This document shows positions 1 to 64,000 of a stretch of DNA of 64,000 bases, in pieces (position 1 is the stretch's first letter; every line of letters begins with the position of its first letter). A program made the position numbers and the translations under genes. The notes below the pieces were generated by a model, which worked only from the letters and a program-made list of their open reading frames with translations, was not told the DNA's origin and made no database searches. The stretch comes from Cercospora beticola (taxonomy: Eukaryota > Ascomycota > Dothideomycetes > Mycosphaerellales > Mycosphaerellaceae). The stretch covers positions 124,001 through 188,000 of the forward strand of contig NC_088943.1 in assembly GCF_033473495.1 (NCBI RefSeq). The letters run 5' to 3'.

Positions 1-1035
1 TCGCATATGCGTGTCGTATATAGAGCTGTGGTGCAAGGTGGGCTTCCAACCGAAGAAACACTTCGCATCGGGCGGGCGACGCATGGCAAGAGCGAAGCGC
101 CTAGGTTGGCCCGTGGTTCGCAAGACGCTCCGAAATTATGCATACGAGGTTCGACCGACGGCTTGCCACAACCACTTGGCTGACTAGAAGCCAGTGATCT
201 TTCATTTAATATGTACATGGGAAGCTGAACCACGCCTGTACTGCAGGCAGGGCATCAAATCTGCATGTTGGTGGATATCATTCCGCCCCCGGCCTGTTGG
301 AATCGTGCATCCCGCGGGCGCATGAGACTGACATGGCCGACTGGGTTGGGGAAGTTGTGATTGCGTTGCAGCTGGGTCTTCGCGGTGCTGCCGAAACCGT
401 GCCTCTGAACCAGACTTTCCAGTGAGCTGTCGTCTAGATTCTCGCCGAAGATACTTCAGGATATATCAATCAACGTTCGATCTTATACCGCGCTGTTGAC
501 CATGGACCGATCCACGCTTGCGGTGCTAATTGGACTGCTTCGAATACTTAGATTGCGGCTTCCAGTTACAATCTTGTCCCGCATTCTGTGTGAGTTATGG
601 GTGCTAGATATCGGCTCGTGTCTACCCTCTAATTGATGGTATCTTTTGTCTGTGGTGTTCGGATGCCAGGGTTTGAAATTGGCTATTTTCGGTGTCGTTC
701 GAGTGTGCATGGCATCGTAAATGGAGTTCCGTAGCCACCAATAATCTCCATTCGCCTCTTCACACTGCGTACTGGTGCGGGAATGCTTCCACGAGCATAT
801 GAGGAGTACACATAATATCCTTGGCAACGTGACGGCTGTGCCAGGTGCATGACGCTAGGTATGCCGCACACCACCTTTAGAGTTGTCCCGTCTAAGCCAT
901 GGATGCACATAGGATGTTAGCGCGGTAGCCCCAGTCAATCTTAAACGTGCGCATCGTGGCGTGATGTAACCCACAATGACATACATGAAATCGCTATAAT
1001 TTGGCCGTGTACCAGATCAGAGAAGCTGGTCTGAC
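1..1035. other. No gene recognised
   Basis: This stretch has ordinary, non-RIP base composition. Short overlapping open frames occur on the minus strand at 483-910, but they show no domain, signal peptide or splice structure that I can support. It is probably flanking or intergenic sequence left of the decayed gene that follows. Confidence 0.4.
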
Positions 1036-1551
1036 ATGGTACTTCTGTGCACGACTATGAAGACCACCGAGAACGGACGTCACGAACCCGATACTGCACC
1101 CAGAAGTAGATCAATTTGGAAGGACGTCGATCGCAAGCGTATGGAGCAGCAAATCCAATTTTTGTACAGGAAACATCATGTTGCTGGCCGTGTATCATAC
1201 ACCGAGACTTCCACTTCCGATGTCGAAGAGAATTACCCCATCCCGTTTGAGTTAGAGAGAAGCCTCGCAGATGATTTCGCATTCATCGCGGCATCTCAGC
1301 CTTAAGTGGGTTATGTTACTGCTGCAGTCGTCGAGCAGAGGGTAGGTGAAACTGCGCTGAAAGTGAAGCTGGCGGCGAATGAAGGCATATGCCCAGCTGT
1401 TCGAAGAAGCTTTAATGGAATAATGGAATTGCTTACAAAACGCGCGACGAGAGGTATGGCTTTAGCTTACGTTCCGCAGGCCTTTAGTAAAGCTTACAAG
1501 ATAACGAAGGTCTATCGCGACAAAGCTATTAGACAGCGCTTTTTGATTTAA
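1036..1551 (+). pseudogene. Decayed conserved gene fragment with one in-frame TAA
   Basis: One reading frame runs through 172 codons and is broken by a single TAA at 1303-1305. Both halves read as real protein: a charged N-terminal part (RSIWKDVDRKRMEQQ) and, after the stop, a helical part (LKVKLAANEGICPAV). The frame continues without a gap, so I read this as one gene with a nonsense change. CAA to TAA is the change RIP makes in its preferred CpA context, and the heavily RIP-mutated island begins about 70 bp downstream. I recognise no named domain, although the composition resembles a conserved fungal protein of unknown function. The 5' end is undefined, and a frame of this length could still be chance. 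Confidence 0.45.
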
Positions 1552-1659
1552 TCTGTCGGCTTAATTGTAACCGAATCCTAGGACGATTAGGGTCTGCCCG
1601 GTTTTAGCTCCCTCGGCACTTGAATTCTATTCGGCATATATTATATACTAAGCTTCGCA

Positions 1660-2688
1660 ATTTATTTAGCAAGAGTAGTACGAAGTATATATAGTAATAT
1701 ATAACGTCCGATATCGAAGAGCTAAATAACGAGATTACTAGTTTCGAGGTAGCTTTTAACGTACTAGAAATAAAGAGCTTCGAAGAGGTTATTAGTAATA
1801 TATAATATATTATCCGCTAGGCCTTTCTTTTAACTATAGATAGATCGTAATTACTAGACTACTTTTATACTCTAGGTCTATCTATAGCCTAGCTCGATAT
1901 AAGAGAAGTTAAAGAAGTATAGAAAGTTACGAACTATTAGCGTATTACTCGATATCTATCTACTTATACTAAGCGCTTTTCTTCTTAATTTATAGGCAGA
2001 ATATAGCTCCCTTTTTCTATATATAAGCTATCTATAAAATCTCTTATTTAATCTCGGTAATTTATTTATATAGAAATTTAATTCTTAGTATATTACGAAT
2101 TAGAGATACCTATATTAATATCTAGAATACTAGAATCTTCGAAAGAAGTATACTTTCTCTACGATTTATTTATTTAAGCTTATAGTCGTTTCTACTATAG
2201 TAGAGTATATTACTAAGTATTTCTATAATAGATAATCTCTAATTTAGAAAACTATAGCTTAGAAATAGCTAAACGCTTATACTTAGCGCTATTATAGCTC
2301 TTAGTAGATATAAGTAGAAAGTATTTTAAATCTAAAGAGAAGAAGCTTCTATATCGCCTATTACTACTATAGAGCGTAATTAACTTTAATTCGTTTCGGT
2401 TTACTTTGTAGTCTATATCTATAATTACTATAAGAATAAACTCTTTAAGTTAGTATTATAGTAGTATAGAACTAGAAGATTAAACGCTCTCTTTACTACT
2501 ATTATAAGTTACTAGTCTAGTAGTTACCTCTACTAATAATAGATATTTTATCTATTAGGCCTACTAGTAAGTTTATTCGTCTATAGTAGAAGGATCTAAA
2601 ACCGAGAAACTATTAAACTAACTAGTTAAGGAAACTCCGATCGAAATTCTTATAGAAAGGTCTACGTTTTAATAAATATAAAATATTT
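1660..2688 (+). repeat. Unclassified degenerate element, left part
   Basis: From about 1711 one plus-strand frame can be read for over 300 codons with interruptions only by TAG or TAA, as expected for a RIP-mutated coding sequence. No retrotransposon motif (protease, YVDD, RNase H) is visible in it. The frame is cut by the Copia copy at 2689-8824 and appears to resume on its far side, so this is an older element that received that insertion. Its class is unknown to me; a recombinase-, transposase- or helicase-type element would fit. Confidence 0.5.
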
Positions 2689-2918
2689 TGTCGAATTATA
2701 TTCTCGTAGGCACTCGTCGGATAGGTATAATATAGTAGAAGTAGAGATAATAAGTAGGAACTAACCGAGTTAATTATATTAGTTAGTTATAGGTTGTATC
2801 TTACTCCTAAGATAGGTATTAGCTAGGTTATATAACCTAGTATTATATAACCTATATTACCTAACTCTAATCCCTAAAGTGTCTCTTAGAATATCTAACT
2901 AGACTATACTTTCTAATA
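2689..2918 (-). repeat. 3' LTR of Copia A1
   Basis: This 230-bp direct repeat matches 8595-8824 with about five transition differences. On the plus strand it starts TGTCGAATT and ends TTTCTAATA. The TG end survives, while the opposite CA-type end has mutated to TA. Confidence 0.9.
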
Positions 2919-5900
2919 CTCCTACTTAGGCTAGATAGTCTTCTGCCTATATTCCTATATTTAAATCTATCTCTAAATTATAATAAGTTATTAGGTGCTA
3001 TAGTTATATAGTTAGAGCTATATACCTAATCTATCTTAGTTTAACTCCTTAGCCTAGTATCTACGAATCCTTCTTCTAGTATATACTATAAGGGAGATAG
3101 CTTCGTTTTTACTTCTCTACTAGGCTTTTCCTTTTAGACTATATATAGATTCCTAGATCCTAATTACTTATTATATATAGCAAGCTACTTCTCCTATAGT
3201 ATAACTCCTAGGCTTAGTTTTATATTTACTATAATATCTCTAATATTATAGTATATATCTTTTGTTAATTATTCTAAGGTCTAGAGTTTAGTCTATAGTT
3301 AGGGTATAAATCTTTTGCCTTTCCCTATATAAGCTAGAGTTATCTTATAAACTCCTAAAACTATAGCCTATTCTTTAGTTTAGTTAGGCTATTAGCAACT
3401 ATCTCTTTTATTAGAATATATTCTACTATAACCTTCCTCTACTACTAGAGATATCTAATATAGTTATATATAATATTAATATATTTAGATCTCTTATAGG
3501 TATATATATTCTTAATAAGAGTTAAAGCTACCTAATTGTCTCCTATAATTTATACTAGCCTTAGTTCTCTTACTATATTAGGATATACTTTTATAGTTAG
3601 TTAGAATAGGCACTCTCCTACTAACTCTATATAGTCTATCTCTTTTAAGAGTACTACTAGGAACTAAGATTGCTTTATATATATATTTATAGCTATATAC
3701 TTAGCTTCTATTATTAATATTATAACAGACTTTTGCTTCCTACTTATCTAAGAAACTAGAGCTCTATAAAGGAAGAAGATACTCCTAAGGATTAAGACTC
3801 TGTCTGCTTTGTCTATTATATAGTTAGAGTCTAAATATCCTATTAGGCTTCCTCTATTTCTTCTAAATATTAGTTCTAAGTCTTAGGATAACCTTAGGTA
3901 CCTTGCTAGTTTCTTTAGAGCTTATATATGCCTCTTAGTTAGGTCTAAGATATATAAGCTTAACCTTCTAAGAGAGAAAGCAATATCTAGTCTTATTATA
4001 ACTATAGGCTATATCTAGGTACTAGTTTAGCTTTAGTACTCTGTCTTATTCCCTCTCTTATTATATAAGCCTATTAGTTTTAGGCTATTATAACTATCTA
4101 TTAGTAAGAGAGTTAGGTTAGCTATCTCCTTAGTTATTCCTAGCTTTATAAGGTTCTTCTAGATAAAGTGTTCTTAATTAAGCTTTAGAGTTCTAGCTTA
4201 TCTATCTCTTATTAACCTTATCCTAAGGATTTTCTCTAGTTCTCTAAGATCTTTAATCTTAAATACTTTGCCTAGCTGTTCCTTAAACTAAAGTATATCT
4301 TCTAGCTTTAGTACTATAATTAGAATATTATCTATATAGGTTAGGATTAGAATATTCCTTTCCTAGTAGATAAAAAGATATAGGTCTACTTCTAATTATA
4401 TAAACCTAATCTGTTTTAACTTTAAGATATAGAGTTTATTCTAGTCTCTTGCTGCTTGCTTTAGTCTATATAAGCTTCTTAGGATTTATAGGACTATATT
4501 AGGTAGAATCTTAACTCCTAGTAGTAGAATTATAAAGATTTCTTCTTAAAGTTTGCTCTTAGTAAATATATTGTTTATATCTACTTAGTAGAGTTCTAGA
4601 TCCTTCTTATAAACTATAGCTATAAATACCCTTAAGGTATTATACCTAACTATTAGTATAAAGGTCTCCTAGAAATTAACTCTAAACTTCTAAGAGAAAC
4701 CTCTTATAACTAGTCTTACTTTAAACTTCTTAATAGCTCTACTAATTAATCTCTTTATATTAAATACCTACTTAGATATAATAAGGTTTGCTTCTTTAGG
4801 TAGGATAACCTTTATCTAAGTATTGTTGCTTCTTAATATAGTTAGTTCCTTTTAGACTATATCCTCCTATATATATCCCTATTTAGGATCCTAAATTGCC
4901 TCTTTATAGGACTTTAGAATAGGCACCTCTTGTCTCTATATAGAGACTTAAGGAGCAATTGCTATAAATATAGACTCCTAAACCTCTAATAGAGCTTCCT
5001 AAATCTACTCCTATTCTTAGCTTTAGACTTAGCTTAGGAATGCCTTATAATACTTAGTACTAGGCTCCTCCTTCTATCTATATTCTCTCTATCTCTTCTA
5101 AAGTACCTATTTTATTACTATACTATAAGCTTTTAGCTCTAGGCCTAGTTCTTTATCTAAGACAGATCTCCTTCTCTTTTAGCTATAGGTTTAGTCTTAG
5201 TTCCTCTTCTAATCTCTGTTTCCTTATAGGTCCTACTATATAATATTTAATCCTCTTACTTTAGAATATAGTCTCCTACTAGTACTAGGACTAGCTTATC
5301 TATTAACTTCCTAGCTTAGCTTAGGTAGTTTAGTAGTTCTACTTTTCTCCTACTAGAGTTATAGTTCCCTAGAGTTTTCTTCTTCTAGATCCTCTATCTT
5401 CTAGTACTCCTCCTTATCCTTTAGTAGAGGTAGCAACTATATAAAGAGTATTTAGCTAGGACCTATAGGTTTAGTTGCTATAGCTATAAGTATAGTAGCT
5501 ATAGAAGATACAACTGCTATTAGCTTCTTTAGAGGTCTGCTAACTAGGTTTCTAATAGGTATACTGCTTACTTAATTAAGCTTAGGAATATTTAGCTCTA
5601 TATCTCCTCCTTTCTTATACTTAAACTAAGTAGTAGTATTATAGGCTTTAATAGCTCTTATATTAGGCTTCTAGAAGAGCTATATTTTAGTAGTATTAGG
5701 AATATATCTAATAAACATAGTATCTTTGCCTCTATTTATTAGTTTGTCTAATCTTATCCCTACTAGCTAGGACTTAGGATCTATATAGACTACTGCTTTA
5801 TAACCCTAAACTCTAAAGTATAATACTAAGGGTTAAATGCCTAAAAAGGCTTCCTTAGGTAATACCTTAAATCTATTAATTTCTAGGCTATTAGGAAGGG

Positions 5901-8594
5901 AATTTCTAATAACTATATAGACTGCTAAGGCTTCTAGCTAGAATTTAATAGGTATATAGGCATCTGCTAGTATTGCTCTTATATAGTCTTTAAAGGTTTA
6001 GATTAACCTCTTAACTACTCTATTCTAGATAGAGTTATATACTTTAGTTATATAGAAGGAAATTCTATATTCCTTCTCCTACTACTTTAGTATAGTAAGA
6101 AGCTCTCTTACTCTATTACTCCTTATAATCTAGAGGGGATTTCCTAATTATAGCTTAGCTTTTACCTTCTAGTCTCTAAGGATACTTAGTATATCTTCTC
6201 TAGACTTTATTAGGAAAGTCTATTTCTTTCTTAAGAAGTTATTAATAATCTTAAGCTACTATTTATATCCTAATCTTAAGATAGGCAAAGAACTATAGAT
6301 ATTAATAGAAACTAGAGATAACTTTTAGGGTTTCCTCTTAGTTTCTTTCTCTCTATATTTCTTTATCTTTACTAAGGAATATACTCTATAAGGTTAGTAT
6401 TCCTTTAGAATAGGAATCTAAGCCTTTAAGTTAGATACCTTATATAGGTTTCTAAGAAGACTCTCTCTAAAATATATAAGTCTCCTATACTAAAGCTCCT
6501 ACTATTCTTAGGTCTTTTCTTAGGCTTTAAAGGTATAGGCTTTATTCTTTTATTTTTAATTAAAGTATAATATTGCAAGCTCCTATAATGCATTATTAAT
6601 CTCCTTAATAAATAGTACTCCTCCTAATAGTTTTATCTAGATAACTAGTTTCCTAGATAATAAAATAAGTATAAATTTTAGTAGTTAAATACTATACTAC
6701 TAGCTAAATTAGCTCTAAGAAACAAGATTTACTCCTAGACTAGGTATAAAGAGAACATTTTTAAGAATAATCTGCTTTCCTCTTCTCCTACCTATTACTA
6801 TATCTCCTATATATATAGCTATTAGATAGCTACCTCTAACCTTAATCTACTTTTTCCTCTAAAGAGGTTTTAGTTCTCTAAAAAGTAATTCTTAGTTAGT
6901 TATATATAATAAAGTATAGGAGTTAAGTAGCTATCTTAATAGTATATACTTGCCTTTTGCTTCTATAGTTAAGTATATAACTTTATTAATATTATTATCC
7001 TCTAATAGGGATTAAGATACTTTAGATACTATAGAAGGTTCTATATCTTCTTAGGTAGTATATACCTTCTTAGAAAACTTCCTTAAGCTTTATCTTTTCT
7101 TAAGGGATTAGACTTTTAGGTTAAGTTTCTTTACTATTTCTTTTAATACTTCTCTATCTAGTAAAGATCTCCTTCTAAAGATACTCTCCCTAGGTAGTAT
7201 TCTTCTCTTCTCTACTCTATTAGCCTATCTTAAGTTAATAGTTCTCTTAGCTTTATTAAGGTATAGATACTTAGTAATACCTCTAAAATGTTCCTAGTTA
7301 TATAGGTAATATTTTAGCTTTATACTTTAGGTTCCTCTTTCTTTAGTAAATATTACTATTTCTTAGGACTAGTGCCTATACTATATTAACTCCTCTACTT
7401 TAAGGAGTTAGAGGATTTCTTTAGAGTCTAAGTTCTTCTAAGCTTAGATAGTCTACCTTATACTTTTATACTTAGCTAGAAGTATAAAGAGCAGATACTT
7501 AATCCTTATATTAGGAGTCTTATAGTATAACTCCCTCTAGTTAATCTCTACAATCCTTCTTCTAAGATTGCTAAAGTAGACTTATAATTTCCTAATTATA
7601 TCCTCTAGTTCTATCTTAAAGGTTATAAATTCTTAGATAATAGCTATTATATATGCCTATTAGACTTTGCTATATTTCCTATATAGCTTTATCTAGATAT
7701 TATATACTCTTATCTTATCTATTACCTTATCTTAGTTATCTATATAAAGACTATCTATTAGGATATAGATTGCCTTTATATTATCCTTCTGCTATTTTAG
7801 GCTAAACTCTAAAAATGTAGTACTTTTCCCTTTGCTTAATAAAGCCTTAGATACTTTAGATTTAGCTAGAGTAGGTACTAATAATCCCTTTAAGTCTAAG
7901 ATTATCTAGAAGATTTCTTTTCCTCTAAGTATATTCTCCTATAGCTTAAACTATAGTCTCTAGTTCTCTCTTATTAGGATTAGTGTTCTCCTTCTATCTA
8001 ATTTACTTATTAAATCTATTTCTACAAAATTAAATAAACAAATCTAAACTCTAGAAATATAAGCTCTTTTAATCTAATTAGTAGCTTCTAGGTTTCTGCC
8101 TTCCTTAGTTACTAAAACTCTTCTCTCTTAGCTAAAGTATCTAAGGACTCTTCTCTTCTATAGGAGTTAGTTAGGTTCTTAGGTAGAGAACCTCTAAAAG
8201 ATCTACCTTCTTAGAAGAGCACTACTAGCTAGTTCTAAAGTATTAGTAGTACTTAGTATTTAGGCCTAGTCTTATCTACTTAGGTACTATAGTCTAAGGC
8301 TAATCCTTTCCTCTTTATACTTCTTTAGTATACTTCTCTTTTAAAGTAGAGTATGCCTTACTAGGCTTTTCTCTATCTTACCTACCTTTTAGGGACTTCT
8401 AGCTTATAACTAGGATCTTCTAAAGCTTCTAGGTAGTATAGATAGGATATGCTTCTAGTCTCCTTTATACTCTTTTCCTGCTTCTCTACCTAATTAATAC
8501 TATAGGTCCTATAAGAGGTAACACGTATTACTTTAAGAATAAGAAGGCTAACTCTTACTACTTAGGGCCTCTCTATAAACCCGGGCTTATAACT

Positions 8595-8824
8595 TGTCGA
8601 ATTATATTCTTATAGGTACTCGTCGGATAGGTATAATATAGTAGAAGTAGAGATAATAAGTAGGAACTAACCGAGTTAATTATATTAGTTAGTTATAGGT
8701 TGCATCTTACTCCTAAGATAGGTATTAGCTAGGTTATATAACCTAGTATTATATAACCTATATTACCTAACTCTAATCCCTAAAGTATCTCTTAGAATAT
8801 CTAACTAGACTATACTTTCTAATA
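8595..8824 (-). repeat. 5' LTR of Copia A1
   Basis: This is the partner of 2689-2918 and has the same 230-bp length. It is followed directly by the right copy of the TATTT target duplication. The bases just inside the element (about 8560-8594, minus strand AGTTATAAGCCCGGG) sit where the primer-binding site belongs. I could not match them to a specific tRNA. Confidence 0.9.
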
Positions 8825-9600
8825 TATTTATATATTTGCTAGCTTTTCGAGCTTTCCTATTAGAGTAAAATTATAGTAATATAAGTTTAGAGAAGCTAGT
8901 ATAAAAATAGAAGATACTTTTAGAGAAAGTTACTTATATAGAATTTAACTAGCTAATATTAGGAAGGACGAAATTCTACTCGCTACGAATACTAATAACC
9001 TAGTCGACGAATTATTATTTATTCTTATTAGTAAAGTAGAGTACGAGGCCTATATATATTATTAGTAGTAGACTTAATTATTTTCTATCCTTCTATTTAA
9101 TTTCTAATACTATTTATTAAAGTTCTATAGCTAAACGTAGACTTAGTAGCTATTAGTTATACTTAAAGCTATAGTATTAAAAGTTACTAGTAGAGTATCT
9201 TACTTAGGTTTTATATAACTTTAAGAGATAGAACTTTTAAATCTACTTACTTTCTTTTAATAAGAGACTATAACTTAGTAGCTAGTACTAGAACTTTATA
9301 AAGTATATATTCCTCCTTAAAATATTATCTATTTCCTATCTACGATATAGTTATATAGTATACGAGTTCTATTAAACTATAATATATAGTAATTTCTTTA
9401 TATATTATATATAAAAGATATACTCTTTAAGTAGAAGAAGGACTTTATATTAGTAGGAGGATATATATTTATATTAGTAAAGCGCAAAGCTTAGTCTCTA
9501 ACTCTTAAATTCGTTTTACTTCGAAATATCTACTTATAGTTTAGCCGGTTATATACTATAGAAATAGTAAAAACTAATAAACTAAGTAAAGTTAATATAA
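8825..9600 (+). repeat. Unclassified degenerate element, right part
   Basis: Removing A1 and one TATTT copy joins this segment to 1660-2688. In the joined frame a stop-riddled but long reading frame continues to about 9.6 kb, with stretches such as KIEDTFRESYLYRI. CpG is retained and CpA/TpG is nearly absent, unlike the inserted A1 copy. I see no diagnostic domain. It ends close to the LTR-like repeat of Copia family B. Confidence 0.45.
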
Positions 9601-9633
9601 GTAGTATCTGCTATATAACTTAGAGAGTTATAG

Positions 9634-9760
9634 ACTTAATATATAGTAGTATTTAAGATAGTCGTCTATTCTTAGTATTTACTTATATATCTTATATATA
9701 GAATCTCGTTCCTTTAATAGTTCGTTTCTTAATTAATATTATAGTTACTATATTTTATAT
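9634..9760 (+). repeat. LTR-like repeat of Copia family B, left copy
   Basis: About 127 bp match 22301-22427 with a few transitions; the shared core begins ACTTAATATATAGTAGTATT. The segment lies about 250 bp upstream of the family B gag-like region. The matching copy lies about 220 bp downstream of the family B RNase H end, which is the spacing expected of a pair of LTRs. Exact termini are not certain. Confidence 0.6.
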
Positions 9761-9899
9761 AGTTATAAGCTATTATACTATATAGCGCGTTAACCTAACT
9801 AGTAATATCTACTATACTAATTTATAGTAATTATAATATATTATTACTATACTACTATAGAAATAGATATTACTATAAAGATATTAAGTTTATTAATAA

Positions 9900-12800
9900 T
9901 AGCGAGCTATAGAGGCCGACGCGAGTTATTATTTTAATATAATAGCTATCTATTAAATAGTTATAGCTACTACTAATCTTTTAAAGAAGTTAAAAAGTAA
10001 AGCTAACTAGCTAATATAGTTAATACTAATAAAAATAAGCTTTTATAGTTATAGCGTTCTATTCTATATTATAGATAATAGCTCTATTACTATAGAAATA
10101 GTATCTATAAAGAACTCTAATAAGTCTATAGCTATATTCTAATAGTACTAAATCGATTATACTACTAGTAATACTAGAGTATACTTATTTATTATTAATA
10201 ATCTCTATAAGTTAGTTTAGTAGAATATACTAGAATATAAGACTACTACTATACTCTAGATATACCTATAATCTATATATAGATTAAGTACTATTAGTAA
10301 AGAATATACTACTTTCTTAAAGTTTTACTATCTAGCTTATCTATCTCGCTCTAATATTTAGAAGTTTATAGAAAACTTTAAAGCTAAGTTCTATATACTT
10401 AATAAAACTAAACTAAAAATCTTAGATATAAATACTACTTTTATTTTTATTTTCTAGATAGAACTCGAGTTTCTATAATAAGTTAATAATAAATAAGAAT
10501 AGTTTAGAAGAATCTCTAATAATAAGTAAAATACTCTAATACTTAATATATTAACTATAGAGATTCTTAATAAAGATTTTATATATAGTAATAAAGATAA
10601 ATATTAGTATACTTTAGTCTATAGAGCTAACTCTAATAACTCTAACTCTAACTCTAACTCTAGTACTAGTAATAATAGTAACTCTAGTTCGAATAGTAGT
10701 AATAGTTCGAACTTAAATTAAAATAGTTAGAATAGAAGTCGTAGCTATAGTAATAGCTATAGCTATAGAAATAAATAAAGCTATAGTAGTAGATAAAATT
10801 AGTAGTAATTATTATAATAAACTTATCTAATATATCTATATTATAGTAGAACTATATATAAAGAAGCTAATTACTAGAATAAGTCTAGTAACGAGTATAA
10901 GCGTTCTAGTTACCTACTATTTCTAAGCTATACTAATTAAGGTAATTAAAGTTCTTAGTCTTAAAATAATAGTTAATAGTTAGAAGATAGTAGCTAGTAG
11001 GCTAACTATACTACTAAGTTTAACTAATATATAATACTAAATAGTAATATTACTAAGATATTTAATATTACTATTTTAGTAGCTATATAAGTAGCTATAT
11101 ATACTATATAGTTATATAAGTAGATTATAGATAGTAGTACTACTAGTTATATAACTAATAACCTCGATAATATAGTAGACTCTTATTCTTACTATATTAC
11201 TATTATCTATAGTAAAGGAGTATTAATAGCTACTTATTATAGTATTATTAAGTTAGATTTCTATAATACTAGTAAGAAGTACTTAACTAATATCTTATTT
11301 ATATCTAGTTTAATAGCTAACTTTATTTCTATAGAAATACTTTATTAGAAGAAAGTTTATTACTATAACTATAATTAGATATTATAGACGCTAAATAGTA
11401 ATAGTCGTCGTATTATTACGTATCTTTATAGTAACTATAGTTTACTATATCTTAGACTTAGAACTAGATTATTACTAACTATTATAGTAATAGAAGTTAC
11501 TTTAGTAAACTTAAAGGTTCTACTATTAGTTAAAGTAATAGTAATTATCTAGTATAATCGCTTTAGCTATACCTCTAGCTATACTATAGAGTAACTAGCT
11601 TCTTAAAATAATATTTAGCTAGAATATAGTAAAGAATTAAAGTATTATCTATATAAGTATCTTATCTACTATATAGTAATAGTATATAAACTATTTAATT
11701 ATATATAAATAATACGTTCTACTAAGCTAAATACTATTATAGTAGTAGATATTATTATAGTTCGTACTATATCGTTTAGATAAGCTAAGTACTTTATATT
11801 ATTAATAGACTTAGCTATACTTAAACGTACGTTTATAGTAGCTTAATATAAGAGTACTACGAAGTTCTATATTAAGAAGTATTATACTACTAGACTTATA
11901 TAAAATAAAAAGAAGATTTAAATCTTCTACTTTAATAGAAATAGTAAATATAATAGTAATAAGCTTAAGGAATTCGCTTAGACTAAAAGTATAGTTCTTT
12001 AAGTTATAGTACGTTATAGCTTAATATAGAATAGTAAGGCTAAGATATTAAACTATATTATTTATTAGTTAGCTTAGAAGTTAATAGTATAAAGTAAACT
12101 ATCTCTAGCTATATAGAAATATACTATAAAGATAGCTACTTACTTTCTTAATATTCTATCTAGTTAAGTACTAAAAGATAAGTTACTATATTAGGTATAT
12201 ATAAAGTAGGCTTAGAAGCCTTAAACTAAGCTAACGTTAGCTTATTTAAAAGCTTATAGCTATACTACTATTTTCTATAACTATAGTATTACTTATAGTA
12301 AGAAGTTCTAGTAGTATAGTAAAGTTAGCTATTTAGTTAGTAACTATAGTAAGAATATATATAAGATCTATATTACTACTAAATATAAGGTTTATATATC
12401 TAAGAATATAAAGTTTATTAATAACGACCTTACTAGTAAAGCTTAAATTAACGACGATTCGTTAGACTCTAATACTAACTCTAACTCTAATACTAACTCT
12501 AATACTATAATTCTATTTAAGGAGTTATTTATAGTATACTATAACTTTAAGAATAAGAATATCGAACTACTATACTATATTAATTAGTATATTATTTACG
12601 TAATCGATCTACTAGAATATAAAACTAATAAGTAGGTTAATAAGAGAGTACTAAGTATACTTCGTAATCTACTACTACTTATTAATAATCTACTACGGCC
12701 TTAACTATCTATACTAGTACTAGTACTAGTAGCTACTATAGAGTTATTAGAAGATAAGTTTTAAGATACTAAAATAGTATCTATTAAATAGCTACTACCT

Positions 12801-13800
12801 TATTATACTAGCTATATATATAAGATACCGAGCTATCTATATAATTAATATACGAAGTTTATAATTAATAAGCTTATAGCTAATTCTAGTTATACTATTA
12901 AGTCGTTACTATAAACGACTTAGTATATATTTACTATTTTAGTCTAAGAACTATAAGCTAGTACTCTACTATCTAAGCTAAAGAGCTATAAGCTAGTAAT
13001 ACTATTACTAGAAGCCTCTATATAGTTAAAAGCTAAACTCGAAGAACTAGAAGCTTTAACTAAGAATAATATATAGATAGTAGTTAAAGTAGAGAATAGT
13101 ATAAATATTATTAAGAGCTATTAGGTCTATTAGTATAAGTTTAATACTAATAGTAAGTTATTATAATATAAGGCTTAATAGATTATTTATAGATTTACTT
13201 AGAAAGTAAATTTTAATTATAATAAGACGTATACTACTATAGTTAAGCTATCGTTATTATAACTACTATATATAATACTCGCTTATTATAGTATTAAATA
13301 TAAGTAGTATAATATTATTATAGCGTTTCTTAATATAGCTATTAAAGACTTAAAAATTTATATCGAGTTACTATATAGCTATAAGTAAGTAGGTATAGTA
13401 TACTTCTTAAATAAAGCTCTATATAGTCTTAAGTAGTTACTATTATTATAGTATTAAGAACTATATAAAGCGCTTAAAGCCTATAGCTTTAGCTCTATTA
13501 ATAGTAATATCTATATTTTCTACTATATAACTAAGTAGTACTAGATTATTATCTATATAGATAATAATCTAATTATTATATCTATTTATAGCGAGATTAA
13601 TAAGATAGTAGTATAGCTAAAGAATAAGTTTAAGATATATAAACTTAGTAACTTTTATTACTATCTTAGTATATATATTATTTATAATAAGAAGAATCGT
13701 ACTATTTATATTATCTAAGATATATATACTAAGAAGCTAGTAGATAGCTATAGTATTAACGAGCTAGCGCTAGTAATAATATATCCTATAAGTTACTTAT
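9900..13800 (+). mobile_element. Ty1/Copia element B, gag-protease-integrase-RT part
   Basis: The plus strand reads as a RIP-mutated Copia polyprotein. Near 10.80-10.87 kb is a CCHC zinc-knuckle-like stretch with Cys codons mutated to Tyr. Near 11.12-11.17 kb is a protease active site readable as IIDSSTTSYITN (family WxxDSGAxxH). At 13.2-13.6 kb is reverse transcriptase with NYNKTYTTIVKL, FLNKALYSLK and YIDN (decayed YVDD). The frame then loses Copia similarity around 13.8 kb, and the missing RNase H end lies at 21664-22100. The sequence is full of TAG/TAA and non-functional. It differs from family A in sequence and keeps many CpG sites. Confidence 0.8.
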
Positions 13801-13869
13801 TAGATAGTATAAAGAGAACGCTAATCTATTTTACGTACTCTTATTAGCTATTACTATCTAGTAACGCTT

Positions 13870-14471
13870 CCGATTAGTAGTAAATATTACGTAGAGGTAG
13901 TAGTAGTAACGTAGTACTAAAATTAAACTCGTAAAATTAAACTTATATTACTATTAAATATCTTTTAAACTATATTATTTATAGCTAACTTAGCTATAAT
14001 TATAGCTATAATCTACTAACTTTCTCTCTATTCTTATTAGCTAGGAACTCTAGTTATCGCTACTATCTATCTCTACGTTATTATCTCTACTTTTACTACT
14101 ACTCTTCTTAAACTCTTTCTCTATATTTTACTATATATCTATAAAGTCGTTCTTATCTATAGTATTAGTATTAGTTTAATTAAGAGCTAAGCTAGTATAT
14201 AGAGCCTATATATAACGAACTATACTACTACTTAGTATAAAGGTTAGTATTAGACTATATTCTAGAGCGTTTTTATTTATTAAGTTTAGTACTTATCTAT
14301 TATTAGTATAATCGTTCTCGCTTAGTATCTACTTAATCCTACTATATTTATTCTCGTTAAGTATCTAATTAACTCTAGCCTTAAGATCTTTTTTTTTCTA
14401 TTACTAGATTTAGCTACTTAAGAAGTTTATTTTATTTAGTATATTAGAGGCGATTTAATTAAGTTAAGTAC
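13870..14471 (-). repeat. Unclassified degenerate repeat between Copia B and A2
   Basis: The segment is AT-rich, keeps CpG, and matches neither Copia family by eye. On the minus strand one frame reads as a hydrophilic acidic stretch (for example RDNNVEIDSSDN) with only TAG/TAA interruptions. It could be the end of another transposon protein. It lies immediately left of the 5' LTR of A2. Confidence 0.35.
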
Positions 14472-14701
14472 TATTAGAAAGTATAGTCTAGTTAGATATT
14501 CTAAGAGATACTTTAGAGATTAGGATTAGATAATATAGATTATATAATACTAGGTTATATAACCTAGCTAATACCTATTTTAGAAGTAAGATATAACTTA
14601 TAACTAACTAATATAATTAACTCGGTTAGTTCCTACTTATTACCTCTACTTCTACTATATTATACCTATCCGACGAGTACCTATAAGAATATAATTTAAT
14701 A
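14472..14701 (+). repeat. 5' LTR of Copia A2
   Basis: This 230-bp LTR runs from TATTAGAAAGTATAG to AATTTAATA and is the reverse complement of the A1 LTR apart from transitions. The original TG...CA ends have become TA...TA, consistent with RIP. Confidence 0.9.
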
Positions 14702-17700
14702 GATTATAAGCTCGAGTTTATAGAGAGGCTCTAAGTAGTAAGAGTTAGCCTTCTTATTCTTAAAGTAATACGTATTACCTCTTATAGGACCTATAGTATT
14801 AACTAGATAGAGAAGTAGAAAAAGAGTATAAGAGAAACTAGAGATATATCCTATCTATACTACTTTAAAGCTTTAGAAGATCCTAGTTATAAGCTAGAAG
14901 TCTCTAAAGAGTAGATAAGATAGAGAAAAGTCTAGTAAAGTATACTCTACTTTAAAAAAGAGATATACTAAAAGAGTATAAAGAGGAAAGAATTAGCTTT
15001 AGATTCTAGTACCTAAGTAAATAAGACTAGGCCTAAGTACTAAGTACTACTAATACTTTAGAACTAGCTAGTAGTACTCTTCTAAGAAAGTAGATCTTTT
15101 AGAAGTTCTCTATCTAAGAACCTAACTAACTTCTATAAAAGAGAAGAGTTCTTAGATACTTTAGCTAAGAGAGAAGAGTCTTAGTAACTAGAGAAAGTAG
15201 AAATCTAGAAGCTACTAATTAGATTAAAAGAGCTTATATTTCTAGAGTTTAGATTTGTTTATTTAATTTTATAGAAATAGATTTAATAAGTAAATTAAAT
15301 AGAAGAAGAATACTAATTCTAATAAAAGAGAACTAGAGACTATAGTTTAAGCTATAGGAGAATATACTTAGAGGAAAAGAAATCTTCTAGATAATCTTAG
15401 ACTTAAAGAGATTATTAGTATCTATTCTAGCTAAAGCTAAAGTATCTAAAGCTTTATTAAGTAAAAGGAAAGGTACTATATTTTTAGAGTTTAGCTTAAA
15501 ATAGTAGAAGAATAATATAAAGGCAATCTATATTCTAATAGAAAGTCTTTATATAGATAACTAAGATAAAGTAATAGATAAAATAAGAGTATATAATATC
15601 TAAATAAAGCTATATATAAAATATAGTAAAGTCTAATAGATATATATAATAGCTATTATCTAAGAATTTATAACTTTTAAAATAGAACTAGAGGATATAA
15701 TTAGGAAATTATAGGTCTATCTTAGTAATCTTAGAAGGAGGATTATAGAGATTAACTAGAGAGAGTTATACTATAAGACTTCTAATATAAAGATTAAGTA
15801 TCTACTCTTTATACTTCTAGCTAAGTATAAAAGTATAAGGTAGACTATCTAAGCTTAGAAGAACTTAGACTCTAAAGAAATCCTCTAACTTCTTAAAGTA
15901 GAGGAGTTAATATAGTATAAATACTAGTTATAAGAAATAGTAATATTTACTAAAAGAAGAGGAATCTAAAGTATAAAGCTAAAATACTACTTCTATAAGA
16001 AGGAGTATTTTAGAGATATTACTAAGTATCTATATTTTAATAAAGCTAAGAGAACTATTAACTTAAAATAGGCTAGTAGAGTAGAGAAGAGAAGAATACT
16101 ATCTAGAGAGAATATATTTAAAAGGAGATCTTTACTAAATAAAGAAGTATTAAAAGAAATAGTAAAGAAACTTAACTTAAAAGTCTAATCTCTTAAGAAG
16201 AGATAAACTTTAAGGAAGTTTTCTAAGAAAGTATATACTATCTAAGAAGATATAGAGCCTTCTATAGTATCTAAAGTATCTTAATCTCTATTAGAGGATA
16301 ATAATATTAATAAAGTTATATACTTAACTATAGAAGTAAAAAGTAAGTATATACTATTAAGATAGCTACTTAACTCCTATAATTTATTATATATAACTAA
16401 CTAAGAATTACTTTTTAGAGAACTAAAGTCTTTTTAGAGGAAAAAGTAGATTAAGGTTAGAGATAGCTATCTAATAGCTATATATATAGAAAATATAGTA
16501 ATAGATAGAAGAAGAGAAAAATAGATTATTCTTAAGAATATTCTCTTTATATCTAGTCTAGGAGTAAATCTTGTTTCTTAGAGCTAATTTAGCTAGTAGT
16601 ATAGTATTTAACTGCTAAAATTTATACTTATTTTATTATTTAGGAAACTAGTTATCTAGATAAAACTATTAGGAGGAGTACTATTTATTAAGGAGATTAA
16701 TAATACATTATAGGAGCTTGCAATATTATGCTTTAATTAAAAACAAAAGAATAAAGCCTATACCTTTAAAGCCTAAGAAAAGACCTAAGAATAGTAGGAG
16801 CTTTAGTATAGGAGACTTATATATTTTAGAGAGAGTCTTCTTAGAAACCTATATAAGGTATCTAACTTAAAGGCTTAGATTCCTATTCTAAAGGAATACT
16901 AACCTTATAGAGTATATTCCTTAGTAAAGATAAAGAAATATAGAGAGAAAGAAACTAAGAGGAAACCCTAAAAGTTATCTCTAGTTTCTATTAATATCTA
17001 TAGTTCTTTGCCTATCTTAAGATTAGGATATAAATAGTAGCTTAAGATTATTAATAACTTCTTAAGAAAGAAATAGACTTTCCTAATAAAGTCTAGAGAA
17101 GATATACTAAGTATCCTTAGAGACTAGAAGGTAAAAGCTAAGCTATAATTAGGAAATCCCCTCTAGATTATAAGGAGTAATAGAGTAAGAGAGCTTCTTA
17201 CTATACTAAAGTAGTAGGAGAAGGAATATAGAATTTCCTTCTATATAACTAAAGTATATAACTCTATCTAGAATAGAGTAGTTAAGAGGTTAATCTAAAC
17301 CTTTAAAGACTATATAAGAGCAATACTAGCAGATGCCTATATACCTATTAAATTCTAGCTAGAAGCCTTAGCAGTCTATATAGTTATTAGAAATTCCCTT
17401 CCTAATAGCCTAGAAATTAATAGATTTAAGGTATTACCTAAGGAAGCCTTTTTAGGCATTTAACCCTTAGTATTATACTTTAGAGTTTAGGGTTATAAAG
17501 CAGTAGTCTATATAGATCCTAAGTCCTAGCTAGTAGGGATAAGATTAGACAAACTAATAAATAGAGGCAAAGATACTATGTTTATTAGATATATTCCTAA
17601 TACTACTAAAATATAGCTCTTCTAGAAGCCTAATATAAGAGCTATTAAAGCCTATAATACTACTACTTAGTTTAAGTATAAGAAAGGAGGAGATATAGAG

Positions 17701-20377
17701 CTAAATATTCCTAAGCTTAATTAAGTAAGTAGTATACCTATTAGAAACCTAGTTAGCAGACCTCTAAAGAAGCTAATAGCAGTTGTATCTTCTATAGCTA
17801 CTATACTTATAGCTATAGCAACTAAACCTATAGGTCCTAGCTAAATACTCTTTATATAGTTACTACCTCTACTAAAGGATAAGGAGGAGTACTAGAAGAT
17901 AGAGGATCTAGAAGAAGAAAACTCTAGGGAACTATAACTCTAGTAGGAGAAAAGTAGAACTACTAAACTACCTAAGCTAAGCTAGGAAGTTAATAGATAA
18001 GCTAGTCCTAGTACTAGTAGGAGACTATATTCTAAAGCAAGAGGATTAAATATTATATAGTAGGACCTATAAGGAAACAGAGATTAGAAGAGGAACTAAG
18101 ACTAAACCTATAGCTAAAAGAGAAGGAGATCTGTCTTAGATAAAGAACTAGGCCTAGAGCTAAAAGCTTATAGTATAGTAATAAAATAGGTACTTTAGAA
18201 GAGATAGAGAGAATATAGATAGAAGGAGGAGCCTAGTACTAAGTATTATAAGGCATTCCTAAGCTAAGTCTAAAGCTAAGAATAGGAGTAGATTTAGGAA
18301 GCTCTATTAGAGGTTTAGGAGTCTATATTTATAGCAATTGCTCCTTAAGTCTCTATATAGAGACAAGAGGTGCCTATTCTAAAGTCCTATAAAGAGGCAA
18401 TTTAGGATCCTAAATAGGGATATATATAGGAGGATATAGTCTAAAAGGAACTAACTATATTAAGAAGCAACAATACTTAGATAAAGGTTATCCTACCTAA
18501 AGAAGCAAACCTTATTATATCTAAGTAGGTATTTAATATAAAGAGATTAATTAGTAGAGCTATTAAGAAGTTCAAAGTAAGACTAGTTATAAGAGGTTTC
18601 TCTTAGAAGTTTAGAGTTAATTTCTAGGAGACCTTTATACTAATAGTTAGGTATAATACCTTAAGGGTATTTATAGCTATAGTTTATAAGAAGGATCTAG
18701 AACTCTACTAAGTAGATATAAACAATATATTTACTAAGAGCAAACTTTAAGAAGAAATCTTTATAATTCTACTACTAGGAGTTAAGATTCTACCTAATAT
18801 AGTCCTATAAATCCTAAGAAGCTTATATAGACTAAAGCAAGCAGTAAGAGACTAGAATAAACTCTATATCTTAAAGTTAAAACAGATTAGGTTTATATAA
18901 TTAGAAGTAGACCTATATCTTTTTATCTACTAGGAAAGGAATATTCTAATCCTAACCTATATAGATAATATTCTAATTATAGTACTAAAGCTAGAAGATA
19001 TACTTTAGTTTAAGGAATAGCTAGGCAAAGTATTTAAGATTAAAGATCTTAGAGAACTAGAGAAAATCCTTAGGATAAGGTTAATAAGAAATAGATAAGC
19101 TAGAACTCTAAAGCTTAATTAAGAACACTTTATCTAGAAGAACCTTATAAAGCTAGGAATAACTAAGGAGATAGCTAACCTAACTCTCTTACTAATAGAT
19201 AGTTATAATAGCCTAAAACTAATAGGCTTATATAATAAGAGAGGGAATAAGATAGAGTACTAAAGCTAAACTAGTACCTAGATATAGCCTATAGTTATAA
19301 TAAGACTAGATATTGCTTTCTCTCTTAGAAGGTTAAGCTTATATATCTTAGACCTAACTAAGAGGCATATATAAGCTCTAAAGAAACTAGCAAGGTACCT
19401 AAGGTTATCCTAAGACTTAGAACTAATATTTAGAAGAAATAGAGGAAGCCTAATAGGATATTTAGACTCTAACTATATAATAGACAAAGCAGACAGAGTC
19501 TTAATCCTTAGGAGTATCTTCTTCCTTTATAGAGCTCTAGTTTCTTAGATAAGTAGGAAGCAAAAGTCTGTTATAATATTAATAATAGAAGCTAAGTATA
19601 TAGCTATAAATATATATATAAAGTAATCTTAGTTCCTAGTAGTACTCTTAAAAGAGATAGACTATATAGAGTTAGTAGGAGAGTGCCTGTTCTAACTAAC
19701 TATAAAAGTATATCCTAATATAGTAAGAGAACTAAGGCTAGTACAAATTATAGGAGACAATTAGGTAGCTTTAACTCTTATTAAGAATATATATACCTAT
19801 AAGAGATCTAAATATATTAATATTATATATAACTATATTAGATATCTCTAGTAGTAGAGGAAGGTTATAGTAGAATATATTCTAATAAAAGAGATAGTTG
19901 CTAATAGCCTAACTAAACTAAAGAATAGGCTATAGTTTTAGGAGTTTATAAGATAACTCTAGCTTATATAGGGAAAGGCAAAAGATTTATACCCTAACTA
20001 TAGACTAAACTCTAGACCTTAGAATAATTAATAAAAGATATATACTATAATATTAGAGATATTATAGTAAATATAAAACTAAGCCTAGGAGTTGTACTAT
20101 AGGAGAAGTAGCTTACTATATATAATAAGTAATTAGGATCTAGGAATCTATATATAGTCTAAAAGGAAAAGCCTAGTAGAGAAGTAAAAACGAAGCTATC
20201 TCCCTTATAGTATATACTAGAAGAAGGATTCGTAGATACTAGGCTAAGGAGTTAAACTAAGATAGATTAGGTATATAGCTCTAACTATATAACTATAGCA
20301 CCTAATAACTTATTATAATTTAGAGATAGATTTAAATATAGGAATATAGGTAGAAGACTATCTAGCCTAAGTAGGAG

Positions 20378-20607
20378 TATTAGAAAGTATAGTCTAGTTA
20401 GATATTCTAAGAGATACTTTAGAGATTAGAATTAGGTAATATAGGTTATATAATACTAGATTATATAACCTAGCTAATACCTATCTTAGGAGTAAGATAT
20501 AACCTATAACTAACTAATATAATTAACTCGGTTAGTTCCTACTTATTATTTCTACTTCTACTATATTATATCTATTCGACGAGCGCCTATAAGAATATAA
20601 TTTAATA
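20378..20607 (+). repeat. 3' LTR of Copia A2
   Basis: This 230-bp LTR matches 14472-14701 with transition differences. It is preceded by a purine-rich tract and followed directly by the internal sequence of the truncated copy A3. Confidence 0.9.
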
Positions 20608-21663
20608 TGCCTCTATATTTACTTTTATCTATCTTAGGCTAAACTCTAACTTCTTAAGAGTAGGGAATAGTAATAATAACTTTAATAAACTTAGTATTCT
20701 ATTTTCTATAATTAGTATCTTTTCTTTAGTAATAATCTAATATAAGTCCTTACTAATAAGATATAACTCTATTAGGCTAAACTATAGCTCCTAGCTTTCT
20801 CTTATTAAGACTAGTATAGCTCTTCTCTTTACTTTATATCTACTCTCTAAATCTATTTCTATAAAATTAAATAAATAAATCTAACTCTAGAAAATATAAG
20901 CTCTTTTAGTCTAATTAGTAGCTTCTAGATTTCTGCTTTCTCTAGTTACTAAAACTCTTCTCTCTTAGCTAAAGTATCTAAGAACTCTTTTCTTTTAAAG
21001 AAGTTAGTTAGGTTCTTAGATAGAGAACCTCTAAAAGATCTACTTTCTTAGAAGAATACTACTAGCTAGTTCTAAGATATTAGTAGTACTTAGTACTTAG
21101 ACCTAGTCTTATCCTTTTAGATACTATAGTCTAAGGCTAATTCTTTTCTCTTTATACTTCTTTATTATATCTCTTTTTTAAAGTAGAGTATACTTTACTA
21201 GGCTTTTCTCTATTTTACTTACTTTCTAGGAACTTCTAGTTTATAACTAGGATCTTCTAAAGCTTCTAAGTAGTATAGATAGAACATACCTCTAGTCTCT
21301 CTTATACTCTTTTCCTACTTCTCTATCTAGTTAATACTATAGGTTCTATAAGAGATAATAGATATTACTTTAAGAATAAGAAAGCTAACTCTTTCTACTT
21401 AGAGTCTCTCTATAAACCTAGGCTTATAACCTATTAGACGAGAGCGTCGGATAGGCTTATATTATAGGTATAATATATAGTAGAAGTAGAGGTAATAAGT
21501 AGGAACTAACCGAGTTAATTATATTTATTAGTTATAAGTTATATCTTACTTCTAAGATAGATATTAGCTAGGTTATATAACCTAGTATTATATAACCTAT
21601 ATTACCTAATCCTAATCTCTAAAGTATCTCTTAGAATATCTAACTAGACTATACTTTCTAATA
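20608..21663 (-). mobile_element. Truncated Copia family A copy A3
   Basis: About 820 bp of gag-end sequence is followed by one LTR (about 21432-21663), all in minus orientation. It aligns with A1 from about 7.77 kb to 8.82 kb but with more differences and several indels, so it is an older or separate subfamily member. The rest of the element (pol and 3' LTR) is missing to the left, where A2 abuts. Its LTR ends exactly where the Copia B RNase H sequence begins, so A3 most likely inserted into element B. Confidence 0.8.
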
Positions 21664-22100
21664 GGATCTATATTTTCTTTCTAGTAAATATACTATTTAT
21701 CTAGAAGTCTAGTAAGTAGTCTATTATTACTATATTATTTATAGAAATAGAATATATAGTAATATTATAGGTAGCTAAAGAAGCTATAGTAATTACTTAC
21801 TTACTCTATAATTTTAAGTACTAGAAGCCTATAGAGCCTATTATATTATATAAAAATAATAAGCTAGCTATTAGTATTAGTACTAATAGTAAGTCTAATA
21901 CTTATACTAAGTATATTAATATTCGTTACTACTTTATCTAAGAGGCTATTAAGAATAGTTAGATTAAAGTTAAATAGATTTCTATACTTTATTAAAAAAT
22001 AGATAGCTTTACTAAAATACTCGATAAGATTAAGTTTAAAGCCTTTATTAAATAGCTTAGCTTTACTAACTATATAGAGTTTATTAAAGAATAGTAGATA
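21664..22100 (+). mobile_element. Ty1/Copia element B, RNase H and C-terminal end
   Basis: One plus-strand frame from 21665 reads as the Copia RNase H end. It contains the strand region before EIEYIVIL, then VAKEAIVITYLLYNF, YKNNKLAISIS, TKYINIRYYFI, IDSFTKILDKIKFKAF and a terminal LSFTNY. The order and spacing match the C-terminus of Copia polyproteins (T/SEAEY, EDNKGA, KHIDIRYHFIRE and ADxFTKxL motifs). It begins exactly at the A3 LTR. It is best read as the other half of the element at 9900-13800, displaced by nested insertions. Stops are of RIP type. Confidence 0.8.
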
Positions 22101-22300
22101 AGCCTTAATATTAAAGCTATATAGTACTAAAGAATTAAAAGATATTTCTTAGCCTCTAACTAGCTAAAAAGTTTTATATTATTTTTTATATTTCTTAAAT
22201 AAAGAGATCTCTAGTACTATCTATACTACTAGCTAATTAGAAGTACTATTTATACTATTAGTTTATTTAGATATATCTATAAATAGCTATTTAGAGAGTA

Positions 22301-22427
22301 ACTTAATATATAGTAGTATTTAAGATAGTCGTCTATTTTTAGTATTTACTTATAAATTTTATATATAGATTCTTATTTCTCTAATAGTTTATTTCTTAAT
22401 TAATATTATAGTTACTATATCTTATAT
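22301..22427 (+). repeat. LTR-like repeat of Copia family B, right copy
   Basis: This is the partner of 9634-9760, about 220 bp beyond the end of the family B polyprotein frame, and so is the probable 3' LTR. The two copies differ by a handful of transitions. Beyond it, to about 22.8 kb, the DNA remains AT-rich without recognisable motifs. Confidence 0.6.
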
Positions 22428-22860
22428 TATAGAGTAGTATCTACTAACTATTTTAGCTTAAATTACTTATATCTTAGATCTTCTATTACTAAGTACTCTT
22501 TACTATAAACTATTACTAGATAGTATATATCTATAATACTAATATACTTAAATAGATATTAATAGCTAATTTTACTTTCTAGTAGTCTTATATTATTCTT
22601 ATACTAAATTTTAAATTTTAAATTCTACTTTATAGACTCTTATAGATATATATACTTTAGTATATAGTACGTCGAGTATAGTATTTATATACCTTATTAT
22701 TAAATATACTACTCGCCTATTAGATTATCTACTTATAATAATACTTATCTAGCTTTATACTATTAGTTAATCTTAACCTTCTTATTAGAGCGATCTTACG
22801 TACGTCTTAATAATTTCTTTAATTAGTATAGAGACAGCCGGTACTCTATAATAGAGCTAT

Positions 22861-24307
22861 ATAGACTAGAATGCCTTCCGCGGTAGAGCGGAAAGAGGGT
22901 ATTGCGCCCCCCGGTAGAGGCGAGGGTAGTCGCGCTCCTACATTTACTATACTTACGCGGCCGATGAAACCGGTGTTCGCAACGATAGCGGTCCCGAGAT
23001 TTCGTCCTACGCATCGTTGTATAGGCGGTCGGCATCATCGCCGAACGTCGCTATCCCGAGCTGTGACGACAAAGCTTGAAGAACGTCTTCGCGAGCGCGG
23101 AACGGGCCGAGACTGGTGAGAATAGGAGATGGTGATGTAAACGAGGCGGCCAGCAACGCCTGCTGGGTAGCGAGGATGTGGCCCAGTCGTGGCTAAGACG
23201 GAAAATCTGATCCTAATCGATGCTCACATCGAGAGAGTGCGATGTGTTCTTACTTTGGGATTGTCTTGCCTGAAGGCCCGTCGCTTCATATCTCGGTCGC
23301 GAATGACCACATCTTAAAGCTTGCGGGGTAGGAACCAGCAAATCTCACATACAAGGTCAGTGTGCTACAGCCATGTCAGTCACACTGCGGGAAGCCGACC
23401 ATCAACTGTCTCCTGGTCTGCTACCAAGACCATCTTGCTCTCATTAACTACTGTGCTGCGTGTGCCAAGAAATGTACACGACCATGAAGCACCGTTTTCA
23501 ACTGCTAAGTTCCTCATTGATCTATCGAGAGCAATGGTGACGCCAAACGGCCCAGCGAGTCTTCTTGTGACATTCTGTTCGTCCGGTTGTGACATTCTGT
23601 TCGTCCGGTGGCAGGCTTCTGACGTTCTTCGCGACGTAAGACATGATATCGTGGAAGCTATAACGTTCGGAGGTCTCGTTGAGCGTAGCCGCACCGACGG
23701 GAGGCGCAACAGCAATGAACTGGGCTCGAATCCTATGATCCATCGCGATCTCCACACAAACTTCGATAGACGGCATCTCGTCTGCAAAATACCTACGCAC
23801 GATGGGGAAAAGCAAGAGTATCTGAACGTGGCAAGGCAGTGGAGCAACTTAGGAAGTCCTCATTGAGCTCAGCAATGCTAGGAGCCCCTGCAGCTTTTGA
23901 CGTCGGGGCTCGGATTCCTGAAGCAAGGCGTCATTAGCTTTCGTGCGGAGAAGCTACTTGAATACTTCATCCACTTTTATGTTCCAGCATCAAAAGAGCT
24001 GGTCTGATATAGTCCCTGTGTGTACGACTGGGGAGAGCACCGGGAATGAACAGTTGAAGTGCTTCGAGAATGCGCACGTCACTCACTGCTCTGAATATGG
24101 CTCCTACGTATCACTGACTGCAATTTGGCTAACATTGCATTGGCTGGAGCAGATCGAAGGAGTAGCTGAGCTGGTTGTCGAGGAGAGATCAGAAGCGTGC
24201 GAAGGATCCATTCTCGGCCCCAGACCAGGCGTCTTCTTTCGCCGACTTTGGTCTCTCGGTCCGTCGTATGACATGAGTTCCAGCATCCAATTCTACTTCA
24301 TATTTGC
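22861..24307. other. GC-balanced DNA right of the island, no gene supported
   Basis: Composition switches abruptly to GC-rich at about 22,860. Open frames at 23321-23866 (plus) and 23380-23847 (minus) overlap each other and show no domain, signal peptide or intron pattern. A perfect 22-bp tandem duplication lies at 23566-23609. Near 24,000 a stretch of about 55 bp resembles 1024-1078 on the other side of the island. Confidence 0.4.
23566..23609. repeat. 22-bp perfect tandem duplication
   Basis: The unit TGTGACATTCTGTTCGTCCG plus GT occurs twice head to tail with no mismatch. It looks like a recent replication-slippage or repair duplication. No function is apparent. Confidence 0.8.
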
Positions 24308-24937
24308 TCAGCAGCAGGTGTGTCGGAGTCTTCGCTGGCACGCGAAGAATTCCAGCCAACGACGCGACGTGATGGTTAGCGGCGGACACGGCTCCCCGGG
24401 CGGGCCTTGCGGCCCGGGTGGACCTTGTTCCCCTCGCCGACCTTCAGGGCCCTGGAGGCCTTGAGGACCCTGCACTCCATTCAAACCATGCATGCCATCT
24501 CGACCTCGCTCGCCATCTCTCCCATCTTCTCCGTCGCGACCGTCGCGACCGTCGCGCCCCGGATCTCCACGCAAGCCCATTTCGCCATCTCGTCCATCTC
24601 GTCCATCCCGTCCATCGCGCCCCGGATCTCCCGCAGGCCCTCTTGCACCAGCAGCTCCCTCCTCTCCTCTTGGTCCTTGGTCCCCTCGTGGTCCGGGTGG
24701 CCCGGTTGGCCCTGGCAGTCCTCTCCTATGCCCATCGGTCTCTAGCGCTTGAAGGCGTTCTCCTTGCCGAGTCACTATCTCGGCAAGTCCTCGGAGCCCA
24801 TGACAGGCCCGATCAACGTGTTCGTGAGGGCGATCAGGATTTGCGTTAGGATCCATGGAGCTGTTTTGCATTACGCTCTGATAGAGCGCCCACATGGCTA
24901 TATAGCCAACGATGTCAAAGCTCGGTGTTGAGTGCAT
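24308..24937 (-). CDS. Collagen-like protein with Gly-X-Y domain
   Basis: The predicted protein has about 209 residues from the ATG at 24937; an in-frame ATG at 25078 would add 47. Near the N-terminus is a hydrophobic stretch (FDIVGYIAMWALY) that could anchor it in a membrane, then a short helical region. Next come 37 uninterrupted Gly-X-Y triplets, starting GLPGPTGPPGPRG and including runs of GRD. The tail is short and cysteine-containing. The domain contains two RGD tripeptides (PRGDQ and LRGDP). Collagen-like proteins occur sporadically in fungi and bacteria, where they are placed on cell surfaces; that role here is inference. The opposite-strand frames over this interval are Pro/Ser/Arg-rich shadows of the repeat. 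The true start, and whether a signal exon lies upstream, are uncertain. Confidence 0.72.
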   Translation of the reverse strand: MHSTPSFDIVGYIAMWALYQSVMQNSSMDPNANPDRPHEHVDRACHGLRGLAEIVTRQGERLQALETDGHRRGLPGPTGPPGPRGDQGPRGEEGAAGARGPAGDPGRDGRDGRDGRDGEMGLRGDPGRDGRDGRDGEDGRDGERGRDGMHGLNGVQGPQGLQGPEGRRGEQGPPGPQGPPGEPCPPLTITSRRWLEFFACQRRLRHTCC

Positions 24938-25078
24938 GTGCAACTTCGACTGACAGCCTCCACAGCCTTCCCAAGGACATCTCGAACACCTCCGCAAAAC
25001 GTATGCGAGCGGCGCTGCAGCAGCGGCTCGCGTCTGAACCTGGCTGAAAGCATATGGTTTCATCAATCTGCTCTGCAT

Positions 25079-25948
25079 CTGGCCACTTGGCTTCTTGTGG
25101 TTGGCTGCGATAAGTTCATGACACGGTATCTCGCATTAGCATTGTGTTGACGTCGCCAAAAGCTTCGTCCTCGTGCGACAACGGTTTACAGCCGCAATGT
25201 GTACTTGCCTGGAAGGACACTGTCAATAGCATTTGTGTCGTCCCTGTTTGCTCTGCACGTGTAGCCTCTCTGCATTCATGGCCTTGCCGAGTGGTCGCTG
25301 TACCTTACCCTGTCTCGAATTCACTGTTTCAGTTTCACGGCATGACAACTTGTCGAGGTGTGCATCCATCCGGACGCAAGTGTCTCCGCGCACCGTGCGT
25401 CTCGGCACGCATGGAAGGACGTTACCTGGCGTAGGATTTTCAGCTGCATAGCATAATTATTCCGGGCAAGAGCAAGGTAGAGATCGCGTGCGACAACCTG
25501 AGCAAGGACAGGCACGGAATAAGCGCGGATGACCCACCCCAAAGCCACCACCCCAGCCTCCTCATCATTTCTACTTCGCTAACCGATACATGCTATACTC
25601 GTCGTCGTCCGTGTGGCTGGGGTCCGCACTGATGAGAAGAGCAGGATACCTGGAATTCGCAAAGCATATATGAAGCGAATGCGGAAGATAGGGTGAATTC
25701 CTTGAGCTTCTAATCGTGTCTCTGCTCTATCAGAATCCCCGTAGAGTGTACTGAGTCTCGGGAGTCTAAGCCGAGAATTGTTCCATCATAGCTTTTACAA
25801 GAACTGATTAGATCGACCGGCATACGAGACAGCTTTAGACAATCGTTGCACTCGATAACAACCATCTCGATGATGCGTGCTTCTTGCGACAGCATCTCGC
25901 TACGAAATATCGAAGGGCTCTTTCCTTTCCTCTGCCTCTCGCATACCT
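25079..25948. other. No gene supported
   Basis: Only short overlapping frames on both strands are present, without domains, signal peptides or a consistent splice pattern. It separates the collagen-like gene from the secreted cysteine-rich gene, which also lies on the minus strand. Confidence 0.4.
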
Positions 25949-26504
25949 TCACTGCCACTCGCCAGGCGACTTCTGGCACGATAGATCATCACTCGGACGT
26001 CCTCGACACTCGCCAGCCATCTTCCTGCACGGAGAATGATCAAGCGGACCGCCATCGTCACAAGCGTAGAAGCCCAGTGGCGAATACGCTACAATCCTAT
26101 CACCCCAACCTCCGACCTTGACTTTGCAGAGGAACCAATCTTTCCCAGCGTAGGCAGCATAATCAAGGTGAAGCTTACATTTTTGGAACATGAGATAATG
26201 CGTCTTTCCTGGTTTGAAGCCTCGATCACTTCCGTACTGGAACCAGGAATTGCCGCAGCGGTAGCCGTAGTTGCGGGTCACTTTGGGAAAAGGTTAGAAG
26301 AGGTTTCATCGAGGTTCGCGTCGTGGGAGCCTTACCGGTTGGATGCGCATGCAGTAATTTCTCGATATCGGCGACGCATTGTACTAGTTGGGTGGCATTC
26401 CCTTTTTCGCTATCGGAGGACCAAACGCTGACCTTTGGCTTTATTGCTGACGATTGGGCGGCCAAGATGGCGAGGATGAAGGTGTAGAGTCTCGTGAACT
26501 TCAT
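25949..26504 (-). CDS. Small secreted cysteine-rich protein, effector-like
   Basis: Two exons are joined across a 55-bp intron (26281-26335) with donor GTAAGG, a CTAAC branch site and an AAAG acceptor, giving about 166 residues. The N-terminus (MKFTRLYTFILAILAAQSSA) is a clear signal peptide. The mature protein has eight cysteines, in the contexts VQCVAD, YRCGN, QKCKL, FLCKV, YACDD, SPCRK, GECRG and LSCQK, an even number that would suit four disulfides. It also has a Trp/Tyr-rich centre. I recognise no named family; an Ecp2/Hce2-like or other apoplastic effector fold would suit the size and cysteine count. Its place in a gene-poor region next to a RIP island is typical of effector genes. The splice join restores a single frame, which supports the model. 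Confidence 0.72.
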
Positions 26505-27150
26505 CTTGGGCGATGAGTGTAGCTGGCGAATTTGCGCTGCTCAGGTCATGAAAGTTCAATAGGATGGCGTAAAATCGGGAAATGTAGATGGAAAGCTCAA
26601 AAGTATTCGCAGCTCTTGACGACTGTTATCGCATTTAAAAGTTCAGAGAGAGACATTTTCTTCGGTGAGTTTTGAAGCCGCTTTACACCACTCTCATTCA
26701 CTCCTCCTGTTAAGAGTGCGCTGCTGCGCCACTGCTGTTGAGTCAGACAGATTCTGTTGCGGCCATGTCCAAGTGTGTTGATAGCAACGACTGATCGGGT
26801 CGAGGGCCAGCTTCGGTGGCTCTCACATAGCGGAGTCGGCTCCTAGGCACGAAGAGTGCAGAGCGTTGGAAGAGAGACAGTTCCATAGTCAAAATAAGCT
26901 CCAGTCAGGTAAGCACACGTACCACGGTACATGTGCGGGATGCCCTCACGGAACCTTTGTTGAGATCAAGCAAGCCTCGCGAACTGTGATGCCGATAAGT
27001 CCATGCTCCTTGTGATACGCACCATGCGCATGTGATGTTAGGACCTTTGGGCTTGCGTGTTCGTGTCCGTGAATGGCAGAGCCGGGAATCAAGGACCAAT
27101 GCTGTGTGGTGCTGAAGTCGGGACTGTGGTAATTTGTGCTGTCGAGCAGA
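26505..27150. other. Intergenic, no gene supported
   Basis: This is the upstream region of the secreted cysteine-rich gene and the downstream region of the F-box gene. I see no open frame with recognisable protein features. Confidence 0.4.
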
Positions 27151-27978
27151 TCACAATGAATCAATGTCAAGCTCATCGGCAGGAATATGACCATTCTTGC
27201 CTGTACTGCTCCGCAACCCAAGTTTCTCATTCGCTGTCAAGTCTATAACACCGACGACTACAGTTTTACTGTCGAGTGAGTACTCAAAGCGTCCTTGAGT
27301 CTCTTCTTCGAGAACCTGGATCCTGTCCAGAAGTTCTCCCATAGTCACTCCTGCCTTGTTCTCCACTACACCGTACTTCATTAATGGAGAAGACTCGACA
27401 TAATGATCGTCATCAGTGCGTACACAGCCTTGCTTTGGCACCTGGAATTTCCAACCATATTCTACTCCAGATGCCGGAGGTTGTGTGAGCAACATTTTCC
27501 GCCAGACAGCGAACGCTTCCAGTTCCTAAGGACGGGGAAGAGATATCAAAATGATTGGGGTCCTGCCACATGCGAGATTCCAGTAGACAGCAGGGGTGTC
27601 AGCGATGAAGTACCTAGGGTCATGAAGTCTTGTGATTGCAAGCGGATTGAAACGTCCTACGAGCATCCTCGATTCCTGATACCAACACGTATTGTCTGAG
27701 CCTGTCCGAGCATAACGTCCACTGACATCTGCCTCAGTTGCCGGGACGAGGCTGTACGTTTCTTGGTCAGATCGTCTATCCCGGCAGATGTTCACGTAGC
27801 GTGCTACTGTGCATGCCTTCTCTGGCTTGACAAAGAGTGCTTGCTGCAGCATTTCGCTGCTCTTGACAACTTCCTGCCATAACCTGCACGTCCTTTGTGA
27901 TAGTAGAAGATCTTTTGTCGGCAAAAGGCGCAGGATCGACTCAACTATCTCAGTCGGAAGAGAATCAATCGAGATCAT
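27151..27978 (-). pseudogene. F-box protein gene with in-frame TAG
   Basis: From the ATG at 27978 the protein opens with an F-box (ISIDSLPTEIVESILRLLP, then the W in CRLWQEVV), residues about 3-45. This is the Skp1-binding module of SCF ubiquitin ligases. The frame runs 150 codons to a TAG at 27526-27528 and continues uninterrupted in the same frame for about 125 more codons to 27151. The second half carries WRKMLLTQPPAS, a motif seen near the C-terminus of many fungal F-box proteins. CAG to TAG in CpA context is RIP-like. An alternative is a 63-bp in-phase intron ending at that TAG, but its donor (GTCTAC) is poor. I treat it as a probable pseudogene or a truncated F-box protein. Confidence 0.7.
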
Positions 27979-29296
27979 GGTAGAGAAGTCACGGGTCAAG
28001 CGATTAGTAGTCGCAAGATGCGATTACTTGGACAGGCCAGCTTTAATTCAGTATGGAAAATATGTCAACGTGTGCTGGCTTCGGGAGAGAGTGGCGAGAA
28101 CTCGGCGGCGCTTGCAGGAGGGCTCTCAAGAATCCCATGCAGGCGGGTAAGACTGTTCTTGTCCGCGGGTGTCTAGATGTGGTAGTGGACTTCTTGGTCT
28201 GATAAGACTTTTCTTTGGCGTAAAGCAGAAGTGTGGCTCCAACATATGGTGTCGGTAAAGAATATCTTCGGAAGCCCGGCGAAATAGTTGATCCGACTTG
28301 GCATCTTTGTCGATCTTCACTTCCGTTCCTGCCGTCATCTCCCGAGGCTTTCCCTTCACCTTGTCAGTCATGCAGACAACCTGTTTGCGGCTTAACTTGA
28401 CATTTGAGACATGGACACCCTATCTCGTTCTACACGTCGGAGCTTACATCCTTCATAAGAAAGCCGAATCCCTGCGTGCACGATTATCACGAGAGTGGAT
28501 TCAAGAACCCGCTAGCAAGATAACCTCGAGATCGTGAGAGACACGAAATCTTTTCAGCGTCTGGGGGGATCGCTATTTCGAAATAGAACGCCTGCTACTA
28601 TGAGTCTCCGTACTGCGAGAAACAATACCTTCTCGTCTGCGGATCATCCAGTAGCAAAGAAAAGCGCCAACGCAATGCTCGACAGCCTTCGGTCAAGGCC
28701 TCTTAATAGAACAGCCAGAAAGCGAGCCCTCTTTAATCTGACGGCGGCTCCTCTGTCCATAGCGTTCGACGTAAATACGTCTGTCCCGCGGTCCTTCCCG
28801 CCGGGATGCGGTCCTCTCTCGGCAAATCTTTGACCTACTCCTCCCAGCCGGATACGCTCCGCTATGATCGATTCAAGATAGTGTGTTCCAGACCCTTTCT
28901 GGGACCACATTCCAACACATGACCAAGCCCGGCAGCTGAGATTCTGCCATATATTCGGAAACAGGAGGCTGACCTTTGAGCATGATCAAGTTTACCGTAC
29001 CGATAAGGGCCTTGAGGGCAATGGTCATTGAGCGAGCCAGCATGGCCTCTTGCAGTACCTGCTAACATCGCCACATCTGACAGATTCTTGCCAATGGATT
29101 GGTTACAGGGCGCCTGACAGAGAAGTTCCCACGTAGACGTCGGACTGATGATCACTACCTTGTGCTCATGAGTAGAGTATGACTTTCTCTGGGGATGCTT
29201 AAAGCTCGCGTGCTGCCTCGATTTTTCAAGATCGTATGCAATTGCGCAGCGGACGGAATTGAGCTCATACCATTTACCCTCTTGCACTCCATCAAC
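27979..29296. other. Intergenic, no gene supported
   Basis: Several short frames exist on both strands (for example plus 28534-28833) but overlap each other and carry no recognisable domain or signal peptide. The region holds the promoters of the F-box gene (leftward) and of the secreted protein gene at 29297 (rightward). Confidence 0.35.
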
Positions 29297-30823
29297 ATGT
29301 TTCTCTCGCGCTTGGGCTTGTTGGCCGCGATGCTGACAGCTCACGCTTCCACAGTCTCAGCAGCTAGCAGCACATCGACCAGTAGTGGCGCCCCGACATC
29401 GCCTACCGGGCCGCTTCACAGGATTGACGAAATCTTTGACATTGCGCATAGCTCACATCTGGTGTACCGAGAGAACGTCTGCGACCGATGGTTCACCCCG
29501 CGCCCTGGCAATCGTGCTGAAGGCGAGCTTGTCACACAGTGGGGCAGGATCTGGTTGATGAACGAGGAAGCCATTGATCGTCTGGAGCAGGCTGAGACAG
29601 CAGTCTCACTCATGCGTGCCTTCCTGGGCAATGACATAAGGGAAACGAACAACAAGGCAGTAGACGAGGCAATTGAAGAAGTGTTGCATCAATCTTACGG
29701 TGAATGACACTCTTGCGAGCTCGTGGTCAGGCATGAAATACTGAAACGTTGCAGGAACATACATAAATGTCCAGCGGAAGATGTCAAAACCAGAGAACAT
29801 CAAACCTGCTATTGTGTGCGGCGCGCCCGAGTGGCTCTGGTATGTCGACCTCGACGACATCGCTATCGATGAGAACGGAGTTCTTCGAAGAGGCTCCGAC
29901 GGCCGATACATAACTTTGCGCCAATATGAGAGAAGCAGAGGCAACAGTGGCATGGGTAAACTTTCCCGCAGTCTACTCGCTCATCAACGTAGACTGATCG
30001 TGCGCAGGAGATTACTGGTGGTTCTGGGCAGGTTGGACTCGGATCGGCTACAACTCTGGATACGTGCGCATCCCAAAGCACCAGTTCCTACCGAAGCCCG
30101 ATGGCTCAGCACCTTTTCCGACCTTCCGCACTTCAAACTCACCGATCATGAAGCGCTCCGGATCTGGAGTCACACGCGTAACCGAGTCCGAAGACCTCTG
30201 TGGCGGGAAGACTGGACAGAGATCGTACACCGTGGGCGCTCAGCAGATCCCTGGCAGACCAGAATGGAACCGACAAGTTGCGATCACGATTCTCTGCCCG
30301 TCAAGCTTCACTCAATTTCCCACAGATCTCCGTGAAGGGCCATTCCCGCCAAGACTGCCCGAGGGAGCTCATCTATCGCAGTATGGTATCAATGCGCTGT
30401 CACTGTATCGCAAAATTGTACGAGGTCTCTATCCCACCTGGACGCTACGATTAGTGCGTCGAGCAGCGAGAAACCGGCCCCTGCGCAATCCAAAGTAAGT
30501 CGGACTCACTGAGAAGTCAAAGTTGGTCGTGGAAACTGATGTACTGTAGCTTTCCGGCACGCAGAAGCGCCTGGGAAACATCGCCTAGACATCTCGTCAA
30601 CGACTGCCTGTCTGCGATGTATCTATCCCTCTATGATGTGGCAGCGCCAGCCCTGGAGAAAGCCGAGCATCATTTGGCGTTTCTAAGCCCAGAGAACTAT
30701 ATGTGGTTCGCGCTGGCAGCTTATTATGAGGCGGAGTTGAGATGTGACTTTTCGAATGGAGTCAAGAGACCAAAAGGTAGTCCCATGCAAGATGTGGATT
30801 TGCGAAACGACATAGTTCCATGA
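29297..30823 (+). CDS. Secreted protein, weakly M35 metallopeptidase-like
   Basis: Four exons are joined across three introns of 55, 52 and 55 bp (29700-29754, 29956-30007, 30495-30549), giving 454 residues in one frame. The N-terminus MFLSRLGLLAAMLTAHASTV is a signal peptide followed by a Ser/Thr linker. The core is rich in Trp/Tyr (DYWWFWAGWTRIGYN). The C-terminal SPENYMWFALAAYY resembles the NADxYAWFA region of fungal deuterolysin-like putative peptidases, and ITILCPSSF resembles their xxCPxFF strand. I cannot find an HExxH zinc motif, so it may be a non-catalytic relative or an unrelated secreted protein. The family call is inference; the splice structure is well supported because each join restores the frame. 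Confidence 0.65.
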
Positions 30824-31748
30824 GGTATATGTGCTTCGAGATGTCCGATAGGTGTATGTCGAGGTGGACTTCAGATTCGGAACTGTTTTGGAAATGGTTT
30901 GTAAGGCGGCGTGCAACAAGGAGTGCGCGGGCATTCCTCATCATGTGCATTAGCATACATCTGATCGTGTTGACACGGGGACTTTGTATGGAGGATAGGA
31001 TGCTCATGAAGCTCTACTGGTATGTACTTGGTGCATTCGAGTTATCACAACATTATAATTGGTGATACTGCCTCCACGATCGCTATCCCGATCCGGGACC
31101 ATCTGATTGCATCACTGCCTCCATGATTGCGGGAATCATCGTTGCGAAAGCATCCAAATTTCCGACTGCTAGCGATAGTGCTAAAGTATGTGCAGTCAAG
31201 TTCTCGAGCAGACAAGTACTCGTCTCTGCGTAGAAAGCCCGAAATCTCGATGCATATCATCTGAGGCGGCCGTGTCTCAGATATGTCTCTAAACATAATC
31301 CTATCGCAGAACCATCGCAATACGCAGTGGCCTAGGCATCTGTCGTCTCGTAGAACATGATGGCAGAAGTAGACTCACCCAGTCGTGCACTCAAGAGTAT
31401 CTTCTCGCTCAGAGCGACTCTTATTCGCTCAACGCAGCCGCGACCTCATCATTCCTACCTCTATGGGCTTTCGGGCAGACTGTCACATCTTGATCAATAA
31501 TTTTGAAACATCATAGATTTGTAAACATTAACATTGCAATGAAGACCAAGGTATGAATTGAAATTACGAGCAAGAAGTTGTAGAGCTGACTTGCTGTAAT
31601 TCAGAGAGTCGATACTTTTGCTTTGTCTATTGAGGGTCGTTGCAGTCTTCAAGAGTAAGCGAGTCCTTGCCCACCTGTTCAACTCTCCGGCAATGTACTC
31701 AAGCTCACGATCCACGCCAGAACACTATGTCTACTGTACATTGGCCAC
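30824..31748. other. Intergenic, no gene supported
   Basis: This lies between two convergent genes. Small minus-strand frames at 31045-31320 and 31494-31715 lack recognisable features. The phrase ACTGCCTCCAYGATYGC occurs twice within 31066-31126. Confidence 0.35.
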
Positions 31749-32972
31749 TCATGCGAATTCCTCATGGTCTTGTACTCCTTCTGCGCCAACCGCCACCAGA
31801 GCCTTTCTTGTATACTCTCGTGGATGCATACCGTACCCTCCACTGAGCAGCTTCATCTTGATTCGATAGCGGACGGTGTCTGGATCTGTGTCAGCTGCAG
31901 TGGTCTTGACCACATGCAGAGCAAGAGTTCCAAGAGGGTTGTCGTTGAAGATCGCATTCATCGCCGAAGCTACGGCTTCATCCAGCTCAATAGGCCGAGC
32001 GGCTAGACGAGACTGGAAGTGGTCAACGGTGGTTTCCTTGCACCCGAGATGGCGAAGCATGAGCATTGAAGAGAACTCTGGTGCGCTGAAGTCGCCGTCA
32101 GGGCTGAGTTGCCAGTCAAAGTAGGACGCGACAGCCTCCTCGCAACGACCTACGGTGTTGACAACGACATCGATCCATGCTGTGACCTGAGCGGAGTCGA
32201 GTGTAGAAGGCAGCTGCGCAAAGTCGATGGCCGAGTCAAAAGGATGGCGACCAAACTCTTCTTCGGTGTCATCGCCATCTTCAACGCTCTCTTCTCCGTC
32301 GGACGAGAGTGCCTCGACAGAAAAGATGTCCATAACGTTCGTCAGACTTGGGCAGGCAGTCAAGACATCGTACTGCCGCTCACAGCAATTCATGAACAGC
32401 TCAACTCGATCGTACGTGTGCGCTGCAAACGAGTCAGTAGAATCGATCGAAACAGTCATGCGACAATTCGGCGAAGCGTATAGGAAAGAAGACGGCGCCT
32501 TGCCATCGCTGCCGTCAGAGATGGTCTTTTGGGAATCCTGCAAAAGCTGGAGTACAGCTCCAATCTCGGTATTCATGTCAATGTCGTGGGCACGATTTGG
32601 AAGAATTTCGCTCGAGTTCTCCGCGCTCAGATCAAACAGAGGACTGACAAGTTTGACTCCGCGAAGAGAAACATGAGCTTCATTGACGTCGAGAGAATCT
32701 GCTTCTTCTGCTGTTGGAGTGGCATTGTGATCATAGTAGACGGTCCACTTGTCAGACTCGATTTCGTCATAGTCGTGGCTGCGGAGATCGTTGATGGGAA
32801 CTTGATATGTCACGGCACCTAATGGGCAACACTTGCAGCGTACGATTGCGGCTTCTTTGAGCAGACGGTGAACATGGCCTCGTGCATCTTCGCTGCATCT
32901 CCCTCCTTTGACGGCCTGCGCCAAGACGAGCTGGATCGATAGGCGTACTGTCATGTTCGAGTTATGAGACAT
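31749..32972 (-). CDS. Hypothetical protein, 407 aa, single exon
   Basis: This long uninterrupted minus-strand frame starts with ATG at 32972 and has no intron. I do not recognise a family. Visible features are a CxC pair early on (IVRCKCCPLG), an acidic patch near the middle (SSDGEESVEDGDDTEEE) and a mixed alpha/beta-looking C-terminal half. There is no signal peptide or membrane segment, so a cytosolic or nuclear location is likely. It is divergent from the secreted protein gene at 33711, with about 740 bp between them that probably holds both promoters. Confidence 0.75.
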   Translation of the reverse strand: MSHNSNMTVRLSIQLVLAQAVKGGRCSEDARGHVHRLLKEAAIVRCKCCPLGAVTYQVPINDLRSHDYDEIESDKWTVYYDHNATPTAEEADSLDVNEAHVSLRGVKLVSPLFDLSAENSSEILPNRAHDIDMNTEIGAVLQLLQDSQKTISDGSDGKAPSSFLYASPNCRMTVSIDSTDSFAAHTYDRVELFMNCCERQYDVLTACPSLTNVMDIFSVEALSSDGEESVEDGDDTEEEFGRHPFDSAIDFAQLPSTLDSAQVTAWIDVVVNTVGRCEEAVASYFDWQLSPDGDFSAPEFSSMLMLRHLGCKETTVDHFQSRLAARPIELDEAVASAMNAIFNDNPLGTLALHVVKTTAADTDPDTVRYRIKMKLLSGGYGMHPREYTRKALVAVGAEGVQDHEEFA

Positions 32973-33710
32973 TGTTGCGATGATGGACCAGGCAGTCGAA
33001 CGCTCTTGCTGGGATGAGATTGGATCGGGTTACTGCGTCGTGTCAGGTAGAATCGAATGTTCTTGTGAGCAAGGAATTGTCGATATTTGTTCCTCGCTGG
33101 GCCGTCTTTATCGTCGAGAGACAATGGATATTGTTGTGGATCCGAACAAAGAGTGCAGAGTGAACATCAAAGCTGAGGAGAAAGAATCGATCGGCCCTTC
33201 ACGAACTTGGGTGTGAGCTGCGTAGCTCAGGGTCGCCGTCGCTCGAAGAGGATGTTTCGAAGACAGCCACGCTCGCGTCACTGGTCTCTGTTCACTGGAG
33301 AGAAAAGCGGGCGATGATATCCACCTGATTAGTTCATGAGCCGCACGGTGCTTCCTTTCAGCGATATGATGACAGATTTTGAAGAAATATGCCAGCCCTC
33401 AACGATCCGACAATGTATCAGAGGCGCAGTCTCGGAGAATAAGTTTTGCCTTTGCCGGCGTCCCGTCGTGCTGCTGACGTTCACCGTTTGTCACATGCGT
33501 TGCTTGGCGTTCACTTGCAGCGGTGAATGCACGGGCCAGATTGTGTGATGCAAGACTCATAAACAGCTTTTCGCTACTGCCTCTCGAGATTTTGTTCCCT
33601 CCCTACACCACCCCCGTTCCAGCACCAACACAGCTGTTACCGCTCCCTCTACAACCAAACACCGCCACAGCCGCAAACACAGCACAGCAACAACCCGCGC
33701 ACAATACATC
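32973..33710. promoter_or_regulatory. Divergent promoter region with pyrimidine-rich leader
   Basis: No gene is seen between the divergent starts at 32972 and 33711. The last 120 bp before 33711 are strongly C/T- and CA-rich (CTCCCTACACCACCCCC, then CAACAACCCGCGC) and end in CATCATG. Leaders of this kind are common upstream of highly expressed fungal genes. Exact transcription start sites cannot be read. Confidence 0.4.
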
Positions 33711-34517
33711 ATGCAGTTCTCCGCGCTCATCGTCGGCGCTTTCGCATTCTCGGCTTTTGCAGCCCCTCAGGTATACCATGAGTCACAGACCGTTCCTGAT
33801 GGCGTCGAGCTAACTTCTGCGCAGTCGACTTCCACTTCTCCGTCGACTGAGTTGGCCGTCGCTGTCTCGAGCCTGTCGAGCATCGGCAAGCCACAAGTCA
33901 CTCCCTCGGCTGTGGACATCAGCGACCCATACCCAGACTTCACCGCTCTCATTCGAAACGTGCAAGTCCCAGGCGATGGCTTCGCCCATCTCGCCGACGA
34001 TGGCGTATTCCGCTTCTACGCCCCCAACGGCACTGTCCTCCACGCCATCCCTTTCTCCAACGCTCAGATCCGCTCCCTGCTCGAAATCCGCCCTCCAGTC
34101 TGGGAACCCTACCGCAACGAGCTAGAGCGTATATTCGAGAACATTGATGGCAACACCGTGGACGCTACTGAGCACGACGTCCTCCTTAACCCACCCGTCA
34201 ACCTCAAGCCAGCAGTCTTCGGCGGCCCAGATCACGCAATGCCAGAGCTCGACGCCAAGCTTGAGGATCTGATCAAGACCAAGAAGATCGACGCTACCTC
34301 TGTCGAGCAGAAGCACTTCGCTTTCGCTAAGTCCATCAACATCGGCGAAGACCAGACTGTCGACCCGAGGTTCCAGACTAAGGTCGACCTCAACATGAAG
34401 CCGGGATTGTGGTGCTTGGGTCAGCTCTGCTCCAGCCATGAGGGCTGCCGAATCATGGGCTGTCAGGCTTGCTCCTATGTCGATGCGGTTCTCTCGAAGA
34501 TCAAGGTTTGTTTCTGA
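33711..34517 (+). CDS. Secreted protein with six-cysteine C-terminal knot
   Basis: The protein has 268 residues. MQFSALIVGAFAFSAFA is a signal peptide, followed by a Ser/Thr-rich propeptide-like stretch. The middle is cysteine-free with a beta-rich segment (GDGFAHLADDGVFRFYAPNG). All six cysteines lie in the last 35 residues, with spacing C-x4-C-x5-C-x3-C-x2-C-x11-C (WCLGQLCSSHEGC and onward), and the chain ends in VCF. Such a compact cysteine module at the C-terminus suggests a disulfide-stabilised mini-domain, possibly released by processing. I do not recognise the family. The single exon, good ATG context and CT-rich leader support a real, possibly well-expressed gene. An effector or cell-wall role is inference. 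Confidence 0.78.
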   Translation: MQFSALIVGAFAFSAFAAPQVYHESQTVPDGVELTSAQSTSTSPSTELAVAVSSLSSIGKPQVTPSAVDISDPYPDFTALIRNVQVPGDGFAHLADDGVFRFYAPNGTVLHAIPFSNAQIRSLLEIRPPVWEPYRNELERIFENIDGNTVDATEHDVLLNPPVNLKPAVFGGPDHAMPELDAKLEDLIKTKKIDATSVEQKHFAFAKSINIGEDQTVDPRFQTKVDLNMKPGLWCLGQLCSSHEGCRIMGCQACSYVDAVLSKIKVCF

Positions 34518-35863
34518 GGTGCTGAAACTCGATGGGGGCTTGTAAGATGGCGTTGGAAACAGTCTGGGACTACCACCTACGCGGCTTAGCGACAGACGAT
34601 GGAGCTTAGTGGACTGAGCAGCCGGACTTCCTCGAGAAGTCTCGGCATTGAAAATGGCGCTTGAACGATTGATTTGGTGTCGCGATAAGGCATCAGCGTA
34701 ATCTCGCAGAAAGAACTCTGTGTTGCAGCGTCTGCCAGCAAATATGCGTTCAATCAAATGAATCATGACTACCTTCAATTCTCAATGTATTGATTTTCCC
34801 ATCTTCTCATGAGGTCCATCATGGCCTATAATCGTAGCTGAGCCAAGTTCATCCTTGAGCTTAACAAAGACATTCCTGTTCGAGCGTGGTCTAAACATTC
34901 TTTGTTCGATACAGCACAATCCTAAGCACTCTGCTACCTCCGATGACTGCACATATCGAGCTCAGGATCAACATATCGCAGCTCTGGCAACGTTCGCTCT
35001 TCGCTCAACTCACCATGACACTCGGAATCATCCTCTTTGCCATCGCATTGGCCATGTTGCATGTCCACCTGTTGGCACGACAGGAAGAACGAAGACGAGC
35101 AGCAAGGTTCCGACGGAGCGCGCCGATTCTTCGTTCACGAGGATAAGAGGCCTCCTATCCGTGCGGACGGCATCGGAGCATGCTCAAGACCAGAGTATAC
35201 AGATACGCACGTCTCACGAAGCTGGCGTGACTGGGTCAAGCAGAATCGAAGAAATTCCAGAAACTCGAGCTACAAGAGTGTGCCACCAGATGACTTCGGT
35301 TCGAATTCTCAGATCAAGCACCACAGTACCGATGTCACCCTTGATCGAGATGTCGAAGGTCGAACTGTCGCACGAAATCTCTTTCCATATGGACTCAAGA
35401 TCATGAAAGGCGAGCGTGCCACAATACGATAGCAACGAACGATTGTCTAAACCAGAGCTATGCCTACAATTCCGATATGACTCTGATTCCAAGCATCGGA
35501 ATTCAAATCACGCTGGATTTCTCTCGATGGCTTTGCAGATCGAGAAGTGATGGAACGACATCCTCTCTCCATCGAAAATTGAGGCCACGAAAGTTTGAAC
35601 CAGGAGCAGAAAGCCCGTGTCTCGGCAGGTCGCCACTCTGCCACAACTGTCCAGCATGCATTCTACACGCAGCCGCTCCTGTTAGCTGCGCTACTATATC
35701 ATGAAATAGAGAGGCTCCATCGGCAGAGACAGCATCTCCGCGTTTTCCAGACACACTCCCCAAAGCTCAGACCACCCGTCCTTAGAAAAGTATCACGGTG
35801 GCCTCACCCTATATCCTCTCCCCAGAATTAATCTCTACCAGAATTTCAGCGAGGGTACCCGCG
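34518..35863. other. Intergenic with weak open frames
   Basis: This lies between two plus-strand genes. Overlapping frames at 34855-35432 have mutually exclusive readings. One short frame with a membrane segment is listed separately. No domain is recognisable. Confidence 0.35.
34943..35146 (+). CDS. Possible small single-pass membrane peptide, 67 aa
   Basis: A short ATG-initiated frame encodes an uncharged helix of about 20 residues (TLGIILFAIALAMLHVHLLA) followed at once by a strongly basic tail (RQEERRRAARFRRS). That is the layout of a type II or tail-type membrane microprotein. Nothing else supports it: no family and no clear splice partner. Chance is a serious alternative. Confidence 0.25.
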   Translation: MTAHIELRINISQLWQRSLFAQLTMTLGIILFAIALAMLHVHLLARQEERRRAARFRRSAPILRSRG

Positions 35864-37288
35864 ATGTCTCCAATGAAACATCATGTTCAGAGTCACGAAA
35901 TTGGTACGAGTATTCGAGCGTCCCACGAACGAAGTCAGTCCTTGATGCGTCTTTCCAACTATATGTACTACACTGCCCCCTCGTCATATCCCATCACATT
36001 CGTTCAGACTAGCGAACGCGAATCAGAGACTCACGAACAGCCAACTACTTTTCGCTCCTTCTCACAAAAGACGACCACACATTACGCTGCCAAAGGCTTC
36101 AGACAGCATAGTATACCCAAGCCTCCTTGTTCGAGAAACGCTTTCAAGATGTACGGCCAATCTCTCCGCCTCGCCAAAAAGGCAAGCAGAGAACACGCCG
36201 CTGCTTCTGCCGTTCCTCCGCCCTCAGCGGCACCAAATCTCCGCCCATCAAAGAAAAGGGCCGCAAGTGAAATTTCGGGAGAGAAAGAAGAGAAGAAGAC
36301 TTTTCCTCGCTCCCTCGCCAAGCGTCGTAGTGCTCAAACCACACCTCGCTGTTCCTGCTATTCTTCCAAGCCCGAGCCGGACTCTAAGCCCACGAAGGAG
36401 GAAAGGAGTAGATGGGCCGTTCCGGAAGACTCTGATAAAGAGGTCGGAGGAGAAGAAGTCTCTCGTCCTGTTTCGCGTCGCCGTCCTGGTCGCTCCGCTT
36501 CCGTCCGCCGTTCAAAGCGCATAGATAGCGCTCAGCCTCGCGTGGGATCTCCCGATGCCACACAGAAATCAGGAGAAGAAGAAAGGACTCCTCTCGCAGA
36601 AGAGGAAGTCCGTCTCCGCGCCAGAGTCGGTCCCGATGCCAACACGCGTCAACCTCGTCTCCTGATCTGCCGCTTGAAGATCTTCAGAGATACTGCGACC
36701 TCTCCCTCCTGCCGTCTCCAGTACGTCGCGAAATTCTTTCTCGAGGGAGAAGGAGCTGAGGTGCCTTGCGGAGAAATCGAAGCTTGGAGACTGTTGGCTT
36801 CGGAGAGTTGGGATGAATTACTTCATCTCGATCATGCAAAAATCAAGAGGAGTGAAGACACTCGAGGGGAATGTGCTCGCCTTCTCCAAACTCTCTTCCT
36901 TCCCTCCGGCCTCATAAAACCGGAGGTGAACAACGAGTTGGGCCTCTCGATGGCTCAAGATCTCATGCACATTGAGAGTGTATGGATCTACGATGCTTTT
37001 GAGAGAATGGGTCTCCTGCAGTACGTTCTTCGCGGTTTCCGACTTTTGGTGACGAACCATGCCCTTGAAGAGCGATATCGTTTCTTGGGGGTTTTGTTGT
37101 TGGCGCCGGGGAAATTTGATGACGAGGGGATGAGTAAATGTTGGAAAGGGTTGGAAGTGGAGAGGGTGGAGGAAATTTTGATGGGGGTTTATGAGAGGAG
37201 TGGGAAGTATAGGGTTGTGGTGAAGGATGGGTTGACTGAGTGGTTTCGGACTACGGTGATGGGGAGGTTTGCTTGGGGGTGGGATTGA
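35864..37288 (+). CDS. Hypothetical basic protein with conserved-looking C-terminal domain
   Basis: The frame gives 474 residues from the first ATG (35864); it is also open upstream to a GTG at 35798, and a later ATG at 36148 is possible. Residues about 110-270 are low-complexity and very basic, with NLS-like clusters (KKRAASEISGEKEEKK, SRRRPGRSASVRRSKR). The last 190 residues form a compact domain beginning LLICRLKIFRD and ending TTVMGRFAWGWD, with a helical LMHIESVWIYDAFERMGLLQ segment. I recognise no family. Nuclear location is inferred from the basic clusters. The last 130 bp are markedly G-rich compared with the rest of the gene. Confidence 0.7.
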   Translation: MSPMKHHVQSHEIGTSIRASHERSQSLMRLSNYMYYTAPSSYPITFVQTSERESETHEQPTTFRSFSQKTTTHYAAKGFRQHSIPKPPCSRNAFKMYGQSLRLAKKASREHAAASAVPPPSAAPNLRPSKKRAASEISGEKEEKKTFPRSLAKRRSAQTTPRCSCYSSKPEPDSKPTKEERSRWAVPEDSDKEVGGEEVSRPVSRRRPGRSASVRRSKRIDSAQPRVGSPDATQKSGEEERTPLAEEEVRLRARVGPDANTRQPRLLICRLKIFRDTATSPSCRLQYVAKFFLEGEGAEVPCGEIEAWRLLASESWDELLHLDHAKIKRSEDTRGECARLLQTLFLPSGLIKPEVNNELGLSMAQDLMHIESVWIYDAFERMGLLQYVLRGFRLLVTNHALEERYRFLGVLLLAPGKFDDEGMSKCWKGLEVERVEEILMGVYERSGKYRVVVKDGLTEWFRTTVMGRFAWGWD

Positions 37289-37510
37289 GGTGTTTTTGTC
37301 TCTGGGGAAAGAGAGGGGCCAGAGGGAGTGAGGAGGGGTATGGGTTTGATTTTATGCATTGTAGATTGACAGAATGATAATGTTAATGAATTGTGTTTCA
37401 AATACCTCTACGGATATCATGCCCCCGTGTCTCGCCACGCCAAAATTACAAATCGATGCGTGCAACAGAAGCATGCGACCTGCTCACCGTCTCTCTAATA
37501 TCTCTCAACT

Positions 37511-38436
37511 TGCAGTGCCATTCGAAATCGCCACGAATAAATTCTCATGCAGGATCTTCCGGCAGAGCGACGCCACGCCAGCTCTGATGTCTCCAATTTC
37601 GACCAACGATCCATGCAACTCTGGTAAAATACCTCCGAGTCTCACGATCTCCACACCTGGCAGAGAGCAAGCGTCCCTCTGTCGGACAAGGCCTTACAGA
37701 GCCATCAAATGGGCCCCAGCATAGTCTCCAAATCGATGTCGAAAATCGGAGCGATGCTACACCAGCTCTTGTGCCTCCGATTCTGATCAACGATCTATGC
37801 AACTCTGGCTACACACGCCTGAAACTTGCGACTTTGACAGCCAGTGGAGAGTGAACGTCTCTCTGTTCGACAAGAGCTTGCTGAGCCATCGTGTAAAAGC
37901 CAGCACGTTTTCGAAAATGATGTTGAAAATCAGAGCTATGTTTGAATCTTTTCGATACCTCTGACTGACAAAAATGGTTCCGTGCAACCCGAGGTGCAGA
38001 CGTCCGGAATCCGCGACCCCTATACCCAGCCGAGAGCGAAACATACCTCCATTGGACGGCACTACACAGAGCCGTCGAATGTATCCCAGAAGAGTTTTCG
38101 AATCCACGCTGAGAATCATAGCTATACCTGCATCCAATGTATACCTCTGACTCGTACGAGTGGCTCTGCGCCAGTCGATATACAGACGTCGAGATCTCGT
38201 GGACATGATAATAGTCAGAGACTGCTTGCTGCTTCATCACCCCAGAGTCTACAGAGCCGTCGAATATACCCAAGCAAGGTCTCGAAATCAATGCTGAGAC
38301 TTAGAGCTATGTCTGTGTCCTAGATACAGCTCTGCCTCATACAGTCCTTCCGTGCTATAAGTTATACAGACGCCAAACTTTCGTCAGATTCTGGGCGGAA
38401 GCGTCGTCCATGCAGACCGCTCGGCACTGTTTTGGA
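37511..38436 (-). repeat. Diverged tandem array, about five 186-bp units
   Basis: Units begin near 37511, 37695, 37879, 38065 and 38251 (periods about 184-186 bp). Anchors recur in each: ACAGAGCCRTCGAAT, TCGAAATC(G/A)ATG-like and AGAGCTATG. Identity between neighbouring units is only moderate. The period is 62 codons, and on the minus strand a 139-codon frame (37787-38206) covers two units whose translations are each 62 residues and align at SQRY, IA and F/MF positions. That could be a decayed repeat protein or a minisatellite that happens to have a period divisible by three. I favour a non-coding or decayed repeat. Confidence 0.7.
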
Positions 38437-39569
38437 CTACAATGAACACAACAGTGTGATTGTCAACAACTTCCCGGTCAAGTACTCAACAGGAGATATT
38501 GGTCATTCCTCTCGCGGAGATCAACTTCTGAGTCGACCTGAGCTCGCAGACCTGAGCTCGCAGACGTACGTGAGAAGATTTGCGACGCAATTGGAAAAGT
38601 CGAACGCTTACTTGGTTTTCTTTTTTTTTTTGCACGGGCCCACTAGCTCATAGAGAGCTACAAGGAGAACACAAGACGTACCTGGAAAGAGTTCCCATAT
38701 CTGTGCCAGGAACATGCTGAAAATCATTTCTGGTCAATGCATCGAGATCAGCTTCAATGGGAATGAAATTCATAGTCTACTTGCGCGGTTGTCTCACATG
38801 TCGAATGCATTGCACGGTGGCCTTCTTTCGAGATCTGCTAGAGACTACTTGTTGCTCCATTATCCCTAGCAATTGCTGAGCCATTCCGCACAACCCAGCA
38901 GAATCCAAAACCGCTACTAAAGATCAGAGTCACCTCTCAGTCCTTCATATAGCTCTAATCCCACCAACCATTCATCCCCACTCGACATTCAGATCCCAGA
39001 ATTCCCTCCATCGCCGTACAGCCAACAACGACACCCAAATCCCAAGACTGATCGAGAAGATGAAGAATGATGCCCAGTACGATGACCCCTTCAAGTTGTA
39101 GTATCGTCTCATCTCGACTCAGAACAAGCTGCGCCTGAGACGTACTATCGCATTGTGTGATATACCCGCACCTTTTGTGATATTTCTGAAGTTGGACGGA
39201 GGAAAGGTTGCTGCTACATTGGGTTGTAACATATAAAGGCATGAAGAGCGAGACCGCTTGATTCTGCTTCAAAATCTATTTGTTGAAAGTCGGAGTCGTG
39301 CTCAAATCCAACCAAAGTGGCTCTTAGAAGTCTCGTTGAGCAAAACAAAAGGAATGTCTTCGTGACATGGTTGGTATAATTTCGTCAGGCTTGCTCGCTT
39401 ATATTCATAGCTATGTATAATGATTGTGGTCCAATGCCATGCCGTTCAAAATCCAAGGGTATCGCGGTCTTCCATGCCATACAAGATACACGCACCTCTA
39501 TTCCCAACGCATTCATAACTCTGTTCGCATTCTCATTTCCATTCATCATCGAGCCAACCATCATCATCC
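38437..39569. other. Intergenic, no gene supported
   Basis: The region holds a 14-bp perfect tandem duplication (GACCTGAGCTCGCA, 38535-38562) and a run of thirteen or so T with one C near 38619-38631. A minus-strand frame at 38955-39272 has a hydrophobic centre (LEGVIVLGIILHLLD) but nothing recognisable. Confidence 0.35.
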
Positions 39570-40624
39570 TTACAACAAGATAGCAGCAGCAGCGACACCA
39601 ACGACACCAGCCGCAGAGCCCATGAGTCCGAGACCAGTGGGCATAGCGCCAGAGTCGGTGTTTGTCGGGGTGACAGTGTTGCCATCAGAGTCGGTCGTGA
39701 CAGCAACGCCGGTGGCTTCAGCGACACGGATGCCGAAAGATGTGCTGAGGGAAGTGATGCTGCTTCCTGCGCTGTCGGTTGTGGTGACAGTTGTGGTTGC
39801 TGTGGCGGTCGTTTCGGCTGTGCAGCCTGACCAGGTTGTCCAAGGTGCGGAGGAGCCCCAAGGGCCGTCGGTCCAGCCTGTGATGTCAAGGTTAGTATAC
39901 GTTTTCTTCAGATGTGAAGGGGGACAAGCAGAATGTAAGACTCACCAGACCAAGTACTCGCGGGACAAGCATCAGTTCCCCACCACTGCGTCCAAGGACC
40001 TTTCGTCCACGACCCACTCGAAGCCCAAGGCCCGTTTCCCCAACCACCACTCCCGCGACCTGGTCCAAAAGGTCCATAGCCCCCAGCGTTACCAGGCCCG
40101 TGCCAGCCTACAGGACCATTCCAGAACCCTTCACCTCCATCATTGGTAGTCCACGCATCAGGCCAAGCTTGACCTCCCACAAAACCATTACTCTTCCACC
40201 AATCGCCCGCACTCGAAAGATCGCTCGGAAGAGGATGCGCAGAAGTAATACTATCCCACTCAGCGGTGTCCGTGGGGGCAGCAGTCAAACTCGCAGTGGA
40301 AGTCCAAGACGCGAAATCCGAGTAAGCGGAAGTTGGCCAAGGCCCTGCGCCTCCACCCCATTTGCCTCCTCCGCCGTAGCCAGCGTGAGCGGAAGCCCAA
40401 GAGGACCAGGCAGATGTCTCGGTCGGGAGACCTTTGGAACTGGCCCAGCTAGCCCATTCGGCGCTGTTGGTGGGGTAACCTGTGACGCTGTTTTCGCTGG
40501 CCCATTGACCCCATGCACCATAGCCGTCTTCGCCGTTTGCGCCGCGGCCGCCGAAGCCTTGGGGAGAAGCGAGGGCGAGGGTGGAGAGAGTGGAGAGGAG
40601 AGCGGCGGTGCTTGTTTGTTTCAT
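39570..40624 (-). CDS. Secreted Trp/Gly/Ser-rich protein, probable GPI anchor
   Basis: Two exons are joined across a 68-bp intron (39878-39945) with donor GTGAGT and a textbook TACTAAC branch site, giving 328 residues. The start at 40624 gives a signal peptide (MKQTSTAALLSTLSTLALAS). The mature part is low-complexity, with repeated Trp-containing motifs (EWASWASSKGLPTE, AWSSWASAHAGYG, DFASWTSTASL) and a Gly/Trp-rich section (WGGGAGPWP, GWGNGPWASS). Exon 2 adds a Thr-rich stalk (TAETTATATTTVTTTD) and a C-terminal GLGLMGSAAGVVGVAAAAIL, a typical GPI-attachment signal. A cell-wall or plasma-membrane surface protein is the natural reading. I recognise no named family. Confidence 0.78.
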
Positions 40625-42902
40625 CCTGGCGAGGCTTTTGGTTGTTGCTGTGGTTAAGATCCGGCTGAGGTGTGGATGTGAGAGATAAGAAACAAAAGAG
40701 ACAAGGAAATGGAGAAGTGTCAAGCTTCATATACCCAGCTGTGTCCAAGAATGGCACAGCATGTCAGCATCCCTGCGGTGATCGTGAAGAAAAAGGCTGG
40801 GAGACGTTGGCGGTTGACGACGACAGACCTACGCGCATCCTCCTGCGTTACTGTTGTTGTTACTGCTGCTCACATGGTTTCGGAAAATACGCGTCATGCC
40901 GGCAGACGCGCAAACAATGACCGCCGTCAGCGACCAGCGCATGTCGTTATTTGCGGAGGATCGACGCGAGGCTGAATTGTTGGTTGGTGGTGGAAGAGGA
41001 GAGAGCTGAAGTCGGTTCCACTGCAGCAACGCCCCGGATGCTGGAAATCGAGGGCGGAGAGCCGGTGCCAAGACGGGGCACGTGATATGCCGAAACGGTG
41101 GACCAGCAATGAGGTCGGAGAGGAGAGGTTCTGCGATCGGATTCCGATAGCAATGTCAATGGGAGCCATTCCTGAGTTATCTTTTATGGAGTTGTAGTGA
41201 TGCATATTGTGAAGGTTGTTCCTCATACCAGACAGTGGCATGAACAAAGACTGTTATCCGTCCCATGACTTTCTCACCCGGTCGCCGAGGAGACTTTCCA
41301 ACAGCCTCCCATTGTCGTTGACAACATCTCGGACTTCCACCGCCATCTTGCGGGGAGGCGAGCACTCCCGAACACTCCGTTGCAGCTCTTGACCCATTCT
41401 GAAACGGCGCCCCAGCACGAACCTCTAAGGTCATCCGACCACGCCTGGAGCACGATCTGGCGAAGTGCCACGAATCCACTGCTACGTGTCTATGATACTG
41501 ATACTGATGGCTTTCACAGCTTCTCAGTCCTTCGAGATGCCTCATACGGGATGTTCATCGTCCAATGAGAAGATAGCACCGCTCCGACCCCCATCGTGAT
41601 CACACCGCATCTCCAAGAACCCGTTGCGCGGCCTCTCTGCAGTCACAGCTGCAACTCTGCAGAATCGCGATCCTCATCAGGCTGGCACTTGCGTACTCCC
41701 CAGAGAGGCGAAGCTTGGCCATTGCTTGACTGTTTGGACTTCCAGCGCCGACCAACTCTGCACTTCTTCCATCCAATCTGCCTGATTGGCTGTACATCTG
41801 CAGTGTCACGATGCTGTCAGACCGGGCTTGCGCGTGCTGGAGTGCAGGAAGGCTTGGCTGAGGACACTGGCGAGAATTATGTCAGCGCCGCGTGGCCGAT
41901 GCGCTGATGCAGGACTTTGTGCCATTGAATCCGCTTCCTCAGGCCGCATCGAAGGTGATAGTACCGTATGGGATGAGATGAATGGTGAGGAGACGCACGA
42001 GCTGTGTCACATCTGCTGCGAGCGTAGAATTCGCACGGAAAAAGTGGAAAGTGCAGCATCTAACGCTCATGTCTTGGTCCGACGCAGTCCGCGGAAGAAG
42101 CTCTGTTCTACGCATACGCTTCGCCAAATGCGGCCGCCCAGATCACGCTCCTCAGCAACAGCTGCACACACTTGCGGCGACAATCTCTCCAGCACTGAGA
42201 ACACAAGCAACTTCAAACCTCGCTTTGAAGTTGGGCAAGCGAAGGAGCAGTATCCAGCCAGCATCTCTCCACTGTCTCGGAAGTGGCAGACATTCAATTC
42301 CAATGTCTGGGCTTGCTTGATGAGCTACGCGAAAGGGGCAGGCTCTTTGCAAAAGCATTCGCCTCCTCAACTTCTCTCCTCCTTTCCTGAGTTCTTCACT
42401 GATCTTGATACCAGGCTACTGCTATTTTCTCTACCCACTATACACATCCTCAGGATACTATACTCATATCAATATCATTGTTGTGCTTCTGCTGTGGCAT
42501 GGCTATCGTAGAGAAGACCTGCCAAGATATCCTGCTTCATGGCCATCAATGCGCATTCCCGGCCTCGGGTCGACAAAGGCACTGTCTTGCACAAAGACCG
42601 CGACCTTCTGGTAATAGCATTGTCGCCAGAAAACTTCTTTGATCGATTTTTGGTGCACTGACAATGGCGTTGAGATTTCTTTCATCCTGGACAGCGCCAT
42701 TGTTGGAAGATGCCTCTTGTGAAAATGTACAAGTATGGTTCTCTGTCGGGCCTCACTACAGTTCTCAAAACTCACGAACCCAACAGTTTACACATTTGCT
42801 GCTTACCTTCCAACTCGAAATTCAACACTTCGAATCTGCAGGACAGACTTCGAACTCCAAAACTAAGATCCAAGACCAACAAGTAAGAAAATCAAAATAA
42901 CA
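40625..42902. other. 2.3 kb without a supported gene
   Basis: Many overlapping frames exist on both strands. The longest (plus 41786-42511, 241 codons) is rich in Cys, Arg and Ser without domain or signal features and is contradicted by overlapping minus-strand frames of similar quality. The final 100 bp are AC-rich with AATAACAATGG at the next start. Confidence 0.35.
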
Positions 42903-44825
42903 ATGGCCACATCACACCCATACAGACAGGACGACCCGGCCGAGCACTCCAATGCAAGCTTCTGGCGCGAATACGATGCGGCAAGACCAGCGAACCAGAC
43001 CATCCGCGGAGAGCTTGCCGATCGTAAACGAGCCCTGAGATCCATCGACGAGGTACAGGGCGAATTCGAAGGCGATGACTACTGGGCACTCGGCGCGGAT
43101 CCGAACATAAGTGGTGCAGAAGCGCTCGCACGTATGAGACGTGAAGGCGCTGAGCGGAGTGAGTGCGACCCCGACCCCGTTGAGGTTGTTCGCATGCACG
43201 GCCGACGATATTTCGGCGACGAGGATCTTGATGATAGTGATGCTGACTCTGATTCCAGCGCGGAATGCGATGAGCTGTGCGATGAAAGCGACGACGAGAG
43301 AGAAGCGGCAGAACATTCAATCCCTGTTGCACGAATGGGTCCGGCAACGTACATGGCACACACCATGTATGGTAACTGGCGCATCACAAGCCTCGTCGCG
43401 GCCTTTGAGAGACTGCAAGAAGCCGACGACCTAGAAGACGTCGCGGACGAGTCTCAAGAGCTTATTGACACTACGATCCACGTAGCACAGCACGCACGTC
43501 TTCCGACTGATGGTTTCGACGCGATTTTCCAGGTCGCTCAACGAGACATCCTGGCACGAGAGGAGGCCAGACGTGAAGAAGAAATCTTGAGTTACCAAAG
43601 AGAACGCCTGGAGCGGCTGGACAAGATTCTCGATGAGCGGGCAGATCTCGAAGCGAACCTTGCCATGAACCAAGAGCTCATCAAGCGCGAAACAAGGGAC
43701 TTCAAAGAGGGACAGGCGATCTGGAAGAGAGATGACCCCGAAGGCTACGTGAACTTCGAAAGGTTCAAGACCGCCACTCACACCAGCGTTGCATCGCAGT
43801 ACGAAGGCTCAAGCGTCAACTCCGCAATTGTTCTCGAGTGGGCGATCCTCTGCTGGGGTATTGGCGTCTTCAAGTATCCCGATTTCCTCGTCGACAGCAT
43901 CCGCCGTCTCGCTCGGCTGCATTACTCTCGAGTACTGCTCACGTACGACATCCATGGCAGCAAATGGGAGGAACACACTTGGAACCTCATCGAGGCAGAG
44001 GCTGGTACCTATCCTTCATGGAAAGACACGCCGCAAGGTCGTGCTCTCGCCAAATGGGAATCCAGTGCTGATGGCCAGGTTAACGAAATGCACCGGCAGA
44101 GCTTTAGCCGCTACGGGTATGAGCCACAGCCTGCTGTGGGAGGCGAAGTCCTACAACCCAAGGGCTACGCCAAGTTCGTTGAGCCGACAGATGTCCCTTT
44201 TCTCCGCCGACTGGAGATCATCCGCGCGGGCTTCGATATTCGCGTCGTACGACACGCACAATCCTTGCGAGATCCTGAGCGAGTGCGCAAACTCGCCAAT
44301 CCTCAATACGAAGGTCGGACTGTAGACAGCCACAGAAATGCTGGCTTCGGTATCTTCGCATGGATTGCAGGAGCGGTCAAGCACCTCGCCGAGGACCCGC
44401 ACGAGCGAACCAGCGAGGAGAAAGAAGTCCGTCGACAACTGTGCACGGATATGATCAACTTCAGCACGACTCTGAACCGGGAGAAGTGTGTCCGCAAGCT
44501 GATGAGATTAGCCATCGCAAGCGTCTTGGTGCCTTACAGCGCCTTTGCCGGCTATCACGGTTCCACAATTGCCATTCCACCAAATTCTCGACCAAAGAGA
44601 ATTACACAGCTGGAACAACAGGCCCGTACTCGACGGGCTCAGATCATCCTGGTCCGAACCGGCCAACACAATAACGGTGCTTGGGTGCCCCGACCTCTTC
44701 TACTCAGAGTGGAGGAGCGAGTGTCTGCTCCGACGCTGACTTCGCCTTGTTCGCCGACGGATGGCTGGGAGACCGATGACGAGGCGGATCCCACTCCGCC
44801 GTCTTCGCCTTCACCTGTACGATAG
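42903..44825 (+). CDS. Hypothetical protein, 640 aa, single exon
   Basis: This is a long uninterrupted frame with a strong start context (CAACAATGGC). I recognise no family. Residues about 100-145 are very acidic (GDEDLDDSDADSDSSAE). Residues about 215-265 form a charged coiled-coil-like helix (AREEARREEEILSYQRERL). The middle contains a Trp-rich globular segment (LEWAILCWGIGVFKYPDF, WEEHTWNLIEAEAG), and the C-terminus is a Pro/Ser tail. There is no signal peptide or convincing membrane segment, so it is likely intracellular. It sits between intergenic stretches of 2.3 kb and 0.65 kb, and no neighbour suggests its role. Confidence 0.78.
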   Translation: MATSHPYRQDDPAEHSNASFWREYDAARPANQTIRGELADRKRALRSIDEVQGEFEGDDYWALGADPNISGAEALARMRREGAERSECDPDPVEVVRMHGRRYFGDEDLDDSDADSDSSAECDELCDESDDEREAAEHSIPVARMGPATYMAHTMYGNWRITSLVAAFERLQEADDLEDVADESQELIDTTIHVAQHARLPTDGFDAIFQVAQRDILAREEARREEEILSYQRERLERLDKILDERADLEANLAMNQELIKRETRDFKEGQAIWKRDDPEGYVNFERFKTATHTSVASQYEGSSVNSAIVLEWAILCWGIGVFKYPDFLVDSIRRLARLHYSRVLLTYDIHGSKWEEHTWNLIEAEAGTYPSWKDTPQGRALAKWESSADGQVNEMHRQSFSRYGYEPQPAVGGEVLQPKGYAKFVEPTDVPFLRRLEIIRAGFDIRVVRHAQSLRDPERVRKLANPQYEGRTVDSHRNAGFGIFAWIAGAVKHLAEDPHERTSEEKEVRRQLCTDMINFSTTLNREKCVRKLMRLAIASVLVPYSAFAGYHGSTIAIPPNSRPKRITQLEQQARTRRAQIILVRTGQHNNGAWVPRPLLLRVEERVSAPTLTSPCSPTDGWETDDEADPTPPSSPSPVR

Positions 44826-45480
44826 ACTTCGGAGGAGAGCGCACGGGAGCAAGTTGGTGGCCGGTGTTCGGTAGGCTAGTTCTGAGCATCTCAGCGATCG
44901 TTGCATATGACGGAAATAGTTTCGCATTAAACAATCTTTTTTCACAAATTGACTTTTATTCTCACTACATCTCACTTGCAATTGTCTCATCATAAACAGT
45001 ACCATACAGCAATATTGTGGTCGAAAACATAGAGAAATCTCGTCGAACAATCGAATCTACAGCGATCATCAACGGGAAGTGGATAATGAATCTGCCAAGG
45101 CTCATCACTATACATGCGAATCGTTGCGATCCTGAATGAACTCTGCTCATGTCCACCATTTACAGGTAATGTAGTGAGAGCTTCTTGTCTCGTATCGCAA
45201 GGACCCATAACGTGCCAAGAAGATGCGTCTTTGTCCTGATGAACTGACTGCCACCGATCTTGTTCCCCAGCTTTTCTTTGTTCTTTACCACGAGACTGGG
45301 GTAGGTACAATACGAACCTGTTGATGACTACAGCTTCGACGATCGAAATGGAAAACAAAGAATACACGAATCCTTCCCTCCACCACAGCAACTCTTGATC
45401 ATGAAACCTCTTTTCCAAGCTTCTCTACACCATCACCACGCCCATCCTCCACAACACCCAACAAATCAAAGCCACCCATC
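44826..45480. other. Intergenic, promoter of the secreted protein gene
   Basis: The last 90 bp before 45481 are CT- and CA-rich (CCATCACCACGCCCATCC), like the leader of the gene at 33711. A minus-strand frame at 44990-45418 lacks features and overlaps this leader. Confidence 0.4.
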
Positions 45481-46217
45481 ATGAAACTCCTCACGGCCCC
45501 ACTCATATTCCTTCTGGGCACAGCTGCCCTTGTATCAGCAGACGCCCGCTCCGACTGCGAACACTCACATCCCAAAATCTTCAAACTCATCCAAGACTTC
45601 TGCGGGGGAAAAACAAACATGGTCGTACCAGAGTACTATACACAAACAGGGAAAGTGGGACCAAAGGATAGTAGGATCTGGATTGATGGTATGTGATTCC
45701 CGATCCGAGAAGCGAAGCTTCGAGGGAAGAGACGCGTAGAAGCGTAGCTTCGAGAAATCCCAAGAAAAACAGAGTAATAGAAAGAGGTGTTGTGAATGTG
45801 AAGAGGTTGACAATTTGTAGGAACAATGAAACTCTTCGCCTGCAACCCACCCCAATGGGTCCCCATGCACATCTGCCGAGGACAGTTCTATGATATGTGT
45901 GCTGCGCATAAGAAAGTGGGATTGTTTGGAAAGGGAGGATGTCAGACTTGGGTAAGAAGAATCCACACCCCCACGCATCCCAAAATGTCTTCTTTCGTTT
46001 CATTTGTCTTCCACTGACTGACGTCTTCTGTGTTGAACAGCGAATCCAATACGCCACCGACGCGAAATTCCCCGCTTCTATTGACGATGTTGACTTTGGG
46101 TTAGGAGATGCGGATGAGGAGAAAGGCAAAGGGAAAGGGTTTACGGAGACGGCGAGTGATGCGGCGGAGCAGAATCAGGAGTGGATGAGTCAGAAGGATT
46201 GGAAGTTCCCACAGTGA
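45481..46217 (+). CDS. Small secreted cysteine-containing protein, 171 aa
   Basis: Three exons are joined across introns 45689-45820 (132 bp) and 45952-46040 (89 bp), each join restoring one frame. MKLLTAPLIFLLGTAALVSA is a signal peptide. The mature protein has six cysteines: SDCEHS, DFCGGK, FACNPP, HICRGQ, DMCAAH and GGCQTW. The C-terminus is charged and cysteine-free (DEEKGKGKGF...EWMSQKDWKFPQ). A disulfide-rich N-terminal domain with a flexible tail is likely. I recognise no family, and an effector-type role is inference. Intron 1 contains an unusual pair of near-palindromic 16-mers, listed separately. Confidence 0.75.
45709..45754. repeat. Repeated near-palindromic 16-mer inside an intron
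   Basis: GAAGCGAAGCTTCGAG (45709-45724) and GAAGCGTAGCTTCGAG (45739-45754) lie 30 bp apart. Each contains a CGAAGCTTCG-type palindrome, perfect in the first copy. They sit in intron 1 of the secreted protein gene and could form hairpins in RNA. Function is unknown; it may be a tiny insertion remnant. Confidence 0.6.
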
Positions 46218-46422
46218 GGGGAGAATGGGAAGGAGAGTGGGGTTGGGATGGGTGGGGACGAGGATGAGAATGTGAACACTGTTTCATTCTTGCGTTTGAC
46301 GCCGCTTTTGTCTCGTTGTGGTAAGCGACAAATTGAGTCTTATCGAGAATTTTTCAAGCTGCCCTTGCGGATTGAGTCGCAATTCTAAATGGCATGATTT
46401 CGTCCTCGCCTCGGCTTTTTTT

Positions 46423-48454
46423 CTATGCCACGCCGTACGTCCAAACATCATCGATCGCACTTCCATACGTCAATCCGTGTCCAAACGTGAACACAGGATT
46501 GCGTGTATCGAATGGCACGTCTTCTGCACTCTCATCGACTGCCTCCGTGCTTCGAGGCAAATCGAATGGCAGGCGTCCTCTCGGTTCAGCACCATTGACG
46601 CCGAAGAGCACATCAAGCAGGGCCTGGGGTCCAGATCCGTAGCTTCCAAGCACAGCTGCAGCTTGTTCGATGATCTCTGGAATTGCCGCTGGGCGTTCGA
46701 GAGTGATATCCACAATTGTTGGCACAGCTTCGTAGATTGCCGCCTGTCGAGCTTGTTCTGTAGCATTGAATTCCAGTGAGCCAGCAGCGTAGAGCTGGGA
46801 GCAACCGCCTTCGCGTGGTTCGCTGGGGGCGATGAGGCGGAGGATGGCCAGGTCAGCGTCGTTGACGTCTTCGACGACTTCAAGCCCGCGGCCTTCAAGA
46901 TAGACCTCAGGGAAACCCTCGATGTAGACCTTCTTGCCAGCCCACTCGTCCTTGAGTGGCAGAATCTCATCTTCGTTGGTGAGAAGCGTAAGCGAGGCTC
47001 GCTGAGCAGCGAGACCAAGCTGAACATATTCGTCGTTGCCGACAATCTCGTTGGCGCGCTCAACAGTAACGAATGGATTATCGAAAAGTCCAAGAACAAA
47101 TTTCTCGCGCAGAAGGCGGCGGGCGCTCTGTTCGACACGCTCTTCTGTGATGTTACCCTCTTCGACGAGCTGAATGATAAGCTCAGGTCGCTCCTCGCCA
47201 CCAAGCTGGTCCACGCCGGCGTTCAAGATACGTGCCACACGCTCGAGTTCGCCAAGGCTTTCCAGGCCCCATGCTTGGGCAGGAATGGTTTGTCCAGCGA
47301 TCTCGGTGTCGGTCACGATGCCCCAGTCGGAACACACGATTCCGGTGAAGCCAAGCTCGGTTTTCAGGAGATCAGTAATGATGCCTTTGTTGTAGGCAAA
47401 TGCGACTTCTTCGTATTCTGTTCCGATGGGTCGAGTGTAGTACTGCGAGAGTCAGCATACTGAGCGTTGATAGTTCAGGCTGAGGAGAGCTACGAGCTTT
47501 GTCAAAGCTCATTGGATGACTCACTGGCATGATCTGGCGCTCGCCAGCAGCAATAGCAGCCTTGAACGGAACCAGATGTGCGTCGAAGTTGTTTCCTGGG
47601 TATGTCCTACGTGAATTGTCAGCGAGATGCAAAGGTGGAACAATCTTTGCTGTCAAAGCAGGTCAGATAACTCACTGATTCTTTCCATACTCAAAATGGC
47701 CGTCCTCTCCGTTCTCCGCTGGACCTGCGCCGGGGAAGTGCTTGCTCATGGTGTTCACTGAATCTACACCGAACTCCTCTCCATGGAAGCCACGTAGTGT
47801 CGCCACGACATAGTCGGACGTCAGATTGGCATCTTCACCAAATGTGCCTGGGATACGGGCCCATCGATACTCCGTAGCCAGGTCAATTTGTGGAGAGAGT
47901 GTAGTCCTGAAACCAAGGGCCTTGTACTCTTCCCGCACCACCTCCGCGAACTTTTGAGCAAGTGCTGGGCTCCTCAACGCGGCCAGCCCAAGACTGTTGG
48001 GCCACTGCGAGAGTTTGTTCACCACTCCGCCGCCCACGGTCTCGCTGTAGAGGTTTCGAGGATCACTAGACACCGTAATGGGGATTCCGAGCCGAGTGCT
48101 GTTGCGTGCAAGCTCCTGAATTGCATTGTGCCAATTGACCGCCACTGTCACATCGGAAATGTCGTCGCCGAGAATGAAATGTGATAGATACATCTCGCCA
48201 ACCTTCGTGCGAGTGTCGTTCCCGCCCATCGACTGTTGTTCTCGCGGCAGTGGCTCAAGAGTGCCATTTGGGCCATAGTTGATGTATGGGTGGAACAGCT
48301 GCCCTGCTTTCTCTGCCAGTGTCATGCGAGAGACCAGGTCGTCCAGGCGGTCATCGATGCTCAGCGAGGCATTCTGGTAGGGAAATGTGATGTTTTGCGC
48401 ACTGCATAATGCTGCCAAGGCCAGCAGGCTTTGAGTCACCGCTCCAGGTCGCAT
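46423..48454 (-). CDS. Secreted GH3 family beta-glycosidase
   Basis: Three exons are joined across introns 47607-47675 (69 bp) and 47443-47524 (82 bp), giving 626 residues. The N-terminus MRPGAVTQSLLALAALCSAQ is a signal peptide. GH3 N-terminal-domain motifs follow in order: SRMTLAEKAGQLF, GIPITVSSDPRN, ALGFRTTLSPQIDL, SKHFPGAG (about 238-245) and the nucleophile motif VCSDWG, with catalytic Asp at about 326. The GH3 C-terminal domain ends with PVFTFGHGLTYG. Members hydrolyse beta-linked glucosides or related glycosides outside the cell or in the wall; the exact substrate cannot be read. Length suits the two-domain subfamily without a fibronectin-III domain. The gene looks intact. Confidence 0.93.
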
Positions 48455-50157
48455 GTTGATCTTGCTGTATTGGGAAATCTGGCAGCCGTATCGCGTGCGT
48501 GCACGACATTATATTCATTTGGAGGCCTGCTTCCAAGATCATTTCGACACACTGCTTCGGCGAGTATAGTGTTTCCCGAGACGCTGCAATCCCCGTAGAC
48601 CTTTTGGATGTCGTGCACGAATGCGAGGAGACGCCAGTATAAGATCAGTAAGGCCGAGGTCCAGAAGACCGTACTCGCTGCCCAGCCAGCACTACGGCTT
48701 TCTGAGCGTCCGCCTCGAGGCATTGAGCTGGGGCTAAGCAAGTAGCGTCAGATGGTAAAGACAGATCGTGCTTGGTTCCATGGGGTCCATCGGAGACAGG
48801 GTCTGCTACATGAGATTCAGTAATCGCTATATAGGAGGAAGTCAACGTTGGTCAGAAGCCAAGTAGTTGGCGATCTTGGCAGATACCTAAATTGGTATCC
48901 GGTTTACCACGACACCTGGTCAGCGGTCGCGTGCCTCGTATACATGTTGGTCGGGCGTGTGAACAGGACTTCGATGCTCGGCCGATGGATTGATCTGTCT
49001 CTATGGCCCAGATGATAGTATACGTTCACTGGCAGACGAGGCTCCTTCATTCAACCAGATCATGCTTGGCATTGACAACCAGCGACCGTTGATTGCCGAG
49101 CATGGTGTAAGCTGCGAGAACCCGGCGCATCCGGTCTCTCAAGAAAAGATTAGTGAGACGGCAAACAAGCAGGCTGGCAGGCTTGGTCGACGAAGCACGG
49201 GAAGTGGAGGTCCGGGCCTGCAGACTTTGGTAAGGTGCTGTGCACGATCATCACAAGAACGGCAGTCGGCCACCTCTGAAAGAGTCCGTAGACATTGGAG
49301 CTCTCCGGAATCAACGCAGTAGAGACTGTTATCAGAGCGGCTCATCGCGCTACCAGAAGCCAACAAAACGGCCGGATTCGAGCTCCCAGTGCGCGTTCCG
49401 TCGCAACGAGTGCTCGTCGGATCAGCCGATATCAGATGTCCTGAGCTGCAATCAGTCTGCCAAACCAAGCGAATAGCTATGAACGACCTATACTCCCCTG
49501 TGGAAGCAGCTCTGCAGCACGACCGTAGAGCAGACGTTGACCAGTTTGCCGCTGTAACGAAGGGGGAAAAGTTGACAGAGCTGACACTATATGCATTTAG
49601 CCATGTTTGTTCGCAGAGCTCGAGAAGCCTGACGAGGGGAAGCGGAGTTATGGTCTTCCTCCCATTACCAAGACCCCGAGCGAGAAGACGTAGTTCCAGA
49701 ACTCAAAGTTCGCGGGAATGCCAGCACCCAGGACACGACAGGGATTCGCATGCACGAAAGCAGTGGTGACGGAATGAGGCCGCGATTTCTTGTTGAAAGC
49801 GTTCAATTGATAGCCTAGCTGAGCATTGCGTTGACCGGAATGTGCAAGATCAACGCAGACAAATGCCAGGATTGGCGACTGCCATGGCAGCAACGATAGT
49901 CCAGACCATGTCGCCTATTGTCGTGAGGCACTGAGCGTTCTCCACGGCTCCGTGAGAACGACTGAACAACAGGAGCGCTTAAGTCCGTCGATCCGAGTTT
50001 ACTAAGCAGGGTGTGGGTGGAGCAGTACTGCTCGCATGGTATTCCCATCAAATCCATCCGTAGATCGAATATAGAACGCCGCAGAATCACGGCCACTGGG
50101 CAGGACCCAAAGGACCTCCGCCACGTCAACATCGATCACTCCCAGTAAACAGCAAAC
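48455..50157. other. 1.7 kb without a supported gene
   Basis: This lies between the divergent GH3 and FAD-monooxygenase genes. Minus-strand frames at 48436-48845 and 49648-50132 are short. The second contains phrases such as NFEFWNYVFSLGVLVMGG that could be a decayed membrane-protein end, but I cannot assemble a gene. Confidence 0.35.
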
Positions 50158-51489
50158 ATGAGTACGACAGCAGAATTCCACGTAGCCATCGTCGGAGGCG
50201 GGCTAGGCGGTATCTGTCTCGGTCTCGCCTTACAGCATCGCAATATCCCCTTCACGATCTATGAATCTCGTGCTGAATTCAGTGAGATTGGAGCCGGAAT
50301 AGTCATGGCCGCTCACGCCGTCCGGGCTCTCCAGCTCTGCGAACCGTCGTTGGCTGAGAAGTTTCATGCCTTGGTTGGAAACAACGATGCAGCTCCAGCA
50401 AGCCTATCAGTCCGGAACGAGCTGCGTTATGGAGTCTCGCGGCATCGACACGAGGACAGCGAGGTGATTCACCAAGTTGTAAGGTCTCGCACAGGGGCCA
50501 GAACCGTGCATAGGAATGAGTTGATGACCATGCTGGCGAAAGATTCGGAAGCAGGATGTGCGCAATTCAACAAACGACTGACAAGTTACGAGCACAAAGA
50601 TGGTCGTGTGGAGCTGAAATTTGCCGATGGCACAGCAGCGTCGGCCAACCTGCTGGTGGCGATGGACGGGATCCACTCGAGCGTGCGAACTTGCATGTTT
50701 GGCGCGCAGAGTCCTCTGAGCAAACCCATTTACAGCGAGTGCCTCGCCTATCGAGCCGTAATTTCCATGGACAGATACATCGAGGCTTTTGGCGTGCCAG
50801 TCACACACTCCACGATCCGTCTCGGGCCAAAGAAATTCCTAATCAATTACCCAGTGTCCGGGGGAACACAAGTCAACTGTGTTGCTTTCATGGACAAGTG
50901 CGGCTCAGGCGAAGAATGGCCTCATACCGAGTGGATAATTCCGAGCCAGAGAGAACAATTAAGGCGAGACTTTCAAGGTTTCGGCCCAGGCGTGCAGAAG
51001 ATCTTAGATGCGATGGAACTCACCGATCCCTCAGTCTGGGCTTTACACCAGCACTCCGCTCAGCCCGATAGTTTTGTGGACAATCTGGTGATCCTCATGG
51101 GCGACGCAGCGCACAGCATGCTTCCACATCTCGGGGCTGGAGCCAGCCAAGCAATCGAGGATGCATATGTCTTGGCGGAGACGCTTGCAAGCCCTACTTT
51201 ACGATGGGGTCCAGTGTCCGCAGAACCACTGCACGAAGCACTTACTGCGACGGAACAAGCTCGTAAACCTCGTTTCTCAGAGGTCCAGAGACTCTCGAAA
51301 GACAATGGACGCAGATTTCTCGATTTTGTGGACGAAAAGCTAGAGCGACAAGCGTTGCAGGAGTGGCTTGACGAGTACGAGAGGCGTTTCGACTGGCTCT
51401 GGGATTATGATGTGGCTGTCGATGCTGTCAAAGCCAGGGAGCTGCTGGAGCAATCGCTGCAGAAGACTGAGGACGTGAACAAGAGTTGA
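50158..51489 (+). CDS. FAD-dependent monooxygenase, salicylate hydroxylase-like
   Basis: The protein has 443 residues in a single exon. The FAD-binding Rossmann motif VAIVGGGLGGICLG lies at residues 9-22, followed by a beta-strand Glu (IYESR). A DG motif (LLVAMDGIHSSVR) and the GD motif with the flavin-ribose site (LMGDAAHSMLPHLGAGASQA) define class A aromatic-ring hydroxylases. These use NAD(P)H and O2 to hydroxylate phenolic or other electron-rich substrates, commonly in aromatic catabolism or secondary metabolism. The DG motif has AMDG instead of the usual GADG. It is followed about 520 bp downstream by a methyltransferase on the same strand, a pairing typical of tailoring steps. The substrate is unknown. 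Confidence 0.9.
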   Translation: MSTTAEFHVAIVGGGLGGICLGLALQHRNIPFTIYESRAEFSEIGAGIVMAAHAVRALQLCEPSLAEKFHALVGNNDAAPASLSVRNELRYGVSRHRHEDSEVIHQVVRSRTGARTVHRNELMTMLAKDSEAGCAQFNKRLTSYEHKDGRVELKFADGTAASANLLVAMDGIHSSVRTCMFGAQSPLSKPIYSECLAYRAVISMDRYIEAFGVPVTHSTIRLGPKKFLINYPVSGGTQVNCVAFMDKCGSGEEWPHTEWIIPSQREQLRRDFQGFGPGVQKILDAMELTDPSVWALHQHSAQPDSFVDNLVILMGDAAHSMLPHLGAGASQAIEDAYVLAETLASPTLRWGPVSAEPLHEALTATEQARKPRFSEVQRLSKDNGRRFLDFVDEKLERQALQEWLDEYERRFDWLWDYDVAVDAVKARELLEQSLQKTEDVNKS

Positions 51490-52011
51490 TCGTACCATAG
51501 TGTTGCCGATGGACGAGTTTACCGCAATTTTTGAGATTCGATGAGATGCGTGGAATGGGCTTTGAAGTCGAAGCTTGAGGCCAGAGTTTGAAGTAATAGT
51601 TCCGCATGCTGGTATAAATCGCGAGGCTGCTACGAGCAGGAAATCAAGCACGACGTATGCTGTACAATGGAGGTTGTGAAAGTACGTCGATTCTGAGCAC
51701 GACGCAAATTCCTCGCTCCAGGCTAGCACATATTGCAATGCGGCTGGAGATCGCCTTGCTTGCTCTTCGCCGTAGCTCCAAGTTGCGGAGAGTGGGCCGG
51801 ATTCTCGGATTCCGCCGGCCTTTTGTGAATACTGGTACAGAGCCGTCCAGCATTCAGCTGATCCATTCATTCGCTCATGCACATTCGGCCAATGCAAGTG
51901 GGTCCATTCACTACGTTGGTGCCTCTGCAGTATTTGAAAGGTCATTCCTCGCGACTGACAACCGCTGCAGCAAACACCGAGCTTCTTCGTGGCCAATTTC
52001 CGCAGTTTCGA

Positions 52012-52716
52012 ATGAACATGGCGCAGACACAGAACGCAGACCTATTCTCCAGCATCGGCGAGCAATACGAAGCCGCCTTCGGCCACGACCAAGGTCTTCT
52101 GAAGTTCACACAAAAGGTCTTGGAGCACCTGAAACCCAACTCGCACATCCTTGATGTCGGATGCGGTACCGGAAAACCAGTGGCAACGACCGCAGCAGAA
52201 GCTGGACACAAGATCACCGGAATCGACCTCTCGGAAGTCATGGTCGAGCTCGCCTCGAAAGCAGTTCCGACCGGTACCTTTGAAGTTGCCGATATGCTCA
52301 CCTACCAGCCCAAGGACATCAAATTTGATGCTGTCTTCAACATGCTCTCGCTGTTCCTTCTCCGCAGACAGGATGTCGAGTTGATGGCAACCCGCTGGAA
52401 CTGCTGGCTTCCACTAGGCGGAATTCTGGCAATCGGCACTGGCGCCGCAGAGGATGTCCACCCAGAGAAGCTCGAAGTTCAGTATGATGAGGATGGTGCT
52501 TGTGCTCGAAAGATGCCATTCGAGTTTATGGGAAAGCCCATCACGATCGACATGTTCACGAGAGCAGGATGGGAGAAGTTGCTTGTTGACGCAGGTTTCG
52601 AGGTCCTGTACACCACGACGGATGTCTTCGTTCCGCCTCCAGAGACGGGGTGCCAGACTGAGCCACACTACTTCATCATGGCGAAGAAGATCAGGGAGCG
52701 TGGCGATAGCGAGTGA
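52012..52716 (+). CDS. SAM-dependent class I methyltransferase
   Basis: The protein has 234 residues from the ATG at 52012; a second ATG follows at 52018, and the frame is open further upstream without protein-like sequence. Motif I (ILDVGCGTGKPVA) binds S-adenosylmethionine. It is followed by GIDLSEVMVELA (acidic residue contacting the ribose) and FEVADMLTY; a later FDAVFNMLSLFLL corresponds to motif post-I/II. The C-terminal part (AGWEKLLVDAGFEVLYTTTD) is typical of small-molecule methyltransferases. The acceptor cannot be read. Together with the FAD monooxygenase just upstream it could hydroxylate and then methylate a metabolite; that is inference from position. Confidence 0.85.
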   Translation: MNMAQTQNADLFSSIGEQYEAAFGHDQGLLKFTQKVLEHLKPNSHILDVGCGTGKPVATTAAEAGHKITGIDLSEVMVELASKAVPTGTFEVADMLTYQPKDIKFDAVFNMLSLFLLRRQDVELMATRWNCWLPLGGILAIGTGAAEDVHPEKLEVQYDEDGACARKMPFEFMGKPITIDMFTRAGWEKLLVDAGFEVLYTTTDVFVPPPETGCQTEPHYFIMAKKIRERGDSE

Positions 52717-54006
52717 AGGGCTTTCCAAAGAATGCCAGCAGATTCGTCAAAACAGAGCTGGGGAAATGATAGGAGCGAGAGCAACCGCGCCAATGATCCT
52801 GGCTGCCGGATTTTGCGAGCTATGCGGTGTAGACTCAGATTTGATGAATTCACGTCGTGGAATGCTGACTTCATGTTCTTTTCACTGATGCGTCGTTGAG
52901 AACCGCCCGCGGGCCGCTACAGCACCGTAGCATATTCATTAGCAGTTGTCAAGACGCGCTTGAATGCTTGCTTGCTGTATGTGATCGTGCCTTTTTTTCA
53001 GGACGTCAATGTAGCTTCATCTGCGCTCTGTTGCGTGCGTGTCTGAAGATCGGCTTCAACGGGAGGTCTCGCTGAGAGGCGGCTGTGGCCTGCACTGGGC
53101 AAGATCAGAGGACATCGTGTATTCCGGGAGTGAATACTTGGTAGAGAGCGGAGCGGAGTGGGAAGAGGACAGGAGCAGCAGAGTCGGAGCTGGGAGCGGA
53201 GGTTGGAGCAAGCACGGAACGGCTCGCGCGGGCACGGCCCGTTCTCCGCCCGCTGCAGTCTGAGATCGAGACGAAGATGCAGATGCACAACTTCATCGAC
53301 ATCAACCAGCGCTGACCACGCCCAGAAACTTCTTTACATTCCTGTCACAGCGAGCTCATATCGCAATTGGAGACCTTATAAGGATTCTGCGGGAGATGTT
53401 CCGGCACTGTGACCAGCCCCGCCTTGCGCTGAATATCCCGAGCCCTCGTATGCGCCGAACAACAGAGCGCCGCAGTCCCGGTAGACGCCGATGACATCCC
53501 TTGCACGACCGAATCGGTTCTTTTGAAGATGAACCTGAAGCGCAGACGGCCCTGCTCCAGTATCGTTGAATGAGGAAGTCCCCATTGTTGCGAGCACAGC
53601 ACAACAGCTGCTCGGCTGGCGGCATACCGGACCGCTGCCACCGCTGCCTGCTCGGCGATTTGACGTCAAGGTTCTCCTGGTTCAGCCTTGAAATTCGTGC
53701 GTAGACTTTCGACGAGGGCTAGAATAGGGCGCTGTATATACGTCACGCGAGACCGATCTCATGAATGCATGCTATTGACAGGTCGGACTGGAGTAAGCTC
53801 ACTCACCAGCTCTTGGCAGTTGTGATAGCCACCCTTAGCTCTAGGGCTATACGACTAGGCGCATTCGCCGAGATGCAGCAATGCAGCCTTTATCAAAGAC
53901 CCTCGCGCATCCCCCACAATCCTGCAGATCTGGATTTGCAAGCTTTACTTTTCCCCGTCTGTTTTCATATTTCAATTCCATTCATCACGGGAGCAGGTCT
54001 CTCAAA
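52717..54006. other. 1.3 kb without a supported gene
   Basis: Minus-strand frames at 53345-53669 overlap in all three phases, so none is convincing. The region contains the promoter and leader of the peptide-precursor gene at 54007; the leader is pyrimidine-rich (CTTTTCCCCGTCTG). Confidence 0.4.
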
Positions 54007-54744
54007 ATGCTTTACAATGTCGTCTTCACTGCAGCAGTGACCCTTCTGGGAACCACGGCTTCGGCCGCACCAATTGGAGCAAGTCTCCTGGACCTCAGCG
54101 CCCAGTCATTCTCCAAGTCTTTGAACTCGCGTGGAGAGAGCGATGGACCAGTGGTGAGCACAATTGATCACTCGCATTACTTTTCGATCTGCAAAGCTGA
54201 CGTCTTCAAGGTGGTAGACGCTCTTGACCCGGAGGCCAAAGCGAACTATGAGTTCTTCAAATCCTATTTTGATTCGGTGGGTGACCGGCAAATTGATGCA
54301 TTTGCTTGCTCGCCCGAAGACTAAAACCTCTGTAGGAAGTGAACAAGCGCGACGCTGATGCGGAAGCTTATGCCGATGCTCTGCGCCTTATCAACCTGGT
54401 AAGTGAGCATTGAAGCTACGCAGGCTCAGTATTGTGATCAAGAACTTACGCCCTAGCAGCCTGCCAGTCTAGGTGTCTCCACTGATGAGGATGGCAATCT
54501 GATCACCCGTGAGGCCGAGGCTGACCCTTTCTGGGACACAATCAAGAACCTCTTCAGCAACTGGGATGGCTCGCGAAGCGGAAAGCGTGACGCTGCGCCT
54601 GAACCTTTCTGGGATACGATTAAGAACTTTTTCAGCAACTGGGACGGATCTCGCAGCGGCAAGCGTGACGCCATGCCTGAGCCAGGATTCTGGGACTCAT
54701 TTAAGAACTTGTTCAGCAACTGGGATGGATCTCAGAGCGGATAG
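54007..54744 (+). CDS. Secreted precursor of repeated Kex2-processed peptides
   Basis: Three exons are joined across introns 54277-54335 (59 bp) and 54399-54459 (61 bp), giving 205 residues. MLYNVVFTAAVTLLGTTASA is a signal peptide; about 70 residues of pro-region follow with one Cys. From about residue 93 come processing signals: NKR then DADAEAYADA, an R followed by EAEADP, and then three copies of a peptide (FWDTIKNLFSNWDGSRSG, FWDTIKNFFSNWDGSRSG and GFWDSFKNLFSNWDGSQSG). Copies are separated by KR and preceded by X-Ala/X-Pro dipeptides (DAAPEP, DAMPEP). This is the layout of Kex2/Ste13-matured pheromone-type precursors. The core lacks the paired Cys/Trp of known filamentous alpha-pheromones and forms an amphipathic helix pattern. 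It could be a signalling, antimicrobial or host-directed peptide, or a RiPP core. The intron 2 acceptor is a TAGCAG tandem that would add one Gln. Confidence 0.85.
54526..54741 (+). repeat. Peptide-coding 78-bp tandem repeats
   Basis: Units run 54526-54603, 54604-54681 and 54682-54741 (the last partial, with one inserted Gly codon). Most differences between units are synonymous third-position changes, for example ACA/ACG, ATC/ATT, GAT/GAC, TCG/TCT and CGA/CGC, while the peptide is nearly constant. That pattern points to selection on the peptide and not to recent duplication. Confidence 0.85.
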
Positions 54745-55227
54745 GGTTACTCCCGAGAGCCTTGAGTAAACCGCGCCGCTTCGAGAATGGTCTGACGAAG
54801 ATACGACATCTGTACGCATTTGGAGACTATCGGCTGGTACGATATCTTACGAAACTTTGAAATGAAGCATCTTTACGACACTAGTGAGCTCCCATTTTGC
54901 ATGCAACAACATCACCCCATGAGTCGCTGCTTCTCGCTGTACTGATTTTGATAGATCGACCGCTTGATTGAACAACGAGCGACGGTAATTTGGACGTGTA
55001 TTCGCCGACGGCGGATATTACGCGTCAGCCGAAGCCTTTCCGTGATAGGAAGCCACTGCTGACGAGTCGGACTTCACTAGCGTCGACGCCACCCTATTGT
55101 ATAGCGCCAAGGTGATGAATACATACGCCACGACTTCTTCAGATCTCAATTACAATGCTTGTTTCCGGCTTCAAGGCTTTTCCACAATGCTTGACCACTG
55201 CGATCGTTGACATTGACTTCTTGACAG

Positions 55228-55788
55228 CACCGCATCGAGGTCGCACGTTCGGCTTGGTCCCAAGGTCACGACATCGACGGCGACAATTATCCCGATCCTT
55301 TCATCGACATGAGACTACTCTGCGGCGTCAGCGATGTTCAACGACACGCAGTCAACGGACTGGAGCAATGCTGTGCTGAGAGTGCCCAGTTGAAAGAAGC
55401 GAAAACTTCCATAGGCTGTTTTCATTACTGCCACACGCATCTGACCCAAGTTCAATTCAGCTCCTGCGTCCAAGAATTCCTGACCTTCGATGATGCTTTT
55501 GCTGTGCATTGCACTTCGGGAAGCGATCCCAAAGACTTCCTGTTGGTGCATCGATCTGGGACGGGACTGGGCTTCATGTATGCATTCGGACTCTTGCTGC
55601 TATTTATTATCATCTTCACGAGATGGCAAGGCAGCTTCTCCCGGGCAGAAGTGCGCGAAGGGGTGACTTACTTCAAGCAACGATTAAATCTCGGCGACAA
55701 AGAATCTCGTGCTGCACGCTGTTCAGGCAGGGGAGGATTGGCGTTTCAAAGTAGCGGGCAGGCGAGAATGGAGCAGGAGGATGTTTGA
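55228..55788 (+). CDS. Cysteine-rich protein with C-terminal membrane segment (partial model)
   Basis: A frame open from a plausible acceptor (TTGACAG, ending 55227) to 55788 reads HRIEVARSAWSQGHD, then a cluster of seven cysteines (LLCGV, EQCCAES, IGCFHYCHTH, SSCVQ, VHCTS). One membrane helix follows (FMYAFGLLLLFIIIF) with a basic tail. The cysteine cluster resembles small disulfide domains of fungal surface or secreted proteins, but I cannot name it. I could not fix the first exon; upstream ATGs at 55111 and 55155 lead into other frames. It lies about 0.5 kb downstream of the peptide-precursor gene on the same strand. A functional link is only a possibility. Confidence 0.4.
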   Translation, partial: HRIEVARSAWSQGHDIDGDNYPDPFIDMRLLCGVSDVQRHAVNGLEQCCAESAQLKEAKTSIGCFHYCHTHLTQVQFSSCVQEFLTFDDAFAVHCTSGSDPKDFLLVHRSGTGLGFMYAFGLLLLFIIIFTRWQGSFSRAEVREGVTYFKQRLNLGDKESRAARCSGRGGLAFQSSGQARMEQEDV

Positions 55789-56263
55789 CCGGGGCGAAGA
55801 ATCGAACGGATGACGACTGCTACGCTTTTACGGAGAGTTACACAACTGCGTGCATGAAGACTTTACTCGCACGAAAGCAGATCGTCACCACTGGAGTGGG
55901 AGTCGCGCCCATGCGTGGGCTGACAACACAACCCAGCGGCGGAAGTGGACGAGTTGTCTCGAGGTCTGTACAGAGAGGGTTTTGAGGATACAAGCCTGGT
56001 CTGATAAACATCGGTCGTTATTGCTCGGCAGAGCGAGATCGAACGTTTAATTTTTGTCGCTGTCGGTCTCTGGATCCGGAACGGATGGAAAGTGTTGCGA
56101 ACACCCCCATCCGATTGCCACGCGTCCTCCTGCTAAGTTCTATGCAGCCACATTCCCGTGGCCCAGGACTTTAATGATGCTCAGGGACTTGTACACTAAT
56201 CTGGGAGTCACTGGTGATGGCAAACGGCGGCCAGCAACAATAGGTCCTCGGCATTATTGTTTT

Positions 56264-58875
56264 CTACTCAGGCTTCACACCAGTAAAGAAACCTGCCTTG
56301 TGCAGGTATTCAACGTTCGCCCGAACAGCCGCCTCGACATCCTTCGAATCGGACTCTGCACCAACGTCCTTGGCGCGGCATCGTCGCCTTGTGAGCAATC
56401 CGCGTCCAGACTCCAGGGAGTCTGCAAGCGGCCAAAGCAAGTGGTCGCTCGTATCCTCCATGTCGAACTTCACCTTTTGGAGCCACACATCTCCAGTCTC
56501 CTCCATGAGCGGGATTGCAAGCACTTCAGAGACAATACTCCAGAATTTACCGACGCTCAATCCATCCAGGACGTTCAAAGTCGTGCTTGAAGAAGAATTG
56601 AAGTCGAGTAAAGTCAAGACGACAATCCGCTCAGCAACAGCATCAGATTGCGCGACAAAAAGCCACTGGTCACGTTCGTCGGCGTTGAATGCACCGATTC
56701 GTGCAGTGGCCCACACAATCCGCCACAGGTAATCATCTTGATTCGCGAGACCATGCTGCCGGCCACCGATCAAGTATGCAGGACAGACGACGCTGATCGA
56801 CTTGTCCGGAAGCGCGGATCGGACGTTGTGCACTAGTCGTTCTGCTACAAATTTTGTCTGGGCATAACCGTTGTCTTTGGCGGCGTCGGTATACAAGGCT
56901 TCGAGGTCTTTCTCGGCGTCTTGTGCAGGGTTGGGATATCGACCTCCCGATACAAACACAAATCGCTCCAAGTGGTGACACGTTCTGACCAGCTTCAGCA
57001 GCTCCTCAGTGGAGTGCACGTTGGGTGCTTCGAGGTCGCTGTAGCTTTTCGTCCAGTTCACGACAGCACCACAATGGATGATTGTGTCAATGCGAGGGCC
57101 GCCAGCATCAATCTTGTCGCCTTCTCCAGATAGTCTCATCCAGTCGGCATCGGAAAGTCCCAGTCTAGGCTTTGATAAGTCTCCGGGCCAAGTATTAAGC
57201 TTTATTTGATGAGATGATTCTGCATGTGCAGCAGTCAAGGCCAAACGAACCCGCTCCAGCGCCAGCTCTCGTCTAGAAGTCCGCACTAGTACTGTCATGG
57301 ATGCAATGCTGCTCGATGACAAAAGCTGGCACAGGATCTGTACGCCCAGATATCCAGTCGCTCCGGTCAGGAACACATGCCGCGGACGAGTTGGTTGGAC
57401 CACACTGGGGTTCAGCACTGTTTCAGTATGCCTTGCGACTCGTACTTTTAGAAATTCAATCTTCGTATCGACATCATTGCCAGCCATATCTGTAATCAAA
57501 TCTTGCTTTTCGATTTCGAGAAGCACTGCGAGCTGCCTTACCGTCATGCCAGGTTGGCTGAGGGTCTCGAACAGGATCTTACAACCGAACTGCTTCCGGA
57601 TCAAAGCAACAAGCCTCATAGTTTGCGCTGAGTTGATTCCGATGTCAGTCAAGCGATTATCATGCCCACTGATGGATTTCCAAATCGTCGACCCTGCTGC
57701 AGAGATGATGTCTGCAATCAAATTCGACACCTTCATGGCTGACTTCTCGGATGGCAAAAGGCGTGTGCCACTGAGAGCAGTAGAGACGTGCATGAAGCCC
57801 GGCACCGAGCCTGCTGAGACTTCATTATCGGAAAGGCATTTTTTGAGACGGGTCCGATCGATTTTCATGGTGGGCGTGAATGGCATAGTCTCAACCACGA
57901 TCAATACACTTGGGAGCATGAAAGATGGTATGAGATTCTGCAAGTACTCCGTGACAGCCGGCAAACTCAAAGTCAAGGCGGTCTTGTTGGCAGCACGAGC
58001 ATGTCGACTCGCCAGAGAGGTCGCACACGTTGATTGTGTGATAGCGACCAGTCGGTTCGCATATGGCCCGTCAGCAGGGTAGATGACAGCACAGTGGCTG
58101 ACATCGGGATGCCGGGAAAGTTGGCTTTCGATATCTCCCAGTTCAACCTTCTGACCTATCGCAAGAAATCAGATCAACAATCAATAGAGCCTGTGTGAAG
58201 CTGATACTCACCATTGACTTTGACCTGAAAGTCTTTTCGCCCGACGAATTGCAGGGAACCATCTGACATCTGGCGGAAAAGATCACCCATCCGGTATGCA
58301 CGCGAAGTCCATGGTGTGTGAGGTTTCTCGATCAACCCCTGCGAGATCCATGCTTGAGGCACCGGCAAAAACACTTCTGCCGTCTTTACAGGGGCGTTGA
58401 GATATCCTCTGGCCATTGTAGGCCCGGAGATAACCAGGTCTCCCACAGCCCCTACAGGTAAAATGACTGCTGGATCGTCTGGGTCTACAATGCAGGCCAA
58501 GCAGCTCGGCAGGCGATGTCCTACGTTCAGAATATCAGTCTCATCAGAGACGTCTCGAGCGTGAGTGACATCGACTTCGGCAGATCCATAATTGATCCCG
58601 ACTCGTGACGACTTCCGCCACTTGCGCAACGTCGATTCCTTGATCGCATCTCCTCCCAACGTGACATATTTGAGACTCGGAACAGTCGCGGGATCCAACA
58701 ATTCGGCCACGGCAGGAGTCAATAACGCCCAATTGGCTTGCGACTTCTCGACGAATGCTGCAAGACCATTCTTTCGGTCGGTCTCAGATGGAACGCAAAC
58801 GCAACCACCCACCAAGAGCGTCGTGAAGAAGTCTGCGATATTCGAGTCAGTAATTAGATAGGATAATGCTGTGTA
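56264..58875 (-). pseudogene. NRPS-like adenylation-thiolation-reductase gene lacking its 5' end
   Basis: Two visible exons are joined across a 56-bp intron (58156-58211). The frame opens mid-adenylation domain at DSNIADFFTTLLVGGCVCVP and continues with INYGSAEVD (A5), ISGPTMARGYL (A6), YRMGDLF (A7), GRKDFQVKVNGQKVELGDIE (A8) and A10. A thiolation domain follows (DIGINSAQTMRLV, phosphopantetheine Ser), then a thioester reductase (FLTGATGYLG and YAQTK). Such A-T-R enzymes activate a carboxylic acid and release it as an aldehyde or alcohol. The first half of the A domain (A1-A3, ATP-binding TSGTTGKPKG) is absent. Instead the frame meets a TAA at about 58881-58883 within the end of the GT2 gene. 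As it stands, activation should fail. The remaining domains look intact, so the loss seems recent. Confidence 0.82.
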
Positions 58876-60757
58876 CTGAATACCTTACCCAGCATTGGAC
58901 AGGCACCCAAGTAGCCACCACAATCTCGAACAAGCGGATTATAAGCCCTGTGAGGTAACAGCTGTTCTGCGACTGCCCATACGCGGCCGGATATACGATG
59001 GCGATGAGTTGGGTGATTAAGGCAACAGCAGCAAAAACCCAATACAGCGTGTGCAGCATTATCAGCGGGTCTGACATCCTCTTCCATAGGCTTCGGCGCT
59101 TCTCCTCAGATCGTTCGTTCAGAGGCGATTGAAAAGTACCAGAAATTGTAAAATCGATCTCCTCTAGGTTGCACCATAGCGATTGACAATAGGCACAGAC
59201 AATGTATGGCGTTATCCACAAACGATTGTTGGAGAGATTGAAGATGTTTCTCACACCGACGTGGCCGAAGTTCAAGCGTTTCCAGGCCTTTGTCGTGAGC
59301 CACATCGCCAAGTATGAAAATTTCAGTAATCTCAGCATATTGTGTGACATGTTCGACCTGGGCACGAGGGGAGGCCTCGCGAGCGGTAGTCCAAGCGGCA
59401 GAGCGACCATAGGCACGATGAGTGCAATCCAGGCATATGTCTTGATGGACTGCATAATTCCGTGGAGCCTCTGGACCACAGTGATCTGCGAGTGTGTGAA
59501 GTGTGGCAAAAAGAAGTAGAAGCGATGGGCGCTAAGCAGGTTGCCCGCGGTCTGCGGCGTTGTAAGCAGGTAGAACCATGTAGATACATAAGAGAATTTC
59601 TTACCCAGCGCATCCGCTGCGAAACATAGGCATGAAACGACTCACAAGTGACACCAAATTGTAGCTCGTCCTCGATGAACGCCGTCTGCCAGCCCGCCTG
59701 ATTGAGTAGATATGAGCATAGGATGTCCTCTCCGATATTGACGAGTGGCCAGCCCCCAATGCTCTCCAATGCTGCACGCCGCATCACGTAACCTGAACCG
59801 TGGCACATACTGCATCCAATGCGGTCTCGTGCTGGCTCCAAGACTTGTTGCAGGACACTCGCGTCCTGGGCGAGGATGTCCTTGTCTGGTACGTTGTAGA
59901 AAGATTGTGGAGGGCTCACGACGGCTAGATCGGCAGATAGTATGAGGTGAGGGACCACCCGTGAAAGCCAGTCAGACTCCACGATCATGTCGACATCGAG
60001 TCCTGCAATGAATTCAGAGCCGCCATAATCCTCCTTACTTGTTCTGATGCCGAAGTCGAGGTTGCCCGCCTTGTGATAGTGACGTGTAGCCAAATCCTTC
60101 TGTCGGGCCAAATAGACGACGGGTTGCGCGCTGAGCTTGTTGGATATGCTTCTGTTGAAATTTTCCACTTCCAGCTTGAGCTTGGGATCATTAGCATCAT
60201 CCAGCACGAAGACCCTATAGCATTTCGCAGGATAATCTTGTGCGACTGCGCCTGCCAGCGTACTCATCACAGTCGCAGGACTCTCGCCGCAGGTGCTATT
60301 CAGTCGTCAGCAGGCACGAGCCAGCTTTGATTTGACAAGCCATAGCATACGTGATGAAGACATGTACGAGAGGCGCATCTGTGCCATCCAGACGGTACTG
60401 TGCTCTCGGAGCATCTCGACTGCCCGGTAGTATGGAAAGACTGAGCTCGATGACCTGGAATAATTCTGGACCGGCCATAATCGCCTCGCATGCCAAGAAA
60501 AGCCAGGTAACCCATTCTCCGCGTGAATGTAGATCTGCATCAGCTCGAAGAGGATCGTAGAGTCGAAGACCGTAGTGCACAAGCCAGCTGAAGCAAACAA
60601 GTGCGTGCACAATCCTGGCGTAAGCGGAACCTGAGTGAATGGCGACTTTCGGTACTGGAGCTGCGGTTCTTCGAATCTTGTACTTTCCAACCGACCTCAA
60701 CTCCTCGCAAGCAGATTCTGGTTCAATAGCCTCCTCTTGTTTCATGAACAGCTTCAT
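58847..60757 (-). CDS. Membrane family 2 glycosyltransferase
   Basis: Three exons are joined across introns 60296-60350 (55 bp) and 59552-59604 (53 bp), giving 600 residues. There are two predicted helices in the first third. The GT2 catalytic set follows: VFITTCGES, YRVFVLDDAND (first Asp), FIAGLDVDMIVE (DxD, about 229), VNIGEDILCSYLL (acidic base) and QRMRW (362-366, the QxxRW motif). Several membrane helices then follow (TYAWIALIVPMVALPLG, LHTLYWVFAAVALITQLIAIV). This is the cellulose-synthase-like architecture of processive fungal GT2 enzymes that make and extrude a polysaccharide; the sugar is unknown. A related fungal type-2 glycosyltransferase is needed for hyphal growth on surfaces in Zymoseptoria, but orthology cannot be judged here. 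The last about 29 bp overlap the truncated NRPS-like frame. Confidence 0.88.
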
Positions 60758-61573
60758 GATGGTCTAAGCATGGCCACTTCGCTGTGTGTGGAATCGGACG
60801 TCTCAAAAATGCCAACCGACCATCATCAAAATCTGCACCATTCTGCATGAATGCCAGGCTTTTGGGCAGATTTCGAGTCCGCAGTCTTACACCCGCAGAG
60901 ACCATGGAGCTTCGATTGCCCGTGTGGTACCGCAAATGCTCGCAACAGATCTTGGGCATCCTTGAACACGACAGTGCAGCTCATGATGGCGGAGATGGCG
61001 GTGTGTAGGAAAGGGCCCGATGCTACGATGCACTTACCAGGGTACTTTCCAATTGTTCGTCGTCAGTGTGAGATTTACAGCTAATGAATCCTACCGGAAC
61101 TCCGTTGGGTCTCCGCCCGGAAACATCCGAGGTCGACAACATGGCAAATACATTCTCCATTCTAAGCTTCTACTCCGCACGATGCGAGACTGGAAACACG
61201 TGCGTGTCCCACATTGTCACAAGAAGAAGAGTTTAGCGCTGCACGCACTTAAGCGAGCGAGAATGATGGCACGATAGCGTGCGTTGTTAGGCGTGCCTAG
61301 AGTTCCAACTTCTGCACGCAAGAGCACTGATCGAGCTTTATCGACCTGTCAGCGTTCACGAGAACGATAGAATGGTAGATGCGCAGTCATTCGGCCTCGA
61401 TCAGCGGGAGCCACCAGTACCGCACTGTTGTCGTAGCTCTGTGATGAGATCTGTTCGAGTTGACCGCCACCCTAGGGCAGTGCGAACAGTGTATGTTGGA
61501 GATTCCAGGCTCAGGATCGATTTGAACAAATTTATTGCATTGTTGCGGGACATTACCTCACCTTCGACACGAG
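60758..61573. promoter_or_regulatory. Divergent promoter region between GT2 and P450
   Basis: These 816 bp separate the leftward GT2 gene from the rightward P450 gene. No coding sequence is supported. A shared promoter could co-regulate the two genes, which would suit a gene cluster, but I see no clear repeated motif that would identify a regulator. Confidence 0.4.
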
Positions 61574-63238
61574 ATGGCTCTGACAGGACTCATTCTGTCA
61601 GTCGTAAGCTTCGTGGCACTTTACAAGTTTCTCTTATATCCGCTGTTACTCAGCCCACTTGCACGAATACCGGCAGTACACCCTCTGGCCAAGATCTCAG
61701 GGCTATACATGCTATGGGTACGATATTGGGACTGTGAGAATGCAATCGTTTTCGCTGCCCACAACAAACATGGCGGAGTTGTACGTCTAGGACCGAACGA
61801 ACTGTCGATCAATTGCATTGAGGATGGCGTCAAAACAGTCTATGGGAGGAACTTTGACAGGCACGACTTTTACCGCGTATATGAAGATTGCGGACGGCAG
61901 AATCTATCCTCGAGCCTCGATGCTTTCTCTCACACGATTCGGAAGAAAAGGATCACTCATGTGTATTCGAAGTCCTATCTGCACTCATCGCCAGCAGTGG
62001 TAGCCCTTATCGACCGAGTCGTCCGACAACGATTTCTCACCTTGATCACCGCTTGTGCTCGGGAGGAGAAGGCATTTGATACAATGAAGATTCTTTCCGC
62101 GTTGGCATTGGATATGGTGCTTGGATACACATTTGGCGTAGGAAACGCCACAAACTTCTTGAACAACAGTACAGAGCACTCGAAATGCATTGAGAGGATC
62201 CATACTGGCAGACCTTACCCAATGATGTTCTGGTTACACGAGTTTCCAAGGACAGTCGACTTCCTGGAACGAGTCGGTATTCTTTCCAAGGAGCGATACC
62301 AGAGCCTGGAAGCCTTACATGTGTTTTGCATCCAGATGTGCCATCGTGCTGAAGCTGCGTTAGTCGACGCTCATGCAACGGCCACAGCAGAGGATGTCCC
62401 AACAGTATATCAACAGTTCAAGAGATCCTTAGATAAGGAAGGCATAAGCACCCTGCCATCCCTGAGAGCATCTTCTAGGCTTCGCGATAGTGGAACAATC
62501 TCGTGCTCACCGCAGCAACTGGAAATTGCGGCAGAAGTGGGCGATCAAATTCACGCCTCGGACGAGACTCTCTCCATCACATTGACCTATGCCATTTGGG
62601 AACTGTCCCGAAACACGGGAACGCAAGACAGACTCCGGCATGAATGTCGACTACTAGGAAACAACGTGCATGTCAGCTCCGCGACTCCACTTCCAACAGC
62701 CAACGAGATTGATCGGCTACCATTGCTGCATGCCATCATGATGGAAACAATGCGAGTCCAACCCATCGTAGCAGGTGGACAAGCCCGTGTGACACCGTTC
62801 GGCAAGACGAGCACACTTGGGGAGTATGACAACATACCCGGAGGCTGCAGAGCGCAGTCATACGCTCGGTTTCTGCATCTCAATCACGAAGTCTTCCCTG
62901 AGCCTTTGGCCTGGTATCCTGAGCGGTGGCTGGAAAAGCTCGACCCGAACGTTCCAGACCAAAAGATGAGATGGTTCTGGGCGTTCAGTTCAGGCGGGCG
63001 AATGTGTCTCGGAAGCCACTTTGCGCAGCTTGGTTAGTGTATTCTTTGTATCTTGGAGACTTCTATGCTAATAATTATCACAGTGATGAAGTATGTACTG
63101 TTGCTGATATACTCAAACTTCGAGACATTCGTGGTAGATGACAATGGAATTGAGCATATGGAGGGTTACGTGGGCGGCCCTAAGTCCGGCCGTCTTATGG
63201 TTGGTGTTCGTAGAGCGGCATGGCCATCCGAAGGATGA
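61574..63238 (+). CDS. Cytochrome P450 monooxygenase
   Basis: Two exons are joined across a 51-bp intron (63033-63083), giving 537 residues. The N-terminal helix (LTGLILSVVSFVALYKFLLY) anchors it in the endoplasmic reticulum. P450 signatures appear in order: I-helix oxygen-binding HASDETL, K-helix METMR (ExxR), the YPERW region and heme-binding FSSGGRMCLG, with the thiolate Cys at about 478. Fungal P450s of this sort (CYP60s-like in overall look; subfamily not assignable) hydroxylate or otherwise oxidise secondary metabolites. The start at 61574 is chosen because it precedes the membrane helix; the frame is open 39 bp further upstream. It is convergent with the next gene, with only 78 bp between stops. 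Confidence 0.92.
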
Positions 63239-63316
63239 AGGACTTTGGCAAATGCTACTGTCAGCCCCATATATTCGATCACTTGTTTTGTATTTTGTGA
63301 ATTGCCCAAGTTTTCA

Positions 63317-63954
63317 TCAGCTCGGATGATCTCTTGCGGCAGCGCGAATGATCATCTGCCAAAGTTCGATGTCCTTTGCAGCATCTTCCGCAGATGTCTT
63401 AGGAGCCTTATCCTCCGTGACCATCATATACAGCTCATCGAGCTCGAGAATGAAGGGGTCCTCGAATGTCTTGCGGACATTTGTCTCTACTAAGCCGCCG
63501 TTGACATTTTCTTTTGTCGTGATAGTGACAGGAAGCCCACGAATGAATGGAGTGTCCCAACTCATCCGCACAAGCTTATCGGCTCCGCAAACTTCTATAT
63601 GTGCGTCAAAGATTGGGATGTTGTGAAACCCTGATTCGTAGGACGTTGTAAACCCATGGTAGCCAAAGAGTACATTCCAGAAGTCGTTTCCAAGCGCTAT
63701 TCCAGAGACACCAACTGGCTCACCCAAAATCTCTCGCATGGCGGAGAGATCGTGTGAGCCAAGACCCGCAAGGTTTTGGTATTGTGTGATCCGGTCTACG
63801 CTGGCATCGGCTCCGCACTCAACTCTCAGAGCCTGGTGCATGGCCTGCTTCATCATCAATGCTCGCTTCTCTGTTTCTTCTGGTGGATAGTCATGGAAGC
63901 GCTGAGGAAGAGTTGATGATTGTTCCACGAAGAGCTCATTGGGCCCAATGATAT
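63317..63954 (-). CDS. Gfo/Idh/MocA family oxidoreductase, C-terminal exon (partial)
   Basis: The last exon has 212 codons and begins at a clear acceptor (CTTGTAG, exon starts at 63954); earlier exons with the NAD(P)-binding Rossmann domain lie beyond the right edge. GSHDLSAMREILGEP corresponds to the conserved G-x-HDL motif of the family, and RGLPVTITTKENVNGGLVET and FEDPFILELDELYMMVTE fit the C-terminal beta-sheet domain. These enzymes oxidise or reduce sugars, inositols or related hydroxy compounds using NAD(P). Next to a GT2 enzyme it could act on a sugar; that is inference. No truncation within the visible part. Confidence 0.85.
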
Positions 63955-64000
63955 CTACAAGGGCAGCTGTCAGCCACTGTCAGACATAACTTTTGATGTA

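Follow-up and report, generated by a model that had tools for sequence, protein, structure and literature searches.

The gene at C9:178007-178744 of a 10-contig, 36.07-Mb genome, positions 54007..54744 (+) of the window (the 64,000-nucleotide stretch of Cercospora beticola DNA analysed here), raises the question of what is released from a precursor that is built like that of a mating pheromone. Judged by its layout, the precursor is probably cut, in the manner of yeast mating-pheromone precursors, into several short Phe/Trp-rich peptide copies. Our preferred reading, at a probability of about one half, takes it for a Kex2-processed repeat protein (KEP) so far found in Cercospora alone, from which linear amphipathic peptides are released to act outside the cell.

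The position and strand given in a preliminary description of the locus were correct, but the two introns that it proposed became three (57, 59 and 61 nt, all GT..AG), on which the two annotated orthologues are concordant. Exon 1 (54007..54153, +) holds the start codon, common to both annotated orthologues, the predicted signal peptide (about residues 1-20) and the beginning of the pro-region. Both orthologue proteins run continuously across the junction left by intron 1 (54154..54210, +; 57 nt). The splice model and the orthologue alignment place exon 2 (54211..54276, +), which encodes pro-region (VVDALDPEAKANYEFFKSYFDS), intron 2 (54277..54335, +; 59 nt) and exon 3 (54336..54398, +), which encodes EVNKR, an X-Ala run and the start of a spacer. 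Intron 3 (54399..54459, +; 61 nt) is followed by exon 4 (54460..54744, +) with the end of the spacer, three leader-plus-core units and the stop codon. Removal of the three short introns leaves an open reading frame of 186 codons plus stop, and the frame and introns are supported because the annotated C. kikuchii and C. berteroae proteins agree with them. Intron 3 ends in a tandem splice acceptor, TAG-CAG, at 54454-54459, and the C. berteroae annotation has one extra residue at the same junction.

From the N- to the C-terminus the precursor consists of a predicted signal peptide, the pro-region, Lys75-Arg76, the X-Ala run, the spacer LRLINLPASLGVSTDEDGNLITR and the three leader-plus-core units. 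The signal peptide of about 20 residues was judged by eye from a hydrophobic N-terminus and an SAA-like cut site; in the C. kikuchii orthologue a helix is modelled, with low confidence, at the N-terminal residues 3-17. The Kex2 site Lys75-Arg76 (54345..54350, +) is followed by the Ste13-type X-Ala run DADAEAYADA (54351..54380, +), which reads DADAEADADA in both orthologues. Behind the spacer, Arg109, a lone basic residue, and the leader EAEADP (54508..54528, +), identical in all three species, precede core unit 1, FWDTIKNLFSNWDGSRSG (54529..54582, +). A KR site with the leader DAAPEP (54583..54606, +) then introduces core unit 2, FWDTIKNFFSNWDGSRSG (54607..54660, +), and another with the leader DAMPEP (54661..54684, +) introduces core unit 3, GFWDSFKNLFSNWDGSQSG (54685..54741, +), with the stop codon directly after it. 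The unit starts are spaced 78 and 81 nt apart. A second, unrelated peptide might come from the spacer (54381-54510), which likewise stands behind KR and an X-Ala run.

The Lys-Arg sites (residues 75-76, 134-135 and 160-161) and the leaders EAEADP, DAAPEP and DAMPEP that the preliminary description had read in this layout were recovered, and with the repeat units they support its proposal of a KEP or pheromone-style processing plan. Two of its claims held in part. The three copies of a single sequence are indeed three tandem units, but they are not identical, unit 2 having Phe at position 8 and unit 3 an extra N-terminal Gly. Similarly, KR stands before the leaders of units 2 and 3, whereas the leader of unit 1 lies behind a single Arg (LITR, then EAEADP) and not behind Lys-Arg. 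The missing dibasic site in front of this leader counts against the model. Some Xaa-Arg sites are cleavable by Kex2, and the invariance of Arg109 and EAEADP in all three species is consistent with a cut at such a site; the preceding residues are TR here and in C. kikuchii and PR in C. berteroae (LIPR).

Umemura's rule for KEPs asks for at least three repeats in tandem, each 8-100 aa long and bounded by Kex2 sites (PMC7329392), and a hand check found three post-KR fragments with one 18-aa unit each. The repeats make up 29% of the protein (3 x 18 of 186 aa), above the 15% repeat-length threshold of Le Marquer et al. 2019 (PMC6339444). The genome has one match to the Kex2-type domain P_proprotein and five, two of them strong, to the Ste13-type domain DPPIV_N.

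We infer the processing from the layout, which is read most simply as the release of linear peptides. The precursor would enter the secretory pathway, where Kex2 would cut behind KR and, less certainly, behind the lone Arg ahead of unit 1. A Kex1-type carboxypeptidase would trim off the KR and a Ste13-type peptidase would strip the EA, DA, AP, EP, DP and MP dipeptides, so that two 18-mers and one 19-mer would be exported as linear, unmodified peptides. Outside the cell, residues 1-12 would fold into an amphipathic helix, one face of which carries Phe, Trp, Ile and Leu, ahead of a polar DGSxSG tail.

The properties of the core agree with such a helix. Positions 1, 5, 8, 9 and 12 are hydrophobic, as previously claimed, with Trp at position 2 besides. 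At 100 degrees the hydrophobic moment of residues 1-12 is 0.617 in unit 1 (9 of 5000 shuffles as high) and 0.625 in unit 2 (6 of 5000), and that of GFWDSFKNLFSNW is 0.533 (31 of 5000). Over its full length the 18-mer is no more amphipathic than many of its shuffles (moment 0.291, reached by 1391 of 5000), as would suit a helix with a polar tail attached. For the C. kikuchii orthologue, AlphaFold2, given a two-sequence alignment, places helices on all three cores (115-125, 140-151 and 169-178), at low confidence (block pLDDT of about 44-59 at the core helices, mean pLDDT 40.8). The proposed amphipathic helix is thereby supported by the shuffle control for residues 1-12 and, weakly, by this orthologue model.

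Amphipathicity together with two Trp and two Phe could also indicate antimicrobial or membrane-lytic peptides, one of the roles suggested earlier. That role found little support, as the net charge of the core is 0: cationic antimicrobial peptides are both net positive and amphipathic, and this core is amphipathic over residues 1-12 but neutral. In the ten units of the three species, by hand count, 3 of 12 polar and 2 of 6 apolar positions vary; lysis alone would not call for polar positions to be kept about as well as apolar ones, as they are here. We regard an antimicrobial or lytic function as very unlikely.

The units were said to differ mostly at silent positions. This holds for units 1 and 2, with differences at 9.0 of 9.5 synonymous and 1.0 of 44.5 non-synonymous sites (Fisher p 2e-9, rounded counts), and less so for units 1 and 3 (5.0 of 9.2 against 4.0 of 44.8; p 0.004, rounded counts) and units 2 and 3 (4.5 of 8.7 against 4.5 of 45.3; p 0.013, rounded counts). 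Per site, non-synonymous changes are fewer than synonymous ones in all three comparisons, and the core is conserved between units, not diversified. Since synonymous changes between units 1 and 2 far exceed non-synonymous ones per site, the core units are, on these counts, under purifying selection, with the synonymous sites of units 1 and 2 near saturation. Acting on polar and apolar residues, such selection would argue for a specific partner over plain lysis. Units 1 and 2 (54529-54660) differ at nearly all synonymous sites, yet unit 3 is synonymously closer to each of them; the gap between units 1 and 2 may reflect either an old duplication or selection against DNA identity of tandem copies. 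A counterpoint is that the aligned proteins of the three species show no stronger conservation in the core than in the pro-region (3 of 54 variable columns against 3 of 56, the core count omitting the extra C. berteroae unit, which lies in a gap and adds one further change). The three core-adjacent leaders are invariant in the three species.

Conservation of the frame in sister species, which the preliminary description had left to be checked, was confirmed by two annotated orthologues. The C. kikuchii protein CKM354_001294000 (186 aa, 3 units, in a cluster of 3 member sequences) aligns with the gene model gaplessly at 96% identity, and the C. berteroae protein CBER1_08718 (213 aa, 4 units) is longer by a unit of 26 residues and by a single residue where exons 3 and 4 meet. 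A protein search that reaches only proteins sharing exact five-residue words gave, at E<=1, only 2 matches among 584 candidates, the C. kikuchii and C. berteroae clusters, and the repeat region as query (E<=10) gave no relative beyond these two among 153 candidates. Searches of the 36.07-Mb genome for a second copy, with the core and with the pro-region, returned only pieces of the gene itself. The two orthologue proteins match Pfam and NCBIfam families only below the cut-offs, and tRNA and Rfam scans of the window gave 0 matches each. Of the 10 core units in the three species, the one that closes each precursor has a distinct GFWDSFKN form; terminal and internal units have thus remained distinguishable through changes in the number of internal ones.

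Could the gene simply encode the alpha-type mating pheromone of Cercospora, its core too far diverged to be recognised, whose 18-mers would bind the Ste2 receptor of the opposite mating type? The precursor shares with ascomycete alpha-pheromone precursors a pro-region, KR sites, XA/XP leaders, near-identical repeats in a fitting number and a peptide length within 9-24 aa (PMC6339444). The Ste13 signature is described as generally dedicated to alpha-pheromones in Ascomycota (PMC6339444), and the genome holds a STE2 match that is free of stops and spans positions 1-279 of 280. The alpha-pheromones described for dothideomycetes are of two types, with two cysteines or with PYGxPxG (PMC6339444), and all 10 units in the three species lack both. 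The earlier statement that the core has no cysteine-type pattern is therefore correct and extends to PYGxPxG. In addition, a pheromone would be expected to follow its receptor through the whole family, and relatives of this precursor were found only within the genus.

The search for another alpha-pheromone gene in the genome covered cysteine patterns, with 100 of 285 CxxxGQxC and 100 of 148 WCxxxGxxC matches listed. The matches outnumber those of the reversed-pattern controls (WCxxxGxxCW 5 against 0, CxxxGQxC 285 against 93, WCxxxGQxC 9 against 3, WCxxxGxxC 148 against 103, CxxxGQPC 13 against 2). With only KR counted as a Kex2 site, the frames at 27 loci (5 WCxxxGxxCW, 9 WCxxxGQxC and 13 CxxxGQPC) contained no KR-separated motif repeats, nor did 20 chosen regions, 19 from the 100 CxxxGQxC matches listed and one from WCxxxGxxCW. 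Among those listed (100 of 285 CxxxGQxC, 100 of 148 WCxxxGxxC), no two matches lay within 2.5 kb of each other, so that they reveal no tandem array, and a pheromone-like protein query, run without a positive control, gave 0 matches. The alpha-pheromone explanation stays alive because STE2 is present and these incomplete searches yielded no other alpha-pheromone gene; we nevertheless consider it quite unlikely.

The neighbouring genes invite the idea that the core is modified after translation. Upstream lie an FAD-dependent monooxygenase (FAD_binding_3, 50149-51489; best NCBIfam match salicylate 1-monooxygenase, below cut-off) and a methyltransferase (51862..52716, +). Downstream are a frame of 187 codons (55225-55788, +) with, by eye, a cysteine-rich stretch and one hydrophobic segment and with 0 Pfam and 0 NCBIfam matches, a thioester-reductase-ended NRPS-like enzyme (from 56264), a family-2 glycosyltransferase and a P450 (61526-63037). 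The monooxygenase, methyltransferase, NRPS-like, glycosyltransferase and P450 genes at 50149-63037 form a possible secondary-metabolite locus. The C. kikuchii methyltransferase relative CKM354_001294100 is 76% identical over 61% of the query, and by the consecutive locus numbers CKM354_001294000/CKM354_001294100 its adjacency to the precursor looks conserved.

A dikaritin or UstY-type RiPP cluster, to whose precursors (ustiloxin, phomopsin type) the KEP layout bears a likeness, was considered and is unlikely, as the nearest UstYa gene (PF11807/DUF3328) among the matches listed is at C9:91494-92045, 86 kb away, with none in the window, and the core has no EDYXI. UstYa-type genes lie on average 3.09 genes from the precursor in Umemura's survey, yet beside only 22% of KEPs (PMC7329392). 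The genome has at least 63 UstYa (PF11807) matches in 36 Mb, counted exon by exon, which suggests many dikaritin-type loci. The core might instead belong to a non-UstY RiPP precursor modified by the neighbouring monooxygenase, methyltransferase and P450, as the proximity of these and the NRPS-like gene and the methyltransferase adjoining the orthologue in C. kikuchii, judging by locus tags, would allow. The distance of 86 kb to UstYa among the matches listed speaks against this too, the methyltransferase has relatives in other fungal genera where no KEP relative was found, and the NRPS-like enzyme would be a simpler reason for the clustering of the other genes. Because of those methyltransferase relatives we take the neighbours to be a metabolite locus separate from the precursor. 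Modification of the core is, in our view, very unlikely.

For unmodified peptides, several roles outside the cell can be weighed. Structural or surface-active peptides, coating hyphae or interfaces in the manner of repellents instead of signalling, would suit a product that is amphipathic, neutral, aromatic-rich and multi-copy. Rep1 of Ustilago maydis is a KEP whose amphipathic peptides affect hyphal wall properties (PMC6339444, PMC7329392), and it is also tied to aerial growth in the title of a work cited in PMC7329392. Rep1 is a basidiomycete protein with 37-aa peptides (PMC6339444), likened here by description and not by sequence, against only 3-4 copies of 18 aa in Cercospora, and we hold a repellent-like role to be unlikely. 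Our leading guess is an environment- or host-directed peptide that would bind either a surface receptor or a membrane; a self-signal unconnected with mating comes close behind in likelihood.

We lean towards a role against host or environment because of the genus restriction, the location 178 kb from a contig end and some 30 kb from an AT-rich block of repeats, and the density of effector candidates on the C. kikuchii contig. The contig of the C. kikuchii orthologue has 2,357,730 bases, and a C. kikuchii contig of the same size carries effector-candidate genes at a density of 1.23 per 100 kb, where the largest contig has 0.60 (PMC8496228). Within the window, two 6131-nt arms (2694-8824 and 14472-20602) are 97% complementary, lie in DNA of 21-30% GC and end in repeats of about 225 nt, with a further short copy at 21475-21664; they resemble a pair of decayed LTR-type elements inverted relative to each other. 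A self-signal would be compatible with the features that favour a role against host or environment. In its more specific form, as a genus-specific, cysteine-free, unmodified helical hormone or host-directed peptide that takes the pheromone protease route for a non-mating purpose and has its own receptor or plant target, the preferred reading is tentative and falls well short of even odds.

Candidalysin is an amphipathic peptide. Its precursor, Ece1 of Candida albicans, is likewise Kex-processed and yields a membrane-active peptide, which differs in its length of 31 aa (PMC5784256 / PMC11323794) and in its non-identical repeats (PMC6339444); the likeness is again one of description, not of sequence. 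KEPs in general are secretory precursors, as the Cercospora protein is predicted to be, and share with it tandem cores, KR/RR sites, Ste13-type leaders and a repeat number that varies between species (PMC6339444, PMC7329392). The core is unlike the KEP motifs printed in the text of PMC6339444, where motif 1 is given as a figure only: DADAATXYV[A/V]D, YVW[G/A][G/S], SPPHKT, QKLKVD, EDYXI and XSDW. It differs from ascomycete alpha-pheromones in its lack of paired cysteines or PYGxPxG and in having relatives found only within the genus. The processing layout is already known, and it is the core for which no precedent was found.

The proposal of a new peptide family is in keeping with the absence of a database relative outside Cercospora, and FWDTIK, NLFSNWDG and the orthologue locus tags are not printed in the literature searched. 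From its sequence, the family of the core peptide looks new. Le Marquer et al. 2019 excluded peptides conserved only within a genus from their analysis of conserved peptides, and their first filter drops the C-terminal fragment (PMC6339444); by our own reading the 3-unit form would miss that filter, which needs three non-terminal repeats. The gene would be easy to pass over for these two reasons. The functions of KEP peptides are largely unknown (PMC9769878). The present peptide is small, easily synthesised and predicted down to single residues, and it is conserved in three Cercospora genomes, among them that of C. kikuchii, a pathogen of soybean. It would thus show cleanly whether processing of the pheromone type is used for plant interaction, or for signals other than mating, as well. 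If the more specific form of the reading, a genus-specific hormone or host-directed peptide without a part in mating, is true, Cercospora leaf pathogens would have a second pheromone-style peptide channel.
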